From NCBI GenBank assembly GCA_014802045.1, contig JAAVDA010000003.1:1-45914 (forward strand): a stretch of 45,914 nt of DNA, given 5' to 3'. The DNA comes from Bacteroides sp. GTDB taxonomy: Bacteria; Bacteroidota; Bacteroidia; Bacteroidales; Muribaculaceae. Position numbers and translations under genes: made by a program. Below, piece by piece: positions 1-45,914 of this stretch (position 1 is its first letter; each line of letters starts with the position of its first letter). The notes beneath the pieces were generated by a model, which was not told the DNA's origin, did not search any database, and worked only from the letters and a program-made list of their open reading frames with translations.

Positions 1-92
1 AGAAATGAGAAATGAGAAATGAGAAATGAGAAATGAGAAATGAGAAATGAGAAATGAGAAATGAGAAATGAGAAATGAGAAATGAGAAATGA
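1..92. repeat. 7-bp tandem repeat, 13 copies
   Basis: The unit AGAAATG is repeated 13 times without a mismatch from base 1 to 91, and the array ends at base 92-93 where ACAGTCGC begins. It runs into the window edge, so the true copy number may be higher. Because 7 is not a multiple of 3, changes in copy number would shift a reading frame, but no credible gene runs through it here. It may be a variable-number repeat; the left neighbour is not visible. Confidence 0.95.
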
Positions 93-94
93 CA

Positions 95-554
95 GTCGCA
101 TCTACGACGCTCCGTTTACATCGCCGCCCCACACCCCACATTCCGCTTCGCTACATGCGGGGGTTTCAATAATTTACGCTTCTCCGAAGCGTAGCCACGT
201 AACGTGCAGTACCGTCTCGGACGTTTTCCCAGAATCTCTCGGGTTCCCGTTTAGTTTATTCCTCGGGTGGATGGAAGTATGTCAATGTTCTCTTCGGAAT
301 GACGCTGCCTGTTCCGCGGGCGGGTTGTCGCTTGTGATATTCAAGAGTCCGCCCTACCAATGTGGTGCGTTTCCGGATGCAAAGTTAAAGGAGAGAGAAC
401 CCCAAAAACTGCGAATTCCCTCATTTGGGATGGGAAATGGGATATGGCGGTCGCATCTACGACGCTCCGGTTACATAGCCGGACCAAAACCCACATTCTG
501 CTTCGCTACATGTGGGGTTTTCAACAATTTACGCTTCTCCGAAGCGTAGCCACG
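95..554. repeat. Duplicated ~105-bp intergenic unit (95-199 and 450-554)
   Basis: Two imperfect direct copies lie 355 bp apart. Both begin GTCGCATCTACGACGCTCCG and both end in the perfect inverted repeat TACGCTTC-TCC-GAAGCGTA (175-193 and 530-548) followed by GTAGCCACG or the like. A second, weaker hairpin (CCACAT...ATGTGG) sits just before it in the second copy. No protein is encoded convincingly in any frame. The structure suggests a non-autonomous or REP-like intergenic repeat; the family is not known to me. Confidence 0.8.
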
Positions 555-1110
555 GATAGTGGAATCGTGGGAGAGGGGTGGCATTGTGCGCCTACGGTGC
601 TTGATTCAGGTCTTCGTGGGAGGTAGCTATAATGGCTGGAACGGTCTCGGCCGCAAGACTACCTGCCGGAATTATGCGACCTCCTACGGGGGCGTCATCT
701 TTTCTCATCTCTCTCCCCCGGTCACGTTCGCCTAACGGCTCACTCACCCGGGGCTGGCATATCAGCCCGCTTCGCGGCCTCTATCAACTCATCACTTTTC
801 GGACTACGGAGCGCGACACCGTATTACCAGCTTGTATCTCGGGTTGGAGTTTAGATTATGCTTGTTTCGCGATTATTTTGTAATTTTGCATCGTGATTCA
901 CAAAGAGTCACTTGCAAATGGACAAAAGACTCACTTACTATTCACACAATTGTCCCTTCGTGATGAACTGGGGCTTTCTTGAAAACTGGAAGAGCACTGC
1001 TCCGCTTTCCTGACTTCCGGCATTTCGGTCGATATGCCATATGTGCCCGTGTGTGTGTTTCAGGGCATTCTGATTTTTCCACATTATAGACAGTTTACAA
1101 CACTTACCCT
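555..1110. other. Gene-free leader region upstream of the efflux operon
   Basis: There is no supportable gene. A small hairpin GGGCTG-GCATAT-CAGCCC lies at 751-768. A TAATTTTG box at 881-888 resembles the Bacteroidota -7 element, but there is no well-placed TTTG about 20 nt upstream, so a promoter here is only a guess; it would give the tolC-like gene a leader of about 220 nt. No regulator gene adjoins the operon, so its control cannot be read from this window. Confidence 0.5.
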
Positions 1111-2424
1111 ATGAACAATCTTCGATTGCTCGCGGGGCTGCTGTGTGCGGCCTCTGCAATCTTAGGGGCTACGGTAGACGCGCAGAAGGTGGTGACGCTC
1201 GAAGAGATTTTCGAGTCGGCCGAAGCCAACAGCGCGCAGCTCCGTCCCCTTTTCTCGGCTCAGAAGGAGGCCGAAAAAGAAAAAAGCGTAGCTATGAGCG
1301 GACGTCTGCCGGACATAAACGCCACTCTGTCGGCAAGCTATATCGGCAACGGTTTTACGACCCGCAGAGATTTCTCTGACTATCAGACCGCAAAAATTCC
1401 TCATCTCGGCACGGGCCTCTCAATCAACATCAGTCAGCCGGTCTACACCGGCGGAGCCATAACATCTGCCATAGAGATGTCAGAGCTAAAGAATACGGCG
1501 GCCAGATTTGCCACAGATCTGAAGCGCGACAACATAAGGTTTGAGCTGACCGGATTTTACCTTGACATCTATAAATGCACCAATCTCAGGAGAGTGGTGG
1601 AAAGCAATATCTCTGCTGCGGAGAGGGTGGTTGAGGATATGAGAGCCAGGTTTGAGCAGGGCACCGCTCTGCAGAACGATATTACCCGCTATGAGCTTCT
1701 GCTTGAAAATCTGAACCTTGAGCTGGTGAAGCTCGACAACACTCTCGCTATACTCAACAATAATCTGGTGACTATAGCGGGTTTGCCGGACAAAACGGTC
1801 GTGATACCCGACTCCACTATACTCGCCCGCTCCCTCCCCTGCGAAAGCGAGACATGGTGGCTTGAAGAGGCCGCAGCATCGTCGCCGGTGATAAAACTTG
1901 CCCGCAACGGGGTGGAAATCAACCACACGGCCGAGAAACTAACCGCGGCCGACCGTCTGCCGAAAATCGGGCTTCAGGCGGGATGGACCATCGATGGCCC
2001 GATACTTGTGGAGGTGCCGCCAATCAACAGGAATCTGAGCTATTGGTGGGTTGGAGTCGGGGTGAGTTATAATCTCTCATCTCTGTTCAAGACCAACAAA
2101 TCCATCGCAAAAAGCCGCGAGGCCACGCGCCACGCCATTGACGAGCTTGGAGCAGCCCGCGAAGGGGTGGATATGGCCGTGAGAGCCGACCACATAAAAT
2201 ATCTCGAAGCCTTTGAGGAGCTAAAGACCAGAGAAAAAAGCGTGGAGCTGGCCGAACGCAACTATAACATCACTGCTACCCGATATTCGGCCGACATGGC
2301 TCTCATCACCGATATGCTTGATGCTGCCAATTCGCGCCTCGATGCCGAGCAGCAGCTTGTGAACGCTAAAATCAATATCATCTATTATTACTATCGCCTG
2401 CTTTTCACTGCGGGCAAAATCTGA
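1111..2424 (+). CDS. TolC-family outer-membrane efflux protein
   Basis: A 437-residue protein with a Sec signal peptide (hydrophobic stretch around residues 5-22, cleavage probably near VDAQ). It is rich in the long heptad-like helices of TolC-type outer-membrane factors, which form the trimeric beta-barrel and periplasmic tunnel of tripartite exporters. The length is normal for the family. It is the first gene of a three-gene operon; the adaptor gene starts 5 nt after its stop. With the HlyD-type adaptor and MFS pump it should export a drug, bile-like compound or other small molecule across both membranes. Substrate is unknown. No Shine-Dalgarno sequence is visible, as is usual in Bacteroidota. 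Confidence 0.9.
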   Translation: MNNLRLLAGLLCAASAILGATVDAQKVVTLEEIFESAEANSAQLRPLFSAQKEAEKEKSVAMSGRLPDINATLSASYIGNGFTTRRDFSDYQTAKIPHLGTGLSINISQPVYTGGAITSAIEMSELKNTAARFATDLKRDNIRFELTGFYLDIYKCTNLRRVVESNISAAERVVEDMRARFEQGTALQNDITRYELLLENLNLELVKLDNTLAILNNNLVTIAGLPDKTVVIPDSTILARSLPCESETWWLEEAAASSPVIKLARNGVEINHTAEKLTAADRLPKIGLQAGWTIDGPILVEVPPINRNLSYWWVGVGVSYNLSSLFKTNKSIAKSREATRHAIDELGAAREGVDMAVRADHIKYLEAFEELKTREKSVELAERNYNITATRYSADMALITDMLDAANSRLDAEQQLVNAKINIIYYYYRLLFTAGKI

Positions 2425-2429
2425 CTGTC

Positions 2430-3461
2430 ATGACACATCGTTCAAAAAAAATATTATCTTATCTTCTCACTCTTGCCGTAGTAATCATCGCCGCCGTATG
2501 GATCGGTGGAAAATTCATAAGTCCTGGAAACGTGGAGTTTACCGACAATGCCCAGGTGAAACAGCAGATTGTGCCGGTGAACAGCCGTGTGCAGGGCTAC
2601 ATCAGGGAAATCCGTTTCAGCGAATATGAAGCTGTGAAGAAAGGTGATACCCTCGTGATAATCGACGATGCGGATATGCGCCTCAATGTGGCCAGAGCCA
2701 GAGCAGACTATGCCAACGCGCTTGCAGGCCGATCGGTGGCCGACCGGTCGGTAGAATCGGCTTCGGCTAATGTGGCTGTGAGCGAGGCTTCAATTGCCGA
2801 AGCGAAGGTGCTGATGGACAATGCGGCAACCGAACTGGGCCGCTATGAGCAGCTTCTTGCCAAGGATGCCGTGACCCGCCAGCAATATGACCGGGCGAAG
2901 ACCGACTACGACGCCAAGAAGGCACGCTACGATATGCTTGCGAGGCAGCGCAGAGCCACTTCGTCGGTGGTGGATATCAACCGGCAGCGCATCTCGCAGT
3001 CGGAGGCCGGAATCGAACTCGCCAAAGCTCTGCTCGAAACCGCCGAGCTCAATCTCAGCTACACTGTGATACTCGCCCCGTGCGACGGCTACACCTCGCG
3101 CAAGGAGATTCAGGTGGGTCAGCTCGTGCAGCCCGGACAGACGCTGCTCGACATCGTGGATTCTTCAGACATCTGGGTGACAGCCAACTACAAGGAGACC
3201 CAGCTCCGCCACATAGCTCCCGGCTCGGAAGTGGAGATTGAAGTAGACGCGCTTCCGGGAGTAAAATTCAAGGGTAAGGTCAGCGCCATCTCCACCGCTA
3301 CCGGTGCGAGCCTCTCGCTCCTGCCGCAGGATAATTCAGCCGGCAATTTCGTGAAAGTGCGTCAGAGGGTGCCTGTGCGCATCAGCTTTGTAGACAATAA
3401 TGCCGAGGATATGGCCCGTCTGCGCGCAGGCATGAATGTGGAATGCAAAGTGAGATACTGA
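2430..3461 (+). CDS. HlyD/EmrA-family periplasmic adaptor
   Basis: A 343-residue membrane fusion protein. One N-terminal membrane anchor (about residues 8-28) is followed by the first half of the biotinyl-lipoyl domain (VNSRVQGYIREIRFSEYEAV), a coiled-coil hairpin rich in Ala, Arg and Glu (about 75-190), the second lipoyl half (LAPCDGYTSRKEIQVGQLVQ) and a beta-barrel domain. This order is that of EmrA/HlyD adaptors, which join an inner-membrane pump to TolC. It lies 5 nt after the TolC-like gene and 1 nt before the MFS gene, so the three are surely co-transcribed. Confidence 0.9.
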   Translation: MTHRSKKILSYLLTLAVVIIAAVWIGGKFISPGNVEFTDNAQVKQQIVPVNSRVQGYIREIRFSEYEAVKKGDTLVIIDDADMRLNVARARADYANALAGRSVADRSVESASANVAVSEASIAEAKVLMDNAATELGRYEQLLAKDAVTRQQYDRAKTDYDAKKARYDMLARQRRATSSVVDINRQRISQSEAGIELAKALLETAELNLSYTVILAPCDGYTSRKEIQVGQLVQPGQTLLDIVDSSDIWVTANYKETQLRHIAPGSEVEIEVDALPGVKFKGKVSAISTATGASLSLLPQDNSAGNFVKVRQRVPVRISFVDNNAEDMARLRAGMNVECKVRY

Positions 3462-3462
3462 T

Positions 3463-5067
3463 ATGGCAGACTGGCACGCCCCTCAAGGGCCATTTGACAT
3501 TCCAGATGTGCCCGATTTCATACCCCGTCGCCTGAAACCCTGGCTGTTTATCTTTTTCGTTCTCATAATTCAGTTTAGCGGCGGTCTATATCTGGCAGCT
3601 GTGACAGATATGGTGGGCACAACCGCTCTCATGCAGGAAGATATCCTCATGGCAGGATATGCCTCCCTGATAGGCATGAGCATCAATTTTGCAGTGATGT
3701 TTCGCTTCAAATTCAGGTTTTCCAACCGCACCCAGCTCATAGCCACAGGGATTGTGCTCCTCGCCGCCACAATAATATGCGCCAACACCGACAGTGTGCC
3801 GGTGCTTGTGGGCACCTGCTTTGTGGCCGGGTGGTTCAGGATGCAGGGCACATTAGCCTGCAACTCCACCATACAGCTCTGGCTCACGCCCACCCGTGAT
3901 ATGGCTGTGTTTTTCTGCTATGTCTACCTCGTTGTAGACGGGGCTATCCAACTATCCGGTCTGGCCACGGTCTACACCGCATTTTTCTCGCAGTGGGAGT
4001 ATATGCACTATATAATGGGAGGTCTGCTCTGCCTGATGATGCTGATGGTGCTGATTTTCGTGCGGCCAGTACGCGGCCCGATGTTCATACCGCTGCTCGG
4101 CATCGACTGGATTGGCGCCCTCCTCTGGTCGGGATTCTTCATCTGCTTCACATTTATCTGTGTGTATGGTAATTTCTATGACTGGTGGGAAGCGGTGGAA
4201 ATCCGTGGTGCGATGCTACTGGGGGTTGCCTGCCTGCTCATCAATCTATGGCGCGCATCCTTCCTTCATCATCCTTATATCGGTTTCAGAGCCATGACCA
4301 ACCGGAATGTTGTGAGAGCCATAGCGGTCTATCTGGTGTTTTTCACCGTTATGGCCACAGAGCATGTGTTTGAACACAGTTATGCCGCGGCTATACTCGG
4401 TTTTGACGAGACAAATCTCATAGACCTGAATCTCTATGTGCTTGTGGGGGTGATAATCGGGACGGGATTTACGTATCTCACTTTCGCTCTCCGCAGATGG
4501 CGCTATAAGACCATGACAGCCATAGGGTTTGGGCTCGCAGCAATATATCTCGCGTGGTTCTACTTCAATATCGACTATGGGGTGGAGAAGGAAGCACTGT
4601 TTATGCCTCTTGCCATTCGTGGTGCGGCTTCGGTGATAATCTCAATTGTGTTTCTCACCTCTATAGTGCAGAGCGGTCTGCCGTTCGAGATATTTCCGCA
4701 GGCTCTCACCATCAACGGTTTTGCGGGAGCTGTGATGGGCGCGTCGTTCGGTCCGGCCATAGTGGGCGAATGGCTTAGCCACACTGTGGCCAAGAATGCC
4801 GCTCTGCTCGGCGCTCCGCTCACATCTACCAATCCTACCGCCACATTCATCCCCTTAGGGCAGCTCACCGGCATGGTGCAGCTCCGGGCTCTAATCGTGT
4901 CTATGAAGGAAGTCTACGGCTGGCTTCTCATAATTGCCCTTATAGCATTGGCGATTATAATTCTTTATCCGGGAAATGTGCGACCGTTTGCCATCTTCCC
5001 GAAATGGAGCAGCATACGCCGCCGGCTGCGCCACGGGGTGAAGCTTCTCACCCCGGGGAAGATTTAG
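3463..5067 (+). CDS. MFS efflux transporter, EmrB/DHA2-like
   Basis: A 534-residue polytopic membrane protein with about 12-14 hydrophobic segments, no signal peptide and a short cytoplasmic N-terminus. The size and the adaptor and TolC partners in the same operon fit the 14-helix DHA2 (EmrB/QacA) family, though the sequence is divergent and classical MFS motif A is not obvious. It should be the proton-driven inner-membrane pump of the tripartite exporter. It ends 18 nt before the stop of the convergent hydrogenase operon, and no intrinsic terminator is visible between them. Confidence 0.82.
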   Translation: MADWHAPQGPFDIPDVPDFIPRRLKPWLFIFFVLIIQFSGGLYLAAVTDMVGTTALMQEDILMAGYASLIGMSINFAVMFRFKFRFSNRTQLIATGIVLLAATIICANTDSVPVLVGTCFVAGWFRMQGTLACNSTIQLWLTPTRDMAVFFCYVYLVVDGAIQLSGLATVYTAFFSQWEYMHYIMGGLLCLMMLMVLIFVRPVRGPMFIPLLGIDWIGALLWSGFFICFTFICVYGNFYDWWEAVEIRGAMLLGVACLLINLWRASFLHHPYIGFRAMTNRNVVRAIAVYLVFFTVMATEHVFEHSYAAAILGFDETNLIDLNLYVLVGVIIGTGFTYLTFALRRWRYKTMTAIGFGLAAIYLAWFYFNIDYGVEKEALFMPLAIRGAASVIISIVFLTSIVQSGLPFEIFPQALTINGFAGAVMGASFGPAIVGEWLSHTVAKNAALLGAPLTSTNPTATFIPLGQLTGMVQLRALIVSMKEVYGWLLIIALIALAIIILYPGNVRPFAIFPKWSSIRRRLRHGVKLLTPGKI

Positions 5068-5085
5068 CAAGCCATGATGACTTCC

Positions 5086-5574
5086 TCACGAGCCGCAATC
5101 GGCCACTTTGAGGGCCATGCGGGCGGCGGGGAGCACGGATGCCCGGACTGCCGGAGAGAGGTCTACGCCAAGCGAGGTGTATTTCTTTACGCTACACACA
5201 ATCAGGGTCACTTCGGGACAGAATCCTGTGACGGTGAGCGCTTCGAGCACATCTTTCAGCCCAATCTCGTGGGCTGTGACCAGCGGGGGAAATTCGCCGA
5301 ACGAAGGCTTCAGACACCGGAGGGTGCCTTCCGGATATGAGTCGAGAGCGGCGTCGACCACCACCACACGCTCATATTGCTGCAGATAGCCCATGAGATG
5401 GAGCCCGGCCGTTCCACCGTCGAGAAGGTCAACATACGGTGGGAGCTGACTATTCTGAAGCTCGCGAATCACATGGATGCCGAACCCTTCGTCCTGCAGC
5501 ACGAGGTTGCCGATACCCATTATCAGCACCCTCTGCTGCATGACGTCGCGGTCGTTGAGGTCAGTCGGGGTCAT
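5086..5574 (-). CDS. hyaD: [NiFe]-hydrogenase maturation endopeptidase
   Basis: A 162-residue protein of the HyaD/HybD/HupD family, which trims the C-terminal tail of the hydrogenase large subunit after nickel insertion. The family start RVLIMGIGN is followed by DEGFGIHVI, whose Glu is a nickel-sensing residue; DGGTAG and AHEIGLKD supply the expected Asp and His. Its substrate is encoded in the same operon and has a 17-residue tail behind the last His. The start chosen (5574) overlaps hyaC by 14 nt; an internal Met (5541) just before QQRVLIMG is an equally good start. It is the last gene of the operon. Confidence 0.93.
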   Translation of the reverse strand: MTPTDLNDRDVMQQRVLIMGIGNLVLQDEGFGIHVIRELQNSQLPPYVDLLDGGTAGLHLMGYLQQYERVVVVDAALDSYPEGTLRCLKPSFGEFPPLVTAHEIGLKDVLEALTVTGFCPEVTLIVCSVKKYTSLGVDLSPAVRASVLPAARMALKVADCGS

Positions 5575-6325
5575 ATTCGTCTCTTACGCATTCGTCGGGA
5601 GTGTGATGACGCAGACACTGGTCGCGGATATCCTTCTCATAGTCTTCCACCACATCCTCGCGGATAAACTTCCACCCGCCAATCATAGACGATGCTATGC
5701 CGTTGCGCTCTATGTAGTCGTGGTAAAACACCAGATAGACATGGATAATCATGAAGAGCACAAACGCCCACATGAGGAAATGGTGGATATAGCGCACCAC
5801 AAAAAAGCCATTCAGGCCGAAAAGCATCCATGTGGTGGCCGGCTCCCCTACATTGTTGGTGGTGACGAACATCATCATGAAGCCCGTGAGCGCCTGAAGT
5901 ATGGATAGCAGAAACAGACCGAGATAGGTTGTGGCTGCAAGAGAGTTGTGGCCTATATCATAGACGGGGGTCTTGGTGAGCAAGAGGATGTCGACACGCA
6001 GAGTGTTGAAGATACTACGCCACTGCTCGGCGGTGAGGGGCACGAAGTTAAACCATCTGGCGAATCTGTTGCCGACGAAAGCCCAATAGACGCGAAACAG
6101 GATATTGACCACGAAAATCATTCCTGTGGCGAGATGGGCAAACCTCACCCATCCAAACCAGTAGTTGTCAATGGCGGGAGTGGCGTGCTGCACAGCCGGC
6201 GGATTGCCGATTATATAACCGGTGATGCAGAGAATGATGATGCAAGCGGCGTTGATCCAGTGGAAAAACCTCACCGGCAACTGCCAGACATACACCTCTC
6301 GAAGATTTCGGCGTACACTTTTCAT
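5561..6325 (-). CDS. hyaC: Hydrogenase cytochrome b subunit
   Basis: A 254-residue integral membrane protein of the HyaC/HydC family with about four transmembrane helices. The N-terminal LPVRFFHWINAA carries a typical haem-ligand His, and further His residues lie in helices (FAHLATG, HHFLMWAF, IIHVYLVFYH). The family takes electrons from the small subunit and passes them to the quinone pool, so the complex is an H2-oxidising respiratory enzyme. The gene begins 2 nt after hyaB and overlaps hyaD. The length is close to that of E. coli HyaC. Confidence 0.93.
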   Translation of the reverse strand: MKSVRRNLREVYVWQLPVRFFHWINAACIIILCITGYIIGNPPAVQHATPAIDNYWFGWVRFAHLATGMIFVVNILFRVYWAFVGNRFARWFNFVPLTAEQWRSIFNTLRVDILLLTKTPVYDIGHNSLAATTYLGLFLLSILQALTGFMMMFVTTNNVGEPATTWMLFGLNGFFVVRYIHHFLMWAFVLFMIIHVYLVFYHDYIERNGIASSMIGGWKFIREDVVEDYEKDIRDQCLRHHTPDECVRDEYDPD

Positions 6326-6327
6326 GG

Positions 6328-8133
6328 TTATTGGGCATTGATGTCAATCTTATGGACTACGGTGCCGTTTTCGTCATAGAGATGCACGGCGCAGGCCATA
6401 CATGGGTCAAACGAATGGAGCGTACGGATGATGCTCAGAGCCATTTCCGGGCTGTCGGGTGCGAATCCGGCCACAGGGGTGCCGATAATCGATTCCTCGA
6501 AGGCCGAGCGGAGATTGGCGGGGTCGCGTGGAGAAGCGTTCCATGTGGTGGGCACCACCATCTGATAGTTGGCTATCTTTCCGTGGGTTATGTGAGAGTA
6601 GTGGGCCAGCGCACCGCGTGGAGCCTCGTTGAGGCTGAATCCCATGCAGTCAGAGGGCCATGTGGAGGGCTGCCACTTGCTGCCGTTGAACATAGTTTCA
6701 TCGCCGGCCTTGATATTATCTATCAGCTTATTGTAGCATATCGACATATATTCGGCGGCTTCGACAGCATCAACCGCACGGGCAATGATGCGGCCGGCGG
6801 TGGAGAAGAGCGAATTGCGGTCTATGCCGCAGGCGCGTGAATTGAACTTGTCGGTCAGGGCGCTCCACTGCTTCACGGCACGGTCGGTAATGTCGATAGT
6901 CATGTCATTGCCGGAAGCGTAGTTGACGGCCAGACGTGCCAACGGCCCTACCTCCATCGGGTGGCCCATGTAGCGCGGTGTCTTTATCCAGCTGTAAGGC
7001 TGATCGCCCGGGAGCCAGTCAAACTGCGATGTGGGTCCGGTGTAGTCAAACACTGTCTCGCCGATAGATGGATGAAGTCCTTTGTCTTTGCCTACGGAAT
7101 ATTTATACCAGGCGTTGTTGACAAACTCCTGAAGGCCGTCAAGGCGCTTGGCATCAAAGGGTTCAACGTGAGAGAGGTCGCGGTTCATCACAATACCTTG
7201 CTTCTGCAGGCAATTGCCGAAGTCGCCGTAGTGGTTCATCGGATAGTCGCCATAGCTGAGATAGTTGTGCAGGCCTCCTCCTATGTGAGCCCATTCGGGA
7301 TAGAAAGCCATAATGGCCAGACAGTCGGGGAGGAACACCTCGTTGGCAAACCGGCTCACCTGCTCGGCAATCTCCTTAACGAAAGCCAGACGAGCCATGT
7401 TGATGGCATTGGGGTCTTGCATATTTATGGCGCATGCCATGCCACCTACGAGATAGTTGGGATGAGGGCTCTTGCCGCCGAAGATGGTCTGAATCTTGCA
7501 GATTTCTTTCTGGAATTCAAGAGCCTGCAGATAATGGGCCAGACCGATGAGGCTCACTTCAGGGGGGAGCTTATAGAGTTTCGAGCCCCAGCACCAGCGG
7601 TTGGTGGAGAACAGATTGTTTTTCGGATTGGCCTCTACAAACTTCTTCACCCTGCGCTGCACATCAGAGAAATAGCCGGGTGAATTTTCTCCCCACGGTG
7701 AATAGGAACTATTGAGCGGACTCAGCGACTGAGCTATGCGCGAGGCTTCAGCAGGATCGGCCTTGAGGGCTGCCACTATATCTACCCAGTCGAGCGCATC
7801 GAGCTGATAGAAATGGACGAGATGGTCGCGGCTCTGCAGGGTTGCAAGCATGATATTGCGCACCATCTCCGCATTGTAGGGTATCTCGATGCCGAGTGCA
7901 TTCTCGATGGAGCGCACCGATGCCAGGCCGTGCATGGACGTGCACACTCCGCACACACGCATCACGAAAGCCCACACATCGCGCGGGTCGCGGTCTTTCA
8001 CTATTATCTCTATACCGCGCACCATAGTGCCGGTGGAATATGCCTCGGTTATCACGCCGTCGCGCACCACGGCCTCCATGCGCAGATGACCCTCGATTCG
8101 GGTCACGGGATCTACAACTACTTTAATTTCCAT
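6328..8133 (-). CDS. hyaB: [NiFe]-hydrogenase large subunit (group 1, uptake)
   Basis: A 601-residue catalytic subunit. It shows the N-terminal RIEGH motif (12-16), the L1 nickel ligands RVCGVC (C61, C64) and the L2 ligands DPCMACAVH (C578, C581) ending at H584. A 17-residue tail follows the His; it must be removed by the HyaD-type protease for maturation. With the Fe(CN)2CO site built by the Hyp proteins it splits H2. It should be carried across the inner membrane with its Tat-targeted partner. Its start overlaps the end of hyaA by 11 nt, a sign of translational coupling. Confidence 0.97.
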   Translation of the reverse strand: MEIKVVVDPVTRIEGHLRMEAVVRDGVITEAYSTGTMVRGIEIIVKDRDPRDVWAFVMRVCGVCTSMHGLASVRSIENALGIEIPYNAEMVRNIMLATLQSRDHLVHFYQLDALDWVDIVAALKADPAEASRIAQSLSPLNSSYSPWGENSPGYFSDVQRRVKKFVEANPKNNLFSTNRWCWGSKLYKLPPEVSLIGLAHYLQALEFQKEICKIQTIFGGKSPHPNYLVGGMACAINMQDPNAINMARLAFVKEIAEQVSRFANEVFLPDCLAIMAFYPEWAHIGGGLHNYLSYGDYPMNHYGDFGNCLQKQGIVMNRDLSHVEPFDAKRLDGLQEFVNNAWYKYSVGKDKGLHPSIGETVFDYTGPTSQFDWLPGDQPYSWIKTPRYMGHPMEVGPLARLAVNYASGNDMTIDITDRAVKQWSALTDKFNSRACGIDRNSLFSTAGRIIARAVDAVEAAEYMSICYNKLIDNIKAGDETMFNGSKWQPSTWPSDCMGFSLNEAPRGALAHYSHITHGKIANYQMVVPTTWNASPRDPANLRSAFEESIIGTPVAGFAPDSPEMALSIIRTLHSFDPCMACAVHLYDENGTVVHKIDINAQ

Positions 8134-9232
8134 CTACCTCGTTGTTTTTGACTGGTTCGTCCTCGTTTTTAATCAGTTTTCTCTTCTGCACGTTTGTGAC
8201 CACGGCATGGATCGCCACTCCGGCCAGGGTTGCCACAGTAGCGGCGGCTCCTATCTTGTCGGCGGTGGCTTCGATGCCGATACCGTTGACGGAGGGGAGG
8301 TGCTGATAGAAGGGCTCCTGATCGAAATATCCCGGCTCAGCACAGCCTATGCAGGGATGGCCGCTCTGAATAGGATATGAGATGCAGTCGTTCCATCTCA
8401 TCACACCGCATGAATTGAATGTGTTGGGACCCTTACATCCCATATAGTAGAGACAATATCCTTTCTTGGCATTCTCGTCGTCGAAACTCTGCACGAAGAG
8501 ACCGGCATCGTAGAACGCGCGGCGATAGCAGGTGTCGTGGATGCGGTCGCGATAGAACATCTTCGGGCGGCCCATATTGTCAAGTTCGGGTAGACGCCCG
8601 AAAGTGATGTAATAGACAATCACACCGGCCATCACATCGGCTATCGGCGGGCACCCCTGCACATTGACCACTGGCTTTCCGTGGACGAGTTTGTGGACCG
8701 GTTTAGCCCCCGTGGGGTTAGGATAGGCGGCCTGGACGCATCCTGAAGAGGCACAGTTGCCCCATGCTATTATGGCGGCGGCTCCTTCAACGGCGTGGTT
8801 GAACTCTTCAAGAGCCGATTTGCCTCCGAGAGTGCAGTAGCCATAGCTGCCTGTAGGCACCGTACCCTCTACGCAGAGAATGTATTTACCGTAATTCTCC
8901 TGCATCGAGCCCTCCTTGGTTTCTTCTGCCGGATGTCCGCTGGCCGCCATAAGAAGGTCATCGTAGTCGAGCGATATAAGGTCGAGGAGTATTTTTCCCA
9001 CCAGAGGATGGGAGGCTCGGACAAACGACTCGCTGCAGCATGTGCATTCCTGGAAATGTTCCCATATCACATGCACGCGGGGCTTGGTTTCGAGAGCTTC
9101 GGCAATCTGGGCAATGCCGCTCTTCTGGAGGCCCATCATGGCGGCCATTATGCCGCAAAACTTCATGAAGTCGCGGCGGGTATAGCCCTTGTCGCGGAGA
9201 TGGCCGTAAACAGTGTTGTCTTTCTCTTTCAT
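8123..9232 (-). CDS. hyaA: [NiFe]-hydrogenase small subunit, six-Cys proximal cluster
   Basis: A 369-residue Fe-S subunit. The N-terminal TRRDFMK (18-24) plus a hydrophobic stretch is a twin-arginine signal, and a C-terminal hydrophobic helix (about 320-340) anchors it in the membrane. Proximal-cluster cysteines are C63, C66, C160 and C194. Two extra cysteines, C65 (in ECTCCSES) and C165 (in GNCASSGC), occupy the places of C19 and C120 of E. coli Hyd-1, which give the [4Fe-3S] cluster of oxygen-tolerant enzymes. Distal and medial cluster motifs (RIHDTCYRR, GYCLYYMGCKGP, SGHPCIGC) are intact. Best read as group 1d-like. Confidence 0.96.
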   Translation of the reverse strand: MKEKDNTVYGHLRDKGYTRRDFMKFCGIMAAMMGLQKSGIAQIAEALETKPRVHVIWEHFQECTCCSESFVRASHPLVGKILLDLISLDYDDLLMAASGHPAEETKEGSMQENYGKYILCVEGTVPTGSYGYCTLGGKSALEEFNHAVEGAAAIIAWGNCASSGCVQAAYPNPTGAKPVHKLVHGKPVVNVQGCPPIADVMAGVIVYYITFGRLPELDNMGRPKMFYRDRIHDTCYRRAFYDAGLFVQSFDDENAKKGYCLYYMGCKGPNTFNSCGVMRWNDCISYPIQSGHPCIGCAEPGYFDQEPFYQHLPSVNGIGIEATADKIGAAATVATLAGVAIHAVVTNVQKRKLIKNEDEPVKNNEVDGN

Positions 9233-9254
9233 ATTTGGAGGCTTAAGGATATTT

Positions 9255-10298
9255 TCAGCATATTCGGGGCAATTGGTCGCCGGCCAGAGGCTCGATGAGC
9301 CGACGGTTGCCTAACGGAAGGCGAAGCCACACCCGCCCCCCTTCAGGATCGGGCGCACAGGCCTTTCCGATAATGGCGCCGTCTGCTCCGTGGGCCGAAC
9401 GGCGCACAGCTGCCAGAGCGGCCTCGGCCTCAGCCGGAGGCACTACGGCCACCATTATCCCCTCGTTGGCCACATGGAGCGGGTCAAGACCGAGAAGTTC
9501 GCAGGCCGAGCTGACCCGGGGATTTATGGGGATAGCATCTTCAACTATCTCTATATTCACGCCAGAGGCGGCGGCAAATTCACACAGAGTGCCGGCAAGG
9601 CCGCCTCTGGTGGGGTCGCGGAGCACACGGAGCCCCGGAGCCACCGAGAGAAGTGCATGGACTATATCGCCGAGAGATGCGGTGTCGCTCTCAATGGCAG
9701 AGCTGAATCCGAGCTGTTCTCTCTGCGACATAACGGCCATGCCATGCGAAGCTATGGGACCGGTAATTATAATCACATCGTCAGGACGAATGTTGTCAGG
9801 GTCAAGATCAAGCGATGGAGGGAGGATGCCGATTCCGGCGGTATTGATATAAATCCCGTCACACTTTCCGTGTTCCACCACCTTGGTATCGCCGGTGACG
9901 ATTTCTACTTCTGCCTCTCTCGCTGCGGCGGCCATGGAATCGGCAATTTGCTTGAGATCGGCAATCGGAAGTCCCTCTTCGATAACGAATCCCACAGATA
10001 TATATCTCGGGGTCGCTCCAACCGACAGGAGGTCGTTGACCGTGCCGTTAACCGCCAGATCGCCGATATTTCCTCCGGGGAAGAAAAGGGGGCTCACCAC
10101 GAAAGTGTCGGTAGTGAATGCCATTCTTTCTCCCGATGGCGGCAGGATGGCGCTGTCGAGCCCTCGGTCAAGAAGACTATTGCCGAAACGGGGCCGGAAG
10201 ATTCGCTCTATCAAACGCGAAGTCATCGAGCCTCCGCTTCCGTGGGCAAGCTCTATTCGGTCGGTGATTCGGTCGGGTATCGGACAGGTGGGGGTCAT
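9255..10298 (-). CDS. hypE: Hydrogenase maturation factor HypE
   Basis: HypE receives a carbamoyl group from HypF on its C-terminal Cys and dehydrates it to the thiocyanate that gives the CN ligands of the active-site iron. The protein has the N-terminal ELAHGSGG, the AIR-synthase-like ATP-binding fold (GDTKVVEHGKCDG, RDPTRGGLAGTL) and ends in PRIC with the essential terminal Cys. The frame is open 74 codons further upstream, but that part lies within hypD and is basic and unlike the family; the ATG at 10298 gives 347 residues, the usual length. It follows hypD by 56 nt and precedes hyaA by 22 nt. Confidence 0.95.
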   Translation of the reverse strand: MTPTCPIPDRITDRIELAHGSGGSMTSRLIERIFRPRFGNSLLDRGLDSAILPPSGERMAFTTDTFVVSPLFFPGGNIGDLAVNGTVNDLLSVGATPRYISVGFVIEEGLPIADLKQIADSMAAAAREAEVEIVTGDTKVVEHGKCDGIYINTAGIGILPPSLDLDPDNIRPDDVIIITGPIASHGMAVMSQREQLGFSSAIESDTASLGDIVHALLSVAPGLRVLRDPTRGGLAGTLCEFAAASGVNIEIVEDAIPINPRVSSACELLGLDPLHVANEGIMVAVVPPAEAEAALAAVRRSAHGADGAIIGKACAPDPEGGRVWLRLPLGNRRLIEPLAGDQLPRIC

Positions 10299-10354
10299 AT
10301 ATATGAGTGATGAATTTATTGGGGATGGATAGTTTTTATTGGTATGGATAGTTT

Positions 10355-11452
10355 CTATCGGTATCTGTAGTGAGCAGCGCAGACTCCTTCGGCCGAGACC
10401 ATCGGAGCGCCGAGAGGATTGTCGGGAGTGCATCCGCATCCGAACGACACACAGTCTGACGGATTTGCAAGCCCTCTCATGATCCGTCCGGCTATGCAGG
10501 GAGAGCTTTCGGCCAGACACACCGCAGGCTTAACATCTTTCCAACGCCGGCGGGCATCAAAATGTTCATATCCGGGGCGGAGCACCATGCCGCTCCCCTC
10601 TATAGTGCCTATTCCTCTCCAGTGGGCGGGAGCCTGGGAAAAGACACGGCTCACAGCTTCCTGCGCCACCCGATTGCCCTCCTCCTTCACCACCCTCCGA
10701 TAGGCGTTGACGCATGCCGATTCGCCCCTTTCGAGCATCTCTACAGCCCGGAGTATGCCCAGAAGCATATCTGCCGGCTCAAAACCGGTCACAACTACCG
10801 GCATGTTGAGTTGGGCGGCCAGAGCCTTGTAGGGGGCGGTGCCGGTGACCGCACACACATGGCCCGCCGCAAGCAAAGCATCCACTCTTGAATCGGGGTC
10901 TTTCTTTATGGCTCTGACGGCCGCCGGCACAGTGTAGAGCGAGGTGAGGAGCGAGAGGTTGCCTATGCCGGCTTCGGCGGCTTTCTCAACCATCACGGCA
11001 TAGGATGGCATGGTTGTCTCAAATCCGATGGCAAGAAACACCACCTCTCTGCCGGGGTTTTCCCGGGCTATCTTTATGGCATCTACCGGAGAATAGAGCA
11101 GTCTGACGTCGGCTCCGGCAGCTTTCGCCCGAAGAAGAGACCCGTCAGTGCCCGGCACACGGAGCATATCGCCAAATGAGCATAATATCACCTCCTTGCG
11201 TGAGGCAATGCTGATAGCGGTGTCTATTACCTCGGCCGGAGTGACACACACCGGGCATCCGGGTCCGTGGAGCATCTTCACCTCCGATGGGAGGAGCTCC
11301 TCAAGTCTGTAGCGGGTAAGGGTGAATGTCTGGCCACCGCATACCTCCATGATGTTCCACGGACGGGTCACGGCAGCTTCTATCCGCTGCAGCAATCCCC
11401 GCATCGAGGCGGCATCGCGGTAGGGGGCGGAAGAGTCCGGCGAAATCAGCAT
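10355..11452 (-). CDS. hypD: Hydrogenase maturation factor HypD
   Basis: A 365-residue scaffold that, with HypC, builds the Fe(CN)2CO group. Conserved parts are visible: MEVCGGQTFTLTRYRLEELL near the start, HGPGCPVCVTP with the redox Cys pair, GFETTMPSYAV, TGFEPADML and a C-terminal Cys-rich Fe-S region (NPSDCVSFGCGCTPDNP). It overlaps hypC by 7 nt. Between its stop and hypE lies a short direct duplication (GGATGGATAGTTTTTAT and GGTATGGATAGTTTCTAT, 10322-10358) that looks like recent slippage. HypA, HypB and HypF are not in this window and must be encoded elsewhere if the enzyme is made. Confidence 0.96.
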   Translation of the reverse strand: MLISPDSSAPYRDAASMRGLLQRIEAAVTRPWNIMEVCGGQTFTLTRYRLEELLPSEVKMLHGPGCPVCVTPAEVIDTAISIASRKEVILCSFGDMLRVPGTDGSLLRAKAAGADVRLLYSPVDAIKIARENPGREVVFLAIGFETTMPSYAVMVEKAAEAGIGNLSLLTSLYTVPAAVRAIKKDPDSRVDALLAAGHVCAVTGTAPYKALAAQLNMPVVVTGFEPADMLLGILRAVEMLERGESACVNAYRRVVKEEGNRVAQEAVSRVFSQAPAHWRGIGTIEGSGMVLRPGYEHFDARRRWKDVKPAVCLAESSPCIAGRIMRGLANPSDCVSFGCGCTPDNPLGAPMVSAEGVCAAHYRYR

Positions 11453-11673
11453 CCGGCCATTTTTTTGAGGTCGTCTATAGTGGCGAGCGCCGTGGCTTCA
11501 TCGAGCACGGAGATAGCCACTCCGGCATGGGCCACCACATAGTCGCCCGGCGACACTGAGTCGACAGTATCCACACACACATTGCGACACACACCGCAGA
11601 AATCCACGAGAGCCATGCGCAGCAGACCGTCATCGGTCACTTCTATCACTTTTCCCGGCAAAGCAAGACACAT
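11446..11673 (-). CDS. hypC: Hydrogenase assembly chaperone HypC
   Basis: A 75-residue chaperone that begins MCLALPGKV, with the essential Cys2 used to bind the iron and HypD or the large-subunit precursor. The OB-like fold segment GDYVVAHAGVAIS is present. It is the first gene of the seven-gene hydrogenase operon, which reads away from pdxA. The 164-nt gap to pdxA should hold the promoter; the best -7 candidate is TATTATTG (minus strand, 11706-11699), with one mismatch and a poorly spaced -33 box, so I do not call it separately. Confidence 0.95.
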   Translation of the reverse strand: MCLALPGKVIEVTDDGLLRMALVDFCGVCRNVCVDTVDSVSPGDYVVAHAGVAISVLDEATALATIDDLKKMAGC

Positions 11674-11837
11674 AGGGACACATTTTTCTTTTGAAGCGCA
11701 ATAATACGAATTTTATTCGAAAGCACTGACAAAAAAATGAGATATCGCCATGAAAAGAAAGATTTCGGCCGAGAGGAGGGGAGATTTGGAGAAAAATCAC
11801 TAATTTAGCCGATTGATTAGAAAACCAGCAGATTTCC

Positions 11838-12944
11838 ATGAACGACAATAGAAAACTCCGGGTAGGAATAACCCATGGCGACATCAATGGTGTGGGCTAT
11901 GAGGTGATTATCAAAGCCCTGGAAGACAACCGCATACTCGAGCTATGCACCCCGGTGGTGTATGGTTCGGCGAAGATTGCCGCATATTATCGCAAGGCTA
12001 TCGGGATGGCCGGCATACCTCTCAACCAGATTCGTTCGGCTCAAGACGCCCGCGAGGATCAATATAATATAATCAACGTGGTGGCGGAAGACACCAAAGT
12101 GGAACCGGGCATCGACTCCCCCGCTGCCGGACAAGCCGCCTTTGCCGCCCTCGAACAGGCTGTGGCCGATCTCAAATCCGGAGATATCGATGTGCTGGTC
12201 ACCGCGCCAATCAACAAGCACAACATACAGAGCGACACTTTCCGGTTTCCGGGCCATACGGAATATCTTGAAGCATCGGCCGGCGAATCAGAGCGTGCAC
12301 TGATGATTATGTGTACGGCTTCCGGTCTCCGTGTGGCTCTCGTCACCACCCATTGTCCGTTGGCTCAGGTGGCAGCAGCCGTGACCCGGGAGGCAGTGCT
12401 TGAAAAGATAAAAGATTTCGATGCTTCATTGAGGCGCGATTTCGGAATTGACCGTCCGCGAATAGCCGTTTTGTCGCTCAATCCCCACGCCGGAGAGCAG
12501 GGATTGCTCGGCCGCGAGGAAACAGAAGAGATTATTCCGGCCATTGCAGAAGCTCAGGCCAAGAAAATCAATTGCTTCGGCCCATATGCCTCCGACGGAT
12601 TTTTCGGCAACGGAACGTTCCGAAAGTTTGACGGCGTGCTGGCTATGTATCACGATCAGGGCCTCGCCCCTTTCAAGGCACTCGCAATGGACTCGGGAGT
12701 GAACTTCACCGCCGGACTGCCTTTCGTGAGAACATCGCCAGACCACGGCACTGCCTACGATATTGCCGGACGCGGTGAGGCCAACGAGGAATCCATGCGC
12801 GAAGCAATCTATGCAGCCATCGATATCGCCCGCCACCGCAGCGCCTACGACTCCGCACGCAAGAATCCACTCCGGAAACAATATGTGGAGAAAAACAAGA
12901 GCGACAACGTGGTGCTCGATCTTTCCAAATCAGACGACGCCTGA
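11838..12944 (+). CDS. pdxA: 4-hydroxythreonine-4-phosphate dehydrogenase
   Basis: A 368-residue protein matching PdxA, which oxidises 4-phosphohydroxy-L-threonine in the DXP-dependent pathway to pyridoxal phosphate. Typical segments are GITHGDINGVGYEVI at the N-terminus, TAPINKHNIQ, FPGHTEYLE with a metal-ligand His, LNPHAGEQGLLG and MYHDQGLAPFK near the C-terminus. The length is a little above the common 330-340 residues because of a charged C-terminal tail. It heads the plus-strand run that continues, 6 nt later, into the inositol-lipid genes; a direct metabolic link is not evident, though PLP is the cofactor of serine palmitoyltransferase in sphingolipid synthesis. Confidence 0.95.
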   Translation: MNDNRKLRVGITHGDINGVGYEVIIKALEDNRILELCTPVVYGSAKIAAYYRKAIGMAGIPLNQIRSAQDAREDQYNIINVVAEDTKVEPGIDSPAAGQAAFAALEQAVADLKSGDIDVLVTAPINKHNIQSDTFRFPGHTEYLEASAGESERALMIMCTASGLRVALVTTHCPLAQVAAAVTREAVLEKIKDFDASLRRDFGIDRPRIAVLSLNPHAGEQGLLGREETEEIIPAIAEAQAKKINCFGPYASDGFFGNGTFRKFDGVLAMYHDQGLAPFKALAMDSGVNFTAGLPFVRTSPDHGTAYDIAGRGEANEESMREAIYAAIDIARHRSAYDSARKNPLRKQYVEKNKSDNVVLDLSKSDDA

Positions 12945-12950
12945 CCCCGC

Positions 12951-13691
12951 ATGGAATTCGCCATCATAGCAGCCGGCGAGGGAAGCCGCCTCGTGAGCGA
13001 GGGAGTGAGTGTGCCGAAACCCCTTGTAGATATCGACGGACGCCCGATGATAGGGAGACTGCTTGACATCATGGGTGATTCCGGTGCGGGTTCGGTGACA
13101 GTGGTTGTCAACGAGCAGATGAGCGAGGTGGCCGATTGGCTCCGCACGCGCGATAGGGAGCCGGAGGTTGTGGTGAGAGTGAAAACCACTCCAGATTCGA
13201 TGCACACGTTTGCCGAAGCCACAGCCGGATTCGACGGTAAATTCGCTGTCACCACGGTCGACACCATTTTCTCTCCCACACTGTTCAGAGAGTGTGTGGA
13301 GGCTTTTGAGGCCGATACTGAAACCGACGGTTATATGTGTGTGACCGATTTCATCGACGATGAAAAGCCCCTGTATGTGGCTGTGGACTCCGACATGAAT
13401 ATCACAGCTTTTCATGACAGGCGCGAGGAAAGCGACACCCCCTATGTGTCGGCCGGCATATATATGCTCACCCCGCGCGCACTCGCCACTCTGCGCCGCT
13501 GTCTGGCCGAGGGGGTCACACGAATGCGCAATTTTCAGCGCGAACTGATTGCCGACGGTCTGCGGCTCAAGGCCCGTCCGCTCGGCAAAGTGATAGACGT
13601 GGATCATATCTCTGATATAGCCACAGCCCGCCAGATGGTGGGGGAATTTGAAAACCAGTCCATTCAACACATTAAAAATGGCAGAAAATAA
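12951..13691 (+). CDS. NTP-transferase-domain sugar/inositol phosphate nucleotidyltransferase
   Basis: A 246-residue single-domain nucleotidyltransferase. The N-terminal signature FAIIAAGEGSRL, then KPLVDIDGRPMIGRLL, and VTTVDTIF in place of the metal-binding Asp motif are those of the GlmU/RmlA-type Rossmann fold. No hexapeptide repeats follow. The gene starts 6 nt after pdxA and overlaps the next gene by 14 nt. From memory, a similar gene sits among the inositol-lipid genes of Bacteroides thetaiotaomicron. It could activate inositol phosphate or another head-group precursor as a nucleotide derivative; the substrate cannot be read from sequence. Confidence 0.85.
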   Translation: MEFAIIAAGEGSRLVSEGVSVPKPLVDIDGRPMIGRLLDIMGDSGAGSVTVVVNEQMSEVADWLRTRDREPEVVVRVKTTPDSMHTFAEATAGFDGKFAVTTVDTIFSPTLFRECVEAFEADTETDGYMCVTDFIDDEKPLYVAVDSDMNITAFHDRREESDTPYVSAGIYMLTPRALATLRRCLAEGVTRMRNFQRELIADGLRLKARPLGKVIDVDHISDIATARQMVGEFENQSIQHIKNGRK

Positions 13692-14562
13692 AATAGCCGC
13701 AGTAATGAGAGCGGGAGCTTTCTCGCCCAATCATATAGGCAACGACACAGCCATACTCAATATCGTGGCCGAGCAGCTCCGCAAGCGCGGATGTGAGGTG
13801 AATATCTATAGCGAGGAGCAGCTCATGGCCGGCAAGGTGACGGAGCGCATCATTGTCAATATGTGTCGCGAACACCGCAGCATCGAGATTCTCCAGAAAA
13901 TGGAAGACGACGGATGCCTCGTGATCAATTCAGGCTACGGTATAGAGAACTGCACCCGCGAACGGATGACACGCATACTCATCGGAAGCAATATTCCCTA
14001 TCCGGAGAGTCTGATCGTGAGCACCGACGAGGCCGTGCGCGACCGTCTGGTAAAAGCCAAATTCAACCGTTGCTGGATAAAACGCGGCGATTTCCACACC
14101 ATGCATAAGGAGGATGTGAGCTACGCTCGCCACGCCGAAGAGGCTCAGGAGGTGCTTCAGGAATATTTTCTGAGAGGCATAAAGCGGGCGGTGATCAACC
14201 GTCACCTCGAAGGCGACCTCATAAAATTCTATGGCATAGCGGGCACACAGTTCTTCTACTGGTTCTATCCCTTTATGGACCACTACAGCAAGTATGGCAA
14301 AGAAGAGATCAACGGCCGCGTGAGAGAAATAGCATTTGACCTGGAGCGGCTCAAGGATATCTGCCGCAAGGCGGCCGAAATACTCGATGTGAAAATCTAC
14401 GGGGGCGACTGCATCATATCTCCCGAAGGGGAAATACGCATCATTGACTTCAACGACTGGCCCAGCTTCGCACCGTGCCGCACCGAGGCCGCACCCCATA
14501 TAGCCCGCGCCATAATGGCCGAAATCAAGAAACACAACGAATCATCCCCCTCCCGACGCTGA
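13678..14562 (+). CDS. ATP-grasp family ligase or kinase
   Basis: A 294-residue protein whose C-terminal half has the ATP-grasp pattern: RCWIKRGDFHTMHKEDV (nucleotide-binding Lys), then YGGDCIISPEGEIRIIDFND and WPSF with the metal-binding Asp and Asn. The N-terminal part is a Rossmann-like pre-ATP-grasp domain. I start it at MAENK (13678) because ten further upstream residues fall inside the previous gene and look unrelated. The family joins carboxylates to amines or phosphorylates small molecules; some members are inositol phosphate kinases, which would fit the locus, but that is inference. Its stop shares one base with the next start. Confidence 0.78.
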   Translation: MAENKIAAVMRAGAFSPNHIGNDTAILNIVAEQLRKRGCEVNIYSEEQLMAGKVTERIIVNMCREHRSIEILQKMEDDGCLVINSGYGIENCTRERMTRILIGSNIPYPESLIVSTDEAVRDRLVKAKFNRCWIKRGDFHTMHKEDVSYARHAEEAQEVLQEYFLRGIKRAVINRHLEGDLIKFYGIAGTQFFYWFYPFMDHYSKYGKEEINGRVREIAFDLERLKDICRKAAEILDVKIYGGDCIISPEGEIRIIDFNDWPSFAPCRTEAAPHIARAIMAEIKKHNESSPSRR

Positions 14563-15059
14563 TGAAACAGACGCAACCGCAGTCAGGGAAATTTCCCCTG
14601 CTTCCTAAACTGATAGCCACCTCTCTCGGCGTGGGATTCCTCCCTCTGGCGCCGGGCACATGGGGGGCCATCCTCGCCATCATCCTCTGGCTTCCGCTCT
14701 ATATCTGGGCTTCTGCCGAAGTGACCCTCATAGTGACAGCTGTGGCTGTAGTGGCGCTCACAATCGCCGGCACATGGGCCAGCTCCGTGTCTGAGCGCTA
14801 CTGGGGCAAAGATCCGGTGATTGCCTGCGTAGACGAAACCGTAGGCCAATGGATTTCACTCCTTCCGGTTCTCCCTTCATGCCCATGGTGGGAGATACTC
14901 CTCTCTCTGGCGCTCTTCCGATTCTTCGATATATTCAAACCGCTCGGCATCCGATGGATGGAGCGGCTTCCCCGAGGCTATGGAATGATGGCCGACGATA
15001 TTCTGTCGGGCATCTATGCCGTTGTGATTCTCGTGATAATAAATACATTCATACTATGA
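14562..15059 (+). CDS. PgpA-family phosphatase, probable PI-phosphate phosphatase
   Basis: A 165-residue membrane protein of the phosphatidylglycerophosphatase A family: FLPLAPGTWGAILAI at the N-terminus, VIACVDETVGQWISLLP with the acidic active-site residues, and FRFFDIFKPLGIRWMERLP with GYGMMADDILSGIYA near the end. The start at 14562 gives the family N-terminus and a TGATG junction with the previous stop. In Bacteroides inositol-lipid loci a PgpA homologue removes phosphate from phosphatidylinositol phosphate; the position here beside a PIP-synthase-like gene supports that role over a house-keeping PG role. Confidence 0.88.
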   Translation: MKQTQPQSGKFPLLPKLIATSLGVGFLPLAPGTWGAILAIILWLPLYIWASAEVTLIVTAVAVVALTIAGTWASSVSERYWGKDPVIACVDETVGQWISLLPVLPSCPWWEILLSLALFRFFDIFKPLGIRWMERLPRGYGMMADDILSGIYAVVILVIINTFIL

Positions 15060-15619
15060 CCGACCAGCAAAACGACACCGACTCAACCACTCCCGACTCT
15101 CTGGCCGGACGCATAGGGAAGCGCGTGATGACCAGCGACTCGCTCATATTCACGTTTCTCCGCTCCGTGGTGTCTTCTCAGGCAGCATCGTGGGTGGACC
15201 TCGGACTCGGATTCGTGTTTTTCTCGTGGCTCGGACTCGCACCGTGGCTCTCCACGGCTATCGGAGCCGTGGCCGGCGGAATAGTGAACTGTATCATCAA
15301 CTACCGCTTCACTTTCCATGCCCAGGGAGTGTCATGGCGCGCTGTAATAGTGAAATACTCCATCGTGTGGATAGGGAGCATTCTGCTCAACTCCGGAGGC
15401 ACACAGGCCGTCTACAGCCTCATCAAAGACTGGCACTGGCTTGAGACCATAGGCTTCAAACCCGACGGCTACTATGCGGCCGCCCGTCTGTTTGTGTCGC
15501 TCATGGTGTCGTGGTTCTGGAACTTCGTGCTCCAGCGCTATTTCGTGTATCGTCCCACCCGTTTCGACAAGACGGCCGAAGAGTTTGTAGACAGACTCAG
15601 ACTAAACCGCAAATCCTGA
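15056..15619 (+). CDS. GtrA-family membrane protein
   Basis: A 187-residue protein with four hydrophobic segments and the GtrA pattern: FLRSVVSSQAASWVDLGLGF, then GGIVNCIINYRFTF and a C-terminal SWFWNFVLQRYFVYRPTRF. GtrA proteins are linked to moving polyprenol-linked sugars or lipids across the inner membrane. I place the start at 15056, where ATGA overlaps the stop of the previous gene. In this locus it may flip an inositol-lipid or head-group intermediate, which is inference. Confidence 0.88.
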   Translation: MTDQQNDTDSTTPDSLAGRIGKRVMTSDSLIFTFLRSVVSSQAASWVDLGLGFVFFSWLGLAPWLSTAIGAVAGGIVNCIINYRFTFHAQGVSWRAVIVKYSIVWIGSILLNSGGTQAVYSLIKDWHWLETIGFKPDGYYAAARLFVSLMVSWFWNFVLQRYFVYRPTRFDKTAEEFVDRLRLNRKS

Positions 15620-15658
15620 AAAACCATCTTCAAAAGACATATCATCACCACCGCAACA

Positions 15659-16351
15659 ATGAATATAAAAGAGACCTCCAAACAGAAGCGCGACTCCCTT
15701 CAGCAGGGCATCTACAAGGTGATCAATCCCTTCGTACACCTCCTTATAAAGATGGGGATCACCCCCAACGCTGTCACCACCATCGGCTTTCTCGGCAATG
15801 TTGCCGCAGCAGTCGTAATTGTCATCGCAGGCTATCGCGCCTCTCATGGAGGCGGCCTCGACTATTCTCTGGTCACACTGTCCGGCGCCCTCATCATCGG
15901 GTTCTCGCTCTTCGACATGCTCGACGGTCAGGTGGCCCGCCTCGGAGGCATGGCCTCTACATTCGGAGCCATGTATGATTCGGTGCTCGACCGCTACTGC
16001 GAGCTCGTGACCCTCGGCGGCATAGCCTACTATCTAATTCAGATCGATCAGTTTGCCGGCGCGGTGATTGCATTCGTGGCACTCATCGGAAGCATCATGG
16101 TCAGCTATGTGCGCGCACGCGCCGAAGGCCTCGGCATCGAATGTAAAATCGGATTCATGCAGCGCCCGGAGCGTGTGGTTGTGACAAGCGCAGCCACCCT
16201 CGCCACCGGCATCTGCGGCCAGTGTGGCCTCACGGCATTCAGCCCCGACCTGATTCTCATCGTGGCCATGGGTATAATTGCCGTTTTTGCCAACATGACC
16301 GCATTTGCCCGCATAAGCCACTGCCGTAAAGCCCTTTCGAGCAAATCATGA
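15659..16351 (+). CDS. CDP-alcohol phosphatidyltransferase, probable PI-phosphate synthase
   Basis: A 230-residue membrane enzyme with an intact D-x2-DG-x2-AR-x8-G-x3-D-x3-D motif (from DMLDGQVAR through GAMYDSVLD, about residues 87-112) and about six hydrophobic helices. The family moves a phosphatidyl group from a CDP-lipid to an alcohol. Next to a PgpA-like phosphatase, a PAP2 synthase and a myo-inositol-phosphate synthase, it is best read as phosphatidylinositol-phosphate synthase, as described for gut Bacteroidetes inositol lipids. It follows gtrA by 39 nt and overlaps the PAP2 gene by 4 nt (ATGA). Confidence 0.88.
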
Positions 16352-17301
16352 CCATGCCACAGTCTTCACGTCTCACTCTCTCCGAGTCCATATCATGTGT
16401 GGTGTTTCTCGGTGTGTGGCTGGCTGTCACTGCCTATGGCATAGGATTCAGGGGAGAGCACGTGGTGCTCGCCCTCATCATTGCCCTCTTATTTTTCGCG
16501 AGCCGGGCCACCCGCTGCCTCACCGTGGCTCTCATGCCGTTCTTTCTCTTCGGTATATCCTACGACTGGATGAACCTGCTCCCCAACTACGAAGTCAATC
16601 CTGTAGATGTGGCTCCGCTCTACAATGCCGAGAAGTCACTCTTCGGCATCACCGCAGCAGGCATGCGCCTCACTCCCAACGAATGGTTTGCGCTCCACAC
16701 CGCCCCGTGGGCCGATTTCCTTGCCGGTGTGTTTTATCTCTGCTGGGTGCCTCTACCGGTTATATTCGGATTATGGCTTTATTTCACAGGCCACCGCAAG
16801 GAGTATCTGCATTTCTCCATCGTGTTTCTGCTGGTAAACCTCATAGGATTTGCCGGATATTACATTCATCCCGCAGCTCCGCCATGGTATGTGGCTCTCC
16901 ACGGATTTGAAGCCACGCCCGGCACCCCCGGCTCGGCCGCCGGCCTCGAAGCCTTCGATGCTATGACCGGCCTCGGAGTGTTTGACGCGCTATATGCCCG
17001 CAACGCCAATGTATTCGCGGCCTTCCCCTCACTCCACTCTGCCTACACTTTCGTGGCATTCATCTATGCGGTTCATTTCCGGTCGCCGATGGTGTGGCGC
17101 ATAATCCTGGGAATAGTCACCGTGGGCATCTGGACCACCGCGGTCTACACTTCTCACCACTACATTATAGATGTGGCCGGAGGCATAGTCTGCTCTCTCA
17201 TTGGCTACTTCCTTTTTGAAAAACTCATCATGCGTATTCCCGCCTGGAAAAGATTCATGGCCCGCTACGCCGACTATATTACCGTAAAACAGCACAAATG
17301 A
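16348..17301 (+). CDS. PAP2-superfamily protein, probable inositol phosphorylceramide synthase
   Basis: A 317-residue polytopic protein (about six to eight helices) with the two C-terminal phosphatase motifs placed as in AUR1-type synthases: [10 protein letters not shown] (about residue 226) and [12 protein letters not shown] (about 268), both with the catalytic His. Such enzymes transfer phosphoinositol from PI to ceramide. In B. thetaiotaomicron a PAP2 protein in the inositol-lipid locus does this, and the gene order here supports the same job. It overlaps both neighbours by 4 nt, so translation is coupled. A plain lipid phosphatase is the main alternative. Confidence 0.85.
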
Positions 17302-18155
17302 TAGACATCAAATCTTCCGACTACGAGATTCGTCCCGACGTACTCAACTACGACGACATCCGTCACCTCGTGCCTAAACTCGACGGACATGAGAAACTCG
17401 TCAACTGGCTGCTGCATTTCCTTTCGGTCGACAAGGTCAACGCCGTGCATGCAAAATGCTGCGACACTCCCGGGCCGGAGTTCACCCGGCGTCTGCTTTT
17501 CGACGAGTTCAAAATAAAACTCCGCATTGACAACGAGCAGGTGCTTGACAATCTCCCGGAGGGGGCTTTCATCACCGTGAGCAATCATCCTTTCGGCGCT
17601 CTCGACGGCATTGCCCTAATCTATCTTATCGGCTCTCGGCGGCCGCAGTTTAAGGTGATGGTCAATATGATTCTCAACCAGATCACCGCCATGCGCCCCA
17701 ACTTCATAGCAGTAGACGCCTGGGCCTCCAACGATCCCTCCAAGCGCGCAGTATCAGTGGCCGGCATCCGTCAGGCTCTCCGTCAGCTCAAAGATGGCCA
17801 GCCGGTGGGATTCTTCCCGGCAGGAGCGATGAGCAAGGTGGACTGGCACGGCCATCAGATTGACCGTCCGTGGCAAGACTCGATTCTTCAGATTATCTAC
17901 CGTGCCAATGTCCCGGTAATACCTATCTTCTTCCATGGCGGCAACAGCTGGTGGTGTAATTTCCTCGGTCATGCCTGCTGGCCGGCACGATCGCTCCGTC
18001 TGCCCGCAGAAGTGTTCCGCAAGGTGGGCAAAGAGATTCATGTGAGTGTGGGCAACCCCATCTCGATCGAAGAGCAGGCACTGCACAAACAGTCGCCTGC
18101 CACCCTCGGCCAATATCTGAGAGAGCAAACCTATGCCCTGCGCGCACTCAAATAA
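17298..18155 (+). CDS. PlsC-like lipid acyltransferase
   Basis: A 285-residue acyltransferase with the catalytic block SNHPFGALDGIALI (HX4D variant, His and Asp present), a second block GFFPAGAMSKV and a later RANVPVIPIFFHGGNSWW. This pattern is that of the hemolysin-type or lysophospholipid acyltransferases of Bacteroidota, which include GlsA of glycine lipid synthesis. It is coupled by a 4-nt overlap to the PAP2 gene, so it probably acylates a lipid made by this locus. Whether the acceptor is an inositol lipid, a lyso-lipid or an amino-acid lipid cannot be told. Confidence 0.83.
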   Translation: MIDIKSSDYEIRPDVLNYDDIRHLVPKLDGHEKLVNWLLHFLSVDKVNAVHAKCCDTPGPEFTRRLLFDEFKIKLRIDNEQVLDNLPEGAFITVSNHPFGALDGIALIYLIGSRRPQFKVMVNMILNQITAMRPNFIAVDAWASNDPSKRAVSVAGIRQALRQLKDGQPVGFFPAGAMSKVDWHGHQIDRPWQDSILQIIYRANVPVIPIFFHGGNSWWCNFLGHACWPARSLRLPAEVFRKVGKEIHVSVGNPISIEEQALHKQSPATLGQYLREQTYALRALK

Positions 18156-18265
18156 TACTCAGGTTGAGTGCCTGACGGCACACTCCAACCCAACCAATCC
18201 AGGATAAATCAGAAACTGCACGCCCGAAACTTGACTTTAGTCACGAAACAAGCTCTAAACACCTG

Positions 18266-19210
18266 ATGCAACAGACATCTACCTCCGGTTCGTCTTACAG
18301 AGATAGCCTCAAATCACTCGACACCGAGGAACATATCGATCTCGCTTTCTATCGCCCCATCGGCTATATGTGGGCTTGCCTCGCACGTCGTCTCGGCATC
18401 AGCCCCAACGCCATCACCATAGCATCAATCTTTCTTGGCATTGCTGCCGGAGTGTTGTTTTACTTCAATAACATATGGATTAATGCCGGCGGAATGCTTC
18501 TTCTCATCTGGGCCAACTCATTTGACAGCGCCGACGGCCAGCTCGCCCGCATGACCCATCAATACTCACGCCTCGGACGCATACTCGACGGCCTCAGCGG
18601 CGACCTCTGGTTTCTGGCCATCTACATTGCCATCTGCCTGCGCGAGAACGTCACCTCCCACTTCTTCATGACCCACCCGTGGGTGATCTGGGTGGCCGCT
18701 GTGGTGACAGGGATATGCCACGCAAAGCAAGCCGCCATGGCCGACTATTACCGGCAGTTTCACCTCTTCTTCCTTAAAGGAGCCGAAGGCAGCGAGCTCG
18801 AACGCGCATTCTCCCTCAAGCGCAAGCTCGCAACCCTCTCCTGGAAAAGAAATTTCTGGCAGAAACTCTTTCTCACCGTCTATACAAGCTATACTCTTCA
18901 GCAAGAAGCCACATCTCCAGCCATGCAGAGCCTCCGCTCCGCGCTCGACAAACGTTTTCCCGACGGACAGATTCCTCTCAGCTTCCGAGATGATTTCCGC
19001 AGAGAGAGCCTGCCTCTCATGAAATATACCAACATACTCTCCTTCAACTGGCGCACTATAGCTCTCTTCACCGCCCTCTTCCTGCGGATGCCATGGCTCT
19101 ACTTCCTCTTCGAGCTCACTGTGCTCAACTTCCTTCTCATCATGATGGTGATCCGCCACGAAAGGATATGCCGTCGCCTGACCCTCGCTCTAAAAGATGG
19201 AAAATACTGA
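18266..19210 (+). CDS. Second CDP-alcohol phosphatidyltransferase-like protein
   Basis: A 314-residue membrane protein. The motif starts correctly (DSADGQLAR, eight residues, G, three residues, D) but the last Asp, the presumed catalytic base, is replaced: the segment reads LGRILDGLSGD, with Gly at that place and an Asp one residue later. It also has a long region (about 160-250) rich in charged residues between hydrophobic segments, absent from the first paralogue. It begins 110 nt after the acyltransferase gene and overlaps the HAD gene by 14 nt. It may use an unusual substrate or be inactive; a family-wide variant is possible. Confidence 0.8.
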   Translation: MQQTSTSGSSYRDSLKSLDTEEHIDLAFYRPIGYMWACLARRLGISPNAITIASIFLGIAAGVLFYFNNIWINAGGMLLLIWANSFDSADGQLARMTHQYSRLGRILDGLSGDLWFLAIYIAICLRENVTSHFFMTHPWVIWVAAVVTGICHAKQAAMADYYRQFHLFFLKGAEGSELERAFSLKRKLATLSWKRNFWQKLFLTVYTSYTLQQEATSPAMQSLRSALDKRFPDGQIPLSFRDDFRRESLPLMKYTNILSFNWRTIALFTALFLRMPWLYFLFELTVLNFLLIMMVIRHERICRRLTLALKDGKY

Positions 19211-19910
19211 CAGCATCAAAGGAATAATATTTGACTATGGCGGCACTATAGACAGCCGAGGCATGCACTGGAGCATCATCATAGGCGAAGGCTATCGCCA
19301 CGCCGGGCTCCATATAGACGATGACGCATTTCGCGAGGCCTACGTGTTTGCCGAACGTGAACTTGCCCGCACCCGCCACATACTTCCCGGCCACACTTTT
19401 CTCGACCTCATGCTCATCAAAATCCGAATCGAGCTGCAGGCCCTTGTAAGCGCCGGAGTTTTGGCCGAAGGAGATGCCGAGCGCTATATTGCCCCCATAG
19501 CCCGCTACTGTTACGACAGCGCGCGCACCACAATAGAAACCGTGCGCCCCACACTCCAAGCTCTGGCCGCGCGCTATCCGATGGTGCTCGTCAGCAACTT
19601 CTACGGCAACATCAACTCAGTGCTCGCCGATTTCAAGCTCGACACCTACTTCCAGACGGTGATTGAAAGCGCCGTAGTGGGAGTGCGCAAGCCCGACCCC
19701 GCCATATTCATGCTTGGTGTAGAAGCGCTCGGACTGCCCCCGGAGCAAGTGCTCGTGATAGGCGACTCTCTCAAAAAAGATATTCTGCCCGCACGCAGCA
19801 TCAGATGCCACACAGCCTGGCTCAAAGGCCGCGGCTGGACACCCGAAGAGGATTCCGCAACCGATCCCGACATCATCACCGATCTCTCCGAGCTAAAAAA
19901 ATTTCTCTGA
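19197..19910 (+). CDS. HAD-family hydrolase
   Basis: A 237-residue haloacid-dehalogenase-like protein. Motif I is FDYGGTID: the nucleophilic Asp is present, but the second Asp of the usual DxDGT is Gly. Motif II is LVSNFYGN (Ser-Asn), the Lys is in GVRKPDPAIF, and motif IV is VIGDSLKKDI. A helical cap lies between motifs I and II. The altered motif I may change the reaction from ordinary phosphatase activity. It is the last gene of the run before the 246-nt gap to the inositol-phosphate synthase, so it may act on an intermediate of the lipid pathway. Confidence 0.85.
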   Translation: MENTDSIKGIIFDYGGTIDSRGMHWSIIIGEGYRHAGLHIDDDAFREAYVFAERELARTRHILPGHTFLDLMLIKIRIELQALVSAGVLAEGDAERYIAPIARYCYDSARTTIETVRPTLQALAARYPMVLVSNFYGNINSVLADFKLDTYFQTVIESAVVGVRKPDPAIFMLGVEALGLPPEQVLVIGDSLKKDILPARSIRCHTAWLKGRGWTPEEDSATDPDIITDLSELKKFL

Positions 19911-20156
19911 TTTCGGGACATAGTTCATTTACATTTCATAACTATTCCGGCTGAATCACGCCCTCATTTTATCATATTTTGATTTTTGAGGATTGAATTT
20001 AGTTTAATTTTGCAAAATTAAGGGAAGATTAAATTGCAAATAATTTTGCATCTCAAAAAAATGGTGTACTTTTACGCACTTTTTTGAGGCAAGCCCGTGG
20101 CATGCCCATTCATCGACAAATATCAAAACCATAATAACCATCATTATTTAATGATT
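19911..20156 (+). promoter_or_regulatory. Probable promoter region of the inositol-phosphate synthase gene
   Basis: The gap is strongly A+T-rich. Two TAATTTTG boxes (20005-20012 and 20041-20048) match the Bacteroidota -7 element, and TTTG tetramers occur at 19978-19981 and 19985-19988, but the spacings to the first box (23 and 16 nt) are off the usual 19-21. Some promoter here is likely because the gene after it has a codon bias of a highly expressed gene (strong preference for AAG/AAC/CTC) and its own terminator. Confidence 0.4.
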
Positions 20157-21500
20157 ATGAACAAGACAAACGTTAAACCCGCGGACGGCAAGCTCGGCGT
20201 CCTCGTGGTAGGTCTCGGAGCTGTAAGCTCCACTTTCATGACCGGCGTTCTCATGGCCCGCAAGGGTCTCGCCAAGCCCGTTGGATCTATGACTCAGTAC
20301 GACAAAATCCGCGTGGGCAAAGGTGCCGACAAAAAATATCTCAAATATGAGGACATCGTTCCTATGGCCAAGCTCGACGACATCGTGTTCGGCGCATGGG
20401 ACGTTTATCCCGCCAACGCCTACCAGAGCGCAATGTATGCCGAAGTGCTCCAGGAAAAGGACATCAACCCCGTGAAAGACGAACTTGAGGCCATCAAGCC
20501 CATGAAGGCTGCTTTCGACCACAACTACGCAAAGCGTCTCAACGGCGACAACATCATGACCGACAAGACCCGTTGGGAAATGGTTGAACAGCTCCGCGAG
20601 GATATCCGCAACTTCAAGAAAGAAAACAACCTTGACCGCGTAGTTGTCCTCTGGGCCGCTTCTACAGAAGTCTATGTTCCCGTCGATGAAAAGACCCACG
20701 GCACCCTCGAAGCTCTCGAAGCTGCCATGAAAGCCGACGACAAAGAGCACATCGCTCCCTCTATGTGCTACGCTTACGCAGCCCTCAAAGAGGGCGCTCC
20801 CTTCATCATGGGCGCCCCCAACACCACTGTAGACATCCCCGCAATGTGGGAACTCAGCGAACAGACCGGCATGCCCATCGCCGGCAAAGACTTCAAGACC
20901 GGTCAGACCCTCGTGAAGTCTGGATTCGCACCCATCATCGGCACCCGCTGCCTCGGCCTCAACGGCTGGTTCTCTACCAACATCCTCGGCAACCGCGACG
21001 GCCTCGTGCTCGACGAACCCGCCAACTTCCGCACAAAAGAGGTTTCAAAACTCTCCACCCTTGAGTCTATCCTCGTGCCCGAAGAACAGCCCGACCTCTA
21101 CAACGCCAACTGCGGCGGCGCAGAAGAAGGTGGCCATCAGGGCTACTACCACAAAGTGCGCATCAACTACTATCCTCCGCGCAACGACAGCAAAGAAGGA
21201 TGGGACAACATCGACATCTTCGGATGGATGGGCTATCCCATGCAGATCAAAATCAACTTCCTCTGCCGCGACTCAATCCTTGCAGCTCCCCTCTGCCTTG
21301 ACCTCGTGCTCCTCAGCGACCTCGCTGCACGCGCCGGCCGTTCAGGCATACAGCGCTTCCTGAGCTTCTTCCTCAAGAGCCCGATGCACGACTACACCAA
21401 AGGCGAAGTACCCGTCAACCACCTCTTCCAGCAGTACACCATGCTCAAGAACGCAATCCGCGAAATGGGTGGCTACGAAGCAGACGAAGAAATCGACTAA
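20157..21500 (+). CDS. ino1: myo-inositol-1(3)-phosphate synthase
   Basis: About 447 residues from ATG 20157 (ATG 20151 is an alternative two codons earlier; the open frame to 20097 lacks family likeness). It converts glucose-6-phosphate to inositol-3-phosphate with NAD. The dinucleotide-binding segment GVLVVGLGAVSSTFMTG lies near the N-terminus; GAPNTTVDIPAMWEL, GKDFKTGQTLVKSG and LGLNGWFSTNILGNRDG are the conserved catalytic-domain blocks. It supplies the head group for the lipid genes upstream. It has its own upstream gap and a strong terminator, so it is probably a separate transcription unit. Confidence 0.95.
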   Translation: MNKTNVKPADGKLGVLVVGLGAVSSTFMTGVLMARKGLAKPVGSMTQYDKIRVGKGADKKYLKYEDIVPMAKLDDIVFGAWDVYPANAYQSAMYAEVLQEKDINPVKDELEAIKPMKAAFDHNYAKRLNGDNIMTDKTRWEMVEQLREDIRNFKKENNLDRVVVLWAASTEVYVPVDEKTHGTLEALEAAMKADDKEHIAPSMCYAYAALKEGAPFIMGAPNTTVDIPAMWELSEQTGMPIAGKDFKTGQTLVKSGFAPIIGTRCLGLNGWFSTNILGNRDGLVLDEPANFRTKEVSKLSTLESILVPEEQPDLYNANCGGAEEGGHQGYYHKVRINYYPPRNDSKEGWDNIDIFGWMGYPMQIKINFLCRDSILAAPLCLDLVLLSDLAARAGRSGIQRFLSFFLKSPMHDYTKGEVPVNHLFQQYTMLKNAIREMGGYEADEEID

Positions 21501-21524
21501 ACCGAATTTACCACAACCCATCAT

Positions 21525-21557
21525 AAAAAAGGCGTGTCACCCCGACACGCCTTTTTT
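21525..21557. terminator. Bidirectional intrinsic terminator
   Basis: An 8-bp G+C-rich stem GGCGTGTC / GACACGCC with a 5-nt loop is flanked by A6 on the left and T6 on the right, so it works on both strands. It separates the convergent inositol-phosphate synthase gene (+) and the WaaP-like kinase gene (-). Confidence 0.93.
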
Positions 21558-21577
21558 CGTCCGTAGGATCCGGGGGA

Positions 21578-22345
21578 TTATTTGCGGGAGGGGAGGAGTC
21601 GTTTGAGGGTGTGACGCACTCGGCGGGAGAGCTCGAATCGTTTCAGCTTGCTCTCTACTGCGGAATAGATGGTATTTTCATCCCAACCTCGTTGCCGGGC
21701 GTAGGCTTCTACTATCATCTTAAGGGAGGGACGCCAATGTGTGAGGCGCACGAGGTTGGTAATGCATCGGCGCCTGGAGGGCAGGTGGTCTTTGAATTTC
21801 GTCCGGTTGGTGTCGATGAGTATGAAACGGTCATTGCCAGAGGCTGTGTCGTCGTAGAGTATATTTGAGAGATTGAGGTCGCCGTGGAGTATGCCTTTGG
21901 CGTGAAGGGTGGCTATGAACCGCGCAAGCTCTTCGGCTATATCGGCCGGCGGGTTGGGATTGTCTGCAAACAGACCCATGAGCGACCTGCATTCAGACAT
22001 TCCACTCACGAAGTAGCATTGCTCAAGTGTGTTTCCGCTGGTAATGTCAATCATAGCTATCGGACGAGGTGTGCGAAATCCGAGCTCCTCTATCCTGATG
22101 CCACACTCATAGGCTTTTCTCGCTTTGGAGCGACGGGTGGCACGATAGGCTATCCGCTGAAAGATGTTGGGGCGCTTGTAGCGCTTCGCAACCCACATCT
22201 CGCTCCCCTCCGGAGCGGGAATTGCCTGCAAGGTGTTTCGTCCGGAATAGATTTGATGGCCTATTGTTCCGAAGGTGTCGGGAATCCGGGCTATGGCTGA
22301 TGAGTAGGTGCTATAGGCCGGGGCTGTAACCTGTGTGTGTTGCAT
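21578..22345 (-). CDS. WaaP/Kdo-kinase-family lipopolysaccharide kinase
   Basis: About 255 residues from ATG 22345, with the kinase-like core: YSGRNTLQAI as the glycine-loop-like start, the Lys of WVAKRYKRP, the catalytic loop HGDLNLSN (about 154-161) and the metal Asp in LIDTNRTKF. This family phosphorylates sugars of the LPS inner core (Kdo or heptose) in the cytoplasm. The frame is open 12 codons upstream, but the promoter's -7 box (22358-22351) lies inside that stretch, which rules it out as coding on this transcript. The mRNA should start at or within 2 nt of the ATG, so it may be leaderless. Confidence 0.88.
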   Translation of the reverse strand: MQHTQVTAPAYSTYSSAIARIPDTFGTIGHQIYSGRNTLQAIPAPEGSEMWVAKRYKRPNIFQRIAYRATRRSKARKAYECGIRIEELGFRTPRPIAMIDITSGNTLEQCYFVSGMSECRSLMGLFADNPNPPADIAEELARFIATLHAKGILHGDLNLSNILYDDTASGNDRFILIDTNRTKFKDHLPSRRRCITNLVRLTHWRPSLKMIVEAYARQRGWDENTIYSAVESKLKRFELSRRVRHTLKRLLPSRK

Positions 22346-22350
22346 AGTTG

Positions 22351-22382
22351 CAAAGTTACATAAAAACTCGTGAGCACACAAA
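22351..22382 (-). promoter_or_regulatory. Consensus Bacteroidota promoter of the WaaP-like gene
   Basis: On the minus strand TTTG (22382-22379), 20 nt, then TAACTTTG (22358-22351), a full match to the primary sigma-factor consensus. The ATG lies 5 nt after the box. The -33 TTTG is the end of the T tract of the terminator for the upstream FKBP gene. Confidence 0.85.
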
Positions 22383-22416
22383 AAAAGCGCCCGCCGCGGA
22401 TGAGTCTGCGGCGGGC
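22381..22416 (-). terminator. Intrinsic terminator of the FKBP operon
   Basis: A perfect 9-bp stem GCCCGCCGC / GCGGCGGGC (22389-22397 with 22408-22416) and 10-nt loop; on the minus strand it is followed by GC and a run of T. It lies 45 nt after the stop of the last FKBP gene. Confidence 0.9.
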
Positions 22417-22460
22417 ACTGCTTGTGTCTTTTTTCTCAGTGAGAAGATGGGTGGGTGTGC

Positions 22461-23366
22461 TTATTTAGAGGGAGTGATATCGAGCACTTCTACGTCGAAC
22501 ACGAGGGTTGAGCCGGGAGGAATCGAACCAACGGCATTGTTGCCGTAGGCAAGCGAAGCGGGGATGTAGAGAGTGTATTTCGCACCCTTGTTCATCAGCT
22601 TGAGGCCTTCGCCGAAACCGGGCACAACCTGTCCGACAGCAAAGTCTATGGGCTCGCCGCGATCAACAGAGCTATCGAACACGGTGCCGTCGATGAGCTT
22701 GCCGGTGTAATGAACCTTAATCTGATCGGTGTCGGTTGCATTAGCGCCGGTGCCGGGCGTCACAACCTTATAGGAGAGTCCGGATGCGGTGGTCTGTATT
22801 GAAGAGTCGGCTTTCTTTGCTTCTTCCACGAAGGCTGCTCCTTTAGCTTCGTTGTTGGCCGCCTCACTTGCACGGGCTGCCTGCTCGCGCTCCTGAGCAG
22901 CCATACGGTTCTGGTTCATCTTGCCCTGAGCTTCCATCATCAGCTTCTGGTAGATGCCCTGATCCATCTGCACAGCTGTGAGATTCATAGAGTCGGTCTT
23001 GAATGCTGCAGCGAAGTTGCGGTAAAGAGTTTCAGGATTAACCTCCAAACCATCGCGACCCATGCTCATGAGCTGCTGCTGGATATTCATAGCGATGCTG
23101 AGGCCATAGAAATAGGCCACATCAGAGGTGTCGGCCATAAGCACCTGCTTGAATCCGCGCAGGAATGATTCCTTTTCAAACTTCTCACGGTCGGGGGTGG
23201 GAAGAGAAGAGATGCGCTCAGCGCACATAGCGCCATTAGTGCGACCCATGTAGACGGCGAGAGAATCGACGAAGTTATCGGCCGATTCAGCCTGCGAGCC
23301 GTTATTGCAGCTCACCATAGGGAGCATCATTGCGGCAACACCGCAGGCCATAAGGATTTTCTTCAT
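22461..23366 (-). CDS. FKBP-type peptidyl-prolyl isomerase, lipoprotein
   Basis: A 301-residue protein with a lipoprotein signal (hydrophobic stretch ending MVSC, Cys20) so it is probably anchored in a membrane facing the periplasm or cell surface. An N-terminal FKBP dimerisation-type domain (about 30-180, helical, rich in Gln, Ala, Glu) precedes a complete C-terminal FKBP domain: KVHYTGKLIDGTVFDSS, then VVPGFGEGLKLM, YTLYIPASLAYG and FDVEVLDI. The Trp that floors the active-site pocket in classical FKBPs is Phe here (VPGF). Last gene of a three-FKBP operon, 36 nt after its neighbour. Confidence 0.93.
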   Translation of the reverse strand: MKKILMACGVAAMMLPMVSCNNGSQAESADNFVDSLAVYMGRTNGAMCAERISSLPTPDREKFEKESFLRGFKQVLMADTSDVAYFYGLSIAMNIQQQLMSMGRDGLEVNPETLYRNFAAAFKTDSMNLTAVQMDQGIYQKLMMEAQGKMNQNRMAAQEREQAARASEAANNEAKGAAFVEEAKKADSSIQTTASGLSYKVVTPGTGANATDTDQIKVHYTGKLIDGTVFDSSVDRGEPIDFAVGQVVPGFGEGLKLMNKGAKYTLYIPASLAYGNNAVGSIPPGSTLVFDVEVLDITPSK

Positions 23367-23402
23367 AATTTGTCTGTTTGTTTATTATAATGTTGGATAA
23401 TA

Positions 23403-24236
23403 TTATTTGGCACGGATACCGGTGACCCGCATATCAAACACGAGAGTGGCGTTGCCCGGAATCACTCCTTTTATTCCTTCCTCTCCATAGGCATGGGAAG
23501 CGGGGATATAAAGACGGTAGTGGCCGCCGGGCCGCATGAGTCTGAGACCCTCGCTCATGCCGGGCACCACACCGTTGACCGGGAGCTCAATAGATTCCGT
23601 TCCGGTGGAGTCAAATTCGGTACCGTCTGAGAGTGAGCCGGTGTAGGCCACCATCACAACATCTTCAGGTCCGGGAGTGTCTCCATTGCCCTCATCTATG
23701 GTCTGCAACACACAGCCCAGAGGGGTCACTACGGCTCCGGCAGCGGCGGCAGCACTATCTAAGAATGCCTGCTCCGTCTGGGGGTCGAGCTTTTGGGGGG
23801 TGGTGCCGACTCCAAGCATGCGTGAGATATAGGCTTCTCCCTCCTGGGGAGTGAAACCGAGTTCATTACCGGCAAAGGCGCTCTTGAGAGCCGCAAGAAA
23901 CTCTTTACGGTCCACACTCACGCCCATGCCTGACAAAGAGGCCAATCGTTCACGCAAAGCCGCTCCTTCCATGAGTCCGGTGAGCGTGGGGTCGGAGGGG
24001 TCGGCCTCCAGTCCTTTAGCGAGGCCTTCGTTGTAGGCCGGCAGATCGGCAGCAGCGACTCTTGCGGGCGTGGAAGCCGGGGCAAGATAGCGCAGCATCA
24101 CGGCAGCCAGCGCACGCGCTGTGGAATCGGGGGAGGCATCAACGCGACGACTCCCGGCCGCATGCGCGGTCAGGAGCGTCCCTGCCGCGAGTGCGATTAC
24201 GAGAGCGGGACGAAGCATCTTATCGAGCAGTTTCAT
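23403..24236 (-). CDS. FKBP-type peptidyl-prolyl isomerase, divergent, exported
   Basis: A 277-residue protein with a Sec signal peptide (residues 1-26, ending TAHA) and no lipobox. The N-terminal helical domain is followed by a C-terminal FKBP domain that is more divergent than its two neighbours: MVAYTGSLSDGTEFDSTGTE, VVPGMSEGLRLM, YRLYIPASHAYGEEG and VFDMRVTGI. The pocket Trp is Met. The Tyr, Phe and Asp of the active site are kept, so binding of proline peptides is possible but activity may be low. It lies 5 nt after the first FKBP gene. Confidence 0.9.
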   Translation of the reverse strand: MKLLDKMLRPALVIALAAGTLLTAHAAGSRRVDASPDSTARALAAVMLRYLAPASTPARVAAADLPAYNEGLAKGLEADPSDPTLTGLMEGAALRERLASLSGMGVSVDRKEFLAALKSAFAGNELGFTPQEGEAYISRMLGVGTTPQKLDPQTEQAFLDSAAAAAGAVVTPLGCVLQTIDEGNGDTPGPEDVVMVAYTGSLSDGTEFDSTGTESIELPVNGVVPGMSEGLRLMRPGGHYRLYIPASHAYGEEGIKGVIPGNATLVFDMRVTGIRAK

Positions 24237-24241
24237 CAGCC

Positions 24242-24868
24242 TCAGGCCTTCATCACCTTGATGAGTTCGACATCAAAAATGAGAGTAGCGTCCGGACCAA
24301 TCACGCCACCTGCACCATTGGGGCCGTAAGCGAGGTTGGAGGGGATAAACAGACGCCATTTAGCGCCTTCTTTCATCATCTGAAGAGCTTCGACCCATCC
24401 GGGGATAACCTGAGTTACGCCGAAAGTAGCGGGCTCGCCACGCTCCACAGAGCTATCAAACACTGTGCCGTCAATCAGCTTGCCGGTGTAGTGGACCATC
24501 ACACGGTCTGTTGCGGCAGGCTGGGGGCCATGACCCTCTTCGATAACCTCATACTGCAGGCCTGAGGGAGTGGTCTTCACTTCGGCACGCTTGCCGTTTT
24601 CGCCGAGGAATGCCTCACCGGCGGCCTTGTTTACCTTGGCCATCTCGGCGGCGGCAGCACGCTGCTTCTCCTCCATGGCGGTGAAGTAGACGCGGATTTC
24701 CTCCTTGGCTTCATCATATGTCATGCGAGGGGTTTCGCCTGAAAATACGGCGGCTACCCCGTCGGCAAAATCCTTCACGTCGATCTTTTCGATTCCGCTG
24801 CTGCGGAAATTGTTGCCCATACTGAGCCCGAGGGCATAGCTTAAACGGTCTAATTCTTTAGTTTCCAT
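24242..24868 (-). CDS. FKBP-type peptidyl-prolyl isomerase, cytoplasmic FklB-like
   Basis: A 208-residue protein without a signal peptide. The N-terminal dimerisation domain starts LDRLSYALGLSMGNNFRSSG, typical of FklB/FkpA; the C-terminal catalytic domain is canonical (MVHYTGKLIDGTVFDSS, QVIPGWVEALQMMKEG, WRLFIPSNLAYGPNGAGG), with the pocket Trp present. It is first in the operon and has a good promoter. The three genes look like local duplicates sorted to different compartments: cytoplasm, periplasm and lipid-anchored. Confidence 0.93.
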   Translation of the reverse strand: METKELDRLSYALGLSMGNNFRSSGIEKIDVKDFADGVAAVFSGETPRMTYDEAKEEIRVYFTAMEEKQRAAAAEMAKVNKAAGEAFLGENGKRAEVKTTPSGLQYEVIEEGHGPQPAATDRVMVHYTGKLIDGTVFDSSVERGEPATFGVTQVIPGWVEALQMMKEGAKWRLFIPSNLAYGPNGAGGVIGPDATLIFDVELIKVMKA

Positions 24869-24924
24869 ATGTCTTAAAATTTTGGTTTTGAGCCGGTTTA
24901 ACTTCTACCGGGCTTTGGCAGCCG

Positions 24925-24956
24925 CAAAGTTATGAAATATCGCGGTAAAGCTCAAT
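24925..24956 (-). promoter_or_regulatory. Promoter of the FKBP operon
   Basis: On the minus strand ATTG (24956-24953), 20 nt, TAACTTTG (24932-24925). One mismatch in the -33 box. The leader to the first ATG would be about 50 nt. The rest of the 24869-25158 gap holds no gene I can support. Confidence 0.7.
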
Positions 24957-25106
24957 AATTTAATTAAAATTAAAACATTGTCTTCATGCACAAGCCCTAT
25001 TATCGTATATATAACATCCGGGAGGGAGGGATGGTTGAAACATCTGCTTTGCAGCGTGTGGCAAAGAGAACTTGCGGCTACACCAGGCAGAGGGTGAATC
25101 GAAATA

Positions 25107-25133
25107 GGAATGGCCGCTTGATGCGGCCATTCC
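25107..25133 (-). terminator. Hairpin after the OmpA-type gene, possible terminator
   Basis: A perfect 11-bp stem GGAATGGCCGC / GCGGCCATTCC with a 5-nt loop lies 25 nt after the stop of the OmpA-like gene. On the minus strand it is followed by TATTTCG, only weakly T-rich, so termination is probable rather than certain. Confidence 0.6.
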
Positions 25134-25158
25134 GTATCTTATCCTATATAGGAGGATG

Positions 25159-26025
25159 TCAGTTATTGTCGGTGTCGGGAGCCTTATCGATAAGTTCGAG
25201 GAACTGGTCGAGCTTAGGAGTGATAATAATCTCTGTGCGGCGGTTGCGCTGGCGTCCGAGTTCAGAAGAGTTGTCGGATAGCGGATTATATTCTCCTCGG
25301 CCGGCGGCAGACAGACGTGACGGATTAACACCGAAATCTTTCTGAAGCACCTGCACTATCGATGATGCACGAAGAGCGCTGAGGTCCCAGTTGTTGCGGA
25401 TATTAGTGCGCGAGATGGGCACATCGTCGGTGTTGCCCTCCACGAGCACATCGTAGTCGCCATAGTCCTTGATAATCTTAGCGATTTTGCTAAGGGTTTC
25501 CATGGCGCGTGAATTCACCTCATAGCTGCCCGACTTGAAAAGCATATTGTCGGCCAGAGAGATGTAGACCACTCCCTTAAGCACCTTCACATCAACCTCG
25601 CGGAGCTCGTCGCGCGAGAGAGAGCGGGTGAGATTGTTGGTGAGCACCATATTGAGCGAGTCGCTTTTAGACTTCGCCTGAACCAGCTGCTTGATATACT
25701 GATTGGAAGCGTTAATCTCATCAACGAGTTTGGAGATATTGATGCTTCCCTGCCGGTTTTGCAGAAGGCTCTGATTGAGTGAGCCCTGCATGGCTTCGTA
25801 GTTGCGCTTGAGGTCGTCGTGATTGCGACGTGCTTCGGCAAGAAGAGTCTCAAGGCTGCGTGCGTTGGCACGGGATTCGGCGAGAGCCACCTGCGATGAG
25901 TTGTAGTCGGCGGTGAGCTGGTCATACCGGCTCTGGAGGGCAGCATACTTCTTGTTGGAAGTGCAGCCAGTGGCCACAAGAAGTGTGGCGGCGCCGAGGG
26001 CAATGATTGCTGAGCGGATGTTCAT
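25159..26025 (-). CDS. OmpA-family peptidoglycan-binding lipoprotein
   Basis: About 288 residues from ATG 26025. The signal ends in LLVATGC, a lipobox, and is followed by a coiled-coil of about 100 residues (repeated QSRYDQL- and LEAR-like heptads). The C-terminal half is an OmpA/MotB-type domain: FKSGSYEVNSRAMETL, GNTDDVPISR, NNWDLSALRA and GRQRNRRTEIII, with the Asp and Arg that bind diaminopimelate. It should tether the outer membrane to peptidoglycan. An upstream Met (26055) is in frame but would put ten polar residues before the signal. It is 52 nt after korB and could be in its transcript. Confidence 0.9.
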   Translation of the reverse strand: MNIRSAIIALGAATLLVATGCTSNKKYAALQSRYDQLTADYNSSQVALAESRANARSLETLLAEARRNHDDLKRNYEAMQGSLNQSLLQNRQGSINISKLVDEINASNQYIKQLVQAKSKSDSLNMVLTNNLTRSLSRDELREVDVKVLKGVVYISLADNMLFKSGSYEVNSRAMETLSKIAKIIKDYGDYDVLVEGNTDDVPISRTNIRNNWDLSALRASSIVQVLQKDFGVNPSRLSAAGRGEYNPLSDNSSELGRQRNRRTEIIITPKLDQFLELIDKAPDTDNN

Positions 26026-26077
26026 AGGTCGGAGTTTATTCAGACAATAAAACATTCAGATGAGACGAGAGGTTCAA

Positions 26078-27100
26078 TCACTTCACTTCCCAGGTCTCGC
26101 CTGCGAGTATCATTGAACGAAGGCTGTCGAAGCCCTTCGAGGCACGCACGGTTGAGACCTGAGCCTCGATTTCCTCATTGTAGACAGGGCTTTCCACATC
26201 GCGTATCACACCGATTGCGAGAGGCAGATCAGTGCCGTCCATCATGGCAAGCTGCTGGTGGAGGAAATTGCTCTTGGTGTGGGCGTCGTGCACGAGCACA
26301 TCGTCGATGGTATAACCGTCTTTGCCAATCTCAACAGCTTTGAGCAGGAATCCATCTTGCACGAGGCCACGCTCATTGTTCTTGCCGAAGAGCATTTTCT
26401 GTCCGTCAACGAGATGTATCGTACGCTCTGCGCGGTGCTCGCGGTCGGTGATGAAATTGTGGATGCCGTTATTGTAAATCACACAGTTTTGCAGAATCTC
26501 GACCACCGATGTGCCTTTATGGCGTGCGGCGGCCACGAGCACTTCCTGAGAAATCTGGAGCTCTACGTCGATGGTGCGGGCAAAGAAATTGCCGCGTGCG
26601 CCAAACACGAGTTCGGCCGGAATGAAGGGATCTTCGGTGGTGCCGTAGGGTGATGACTTCGACACAAAACCACGGGCGCTCGTGGGGGAATACTGTCCCT
26701 TGGTGAGACCGTAGATCTTGTTGTTGAGAAGCATCATGTTGATGTCGATATTTCGACGCACGGCATGGATGAAGTGGTTGCCTCCGATGGCGAGTCCGTC
26801 GCCATCGCCAGACACCTGCCAGACAGTCATCTGCGGATTTGCGACCTTGAAGCCGGTGGCAATTGCGGCCGCGCGTCCGTGGATGGTGTGGAAACCATAG
26901 GTGTTCATATAGTAAGGGAGACGCGAAGAGCATCCTATACCGGAGATTACGGCTGTGAGGTGCGGAGGAACTCCCAGAGTTGCCATAGCCTTGTGAAGAG
27001 AATTGAGGATGGCGTGGTCGCCGCAACCCGGACACCAGCGCACGGGCTGGTCGCTCTTATAGTCGGCGGCTGTATATGTAGGGATATCGGTCTGTTGCAT
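26078..27100 (-). CDS. korB: 2-oxoacid:ferredoxin oxidoreductase beta subunit
   Basis: A 340-residue thiamine-pyrophosphate subunit. It has RWCPGCGDHAILNSLHKAM at the N-terminus and the TPP-Mg block GDGDGLAIGGNHFIHAVRRN with NNKIYGLTKGQYSPTS. Paired with the fused alpha subunit upstream it oxidises or makes 2-oxoglutarate (or another 2-oxoacid) with ferredoxin and CoA, a core reaction of anaerobic Bacteroidota. It starts 8 nt after korA. The 2-oxoglutarate rather than pyruvate choice is by family likeness. Confidence 0.92.
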   Translation of the reverse strand: MQQTDIPTYTAADYKSDQPVRWCPGCGDHAILNSLHKAMATLGVPPHLTAVISGIGCSSRLPYYMNTYGFHTIHGRAAAIATGFKVANPQMTVWQVSGDGDGLAIGGNHFIHAVRRNIDINMMLLNNKIYGLTKGQYSPTSARGFVSKSSPYGTTEDPFIPAELVFGARGNFFARTIDVELQISQEVLVAAARHKGTSVVEILQNCVIYNNGIHNFITDREHRAERTIHLVDGQKMLFGKNNERGLVQDGFLLKAVEIGKDGYTIDDVLVHDAHTKSNFLHQQLAMMDGTDLPLAIGVIRDVESPVYNEEIEAQVSTVRASKGFDSLRSMILAGETWEVK

Positions 27101-27108
27101 GGTGATGG

Positions 27109-28962
27109 TCAGTCTTTATTGATGATTTCGATAACGCGTTGTTTCACCTCGCTCACAAGGAAGGGCTGTCCCTGCACCTTGTTGATGCGCTCTATGCGCA
27201 CATCAGGGAAGCGAGCCTGAAGATAGTCGGCAAACTGGCCGGTGTTGAGCTCGGCTACAATCACCTTTTTATAGCGGCGGAGCACTTCACCCGTGTTGGC
27301 AGGCAGAGGATTGATGTAGCGGAACTGTGTGAATGCCATAGGCACTCCCTCGCAGTCGAGCTCCTGAGCGGCGGTGCGCAGATGGCCGTATGTGCCACCC
27401 CAACCGAGAAGAAGAGTGTCGGCATCCTTATTGCAGAGCACTTCGAGGGCGGGGATATCGTCGGCTATGCGGGCAACCTTTTCACGACGGGTATAGACCA
27501 TCTTCTCATGGTTTACAGGATCGGTAGAGATGGCTCCGGTGTTGTAATCCTTCTCAAGACCACCCAGACGATGGGTCAGACCCTCGGTGCCTGGAATAGC
27601 CCAGTAGCGCACCTTTGTCTGTTCGTCGCGGGTGTAAGGACGCCAGCCTATTTCAGAAGCCTTATCGGCAGTGATATAGCGGGGCTTGATTTCAGGATAT
27701 TCGTCGGCCTCAGGTATGCGCCAAGCCGATGAGCCGTTGCCGATAAAGGCATCTGTGAGGAGTATCACCGGGGTCATATGCTCGATAGCAATGCGCGATG
27801 CTTCAAATGCCATAGTAAAGCAGTCGGTTGGAGTGGCTGGAGCCACGACTACCACAGGCGACTCACCGTTGCGGCCATAGAGCGCCTGCATGAGGTCTGT
27901 CTGCTCTGTCTTGGTGGGCAGTCCGGTGGAGGGTCCGCCACGCTGCACGTCGATAACCACCAGCGGGAGCTCTGCGATAACCGCCAGACCGATACCCTCG
28001 CTCTTCAGGGCGAGACCGGGACCGGAGGTGGAAGTAACGGCCAGATTTCCGGCAAACGAAGCACCGATTGCCGAGCACACACCTGCGATTTCATCTTCCA
28101 TCTGGAGCGCTTTCACTCCAAGGTCCTTGCGCTTGGCGAGTTCATGAAGAATATCTGTGGCCGGAGTGATGGGATAGCTGCCGAGGAAAAGCGGGCGTCC
28201 ACTCTTTTCGGAAGCCATTATGAGACCCCACGCGGTAGCGGTGTTGCCGTTGATGTCGGTGTAGATGCCCGGACGGGCGGGTTCTGACTCAATGCGATAG
28301 GTGGAAACCGAAGCGTGGATATTGTTGCCGTAGTTGTAGCCGGCATTGATCACCTTTGAGTTAGCCTCGAAAATAGCGGGTTTCTTGGCAAATTTGCGGC
28401 GAAGGAACTGAAGCGCGCTTTCGAGCGGGCGGTCGAACAGCCAGCACACAAGGCCGAGACAGAAGATATTGCGACACTTCAGGATGCTCTTGTTGTCGAG
28501 TCCGCTGTCGGCAAGAGCTTCTTTTGTAAGGTTTGTGACAGGCACCTCAAGCACCTGAGCCTTGATGCCGAGTTCCTTGAAGGGATCGTCGGTGACAAAC
28601 TGGGCTTTGCGGAGATCTGCTTCCTTAAACGAATCAATATCTACGATAATCACCCCGCCGTCTTTCACGTATTTCACATTCTGCTTCAGGGCCGCCGGAT
28701 TCATAGCTACGAGCACATCGCAGCTGTCGCCGGGAGTGTGAACATTCGTTCCGACACTCACCTGGAAGCCTGAAACACCACCCAGCGAACCCTGGGGAGC
28801 ACGGATTTCAGCGGGATAATCGGGGAAAGTGGACACCTGGTTGCCGATACCGGCCGACACGTTGGTGAATATATTGCCTACAAGCTGCATTCCATCGCCG
28901 GAATCGCCTGAGAAGCGCACCACCACTTTGTCGAGCGTCTTCACATTAGTCGCTTCTAACAT
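27109..28962 (-). CDS. korA: 2-oxoacid:ferredoxin oxidoreductase alpha subunit (gamma-alpha fusion)
   Basis: A 617-residue protein that joins the gamma domain (about 1-190, FSGDSGDGMQLVGNIFTN and RAPQGSLGGVSGFQVSVG) to the alpha domain (about 220-610, GSYPITPATDILHELAKR, STSGPGLALKSEGIGLA, QRGGPSTGLPTKTEQTDL). This fused layout is the usual KorA of Bacteroidota. It is the first gene of the korAB unit and is preceded by a clear promoter with a leader of about 60 nt. Confidence 0.94.
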   Translation of the reverse strand: MLEATNVKTLDKVVVRFSGDSGDGMQLVGNIFTNVSAGIGNQVSTFPDYPAEIRAPQGSLGGVSGFQVSVGTNVHTPGDSCDVLVAMNPAALKQNVKYVKDGGVIIVDIDSFKEADLRKAQFVTDDPFKELGIKAQVLEVPVTNLTKEALADSGLDNKSILKCRNIFCLGLVCWLFDRPLESALQFLRRKFAKKPAIFEANSKVINAGYNYGNNIHASVSTYRIESEPARPGIYTDINGNTATAWGLIMASEKSGRPLFLGSYPITPATDILHELAKRKDLGVKALQMEDEIAGVCSAIGASFAGNLAVTSTSGPGLALKSEGIGLAVIAELPLVVIDVQRGGPSTGLPTKTEQTDLMQALYGRNGESPVVVVAPATPTDCFTMAFEASRIAIEHMTPVILLTDAFIGNGSSAWRIPEADEYPEIKPRYITADKASEIGWRPYTRDEQTKVRYWAIPGTEGLTHRLGGLEKDYNTGAISTDPVNHEKMVYTRREKVARIADDIPALEVLCNKDADTLLLGWGGTYGHLRTAAQELDCEGVPMAFTQFRYINPLPANTGEVLRRYKKVIVAELNTGQFADYLQARFPDVRIERINKVQGQPFLVSEVKQRVIEIINKD

Positions 28963-29030
28963 ATCTCTATATTTTGCACAAAAAGGTTATTACTTTAAGG
29001 TCTGAAACGGTATTATTTTGCATTTCGGGG

Positions 29031-29062
29031 CAAAGGTATCGAATATTTATCACAATTACAAC
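29031..29062 (-). promoter_or_regulatory. Promoter of korAB
   Basis: On the minus strand GTTG (29062-29059), 20 nt, TACCTTTG (29038-29031). One mismatch in the -33 box; the -7 box matches fully. It lies in the gap between pyrC and korA. Confidence 0.75.
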
Positions 29063-29077
29063 CGTTGCCCCCGATTT

Positions 29078-30445
29078 TTACCTCCTGAAAAGCAGGGGAA
29101 GCGCGGGAGCCGACCCTGTCAGACTCCCGTTGGAGAACACAAGGGTGCCGTTGACCCATGTCTGCTCCACTTTAGCGGTCAGTGTGCCACCTTCGAGCGG
29201 GCTCCATCCACAGCGCGAAAGCACCATATCAGAGGTCACTTCAAAGGGCTCACACGAGTCGTCGACCAGCGTGAGGTCGGCATAATATCCCTCGCGAAGA
29301 AATCCACGCCGGTCAATGCCGAATATCTTTGCAGGATTATGAGCCATCTTCTCCACAACCTCCGGGAGAGTCATCACTCCCCGGCGGGCGAGGGTGAGCA
29401 TGGATGGGAGCGAAAACTGTATCATCGGCATGCCCGACACGGCCGTCAGGGCATTTCCCTCCTTCTCCCTGAGCAGGTGGGGAGCATGGTCTGTGGCTAT
29501 CACATCTATCACTCCGCTTGCCAGAGCCTGAAGGAGAGCAGCGCGGTCGGCGGCGCTTTTAATAGCAGGATTGCATTTTATGCGCGCACCAAGCCGAGGA
29601 TAGTCTTCGTCGGAAAAGATAAGATATTGCGGACAAGTTTCGGCTGTGATACGCTTATCTTCAACCGGGCCGGGAGAGAAAAATTCGAGCTCGGAGGCTG
29701 TGGATATATGGAGCACATGGAGGCGCGCTCCGGTGGCACGTGCAGTCTCTACTGCAAGACGGGTGGCCTTCACACAAGCCTCGCGCGAACGGATGAGCGG
29801 ATGAGCGGCAATAGGCGGCTCATCGCCATAGGTGGAAATCACCTCAGCCCTGCATCGCTTCACTGTTGCTTCGTCTTCGGCATGGACTGCAATCAGAGCC
29901 GGAACCTCCCTGAAAAGTCTTGATATAGTAGACTCGCTATCAACAAGCATATTGCCTGTAGAGGAGCCCAGAAACAGTTTCACTCCGGCTATGCGTGAAT
30001 AGTCTGCCGCGAGAAGTTCGGCGATATTGTCGTTTGTGGCTCCGATAAAGAAGCCGTAGTTGGCCACAGACACTTCAGCCGCACGGACCATCTTTTCCTC
30101 GACTGCCACGCGGGTCACACTCATAGGCACCGTGTTGGGCATATCGATAAACGAAGTGACACCACCGGCCACAGCCGCACGGCTCTCCGTGGCCATATCC
30201 GCCTTATGGGTCAGTCCCGGATCGCGGAAATGCACATGCTCATCTATCGCTCCTGGCAGAAGCAGGCGTCCATTGCCATTGACGACCACTGCCGCACGCG
30301 CACTCACATCCGCATCCGGCTCGCCGGGGCCAAGCGCGGCTATAAACTGTCCTTCGATCAGAAGCCACCCGTGGATAAGGGTGCCTTCATTGACCATGCG
30401 CACATTGTGGAGCAGAGTGGAGTCAGGAGTCTTTGCGTGATCCAT
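29078..30445 (-). CDS. pyrC: Dihydroorotase
   Basis: A 455-residue amidohydrolase of the larger (type I, PyrC/AllB-like) class. EHVHFRDPGLTHKAD holds the two His metal ligands (70 and 72), HVLHIST another, and ATDHAPHLLREKEGN the catalytic Asp. It catalyses ring closure of carbamoyl-aspartate in pyrimidine synthesis. It overlaps the glycosyltransferase gene by 23 nt and is the last gene of a four-gene operon. An allantoinase is an alternative, but no purine-degradation genes are nearby. Confidence 0.9.
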   Translation of the reverse strand: MDHAKTPDSTLLHNVRMVNEGTLIHGWLLIEGQFIAALGPGEPDADVSARAAVVVNGNGRLLLPGAIDEHVHFRDPGLTHKADMATESRAAVAGGVTSFIDMPNTVPMSVTRVAVEEKMVRAAEVSVANYGFFIGATNDNIAELLAADYSRIAGVKLFLGSSTGNMLVDSESTISRLFREVPALIAVHAEDEATVKRCRAEVISTYGDEPPIAAHPLIRSREACVKATRLAVETARATGARLHVLHISTASELEFFSPGPVEDKRITAETCPQYLIFSDEDYPRLGARIKCNPAIKSAADRAALLQALASGVIDVIATDHAPHLLREKEGNALTAVSGMPMIQFSLPSMLTLARRGVMTLPEVVEKMAHNPAKIFGIDRRGFLREGYYADLTLVDDSCEPFEVTSDMVLSRCGWSPLEGGTLTAKVEQTWVNGTLVFSNGSLTGSAPALPLLFRR

Positions 30446-31181
30446 AGTCAGGATATTTTTTCAGCATGCTTCCGAGTTTGAGTCTCAGCACTCCGAGAAA
30501 TGCCTCGCTGAAAATGCCACTGTTCATCTTGCTCGTGCCAAGCACACGGTTGACAAACACAATCGGCACCTCTACAATCCGGAAGCCATATTTATAAGCG
30601 GTAAATTTCATCTCTATCTGGAAGGCATAGCCCTTGAAGCGCACATTGTCGAGGTCCATGGCCATAAGCACCCGCGCACGATAGCACACGAATCCGGCGG
30701 TGGTGTCTCTCACGGGCAGGCCGGTGACAATTCTCACATAGGCCGAGGCATAATATGACATGAGCACCCTACCCATAGGCCAGTTGACCACATTGACACC
30801 GGTCACATAGCGCGAACCTACCGCCACATCCGCTCCATCTTCAGCGCAAGCCTTGTAGAGGGCGTTGAGGTCGGCCGGATTGTGGGAAAAGTCGGCATCC
30901 ATCTCGAAGATATACTCATAGCTATGGTCAAGAGCCCATCGGAAACCGGTGAGATAGGCTGTGCCGAGCCCCTGCTTGCCTTCACGCTCAATGAGGTGCA
31001 CACGACCCGGATGCTCTTCGATTTTTCCGCGCACTATGGCCGCCGTGCCATCGGGCGACCCGTCGTCTATCACGAGCACGTCGAAGCGGTGGGGCTGTGA
31101 GAGCACAGCCTCTATTATGGCCGCCGCGTTCTCACACTCGTTGTAGGTGGGTATGATTACTATGCTGTCTGATTTCTCCAT
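30423..31181 (-). CDS. Dpm1-like polyprenol monophosphomannose synthase
   Basis: A 252-residue family 2 glycosyltransferase without transmembrane helices: IIPTYNECENA at the start, VIDDGSPDGT (nucleotide-binding), EMDADFSHNP (metal-binding DAD) and VGSRYVTGVNVVNWPMGR. This set is typical of Dpm1 enzymes, which charge a polyprenyl phosphate with mannose or a related sugar at the inner face of the membrane for later protein or glycan modification. Bacteroidetes use such lipid-linked sugars in protein O-glycosylation. It starts 2 nt after the barrel gene. Confidence 0.92.
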   Translation of the reverse strand: MEKSDSIVIIPTYNECENAAAIIEAVLSQPHRFDVLVIDDGSPDGTAAIVRGKIEEHPGRVHLIEREGKQGLGTAYLTGFRWALDHSYEYIFEMDADFSHNPADLNALYKACAEDGADVAVGSRYVTGVNVVNWPMGRVLMSYYASAYVRIVTGLPVRDTTAGFVCYRARVLMAMDLDNVRFKGYAFQIEMKFTAYKYGFRIVEVPIVFVNRVLGTSKMNSGIFSEAFLGVLRLKLGSMLKKYPDYGSRKDS

Positions 31182-31183
31182 CG

Positions 31184-32986
31184 TCAGAATTTATAGGAGA
31201 GACCGGCCAGACCGGTGAGGCCTTGTGCCGGGATAAGGCTCAGGAGGGAATAATCGTGGTTGAGCAGATTTTCTCCTTTAAGGAAAACGGTGAGCTGCGG
31301 AGTGAAGCGCCATGAGGCTCCGGCCGAGAGGTTTGACACCGACCCAACAGGCTGGAAGAAGTAGGGTGAGGCGTTTACAGTCTCTGAAACATACTCAATC
31401 TGGCGCTTGCTCCGCAGATTATAGCCAAGGGTGATATCGAGGGGAGATATGGGGGTGACACGCACTGATGCGTCTACCACAAACTTGGCTCTGTCGCGCC
31501 AGAGATAGTAGGCAGAAGAGGGATCGCTGTCGGAATGTGAAGCGGTTTCAAACGACACCCGTGCATCGACAGCATCGCGCCATTTATAGCCCGCGGCCAC
31601 TCCGGCATGCCATCCTTTCACGTCTTCGGCGGTGAACTGGCTGAAATAGTTCCACACCGGCATCAGCCACTCATTGGCCTTCGCATATCCGCCAAATAGG
31701 GTGAGATAAGCTCCGGAGAAGGGGCCTACGGTCATCTCAGCATCAAGAGTGAAGGGCACATGCGAGTTTGTGTAGGCAAACAGGCTTGCCATATAAGGAT
31801 TCACCGCATAGAGCGAACCGAGAGTGTTTTGCTCCTCGCCGCCACCTGCACGGAAGCTCACGGATAATTTGCTTGAGGGATTCAGCCCAAGAGTTACATC
31901 GGGGGCGATATGGAACGCCTTGCCGGCATTGTGGGTGAGGTCTATCTTCACACCGAGGTCTACCGTGGCTATGCCGGTCACATATCTGTAGCGGGGAGTG
32001 AATCGGAGCAGCCAGGTAGTGAAGCCGGAGAGTTGCGACAGAATAGGATGATAAGGCCGCGGAAGCTCAACCTCGGTGATGTCTCCACCGCCACTCATAG
32101 TTATCACGCCGGTCTGGTTATATGACAGCGAAGAGAAATCGACCCCAAGCTCGGCGAGAGAATTATCATCGAAATCTGCCCGGAGCGAGGCGTTTAGACC
32201 CAGATTGCTTTCACGGACAGGACAAGTAGGACTGTTCACCTCGTCAATAAAATCTAATAAAAAGGACTTCGGAGTGCTGTTGACATAGGCAAACCGCGAG
32301 AAGCGGGCACCCACAGTGTAGGTCAAATCATTGAAACCCGACGTCCAGAGTGCATCCGTATTGAGGCGGTGGATATTCTGATTATAGGATTTATCTACAA
32401 TTTGGTCGAGGCTCGGATTGCTGTAGCGCACAAAAGTGTAGTCAAGAGCCAAATCTATAGCCGAACGAGCCCCTACAAGCTGCCGGAAATCTACGGCTGC
32501 CGTAGCGGTGTGACGATTGTAGGTGAGCTCCTTTCTCTCATCCGTTCCACATTCTCCGCTCGGTGGATTGCCAAACGTGTGCTTATAGCTTGTGCCGTCA
32601 TATTGCATCCATGCGCCCAGTCGGGTCCGCTCGGTTTCGATTATACGGTAGCCGAGCGATAGAGCGGCATTATAGCGGGGCATGAATCCGATTGCGGCAT
32701 AGCCTTTGTAGGGCGACACATAGATAGAGTCGGCATAAGCCGCGGGGTCAAGCACACTTATCGAAGCAGGCACCTGTGCCGTTACGCCGTTCTCGCTATA
32801 AGAAAGCTGCTTGAGGGCTACGGGACGGAGGGTGATGCGGGGAGTAAAACCGATGCGGGTGGCTTCGCGCTGTTCGGGCACGATGTCGCGCTCCACGGTT
32901 ATTTCTTTGTTGAGCGACTGAGCCATGCCTGCGAGCGGCATGATGATTGCCGCCGCGGCAGATATAATGAGCTGGTGTTTCATCAT
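31184..32986 (-). CDS. TonB-receptor-like outer-membrane beta-barrel protein
   Basis: A 600-residue exported protein: signal peptide (1-22, ending GMAQ), a region with long alternating beta strands and the C-terminal GLTGLAGLSYKF, ending in Phe as outer-membrane barrels do. KGENLLNHDY near the end is a TonB-dependent-receptor trait, but there is no plug domain or N-terminal carboxypeptidase-like domain, so it is a barrel alone. It follows the large TPR gene by 14 nt; the pair may form one outer-membrane machine. The start could be Met1 or Met2. Confidence 0.82.
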   Translation of the reverse strand: MMKHQLIISAAAAIIMPLAGMAQSLNKEITVERDIVPEQREATRIGFTPRITLRPVALKQLSYSENGVTAQVPASISVLDPAAYADSIYVSPYKGYAAIGFMPRYNAALSLGYRIIETERTRLGAWMQYDGTSYKHTFGNPPSGECGTDERKELTYNRHTATAAVDFRQLVGARSAIDLALDYTFVRYSNPSLDQIVDKSYNQNIHRLNTDALWTSGFNDLTYTVGARFSRFAYVNSTPKSFLLDFIDEVNSPTCPVRESNLGLNASLRADFDDNSLAELGVDFSSLSYNQTGVITMSGGGDITEVELPRPYHPILSQLSGFTTWLLRFTPRYRYVTGIATVDLGVKIDLTHNAGKAFHIAPDVTLGLNPSSKLSVSFRAGGGEEQNTLGSLYAVNPYMASLFAYTNSHVPFTLDAEMTVGPFSGAYLTLFGGYAKANEWLMPVWNYFSQFTAEDVKGWHAGVAAGYKWRDAVDARVSFETASHSDSDPSSAYYLWRDRAKFVVDASVRVTPISPLDITLGYNLRSKRQIEYVSETVNASPYFFQPVGSVSNLSAGASWRFTPQLTVFLKGENLLNHDYSLLSLIPAQGLTGLAGLSYKF

Positions 32987-33000
32987 TGGTCGAGGAGCTT

Positions 33001-35985
33001 TTAGTTTTGCTTGTCTAAGCGGGAGTCTATCATCTCGAAAATCTCGGTTTCTGTGCCTGGATAGTTGGCACGCAGGCTGCGAAGATATTCATCGGCCTCA
33101 AATTCATTACCTTGCGCCCGGAGAGCATCGCTCAGGGCAATGAAGCCGCGGGCAAGCCAGTATTGATGAGGCGGGTTGGCATTTATGAGAGCATCGGCGG
33201 CACTCTGAGCCGCGGCATAATTGCCCTCGCCGAGATAAGCTTCGGCAAGAGCCACAGCGCTACGCGAGCCATAGAGTTCGGCGGGGTCGGAAGCGAGGTC
33301 GGTCCACACGCTCACGGCCTCCTGAGTGCGACCGAGGCGCGAAAGGGCGAGAGCGCGGGTGAAGCGTATCTCGGCGGTCTCGGTCTGTCCGGCAGCCGAT
33401 GAAGCGAGAAGCTTGTCGGCGGCGGAAAGCGCCTCGTCATTTTCACCGAGAGCAATCGCCGTACGCATCACACCCATGCGTGCATTCTGCAATGTGCGTG
33501 CTCCGGCAGCACGGCTCTCAAGCTGTCGGAATGTGGCCAGTGCGGCCTCTCCCCTGCCCTGCGACTGCTCGGCTTCGGCTTTGATGAGCAGAGCGTCTTC
33601 CACGGCATCGGCATCGGGATGTGACGAAATAAGCCGGCTCGAAAGTTCGAGAGCCTCATCCGTGCGTCCTGCCGCATTGGCGGCCTCGGCCATAAGATAG
33701 AGAGCCTGAGCTTCGTGAGTGCCATGGGGATAATCGCGCAGATAGGCCTCCAGGCGCTCTGTGCGGTCATTGTTTATATAATCGGCTTCGGCCGCGCGGA
33801 ATGCAAGCGCGTCGAGCTCCGACGGATCGGTCTGCGGTGCGTCGGGCACACTGGCCATAAACGCCGTAAACTCACCCAGCTGCCCACGGTCGGCATAGAT
33901 GCGTTTGAGGTCGTCGGCAGCCAGACGGGCTTCCTCGCTGGTGGGATATTTCGCCACAACACTCTTATAGGCTTCGAGCGCATCGGCCGTGCGGCCGCCG
34001 CTCTGATATGTGATGGCCAGCTGCAGTAGACCCTTACGCCCGTAGGCAGTGGTGGGATAGGTGGTTATAAGGTCATTGTAGACAGCAATCGCACCTTTGT
34101 TGTCGCCCAGAGCCGCATAGCTCTCGGCCTTCTCAAGCATCGCTGCCGGAATAAGACCCGATGAGGGATAGCGGGCAATTAAATCGTCGATGCCCGCAAT
34201 CTTTCCCTTGTGGTCGCGCATAAGTCCTTTCATCACCGCCTGCTGATAGAGGGCATAGTCGCCCGCATCGGGGTCAATGGAATAGGCCTTGTCGTAGAGA
34301 GCCATAGCGCCGCTGAAATCGCTTTTATAATATAGGCAGTCGCCCGCGCGGTTATATGCGTCAGAGAGCATTGCCTTATCTGCCGGCTTCATATCTATAA
34401 GGCGGCGGAAGTCAGTGAGCGCCGCCGCATAATCGGCCGCCGCAAACTCCGCATAGGCCAAATCATAGCGTGCTATCGCCATATTCGGGTCGGAAGCAGG
34501 CGACTGGCGGATATATTCGGCAAAGCTCCGGGCCGCACGGTCGTAGCGGTCAAGCTCATACTGGCAGTTGCCCTGCCAGAGCAGCGACTGGCGCACGAGG
34601 TCGCTGTCGGCTCCCGAAATCTTGGCGGCAGACTCAAACCGCTGCAGAGCCTGAGTGTAGCGTCCGGCGGCATAGTCGCGCGTGCCCAGCGAGAAAAGCG
34701 CCCTCTGCTTGGCGGCCATCGCAGCCGGAGTGGGGCGCTTCATCGCATCAATTGCTTTCAGAGCGCTCTCGTAGTCATTGTCGGTCATGTAGCCGCTCAC
34801 AATATACTCCTGCACTTCAGGAGCATAGCGCGAGTCGGGATACTGCCGGAGAAAGTTTTCAAACATCGCCACCGAATTGCCAAACGGCACCCTTCCGCCA
34901 CGGCTCTTTGCCACAGCATAGTTATAGAGCGCGCTTTCAGCCACTTCGCGGTCATAGCCCATGCGATAGGCTTTCTCAAAGGCCAGTAGCGCTCCATCGG
35001 TGTTGCCGGTCTGCACATAGCTTTGCCCCAGAAACAGGCATGCGCTCTGTCCCATAGCATCGTCGCAGTTGGCCACACGGCTTAGCTTGTCGATTGCCTC
35101 CTGATAGTTGCCGAGCTTATATTCGCTCACACCAAGAATGTAGAATGCCGAGGGTTTGGGCGAATCCGTGGCCGCCGCATAGCGCCGCAGATAGCCCACA
35201 GCTTCGTCCTCGCGGCCGAGATTGAACAGAGATTCGCCTGCCACACGGTTGGCTTCGGGAGCAAACTGCGGCACAGCATCGCTCTTCAGCGCGGCCAGAG
35301 CTTTATTAAGCGCTCTCTCATAGTCGCCCTCCGCAAAAAGTATCTGCGCCATATAATATTCGGCTGCCGGTCCGAGCTCCGGATTGCCGGCCGCCTCCGG
35401 AAGATAGGTCATGGCCAGATGATATTCTCCTTCGGCATAAGCCATATAGCCGAGATAGAAATTGGCTGCTGTGGCATAGCCTGTTGCTCCCCGCAACTGC
35501 TTGAACCCCTCACGGGCCTTGTCGAACTCCGCAAGCATAAGATAGCTGTAGCTCCGGCGATAAATCAGGTCATCGGCCTCCAGGCCGGTAAGAGCAGTCT
35601 CGTCTACCGTCGCATACCGGTCGAGAGCCTCAGCATATTCTCCTCGCGTGAAATAGTAGTCGCCCTTGGCCGCAAGCATAGACTGTCTGAACGGTGAGGA
35701 AGGATAGGCCGCCAGCCATTCATCTATGAGCTCAAGGGCATCTTTCTGACCGAGGTGCAAGGCAGACAGAGCCGACAGGCGCGCAGCCTCCTCAGCCTGT
35801 GCGGCCGCTGGATAGAGCCTTGTGAACTGACGGAGCTGATCGGCACAGCCGGTATAGTTACGGTCGGCAAACATCGCGCGTGCGCGCTCCAGATAGCCGG
35901 TGGCATCGGGCGAGTTGATCTGAGCCACAGCCCCGACGGAGGCAGTGCCGAGCATCAGGGCAGTGAGGATGGAATGGCGATTCAT
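33001..35985 (-). CDS. Large tetratricopeptide-repeat protein
   Basis: A 994-residue protein with a signal peptide (1-21) and then almost wholly TPR or Sel1-like helical repeats of about 34 residues, e.g. DYERALNKALAALKSD, GNYQEAIDKLSRVANCDD and DNKGAIAVYNDLITTYPTT. More than twenty repeats are plausible. Such proteins are periplasmic scaffolds in Bacteroidetes. It is first in the operon TPR - barrel - Dpm1-like - pyrC. Function is unknown. Confidence 0.9.
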   Translation of the reverse strand: MNRHSILTALMLGTASVGAVAQINSPDATGYLERARAMFADRNYTGCADQLRQFTRLYPAAAQAEEAARLSALSALHLGQKDALELIDEWLAAYPSSPFRQSMLAAKGDYYFTRGEYAEALDRYATVDETALTGLEADDLIYRRSYSYLMLAEFDKAREGFKQLRGATGYATAANFYLGYMAYAEGEYHLAMTYLPEAAGNPELGPAAEYYMAQILFAEGDYERALNKALAALKSDAVPQFAPEANRVAGESLFNLGREDEAVGYLRRYAAATDSPKPSAFYILGVSEYKLGNYQEAIDKLSRVANCDDAMGQSACLFLGQSYVQTGNTDGALLAFEKAYRMGYDREVAESALYNYAVAKSRGGRVPFGNSVAMFENFLRQYPDSRYAPEVQEYIVSGYMTDNDYESALKAIDAMKRPTPAAMAAKQRALFSLGTRDYAAGRYTQALQRFESAAKISGADSDLVRQSLLWQGNCQYELDRYDRAARSFAEYIRQSPASDPNMAIARYDLAYAEFAAADYAAALTDFRRLIDMKPADKAMLSDAYNRAGDCLYYKSDFSGAMALYDKAYSIDPDAGDYALYQQAVMKGLMRDHKGKIAGIDDLIARYPSSGLIPAAMLEKAESYAALGDNKGAIAVYNDLITTYPTTAYGRKGLLQLAITYQSGGRTADALEAYKSVVAKYPTSEEARLAADDLKRIYADRGQLGEFTAFMASVPDAPQTDPSELDALAFRAAEADYINNDRTERLEAYLRDYPHGTHEAQALYLMAEAANAAGRTDEALELSSRLISSHPDADAVEDALLIKAEAEQSQGRGEAALATFRQLESRAAGARTLQNARMGVMRTAIALGENDEALSAADKLLASSAAGQTETAEIRFTRALALSRLGRTQEAVSVWTDLASDPAELYGSRSAVALAEAYLGEGNYAAAQSAADALINANPPHQYWLARGFIALSDALRAQGNEFEADEYLRSLRANYPGTETEIFEMIDSRLDKQN

Positions 35986-36019
35986 ATGGTTTGGGTTTTA
36001 GGCATCATGATTCATTGTG

Positions 36020-36027
36020 CAAAGATA
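36020..36027 (-). promoter_or_regulatory. Likely -7 box of the TPR operon
   Basis: TATCTTTG on the minus strand, followed by C, with the ATG 34 nt further on. No matching TTTG is found 19-21 nt upstream, so only half of the promoter is supported. Confidence 0.5.
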
Positions 36028-36090
36028 ATGCTTCCTTTCTATTTTCACCCTACGATTCCACACTCATAGCACTTTTTTTTGGCGGGAGTG

Positions 36091-36120
36091 CTTGCAGTTT
36101 CAAAAAAATGCGTAACTTTG
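36091..36120 (+). promoter_or_regulatory. Promoter of the SRP RNA gene
   Basis: CTTG (36091-36094), 18 nt, TAACTTTG (36113-36120). The RNA's base-paired 5' end begins 4-5 nt after the -7 box, which fixes the start-site offset for other promoters in this window. Confidence 0.8.
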
Positions 36121-36124
36121 CAGC

Positions 36125-36221
36125 GGGTAAGTCCTACACGACCAGCTCCCCGGGAACTCCGCCAGGTCTTGATCGAAGCAACGGTACCGGGTCGTAGCGG
36201 TGCGATGTAGTCAGCTTACCC
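36125..36221 (+). ncRNA. ffs: Small signal recognition particle RNA (4.5S-type)
   Basis: A 97-nt RNA. Its ends pair (GGGTAAG at 36125-36131 with CTTACCC at 36215-36221) and T6 follows as the terminator. Inner arms pair further (ACGACC with GGTCGT). The domain IV core CCAGGTC...GAAGCAACGG matches the SRP54-binding symmetric and asymmetric loops of the family. The apical loop, however, reads TTGATC where the standard is CGGAAG. The RNA binds Ffh and docks FtsY for co-translational membrane targeting. Confidence 0.88.
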
Positions 36222-36269
36222 TTTTTTGTATCCCTACGCAAAACTTCATCTTCACCCGAAAGCGGGTCA

Positions 36270-36500
36270 GCAAAACCTGGTTGAATTGTTAGAAAGCGGG
36301 TCAGTGGCAAACCTCAGTTTATAAGTTAAGAAAGGCCCGGAGGGCCATGATTTTGTTAACCCGGCACGTGTCGTGCCGGGAACAGCCAGCCCCAATCACA
36401 TTCCGACCCCGGAGTGGGTCGTACCTCACATATTTTATCATTTATTAAAATATTGATTTACAGTATATATTACGTCTTTCATTGAGATATTACAGATTAA
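36270..36500. repeat. Left copy of island-flanking three-hairpin repeat
   Basis: Bases 36270-36425 match 43743-43898 base for base over 156 bp with six mismatches and no gaps, in the same orientation. Three hairpins follow one another: GGCCC-GGA-GGGCC (36334-36346), CCCGGCACG-TGT-CGTGCCGGG (36360-36380) and CGACCC-CGGAGT-GGGTCG (36404-36421). A second block (36469-36500) matches 44101-44132 with two mismatches. GAAAGCGGGTCAG occurs twice near the left end (36258 and 36291). No gene is present in 36228-36500. Confidence 0.92.
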
Positions 36501-36804
36501 GTCCAAGGAGACAATATATTACCATATTACCTCAGCAGTGGAGAGCGTAACGATGCGTCATATTTTGCCGAATGTTTCCACGCTCACTGGAGCATAGAAA
36601 AAACAGCATTGGCATCTGGATGTTACTTTCAAAGAAGACCAATGCAGGGTAAGAACAAAGAGCGGAGCGGCAAATTTATCTTCAAGCCGCAAATATGCTA
36701 TGTAATTACTTAAGAAGCAGACTGACAAACTCAGTCTAAAACGCAGACGTAAGAAATATATGCGTAATCTAACCTTTCTCAGCAAGGTTGTGAACGAAAG
36801 TTAA
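36501..36804 (+). pseudogene. Decayed ISAs1-family transposase, C-terminal remnant
   Basis: Translation from 36501 gives YYLSSGERNDASYFAE and then AHWSIE (36582-36599); a one-base gain in a run of A shifts the frame, after which HWHLDVTFKEDQCRV and LLKKQTDKLSLKRRRKKY continue to TAA at 36802-36804. These are the C-terminal blocks of ISAs1 (H-repeat) DDE transposases (YYISS, RAHWxIENxLHW, LDVTFxED). An in-frame TAA also interrupts it around 36700-36710. The N-terminal catalytic part is gone. It abuts the flanking repeat and marks the island's left edge as an old insertion site. Confidence 0.82.
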
Positions 36805-36839
36805 ATTTCATACGCCGACCCTGATCTAAAAACAAGAAA

Positions 36840-36884
36840 TACCCTTTTGTGTTATTCCGACTCGCTTCATCCGACCTATCTTTG
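36840..36884 (+). promoter_or_regulatory. LuxR-type operator and promoter of the ThiF-like gene
   Basis: Operator TACCCTTTTGTGTTAT at 36840-36855; -7 box TATCTTTG at 36877-36884. The first base of the operator lies 37 bp upstream of the -7 box, and the ATG follows 25 nt after it. No -33 TTTG is present at the usual distance, so the promoter probably needs an activator bound around -42. Confidence 0.75.
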
Positions 36885-36909
36885 TCGCATTATTCAAATA
36901 TATCCCAGT

Positions 36910-37665
36910 ATGGATCGATATAACCGCAATAGAATTTATGTGAGTCCGGAAGAGCAGGAAAAGATACGTGAAACCCGGATATTGCTCGGTGGAGCCGGTA
37001 TTGGCAGTATAATTGCAGAATGCGCTCTTCGCTTCGGATTTGAAGATATAGCGATAGTCGATGGCGATAAGGTGGAGCTCTCCAATCTTAACCGGCAGAA
37101 CTATGTAAAGAGCGATATTGGCAAACCCAAGGCGGAATCCCTTACCAAAAGACTTCTTAAAATTAATCCAAAAGCTAATATCCGCTTTTATAATACTTTC
37201 ATTGATAATGATAATGTCAGCGAACTTCTTGAGGGTGTAGACATAGCTATCAACGCCCTTGATTTCAAGAGCGACATCCCGTTTGTGTTTGATGAACTTT
37301 GTTCTAAAAAGAAGATTCCCGTACTACATCCTTACAATTTCGGATGGGGAGCATTTCTCACCATCATCAAGCCCGGCAGCTATCAGCTAAGGGAGGTATC
37401 AGCATCTTATGAAGGATTCGAGATCAAGATGGCTGAGTTTGTCGCCCGCTACTGTACATTCTGGAATATGCCTAACCGCTGGCTCGATGATGTAATCGAG
37501 ACATACAGAATGGAACCGGGAGAGTTACCCCCGCCTCAACTTTCGGTTGCCTCATGGATTGTGGCCGGACTATGCGCCAATGCCATGTTTGATATAATCA
37601 CCGGCCGCGAAGTAAAATACTTTCCTAAATTCTACTTCTCCTCTCTACGCTGCGACCCTGCGTAA
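36910..37665 (+). CDS. ThiF/MoeB/HesA-family E1-like adenylyltransferase
   Basis: About 251 residues from ATG 36910; the 21 codons further upstream cover the operator-promoter and are excluded. The Rossmann fold has LLGGAGIGSI (27-34), IVDGDKVELSNLNRQ with the metal Asp and the Arg finger, and KPKAESL. There are no CxxC zinc pairs and no obvious catalytic-Cys loop, so it differs from MoeB and ThiF proper. The family adenylates a C-terminal carboxylate of a small protein or peptide. No ubiquitin-like partner is adjacent. It shares an operator with the acyltransferase and glycosyltransferase genes, and ends 3 nt from the convergent regulator gene. Confidence 0.82.
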   Translation: MDRYNRNRIYVSPEEQEKIRETRILLGGAGIGSIIAECALRFGFEDIAIVDGDKVELSNLNRQNYVKSDIGKPKAESLTKRLLKINPKANIRFYNTFIDNDNVSELLEGVDIAINALDFKSDIPFVFDELCSKKKIPVLHPYNFGWGAFLTIIKPGSYQLREVSASYEGFEIKMAEFVARYCTFWNMPNRWLDDVIETYRMEPGELPPPQLSVASWIVAGLCANAMFDIITGREVKYFPKFYFSSLRCDPA

Positions 37666-37668
37666 CAA

Positions 37669-38433
37669 TTATATCAGCTGATGATTTTGTGCATAAGTCA
37701 CGGCCTCTGCGATATTCTTGACATCCATCTTCTGAAATATACTGCGTTTACAAGCCTTGACGGTATCAACCGATTTGCATATATTGTCGGCTATCTCATT
37801 CATAGTATATCCCTGAGTCGACAGTGAGAGAACTTCCCGCTCGTTATCGGTCAGCGTAATTTCCTTATGCTTCTCCCACTTGTGGTCATAGAGGGAATAC
37901 TGATAGAACATCCCGGAACCTGGTCTTTTCATAATAACATTACCCGGATCATTACCCGCCGCAAGCGATATTGTGCATATCGCAAGCCAGATTCGGCCAT
38001 CTTTTGTCAGGATCAGAGGTGTCAGCTTATGGTTTATAAGTCGCTTGCGCCGTCCTCTTAAGATATGAAAATCATACGAGATAGTATAATCTTTTCTCTC
38101 TCCTACCGGAAAGGTATTGAATAGCTTGAAGACGCTGTTATTGATCTCGAGAAGCATCTTCAGATCTTCCGCCGGAACATAGTCTATATAAAATAGATAT
38201 CCGAAATCTTTAATCTTCTCAGCGTCGCCTCCACACAGACGGGCAATATTCTTGGATACATATAGAAAGCCCTTCTTGAAGTAATCTATGATATATACAC
38301 ACTGATACGTGCTCCTTTCGAAGGCCTCTGCTGCCTCTATAATGAGTCCTGTCTTTTCATAATCGGCCTCTGTAATATTTTCCACCGAATTTTGAAGTGA
38401 AAAGAAGTCGCCTGTCTGGATATTGGTAGTCAT
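37669..38433 (-). CDS. PAS-LuxR transcriptional regulator
   Basis: About 254 residues from ATG 38433 (38448 is an in-frame alternative, but the -7 box at 38464-38457 would leave it only a few leader bases). The N-terminal half is PAS-like (YIIDYFKKGFLYVSKNIARL), with ISYDFHILRGRRKRLINHKL following, as in a family of Bacteroidota sensors. The C-terminal LuxR-type helix-turn-helix reads ITLTDNEREVLSLSTQGYTM, then ADNICKSVDTVKACKRSIFQ (about 195-245). It lacks a receiver domain, so it probably senses a small ligand or state. It is the obvious candidate to bind the operators at 36840, 38496, 38535, 39249 and 39287. Confidence 0.88.
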   Translation of the reverse strand: MTTNIQTGDFFSLQNSVENITEADYEKTGLIIEAAEAFERSTYQCVYIIDYFKKGFLYVSKNIARLCGGDAEKIKDFGYLFYIDYVPAEDLKMLLEINNSVFKLFNTFPVGERKDYTISYDFHILRGRRKRLINHKLTPLILTKDGRIWLAICTISLAAGNDPGNVIMKRPGSGMFYQYSLYDHKWEKHKEITLTDNEREVLSLSTQGYTMNEIADNICKSVDTVKACKRSIFQKMDVKNIAEAVTYAQNHQLI

Positions 38434-38456
38434 AATGCCGAGTATCAATTATTGTG

Positions 38457-38509
38457 CAAATATAATAAAATTCCACCACACAGAGCACAACATACTACAC
38501 AAAAGGGTA
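38457..38509 (-). promoter_or_regulatory. Inverted operator and promoter of the LuxR-type gene
   Basis: On the minus strand TACCCTTTTGTGTA at 38509-38496 and -7 box TATATTTG at 38464-38457. The operator-to-box distance is 45 bp rather than 37, so its effect on this promoter (autoregulation) may differ. Its centre lies 39 bp from the plus-strand operator of the divergent acyltransferase gene. Confidence 0.65.
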
Positions 38510-38534
38510 ATTTTCAATCCATAGTCGGCTGTAA

Positions 38535-38579
38535 TACCCTTTTGTGTCATATTTAGGATATTAGCTCCTAATAGTTTTG
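38535..38579 (+). promoter_or_regulatory. LuxR-type operator and promoter of the acyltransferase gene
   Basis: Operator TACCCTTTTGTGTCAT at 38535-38550; -7 box TAGTTTTG at 38572-38579, again 37 bp between first bases. The ATG follows 26 nt after the box. Confidence 0.75.
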
Positions 38580-38605
38580 CGGGAAAATTCAAAACCGTCT
38601 TAACT

Positions 38606-39232
38606 ATGGAGGATATTGTTTGGTCATGCAGTGACTACTCTATTATCAAAGTCGGAACAGACCGGCTTCATGATATAGCCAGATTCGTTGTAACACAGAA
38701 TTACAGTCATCATTCATACGGTTCTATCCCGGAGACATCAAATCAGGAAATCGAGGACATATTCCATGAAGAGCTGGCTTATTCAGGAACTTCGATGTAT
38801 TTCATCGTAGTGAACGCAGATGGGAAAATGATCGGATGCATAAGAGTGTTCAAATGGGACAAGCTAACCCCAACACCAATGCAGAAAATTTTCCACATCT
38901 CCCCGCTGGAAAAAGTAACCTACACTCCGCAAACATCCTTCTGGCATATCGGACGCTTTGCTATAGATTCCACATCAGGTCTGTCTACCATAACCCTGTT
39001 CAAACAACTTATGACTCTCGCCGTGGCTCCTATACTGCGTGAGGACGACAGCTATATGATTGCTGAGACAGACAGCCATCTACTCCGAGTAATGAATCTC
39101 CTCGGCATAGAGACACGTCAGATAGGGGAACCTATGATTTATCTCGCTTCTGAAACAATTCCTGTTTATTCAAGTAAGCGGGGGCTAACACGTTTTTATC
39201 AAAGATATTATCCTCTTTTAGTGGCATCGTGA
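38606..39232 (+). CDS. GNAT-fold acyltransferase, LuxI/FeeM-like
   Basis: A 208-residue soluble protein. YFIVVNADGKMIGCIRVFKW (65-84) matches the central strand of autoinducer-synthase-like acyltransferases, and WHIGRFAID (113-121) corresponds to their W-E-x-S-R-F-A-V strand, with the Arg kept and the Glu replaced by His. GIETRQIGEPMIYL near the C-terminus fits the final strand. Such enzymes (LuxI, FeeM) join an acyl chain to an amino acid or related amine. The N-terminal LuxI signature is weak, so FeeM-like N-acyl amino acid synthase is the safer reading. It is divergent from the LuxR-type gene and shares its operator. Confidence 0.65.
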   Translation: MEDIVWSCSDYSIIKVGTDRLHDIARFVVTQNYSHHSYGSIPETSNQEIEDIFHEELAYSGTSMYFIVVNADGKMIGCIRVFKWDKLTPTPMQKIFHISPLEKVTYTPQTSFWHIGRFAIDSTSGLSTITLFKQLMTLAVAPILREDDSYMIAETDSHLLRVMNLLGIETRQIGEPMIYLASETIPVYSSKRGLTRFYQRYYPLLVAS

Positions 39233-39248
39233 GCCAATTCAAGCACAT

Positions 39249-39262
39249 TACACAAAAGTGTA
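39249..39262. promoter_or_regulatory. Fourth operator copy, perfect dyad
   Basis: TACAC-AAAA-GTGTA, an exact inverted repeat of 5 bp arms with a 4-bp spacer. It lies 16 nt after the acyltransferase stop, and its centre is 38 bp from the next operator. Confidence 0.65.
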
Positions 39263-39286
39263 TAAATAACCTCAACCTCAAAGAAT

Positions 39287-39331
39287 TACCCTTTTGTGTA
39301 ATAGAAGGATGACACACGCAATCTAATTTTG
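39287..39331 (+). promoter_or_regulatory. LuxR-type operator and promoter of the glycosyltransferase remnant
   Basis: Operator TACCCTTTTGTGTAAT at 39287-39302; -7 box TAATTTTG at 39324-39331, first bases 37 bp apart. ATG 27 nt after the box. The third copy of this exact layout. Confidence 0.75.
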
Positions 39332-39358
39332 CATCGTAAACAAAAATCTAAAAGGTAA

Positions 39359-39748
39359 ATGTCAATCACTCCAAAAATATCCGTCTGCATGGCTATGTAC
39401 AACGCCGCCACACATCTGCGCGAGTGTGTTGACAGCGTATTGGCTCAGACCTTTGCCGACTTTGAGCTACTCATTGTCGATGACGGATCTACCGATAGCA
39501 GTGCCGATATCGTACGCTCATACTCCGACTCTCGTATCCGTCTTATCTGTCGGCCTCACGACTTCATTGCCTCGCTCAACACCCTTCTCAGCGAAGCACG
39601 CGGACACTATATTGCCCGAATGGATGCCGACGATATCATGATGCCTGACCGCCTGCAGATCCAATACAACTATCTTGAGACCCATCCCGAAGTTGCTGCG
39701 TTCTGCTCCCAGGCAGTAAGGATTGACTCTCATGGACAACCGAATTGA
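39359..39748 (+). pseudogene. Truncated family 2 glycosyltransferase (129 residues)
   Basis: The N-terminal GT-A half is well preserved: ISVCMAMYNAATHLRECVDS, LIVDDGSTDSS and RMDADDIMMPDR with the metal-binding DAD. The frame then stops at TGA 39746-39748 after HPEVAAFCSQAV and HGQPN, before the acceptor-binding half. The following 43 bases are A+T-rich and non-coding, so the rest is lost rather than shifted. It keeps an intact regulated promoter, so a short protein may still be made; an active transferase is unlikely. Confidence 0.75.
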
Positions 39749-39791
39749 TCCTATATAACACTTTTTACACAAACCAATTATTATCCTAATT

Positions 39792-40550
39792 ATGAGATAT
39801 TATAAACAACTAGTAATGATTTTTATATTCTTGAGTGTATTCTTCTATATGTCAGGTCAAGACAAAGGTAGCTCAAGAGTCTTAGAGCATCGTCTAAAAG
39901 GCAACATAATGAACCTTGTGACGGGGCATTATGTGAGTGACTCTATAAAAGTGGATATTTTAGATGCCGATAGTGTGATAGTTGCATCAGATTATAATCA
40001 TCTCAATACATCGCGTGAATATCGCAATGGTGATGAGCTGATTTATCAATTCGATATCCCGTTCAAAGGAGCGGGGAATAATTTCATTGTTCGCCTCCAG
40101 CATCCTGACTACGACGAGGTAAGCTACCCGGTGACAGTTAATGGATTTAGCAGTGATTTGGGTATGCTGAAAATCCGGAAACTCAGTAAATTTGAAAAAG
40201 ATGTAATATTGGGTGAGGTTGTAGTAAAAGCTTCAATTGTGCAAGTGGTAAACAAAGGTGACACAATCCAATATAATGCCGATGCATTTGCTGTGGCTCA
40301 GGGGTCTATGCTTGATGCACTTCTTGAAAAAATGCCCGGAGTTGAGCTGCGCGAAAATGGCCAGATTTATGTGAACGGACGCTTTGTAGATAAACTGCTC
40401 CTCGACGGAAAGGATTTCTTCCAAGGAGAGCAGTTTGTACTCCTCCAGAATCTCCCCGCATATACGATTAAGAATATGAAAGTTTTATTTTGCAGTATGA
40501 ATGTTTGCGGTAGTAATTTTGCAATGTCAAAACAATCAAAACCCATATAA
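39792..40550 (+). pseudogene. Truncated TonB-type outer-membrane receptor (N-terminal part)
   Basis: A 252-residue product: signal peptide (ends SGQ), a carboxypeptidase-regulatory-like domain and then a plug-like block (GDTIQYNADAFAVAQGSMLD, LDALLEKMPGVELRENGQIY, LLLDGKDFFQGEQF). The same blocks occur in the full-length receptor downstream (GDTVVFNADAFQLSNGSMLD and so on). Likeness ends at NMKV; the last 21 residues read into the promoter of the small-peptide gene. The beta-barrel is missing, so it is a broken paralogue, perhaps from a deletion between two tandem receptor genes. Confidence 0.8.
40489..40521 (+). promoter_or_regulatory. Promoter of the 57-residue peptide gene
   Basis: TTTG (40489-40492), 21 nt, TAATTTTG (40514-40521). 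Full match of both boxes to the Bacteroidota consensus; the ATG is 30 nt after the box. It sits inside the tail of the truncated receptor frame. Confidence 0.75.
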
Positions 40551-40551
40551 A

Positions 40552-40725
40552 ATGAAAAAACTCTTATCACTGATTCTCGCAATGATGGCATTCGTTATTC
40601 CATCAGAATATCGCATGATGAATAAATACGAAGGCAAAGAGATTGATGTTTGTCCGCTAATCAAACACGATCTTGATGAATTCCTCTATCTCCATTTCCT
40701 ACACAAGACAGGTGAAACCTGCTAA
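40552..40725 (+). CDS. Small secreted-type peptide (57 residues)
   Basis: An unrecognised peptide. MKKLLSLILAMMAFVIP is a typical export signal (Lys-Lys then a hydrophobic core). The remaining part of about 38 residues is charged, with two Cys (34 and 57, the last residue) and an aromatic-rich end. It has its own consensus promoter and lies 19 nt before the full-length receptor gene, so the two are likely co-transcribed. It could be a peptide signal, a lipoprotein-like remnant, or the leftover start of a lost gene; I cannot tell which. Confidence 0.5.
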   Translation: MKKLLSLILAMMAFVIPSEYRMMNKYEGKEIDVCPLIKHDLDEFLYLHFLHKTGETC

Positions 40726-40744
40726 ATACCAAAACTTATAAAAT

Positions 40745-43600
40745 ATGAGATTCTTCATAACGCTATTACTAACAATCATTAGCATAAACGCTAGTCTCGC
40801 ACAGTCATTTACTATAGACGGGCGCGTGTGTGACAAAAACGATAAGGAGGACCTCGTTGGTGCAACGGTACGATTGTTGTCGTTGCCCGACTCCGCTTAC
40901 GTCTCCGCATCATCTGCCTATCGACGTGCAATGCGTCATGGAGAAGAGGAAATCACATCGGCTTTCACTCTCACCCTACCGTCTCGTTCTTCTTCCTACC
41001 TAATAGAAATCAGTGCTTCGGGATATGACAACGAGTTTATAAAGGTAGATCCGTCTGCCTATGGGGAGCGTGTACGAAGAGTCGAGTTACCCTTGATTTT
41101 ACTGAGTCCAAAATCCCGTGAACTCGGAGAAGTGACGGTGACTTCCTCGCGCATTAAGTTTTTTCATCATGGCGATACTGTGGTGTTTAATGCCGATGCT
41201 TTTCAACTGTCCAACGGTTCTATGCTTGACGCGCTCATCAGTCAAATGCCGGGTGTCGAACTTAAATCCAATGGTCAGATACTTTATAATGGGAAACAGA
41301 TAGAGTCCCTGCTACTTGACGGCAAGCACTTTTTCAACGGCAACAATCAGCTTATGTTGGAAAATATCGGAGCATACGCAGTCAAGAATGTCAAAATATA
41401 TGACAAAGCCGGAGATGCAAGTGAGTTTGCCGGACGAAATCTCGGTAATGATAAGCAGCTTGTAATGGATGTGAGGCTAAAGAAAGAGTATTCTACCGGG
41501 TTGATACTAAATGCCGAAGCCGGAGGGGGCACACATGACCGTTATCTCGGTCGGCTTTTCGGAATGTGGTTTAACTCGGATACCAGACTGACTGTATATG
41601 CCAACGCCAACAACCTGAACGATGACCGCAAACCGGGGCGAGCCGATTCATGGAAGCCGGAACAACTAAAATCAGGTGTCAAGAAGTCGGATACAGGCGG
41701 ATTTGATTATGTCACTGATAAGAAGACCGCAGGATGGAAAGCTTCGGGTAATGTACAGATCAGTCATGAGACTCTTGATGACGAGACAAGTATTTACCGG
41801 ACGAATTTTCTTACAGCCGGAGATACATACGACCGTACTTTCATTGGGAATCATTCAAAAACATTCCGGATTTCTACCAATCATGAATTGTATTTCAAGC
41901 GCAAGATGTTTGACCTGACTGTCACACCTCGTTTCGAATACAACAATCGTCACAACACCACAACAAATGCGAGTGCCACATTCTCTTCTGATGTTCAGGG
42001 AATCACCTTTGATGACCTTATGTCAAGTGCAGAAAGCACAACTCCAGGATATACAAGCGGCCTTATCAACAGGACGGTCAATGAAAATCTAAACCGGGCA
42101 AAGACCCTTACTGCTGGCATCACTGCCAACTCACGCATTAAAATCAATGGTAGTTCAGACATCATACGTTTGGGAGCTTTCGGTAACTATAATAATCTAC
42201 GTGATGACAGATTTAATCGCTACGTTATTGAATACGGCGAGAATCCCGACATGAATCTGTATCTTGATCGCTACTTCAAGAACCGACCGAATAATAATTC
42301 GAGATTCGGAGCAACAGCCGGCTACAACAGGCGTCTGGCTGAGGGCATATCGCTTGAACTGACATATCGGTATGCGCATTCCATACGCAATGCTAACTCT
42401 ACCCTTTACAACCTTCATGAAACAGACGCAGACAGACAGCTTCCCATAGGACAGCTTCCGTCTATGGCGGAATATGCCTCGACAATCGACCGCTCAAACA
42501 GTTATAAAAGCCATTATCTGGATAATGATAATACGTTATCGCCTCTAGTCGTATTCGACAAGGGCAACTGGAGTGGACAGGTAAACTTGCCAGTCACCGT
42601 AGCGGGAAGGACTCTTGACTATCTTCGCGGAGACATCGATGCGCATATCAGGCGAAACACTATTTTGGTCAATGTGGAGAATACCTTCATTCAATGGCAG
42701 GCCGCTGACCGCACCAAGAAAGTGGAGTTCAACTACAACATGACTTCTGAGACTCCGGATTTGATAAATCTTGTCGACATGACCGACGCTGTTGACCCGA
42801 TGAACATATATCTCGGAAATTCAGGTCTCAAAAATTCACACCTTCACAGTTTCAGGCTCGGAACGGAATTGGTCAATCCTAAGACACGGGTAATGCAGTT
42901 TATAACCTTACGTTATTCTCTGCTCGACAACGCCCTGTCGAAAGGCTATATCTACGAAAGCGCCACCGGCATACGACGCTACAAGACATACAATGTCAAC
43001 GGCAACTGGGATGCAAACGCCTCATACGGTGTCGGACTGCAGTTCGGCAAGACAAAGCAGATAACATTGCAATCTCTGACAACGGCAAGCATAGTCAACA
43101 GCGTGGATCTCGTTGGCGAAGATGACACAGAGCCAAGCCGCAATAAGGTAGTGACTAAAGGGGTCAATGAGATTCTTAAACTAGCTTACTCGCTTGGCAA
43201 ACATTCTATAGGAGCCAATGCTGATGTGACCTATCGGAATTACTCCGATATGGCAAATATGAATACCTGGACTCAGCAATATGGCGTGAACGCATTGATC
43301 AGCATAACTCCGGCTCTCCAGCTTTCTACGGACTTCAACGTTTTCACCCGGTCAGGCTACTGCAACCGCAAGCTGAACACAACCGACCTGGTGTGGAACG
43401 CACGACTCAGCTATTCGCTGATGAAAGGTCAGCTTCAACTCATGCTTGACGGATTTGACATGTTGCACAATCTGAGCAACGTCACATCCAATGTCAATGC
43501 TCAGGCGAGAACAGAAACATACGTCAGCGTGTTGCCCCGCTATTTCATGTTTCACGTGCAATATCGGTTCAACCGCCAACCGAAGAAACGTAAAAAATAA
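40745..43600 (+). CDS. Outer-membrane receptor-like beta-barrel protein (TonB-type)
   Basis: A 951-residue protein: signal peptide (1-19, ending SLAQ), an N-terminal carboxypeptidase-regulatory-like domain with FTIDGRVCDKNDKEDLVGAT, then a plug-like block (DTVVFNADAFQLSNGSMLDA, QMPGVELKSNGQILYNGKQI) and a large C-terminal barrel (MFHVQYRFNR near the end). It ends in a basic KKRKK tail. It is of the OMP_b-brl_3 group rather than a SusC with its partner; no SusD-like gene is here. It is the intact paralogue of the broken gene upstream. The ligand is unknown; peptide or metal-chelate transport is possible. Confidence 0.85.
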   Translation: MRFFITLLLTIISINASLAQSFTIDGRVCDKNDKEDLVGATVRLLSLPDSAYVSASSAYRRAMRHGEEEITSAFTLTLPSRSSSYLIEISASGYDNEFIKVDPSAYGERVRRVELPLILLSPKSRELGEVTVTSSRIKFFHHGDTVVFNADAFQLSNGSMLDALISQMPGVELKSNGQILYNGKQIESLLLDGKHFFNGNNQLMLENIGAYAVKNVKIYDKAGDASEFAGRNLGNDKQLVMDVRLKKEYSTGLILNAEAGGGTHDRYLGRLFGMWFNSDTRLTVYANANNLNDDRKPGRADSWKPEQLKSGVKKSDTGGFDYVTDKKTAGWKASGNVQISHETLDDETSIYRTNFLTAGDTYDRTFIGNHSKTFRISTNHELYFKRKMFDLTVTPRFEYNNRHNTTTNASATFSSDVQGITFDDLMSSAESTTPGYTSGLINRTVNENLNRAKTLTAGITANSRIKINGSSDIIRLGAFGNYNNLRDDRFNRYVIEYGENPDMNLYLDRYFKNRPNNNSRFGATAGYNRRLAEGISLELTYRYAHSIRNANSTLYNLHETDADRQLPIGQLPSMAEYASTIDRSNSYKSHYLDNDNTLSPLVVFDKGNWSGQVNLPVTVAGRTLDYLRGDIDAHIRRNTILVNVENTFIQWQAADRTKKVEFNYNMTSETPDLINLVDMTDAVDPMNIYLGNSGLKNSHLHSFRLGTELVNPKTRVMQFITLRYSLLDNALSKGYIYESATGIRRYKTYNVNGNWDANASYGVGLQFGKTKQITLQSLTTASIVNSVDLVGEDDTEPSRNKVVTKGVNEILKLAYSLGKHSIGANADVTYRNYSDMANMNTWTQQYGVNALISITPALQLSTDFNVFTRSGYCNRKLNTTDLVWNARLSYSLMKGQLQLMLDGFDMLHNLSNVTSNVNAQARTETYVSVLPRYFMFHVQYRFNRQPKKRKK

Positions 43601-44132
43601 GTCTACCAACAGATTTCCCCTATGAATGAGAATATTAAATGATAAAATCTCTCAACTTGGCGTAATATACGCTTGATTACTGAAAATCAGCGATAGAGAC
43701 CCTTCAAATCTATTCTACCCTTATACATTTTATGGGTCTGTGGCAAAACCCGGTTGAATTGTTAGAAAGCGGGTCAGTGGTAAACCTCAGTTTATAAGTT
43801 AAAAAAGGCCCGGAGGGCCATGATTTTGTTAACCCGGCACGTGCCGTGCCGGGAATAGCCAGCCCCAATCACATTCCGACCCCGGAGCGGGTCGTACCGC
43901 ACAGACGCATCATAACATTCATGAACATATTTGTTTACAATTAGTCCGACCCTCTCCGGGGTCGTGGGAGATGTGTGATACTATCCACCCCGCACGCAAG
44001 CGTGCGGGGCTAACAAGATATCAGGCCATCCCGGCCTGGCTCACTACTTTCATTAGCTCAACAACTCCCTTTTAACAACCACTTTTTTACATTGACCCAT
44101 ATTACGTCTTTCATTGGGATGTTACAGATTAA
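43601..44132. repeat. Right copy of island-flanking repeat and gene-free tail
   Basis: No gene in this stretch. 43743-43898 is the second copy of the 156-bp three-hairpin repeat; 44101-44132 is the second copy of its distal block. Between them are 202 bases (43 in the left copy) with two further perfect hairpins: CCCCGCACG-CAAG-CGTGCGGGG (43988-44009) and CAGGCC-ATCCC-GGCCTG (44022-44038). The extra hairpins suggest that units of this repeat are modular. Confidence 0.9.
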
Positions 44133-44175
44133 AGAAAATCGTCCGTCCTATTCCCATGTGGGAGCAGGACGGACG
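44131..44175 (-). terminator. Intrinsic terminator of the DUF1846 gene
   Basis: A 10-bp stem CGTCCGTCCT / AGGACGGACG (44140-44149 with 44166-44175); the loop itself holds CCCATGTGGG-like pairing. On the minus strand it is followed by ATTTTCTTT. It lies about 24 nt after the stop. Confidence 0.85.
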
Positions 44176-44198
44176 TGTTTCATAGCCATTTGCTGAAG

Positions 44199-45662
44199 TC
44201 AGCGTTTGCGCACAGGGTCGCAGGTGAGACCCACACCGAGCTTCTTGAAAATCTTATGGTCTACCTCGCCGAGCATCACGGTGGAATGCACCTGACAGCC
44301 GTTGAACTGCGGAAGCATCTCAAGAGCACGGCGGCAGTTTTCGTCGTGAGTGCTGAGCACGGATAGCGCCACAAGCACTTCGTCGGTGTGCAGGCGCGGA
44401 TTGTGGCCGCGCAGATAGTTGAGCTTGGTATACTGGATAGGCTCAATCATCTCCTGGGGAATGAGCTTCACGCTGTGGTCTATTCCGGCGAGATGCTTCA
44501 CGGTATTGAGAATCAGAGCTGCGCTCGGACCGAGCAGTTCGCCAGATTCGGCGGTGATGATAGTGCCGTCGGCGAGCTCTATCGCCGAGCTGGGTTTGCC
44601 ACACTTTTCGGCTCTCTCCTTGGCTGCTGCAACAGGCCGGCGGAAACCGGTGTCGATTTTGGCCTGCTTCATGAGCAGGGCAATCTTATTGACTTCGCTG
44701 TCGGAGCAGTTGCCCTGAGCGAGATGATTGAGCGAGGTGAAGTAGCGGCGGATTATTTCGTCTTTCGACGCGCGACAACACACTTCGTCGTCGCTTATGC
44801 AGAATCCAACCATATTGACCCCCATATCGGTGGGCGATTTGTAGGGGTTTTCTCCGTAGATGCCCTCGAAGAGCGCGTTGAGCACGGGGAATATCTCTAT
44901 GTCGCGGTTGTAGTTGATGGCGGTCTTGCCGTAGGCCTCAAGATGGAAGGGGTCGATCATATTCACATCGTTGAGGTCGGCGGTGGCTGCCTCGTAGGCA
45001 ATATTGACAGGATGCTTAAGGGGGAGGCTCCACACCGGGAAGGTCTCAAACTTCGCATAGCCCGCCTCGATGCCTCGCTTATTCTCATTGTAGAGCTGGC
45101 TCAGGCACACAGCCATCTTGCCGCTTCCGGGTCCCGGAGCTGTGACGATGACCAGAGGGCGCGAGGTGCGGATGTAGTCATTGTGGCCGAATCCTTCGTC
45201 GGAGGCTATGAGGCCCACATTGTTGGGGTAGCCCTCGATGGTGTAGTGATAGTAGGTGGTGATGCCGAGACGCTCGAGACGCTGCCTGAAGGCATCGGCG
45301 CTTATCTGACCGTTGTAGTGGGTGATGCAGACAGAGCCGACCAGAAAGCCGCGTTTCTGGAACTCCTCGCGCAGACGGAGCACATCCATATCGTAAGTGA
45401 TGCCGAGGTCCTGACGCACCTTGTTTTTCTCGATATCGAGAGCACTGATTACTATCACTATCTCTGCGTGGTCCTGTAACTGGGTGAGCATCCTCAGCTT
45501 GCTGTCGGGCTCGAATCCGGGGAGCACCCGGCTTGCGTGGTGGTCATCAAAAAGTTTGCCGCCGAGCTCAAGATAGAGCTTGTTGCCGAACTGAGCAATG
45601 CGCTCCTTGATGTGTTCGGACTGAATTTTGAGATATTTCTCGTTGTCGAAGCCGTGTTTCAT
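44199..45662 (-). CDS. DUF1846 family protein
   Basis: About 487 residues from ATG 45662. The whole length matches the DUF1846 family of anaerobes and Firmicutes: GFDNEKYLKIQSEHIKERI at the N-terminus, LELGGKLFDDHHASRVLPGF, then TAPGPGSGKMAVCLSQLYN with a P-loop-like glycine run, and DPFHLEAYGKTAINYNRDIE. The family has no firmly established function. The upstream in-frame Met (45674) precedes the predicted transcript start and is not used. Its own promoter and terminator make it a single-gene unit. Confidence 0.92.
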   Translation of the reverse strand: MKHGFDNEKYLKIQSEHIKERIAQFGNKLYLELGGKLFDDHHASRVLPGFEPDSKLRMLTQLQDHAEIVIVISALDIEKNKVRQDLGITYDMDVLRLREEFQKRGFLVGSVCITHYNGQISADAFRQRLERLGITTYYHYTIEGYPNNVGLIASDEGFGHNDYIRTSRPLVIVTAPGPGSGKMAVCLSQLYNENKRGIEAGYAKFETFPVWSLPLKHPVNIAYEAATADLNDVNMIDPFHLEAYGKTAINYNRDIEIFPVLNALFEGIYGENPYKSPTDMGVNMVGFCISDDEVCCRASKDEIIRRYFTSLNHLAQGNCSDSEVNKIALLMKQAKIDTGFRRPVAAAKERAEKCGKPSSAIELADGTIITAESGELLGPSAALILNTVKHLAGIDHSVKLIPQEMIEPIQYTKLNYLRGHNPRLHTDEVLVALSVLSTHDENCRRALEMLPQFNGCQVHSTVMLGEVDHKIFKKLGVGLTCDPVRKR

Positions 45663-45671
45663 AACGGAATG

Positions 45672-45703
45672 CAAAGTTACATTTTTCCTTGCATCCGTTC
45701 AAC
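45672..45703 (-). promoter_or_regulatory. Promoter of the DUF1846 gene
   Basis: On the minus strand GTTG (45703-45700), 20 nt, TAACTTTG (45679-45672). The ATG at 45662 lies 9 nt after the box, so the leader would be only about 5 nt. Confidence 0.78.
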
Positions 45704-45750
45704 CTTTCGAGAGCAAATAATTTATCAACATTTCCCGAAGTCCGGAGATT

Positions 45751-45914
45751 TCAGCTTCCGCCAGCCTGACTATCTTCCCTGATTATCAGCAATACATCGC
45801 CGACATGGAGACGTCTCGTGCCGTTGGGTACTATATAGCGCTTGCCCCGGCGAATCATCATCACGAGAGAGCCCCCCGGGAGTTTCATCTGTCCGAGCGT
45901 ATTGCCTTGAGCCA
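45751..45914 (-). CDS. C-terminus of a probable K+/H+ antiporter (partial)
   Basis: The last 54 codons of a gene entering from the right edge, too short to be obvious as an open frame. The translation contains LGQMKLPGGSLVMMIRRGKR and later LHVGDVLLII, the TrkA-C/RCK-C pattern found at the end of NhaP2/CvrA-type potassium/proton antiporters and some Trk regulators. It stops with TGA at 45753-45751. The rest of the protein lies outside the window, so the transporter call is tentative. Confidence 0.7.
   Translation of the reverse strand, partial: AQGNTLGQMKLPGGSLVMMIRRGKRYIVPNGTRRLHVGDVLLIIREDSQAGGS

Follow-up and report, generated by a model that had tools for sequence, protein, structure and literature searches.

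We consider it highly probable that the window (the whole stretch of DNA analysed, 45,914 nucleotides) carries an autoinducing acyl-signal cassette, very likely one that belongs to the N-acyl-cyclolysine (ACL) system and stands here in a gut bacterium of Muribaculaceae type. Its two enzymes would make a small fatty signal to which the regulator responds, probably as a means of cell-to-cell communication. The ACL system, reportedly described by Linares-Otoya, Donia and others (Nature, 2025), is said to consist of an ATP-dependent cyclase AclA with a solved structure, an acyltransferase that acylates L-lysine, the ring formed being a lactam, and a transcription factor AclR, and reportedly shows autoinduction, co-localises with operons for secreted molecules and is specific to Bacteroidota. 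The sequence-only reading had suggested an undescribed system; this view is not supported, because the ACL system reportedly has exactly these three parts, and the locus is very likely a further example of it rather than a new kind. As in that system, a dedicated transcription factor, here a PAS-LuxR protein, is encoded beside two enzymes, here a putative ThiF-type cyclase and a predicted acyltransferase; it differs in that the window copy stands in a Muribaculaceae-type genome, has partly decayed cargo and is accompanied by a paralogue on another contig (C15) that lacks the acyltransferase. In literature searches aimed elsewhere than at cyclolysines, none of the paper titles listed dealt with this trio.

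In the proposed circuit, the acyltransferase would N-acylate an amino acid, the ThiF enzyme, using ATP, would cyclise the N-acyl amino acid, and the PAS-LuxR regulator would sense the cyclised product, presumably in a manner dependent on cell density. The regulator would then bind the TACnC-TTTT-GnGTA site centred near -42 and activate thiF, the acyltransferase gene, luxR and the cargo past the last operator (for the features see Table 1).

Table 1. Features of the cassette and its cargo in the window
Feature	Position	Strand	Basis
Conserved control cassette, operator-thiF-luxR-acyltransferase-operator	36828..39345		similarity to relative L027
Operator before thiF, TACnC-TTTT-GnGTA type	36840..36853	+	motif, box exactly 37 bp downstream
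-7 box TATCTTTG, thiF promoter	36877..36884	+	read from sequence
ThiF-family adenylation/cyclase-type enzyme, 251 aa	36910..37665	+	Pfam ThiF 8.8e-38
PAS-LuxR (GerE HTH) regulator, 254 aa, convergent with thiF	37669..38433	-	GerE 6.8e-12
-7 box TATATTTG of luxR	38457..38464	-	45 bp from luxR operator
Inverted operator facing luxR	38496..38509 (motif match 38494-38509)	-	motif search
Operator before acyltransferase	38535..38548	+	motif, box geometry
-7 box TAGTTTTG, acyltransferase promoter	38572..38579	+	read from sequence
FeeM/LuxI-fold N-acyltransferase, 208 aa	38606..39232	+	predicted fold
Inverted operator just past acyltransferase stop	39249..39262 (motif match 39247-39262)	-	motif search
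Operator before cargo	39287..39300	+	motif, box geometry
-7 box TAATTTTG, cargo promoter	39324..39331	+	read from sequence
Cargo: truncated family-2 glycosyltransferase, 129 aa	39359..39748	+	Glycos_transf_2 1.4e-31, ends at profile position 120/168
Cargo: truncated outer-membrane-barrel-type gene	39792..40550	+	matches model from adjoining 951-aa gene
Cargo: outer-membrane-barrel-type protein, 951 aa	40745..43600	+	model-based

Operators within and beyond the locus

The operators claimed from the letters to lie 37 bp before the -7 boxes of thiF, the acyltransferase gene and the glycosyltransferase remnant were all recovered. Each plus-strand operator, of the form TACCCTTTTGTGT(T/C/A)AT, is followed by a TAnnTTTG box that starts exactly 37 bp downstream of the operator start (three operator-plus-box matches in the window versus 0.00 expected), and the ATG stands 25, 26 and 27 nt past the box, respectively, in agreement with the 25-27 nt given before. 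Inspection by eye found no TTTG between dyad and box in any of the three promoters, as had been noted for the -33 position. With one mismatch or fewer, the motif occurred five times in the window (0.02 expected from 100 shuffles), and both inverted copies seen previously were located; behind the one past the acyltransferase stop, no minus-strand gene was recognised. A copy of TATCTTTG at offset 55 from this inverted operator lies inside the acyltransferase gene.

The motif might have been scattered over the genome, and this was found not to be the case. A whole-genome search with up to two mismatches gave 14 matches (6 for the reversed control pattern), of which 13 fall at three loci: 5 here, 5 in a strain copy on contig C24 and 3 in the C15 paralogue. 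The remaining match, on C28, was rejected as within noise because the reversed pattern gave 6. When a variable gap was allowed, all 11 exact operator-plus-box matches in the genome belonged to the same three loci, with none for the control.

The proposed tie between regulator and sites held in part. Of 297 family genomes, 98 have the regulator, and 62 of these also show the operator-box pattern; of the 199 genomes that lack the regulator, 6 show it. The other 36 of the 98 are without the exact pattern, and most regulator-bearing genomes are without the acyltransferase. A box at offset 37 is missing for 112 of 210 core sites, which counts against the circuit proposed here. In Sphingobacterium, the exact core was present on the plus strand, the strand scanned, in 4 of 10 loci (L164, L166, L167 and L169), and in the two of these that were mapped (L164 and L167) it is not 37 bp from a box. 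The geometry at the locus, together with the sites in relatives, supports the earlier idea that a LuxR-type protein controls a regulon from sites near -42.

Two predicted enzymes and a probable PAS-type regulator

The acyltransferase model has FeeM as its best structural match among solved proteins, followed by AHL synthases including LasI/TofI, in support of the LuxI/FeeM fold suggested before. Both families were matched below the Pfam cut-offs by the window protein, the FeeM family PF21926 with 18.9 bits (cut-off 27) and Autoind_synth PF00765 with 16.6 bits (cut-off 24); at E≤0.05, PF21926 matched 26 of 31 family members (best 9.8e-7) and PF00765 matched 5 (best 0.0055), and the best PF21926-matching relative may pass the cut-off. 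In a PF21926 scan of 80 genomes of the phylum, 7 gave a match, 5 of them over the cut-off; our acyltransferase model recovered none of these FeeM-type proteins at E≤1, which counts against the proposed circuit, and a probability of 39.6 was obtained when the profiles of the acyltransferase and of six FeeM-type proteins from the phylum were compared. At eight short PF21926 loci, the models for ThiF, LuxR and the acyltransferase found no match at E≤1 among ORFs of at least 100 aa. The best PDB sequence matches of the acyltransferase profile, the designed repeat proteins SconeE (3.3e-6) and Scone-R (1e-4), match in weak repeated segments and were taken as false; the predicted link to FeeM is a structural one. 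PRK14852, considered as a fused FeeM-ThiF precedent, was rejected with general ThiF matches only (0 of 99 genomes over the cut-off). Plasmid records held no match to the acyltransferase model.

The regulator model (AlphaFold, pLDDT 90) matched 3CLO, VqmA and LOV/PAS proteins, together with quorum receptors via the HTH. Among the matches listed, AHL receptors align through the HTH only and PAS/LOV/VqmA proteins cover the sensor half; the predicted sensor domain resembles a PAS domain, not an AHL-binding one. The VqmA structures 6UGL, 6KJU and 6IDE match at an rmsd of 12.6-13.7, presumably because the domains are differently turned. VqmA of Vibrio cholerae shares the PAS-LuxR receptor architecture, but its DPO system, in which Tdh produces DPO from threonine, is not known to include an acyltransferase or ThiF.

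These models bear on the possibility that the acyltransferase is a genuine LuxI-type AHL synthase paired with a LuxR protein that senses AHL, a disfavoured reading with next to no probability. The fold match to LasI/TofI and the weak Autoind_synth matches agree with it, but FeeM is the best match by both fold and family, the sensor half aligns to PAS-type proteins, and to our knowledge a ThiF partner has no part in AHL synthesis. Furthermore, where the LuxI signature WExSRF has its acidic residue, this protein has His114, invariant in the 31 members. The locus resembles LuxI/LuxR in that the synthase, of the same fold, adjoins an activator with a site near -42 and apparent positive feedback; it differs in its FeeM-like synthase, ThiF partner and apparent PAS-type sensor.

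The ThiF protein is closely related to PDB entries 9EGB/9EGC/9EGD (E 4.8e-93 over residues 3-247), which we take to be AclA, the cyclase of the ACL system; the records bear the name THIF-type protein only. The adenylation residues are retained: across 45 distinct full-length ThiF sequences, GxGxGS, DGD, NLNRQ, K74 and D118 are each conserved in 97% or more. The earlier assignment of thiF as an operator-bearing target stands, but the protein is more plausibly the second, putative enzyme of the biosynthesis and not simply a product under the regulator's control.

An acyl-oxazolone (azlactone) as the product of the same circuit, in place of an acyl-cyclolysine, is very unlikely. The reported ACL work points to lysine, no flavin-dependent desaturase was recognised by eye in the neighbourhoods listed, and ThiF matches general ThiF models at least as well as it does the Rv1355c-family model (60.8 bits, cut-off 476). 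The alternative draws on the same enzyme pair, since the OxzAB, TyzACB and TrzAS pathways, in the parts of the sources consulted, combine a ThiF-type ATP-dependent cyclase with an N-acyl amino acid synthase that adopts the AHL-synthase fold, and the TrzAS authors note there the resemblance of acyl-oxazolones to AHLs; these pathways differ in an O2-dependent flavin desaturase, and a LuxR partner goes unmentioned in the same parts (PMC10404671, PMC12856293).

Conservation of the trio and possible receptor-only loci

The joint conservation of PAS-LuxR, acyltransferase and ThiF, proposed earlier as a check, was confirmed phylum-wide: in the named-genome scan all three lie nearby in 39 of 45 acyltransferase loci, ranging from Bacteroides fragilis and Prevotella through Sphingobacterium. 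Among the Flavobacteriales-like loci, the trio is together in 3 of 7; ThiF is missing within the 11-12 kb examined in 3 of the 6 LuxR-linked loci (L189, L193 and L194), and L191 has acyltransferase and ThiF without LuxR. At L010 and L068, a full-length ThiF adjoins LuxR without an acyltransferase. These incomplete loci speak against the proposed circuit. Pairwise distances rise together over 27 loci (acyltransferase-ThiF r 0.945, acyltransferase-LuxR 0.888), although shared descent alone also yields such correlation.

This co-occurrence, with the distance correlation read under the same reservation, argues against the very unlikely case that the PAS-LuxR protein senses another cue, such as flavin or a diet or host compound, with both enzymes as ordinary targets. 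PAS domains bind many ligands, and the regulator was found in 98 of the 297 family genomes versus 9 for the acyltransferase, both of which speak for this case. If the acyl-signal circuit is correct, the same counts suggest that species able to receive the signal may far outnumber those that make it.

In 33 receptor loci without acyltransferase, most sensor-domain residues are kept, and many of these loci retain operators at the 37-bp spacing. In 18 of the 33, there is a ThiF-like ORF that lacks the nucleotide-binding motif, and the pairs that could be compared indicate purifying selection on it; this shortened ThiF is often about 177 aa, with the adenylation half lost. Such loci are possibly new relative to the known system. 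We tentatively suggest, at somewhat less than even chance, that Muribaculaceae-type genomes hold a second, receptor-only form with eavesdropping receptors, in which a non-enzymatic ThiF binds, buffers or blocks the signal and outer-membrane and peptide genes are controlled.

Variable cargo of the cassette

The control cassette is the only window DNA similar (77%) to the relative L027 (word size 28, E≤1e-20). The glycosyltransferase and barrel genes were rejected as machinery and are taken as cargo because this similarity stops at the last operator. Cargo differs among loci, including radical-SAM peptide cassettes, C39 exporters and outer-membrane barrels. If the circuit operates as proposed, a single acyl-signal circuit serves Bacteroidota of the gut, the mouth and the environment to switch genes for ribosomal peptides, for exporters and for outer-membrane proteins. 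The operator rule, with its fixed distance of 37 bp to the -7 box, allows candidate targets to be listed from sequence alone.

GNAT-type lipopeptide RiPP maturases lipidate ribosomal peptides, and the acyltransferase might likewise lipidate neighbouring peptides and make no signal. ORFs for GG-leader-like peptides do occur with radical SAM proteins in L028, L030, L035, L072, L137 and L147, and a radical SAM protein is near in L127 and L142. We regard this explanation as highly improbable, since no peptide cassette was seen beside the trio in the mapped Sphingobacterium loci L163, L164 and L167 nor in L111, L072 combines LuxR with the peptide cassette but shows no acyltransferase within the 19 kb examined, and the acyltransferase accompanies LuxR and ThiF while cargo varies. 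Known Bacteroidales RiPP clusters share the GG-leader peptide, radical SAM protein, C39 transporter and outer-membrane protein, but LuxR, ThiF and acyltransferase are absent from the main text of the source (PMC10352776).

A 161-bp repeat flanks the island; it was rejected as a mark of specific insertion because it is dispersed, with 16 matches in the genome including the two island copies and the C24 twins. The 951-aa barrel-type protein had no Pfam match above the cut-off, and some genes recovered in relatives by the same barrel models match OMP_b-brl_3 (PF14905). The cargo is partly decayed here, since only one long barrel-type gene stands next to fragments of a glycosyltransferase and of a barrel gene. 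For this reason the circuit may have little output in this copy, unless it also targets the barrel genes of the C15 paralogue. The truncated barrel gene encodes 252 aa in the window versus 290 aa in the C24 copy.

Operator spacing and its conservation

The three operators of the locus (TACnC-TTTT-GnGTA-type sites), their TAnnTTTG boxes and the start codons stand where the sequence-only reading had placed them, and exceed the chance expectation in the window. In a chosen locus set we identified 210 distinct core sites (the count leaves out the C24 copy of the locus, L011, L113, L128-L134, L158-L161, L165, L169, L172 and short loci), of which 98 carry TAnnTTTG at offset 37, counted from the first operator base, against 0.12 expected per offset; other offsets were 44-46 (25 sites), 36 or 38 (5) and elsewhere (10). 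The operator arms TACnC and GnGTA are symmetrical and the TTTT core is asymmetrical, so that the operator has a direction. TAnnTTTG is the -7 box of Bacteroidota, its first base lying at about -12, and the usual LuxR-type activator site is centred near -42. The operator centre also falls near -42, since the box is taken to begin at about -12. Among 297 family genomes, the operator-plus-box pattern was present in 62 of 98 regulator-positive genomes versus 6 of 199 regulator-negative ones, and the reversed control pattern gave 0 in each genome listed. The operators and the cassette are genuine and conserved, and they have a good explanation. In Sphingobacterium, the exact operator core was detected on the plus strand in 4 of 10 loci. 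Upstream of luxR in locus L112 (9156-9207), TACCCAATTGGGTA sites form two interleaved pairs.

The locus and its copies in the query genome

The query assembly consists of 37 contigs with a listed completeness of 75.7% and is assigned to Muribaculaceae on its closest named matches. Its exact operator-plus-box matches are confined to the window locus, the copy on contig C24 and a paralogue on contig C15. The C24 copy is a strain variant, 99.2-99.9% identical to the window locus and differing from it at a barrel-gene fragment; the assembly seems to be a mixture of two strains. The C15 paralogue carries thiF, luxR in two frames and two barrel-type genes, and lacks the acyltransferase. Its luxR split (L010, 7786-8632) adjoins a G-rich run, and may be a sequence error, decay or phase variation alike. 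The direct repeat flanking the island (Table) is dispersed, with 16 matches in the query genome.

Table. Features surrounding the island in the window
Feature	Position	Remark
Bacteroidales small SRP RNA	36118-36225	directly upstream of island
161-bp direct repeat	36270-36430 and 43743-43903	copies 96% alike; flanks island on both sides
Putative NiFe hydrogenase-like operon with maturation factors	5086-11452	read from translations alone

Distribution, transfer and cargo

With the query genome counted in each sample, the acyltransferase was found in 9 of 297 family, 4 of 393 order and 8 of 247 phylum genomes, and in genus g30, to which the query does not belong, in 10 of 111. Scanning a collection of one genome per species (84,980 species) with two peptide patterns yielded 45 acyltransferase loci, which are non-independent, several being near-identical and some contigs being shared with a second locus set. 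They include loci of Muribaculaceae, Bacteroides fragilis Q1F2, Mediterranea, Prevotella, Segatella, Hoylesella and Sphingobacterium; a further record, of 4.7 kb, bears the label Eubacteriales. LuxR and ThiF are close by in 39 of the 45, a few with cut or split ThiF or acyltransferase; of the remainder, L131 and L132 have ThiF adjoining and LuxR 10.5 and 19 kb away, and L156-L159 stop at contig ends. Pooling overlapping sets gave 57 loci, 51 with LuxR, 50 with ThiF and 47 with both. Among seven Flavobacteriales-like loci (the order being a guess), three carry the full trio, three have no ThiF nearby and one has no LuxR. A distant acyltransferase-ThiF pair without LuxR (L191, 5950-7426) has neighbours resembling, by eye, LytTR response regulator and sensor kinase genes.

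DNA likeness between loci is centred on the control cassette: window 36828-39345 is 77% identical to L027, and similar stretches of 2.5-3.2 kb link L142/L143, L142/L144, L142/L146, L145/L144, L150/L154, L137/L139 and L027/L028. Four of the seven pairs share an additional stretch. L027 holds two acyltransferase copies with identical protein, the second with its own operator. Three Prevotellaceae loci, L147 (P. ihumii, the reference), L148 (H. timonensis) and L149 (P. histicola), have 18.8 kb in common at 98.5-99.98%, either through recent transfer or because records are mislabelled or contaminated.

Cargo includes GG-leader-like peptides with radical SAM proteins (L028, L030, L035, L072, L137, L147) and, by Pfam, C39-peptidase ABC exporters (L028, L035, L137, L142, L147, L188) and OMP_b-brl_3 barrels (L028, L030, L192); no Pfam family matched the barrel-like L035 protein. 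Flavobacteriales-like genomes carry LanC-like and nitrile-hydratase-leader-like proteins, and some loci have lipoproteins. No obvious cargo was seen in the mapped Sphingobacterium loci, and no GG-leader-like ORF in window 36300-44300.

Signal identity and receptor-only loci

An N-acyl-cyclolysine signal system was reportedly described in Nature in 2025, and its parts, as reported, correspond one by one to the window trio. The window locus is likely to be an autoinducing acyl-signal circuit of this class, our confidence being slightly reduced because some loci do not fit. A system of this kind has very probably been described before, and the points of interest are the operator rule, the cargo exchange and the receptor-only form. 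TrzS requires Asp217 of its ThiF (PMC12856293), and some N-acyl tyrosine clusters come with ThiF genes (PMC12479983). From published ThiF pathways, the expected product would be an acylated, cyclised amino acid, possibly an acyl-oxazolone. A PDB search showed a solved structure for a near relative of the window ThiF.

The receptor-only set comprises 33 LuxR loci lacking an acyltransferase (L073-L105) from the top of the match list, a non-random choice; L079 and L104 have an acyltransferase elsewhere in the same genome, and some loci are short, so that further genes may sit past their ends. In 24 regulators linked to an acyltransferase, 27 positions of the sensor domain and 13 of the HTH do not vary; the 33 receptor-only regulators keep a mean of 97% of the former and 96% of the latter, and retention is therefore not peculiar to the sensor. 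ThiF-like ORFs (112-250 aa) occur in 18 of the 33 loci; the nucleotide-binding motif was found in none of the 18 versus all 45 full-length ThiF sequences, and the middle part of the adenylation half is missing from the five that were aligned. These loci seem to encode functional receptors, with a ThiF part that would not act as an enzyme. The ThiF fragments are under purifying selection in comparable pairs, the median pairwise dN/dS of 15 longer fragments being 0.18 over 17 usable pairs of 105, mostly among six sequences, with 87 pairs saturated.
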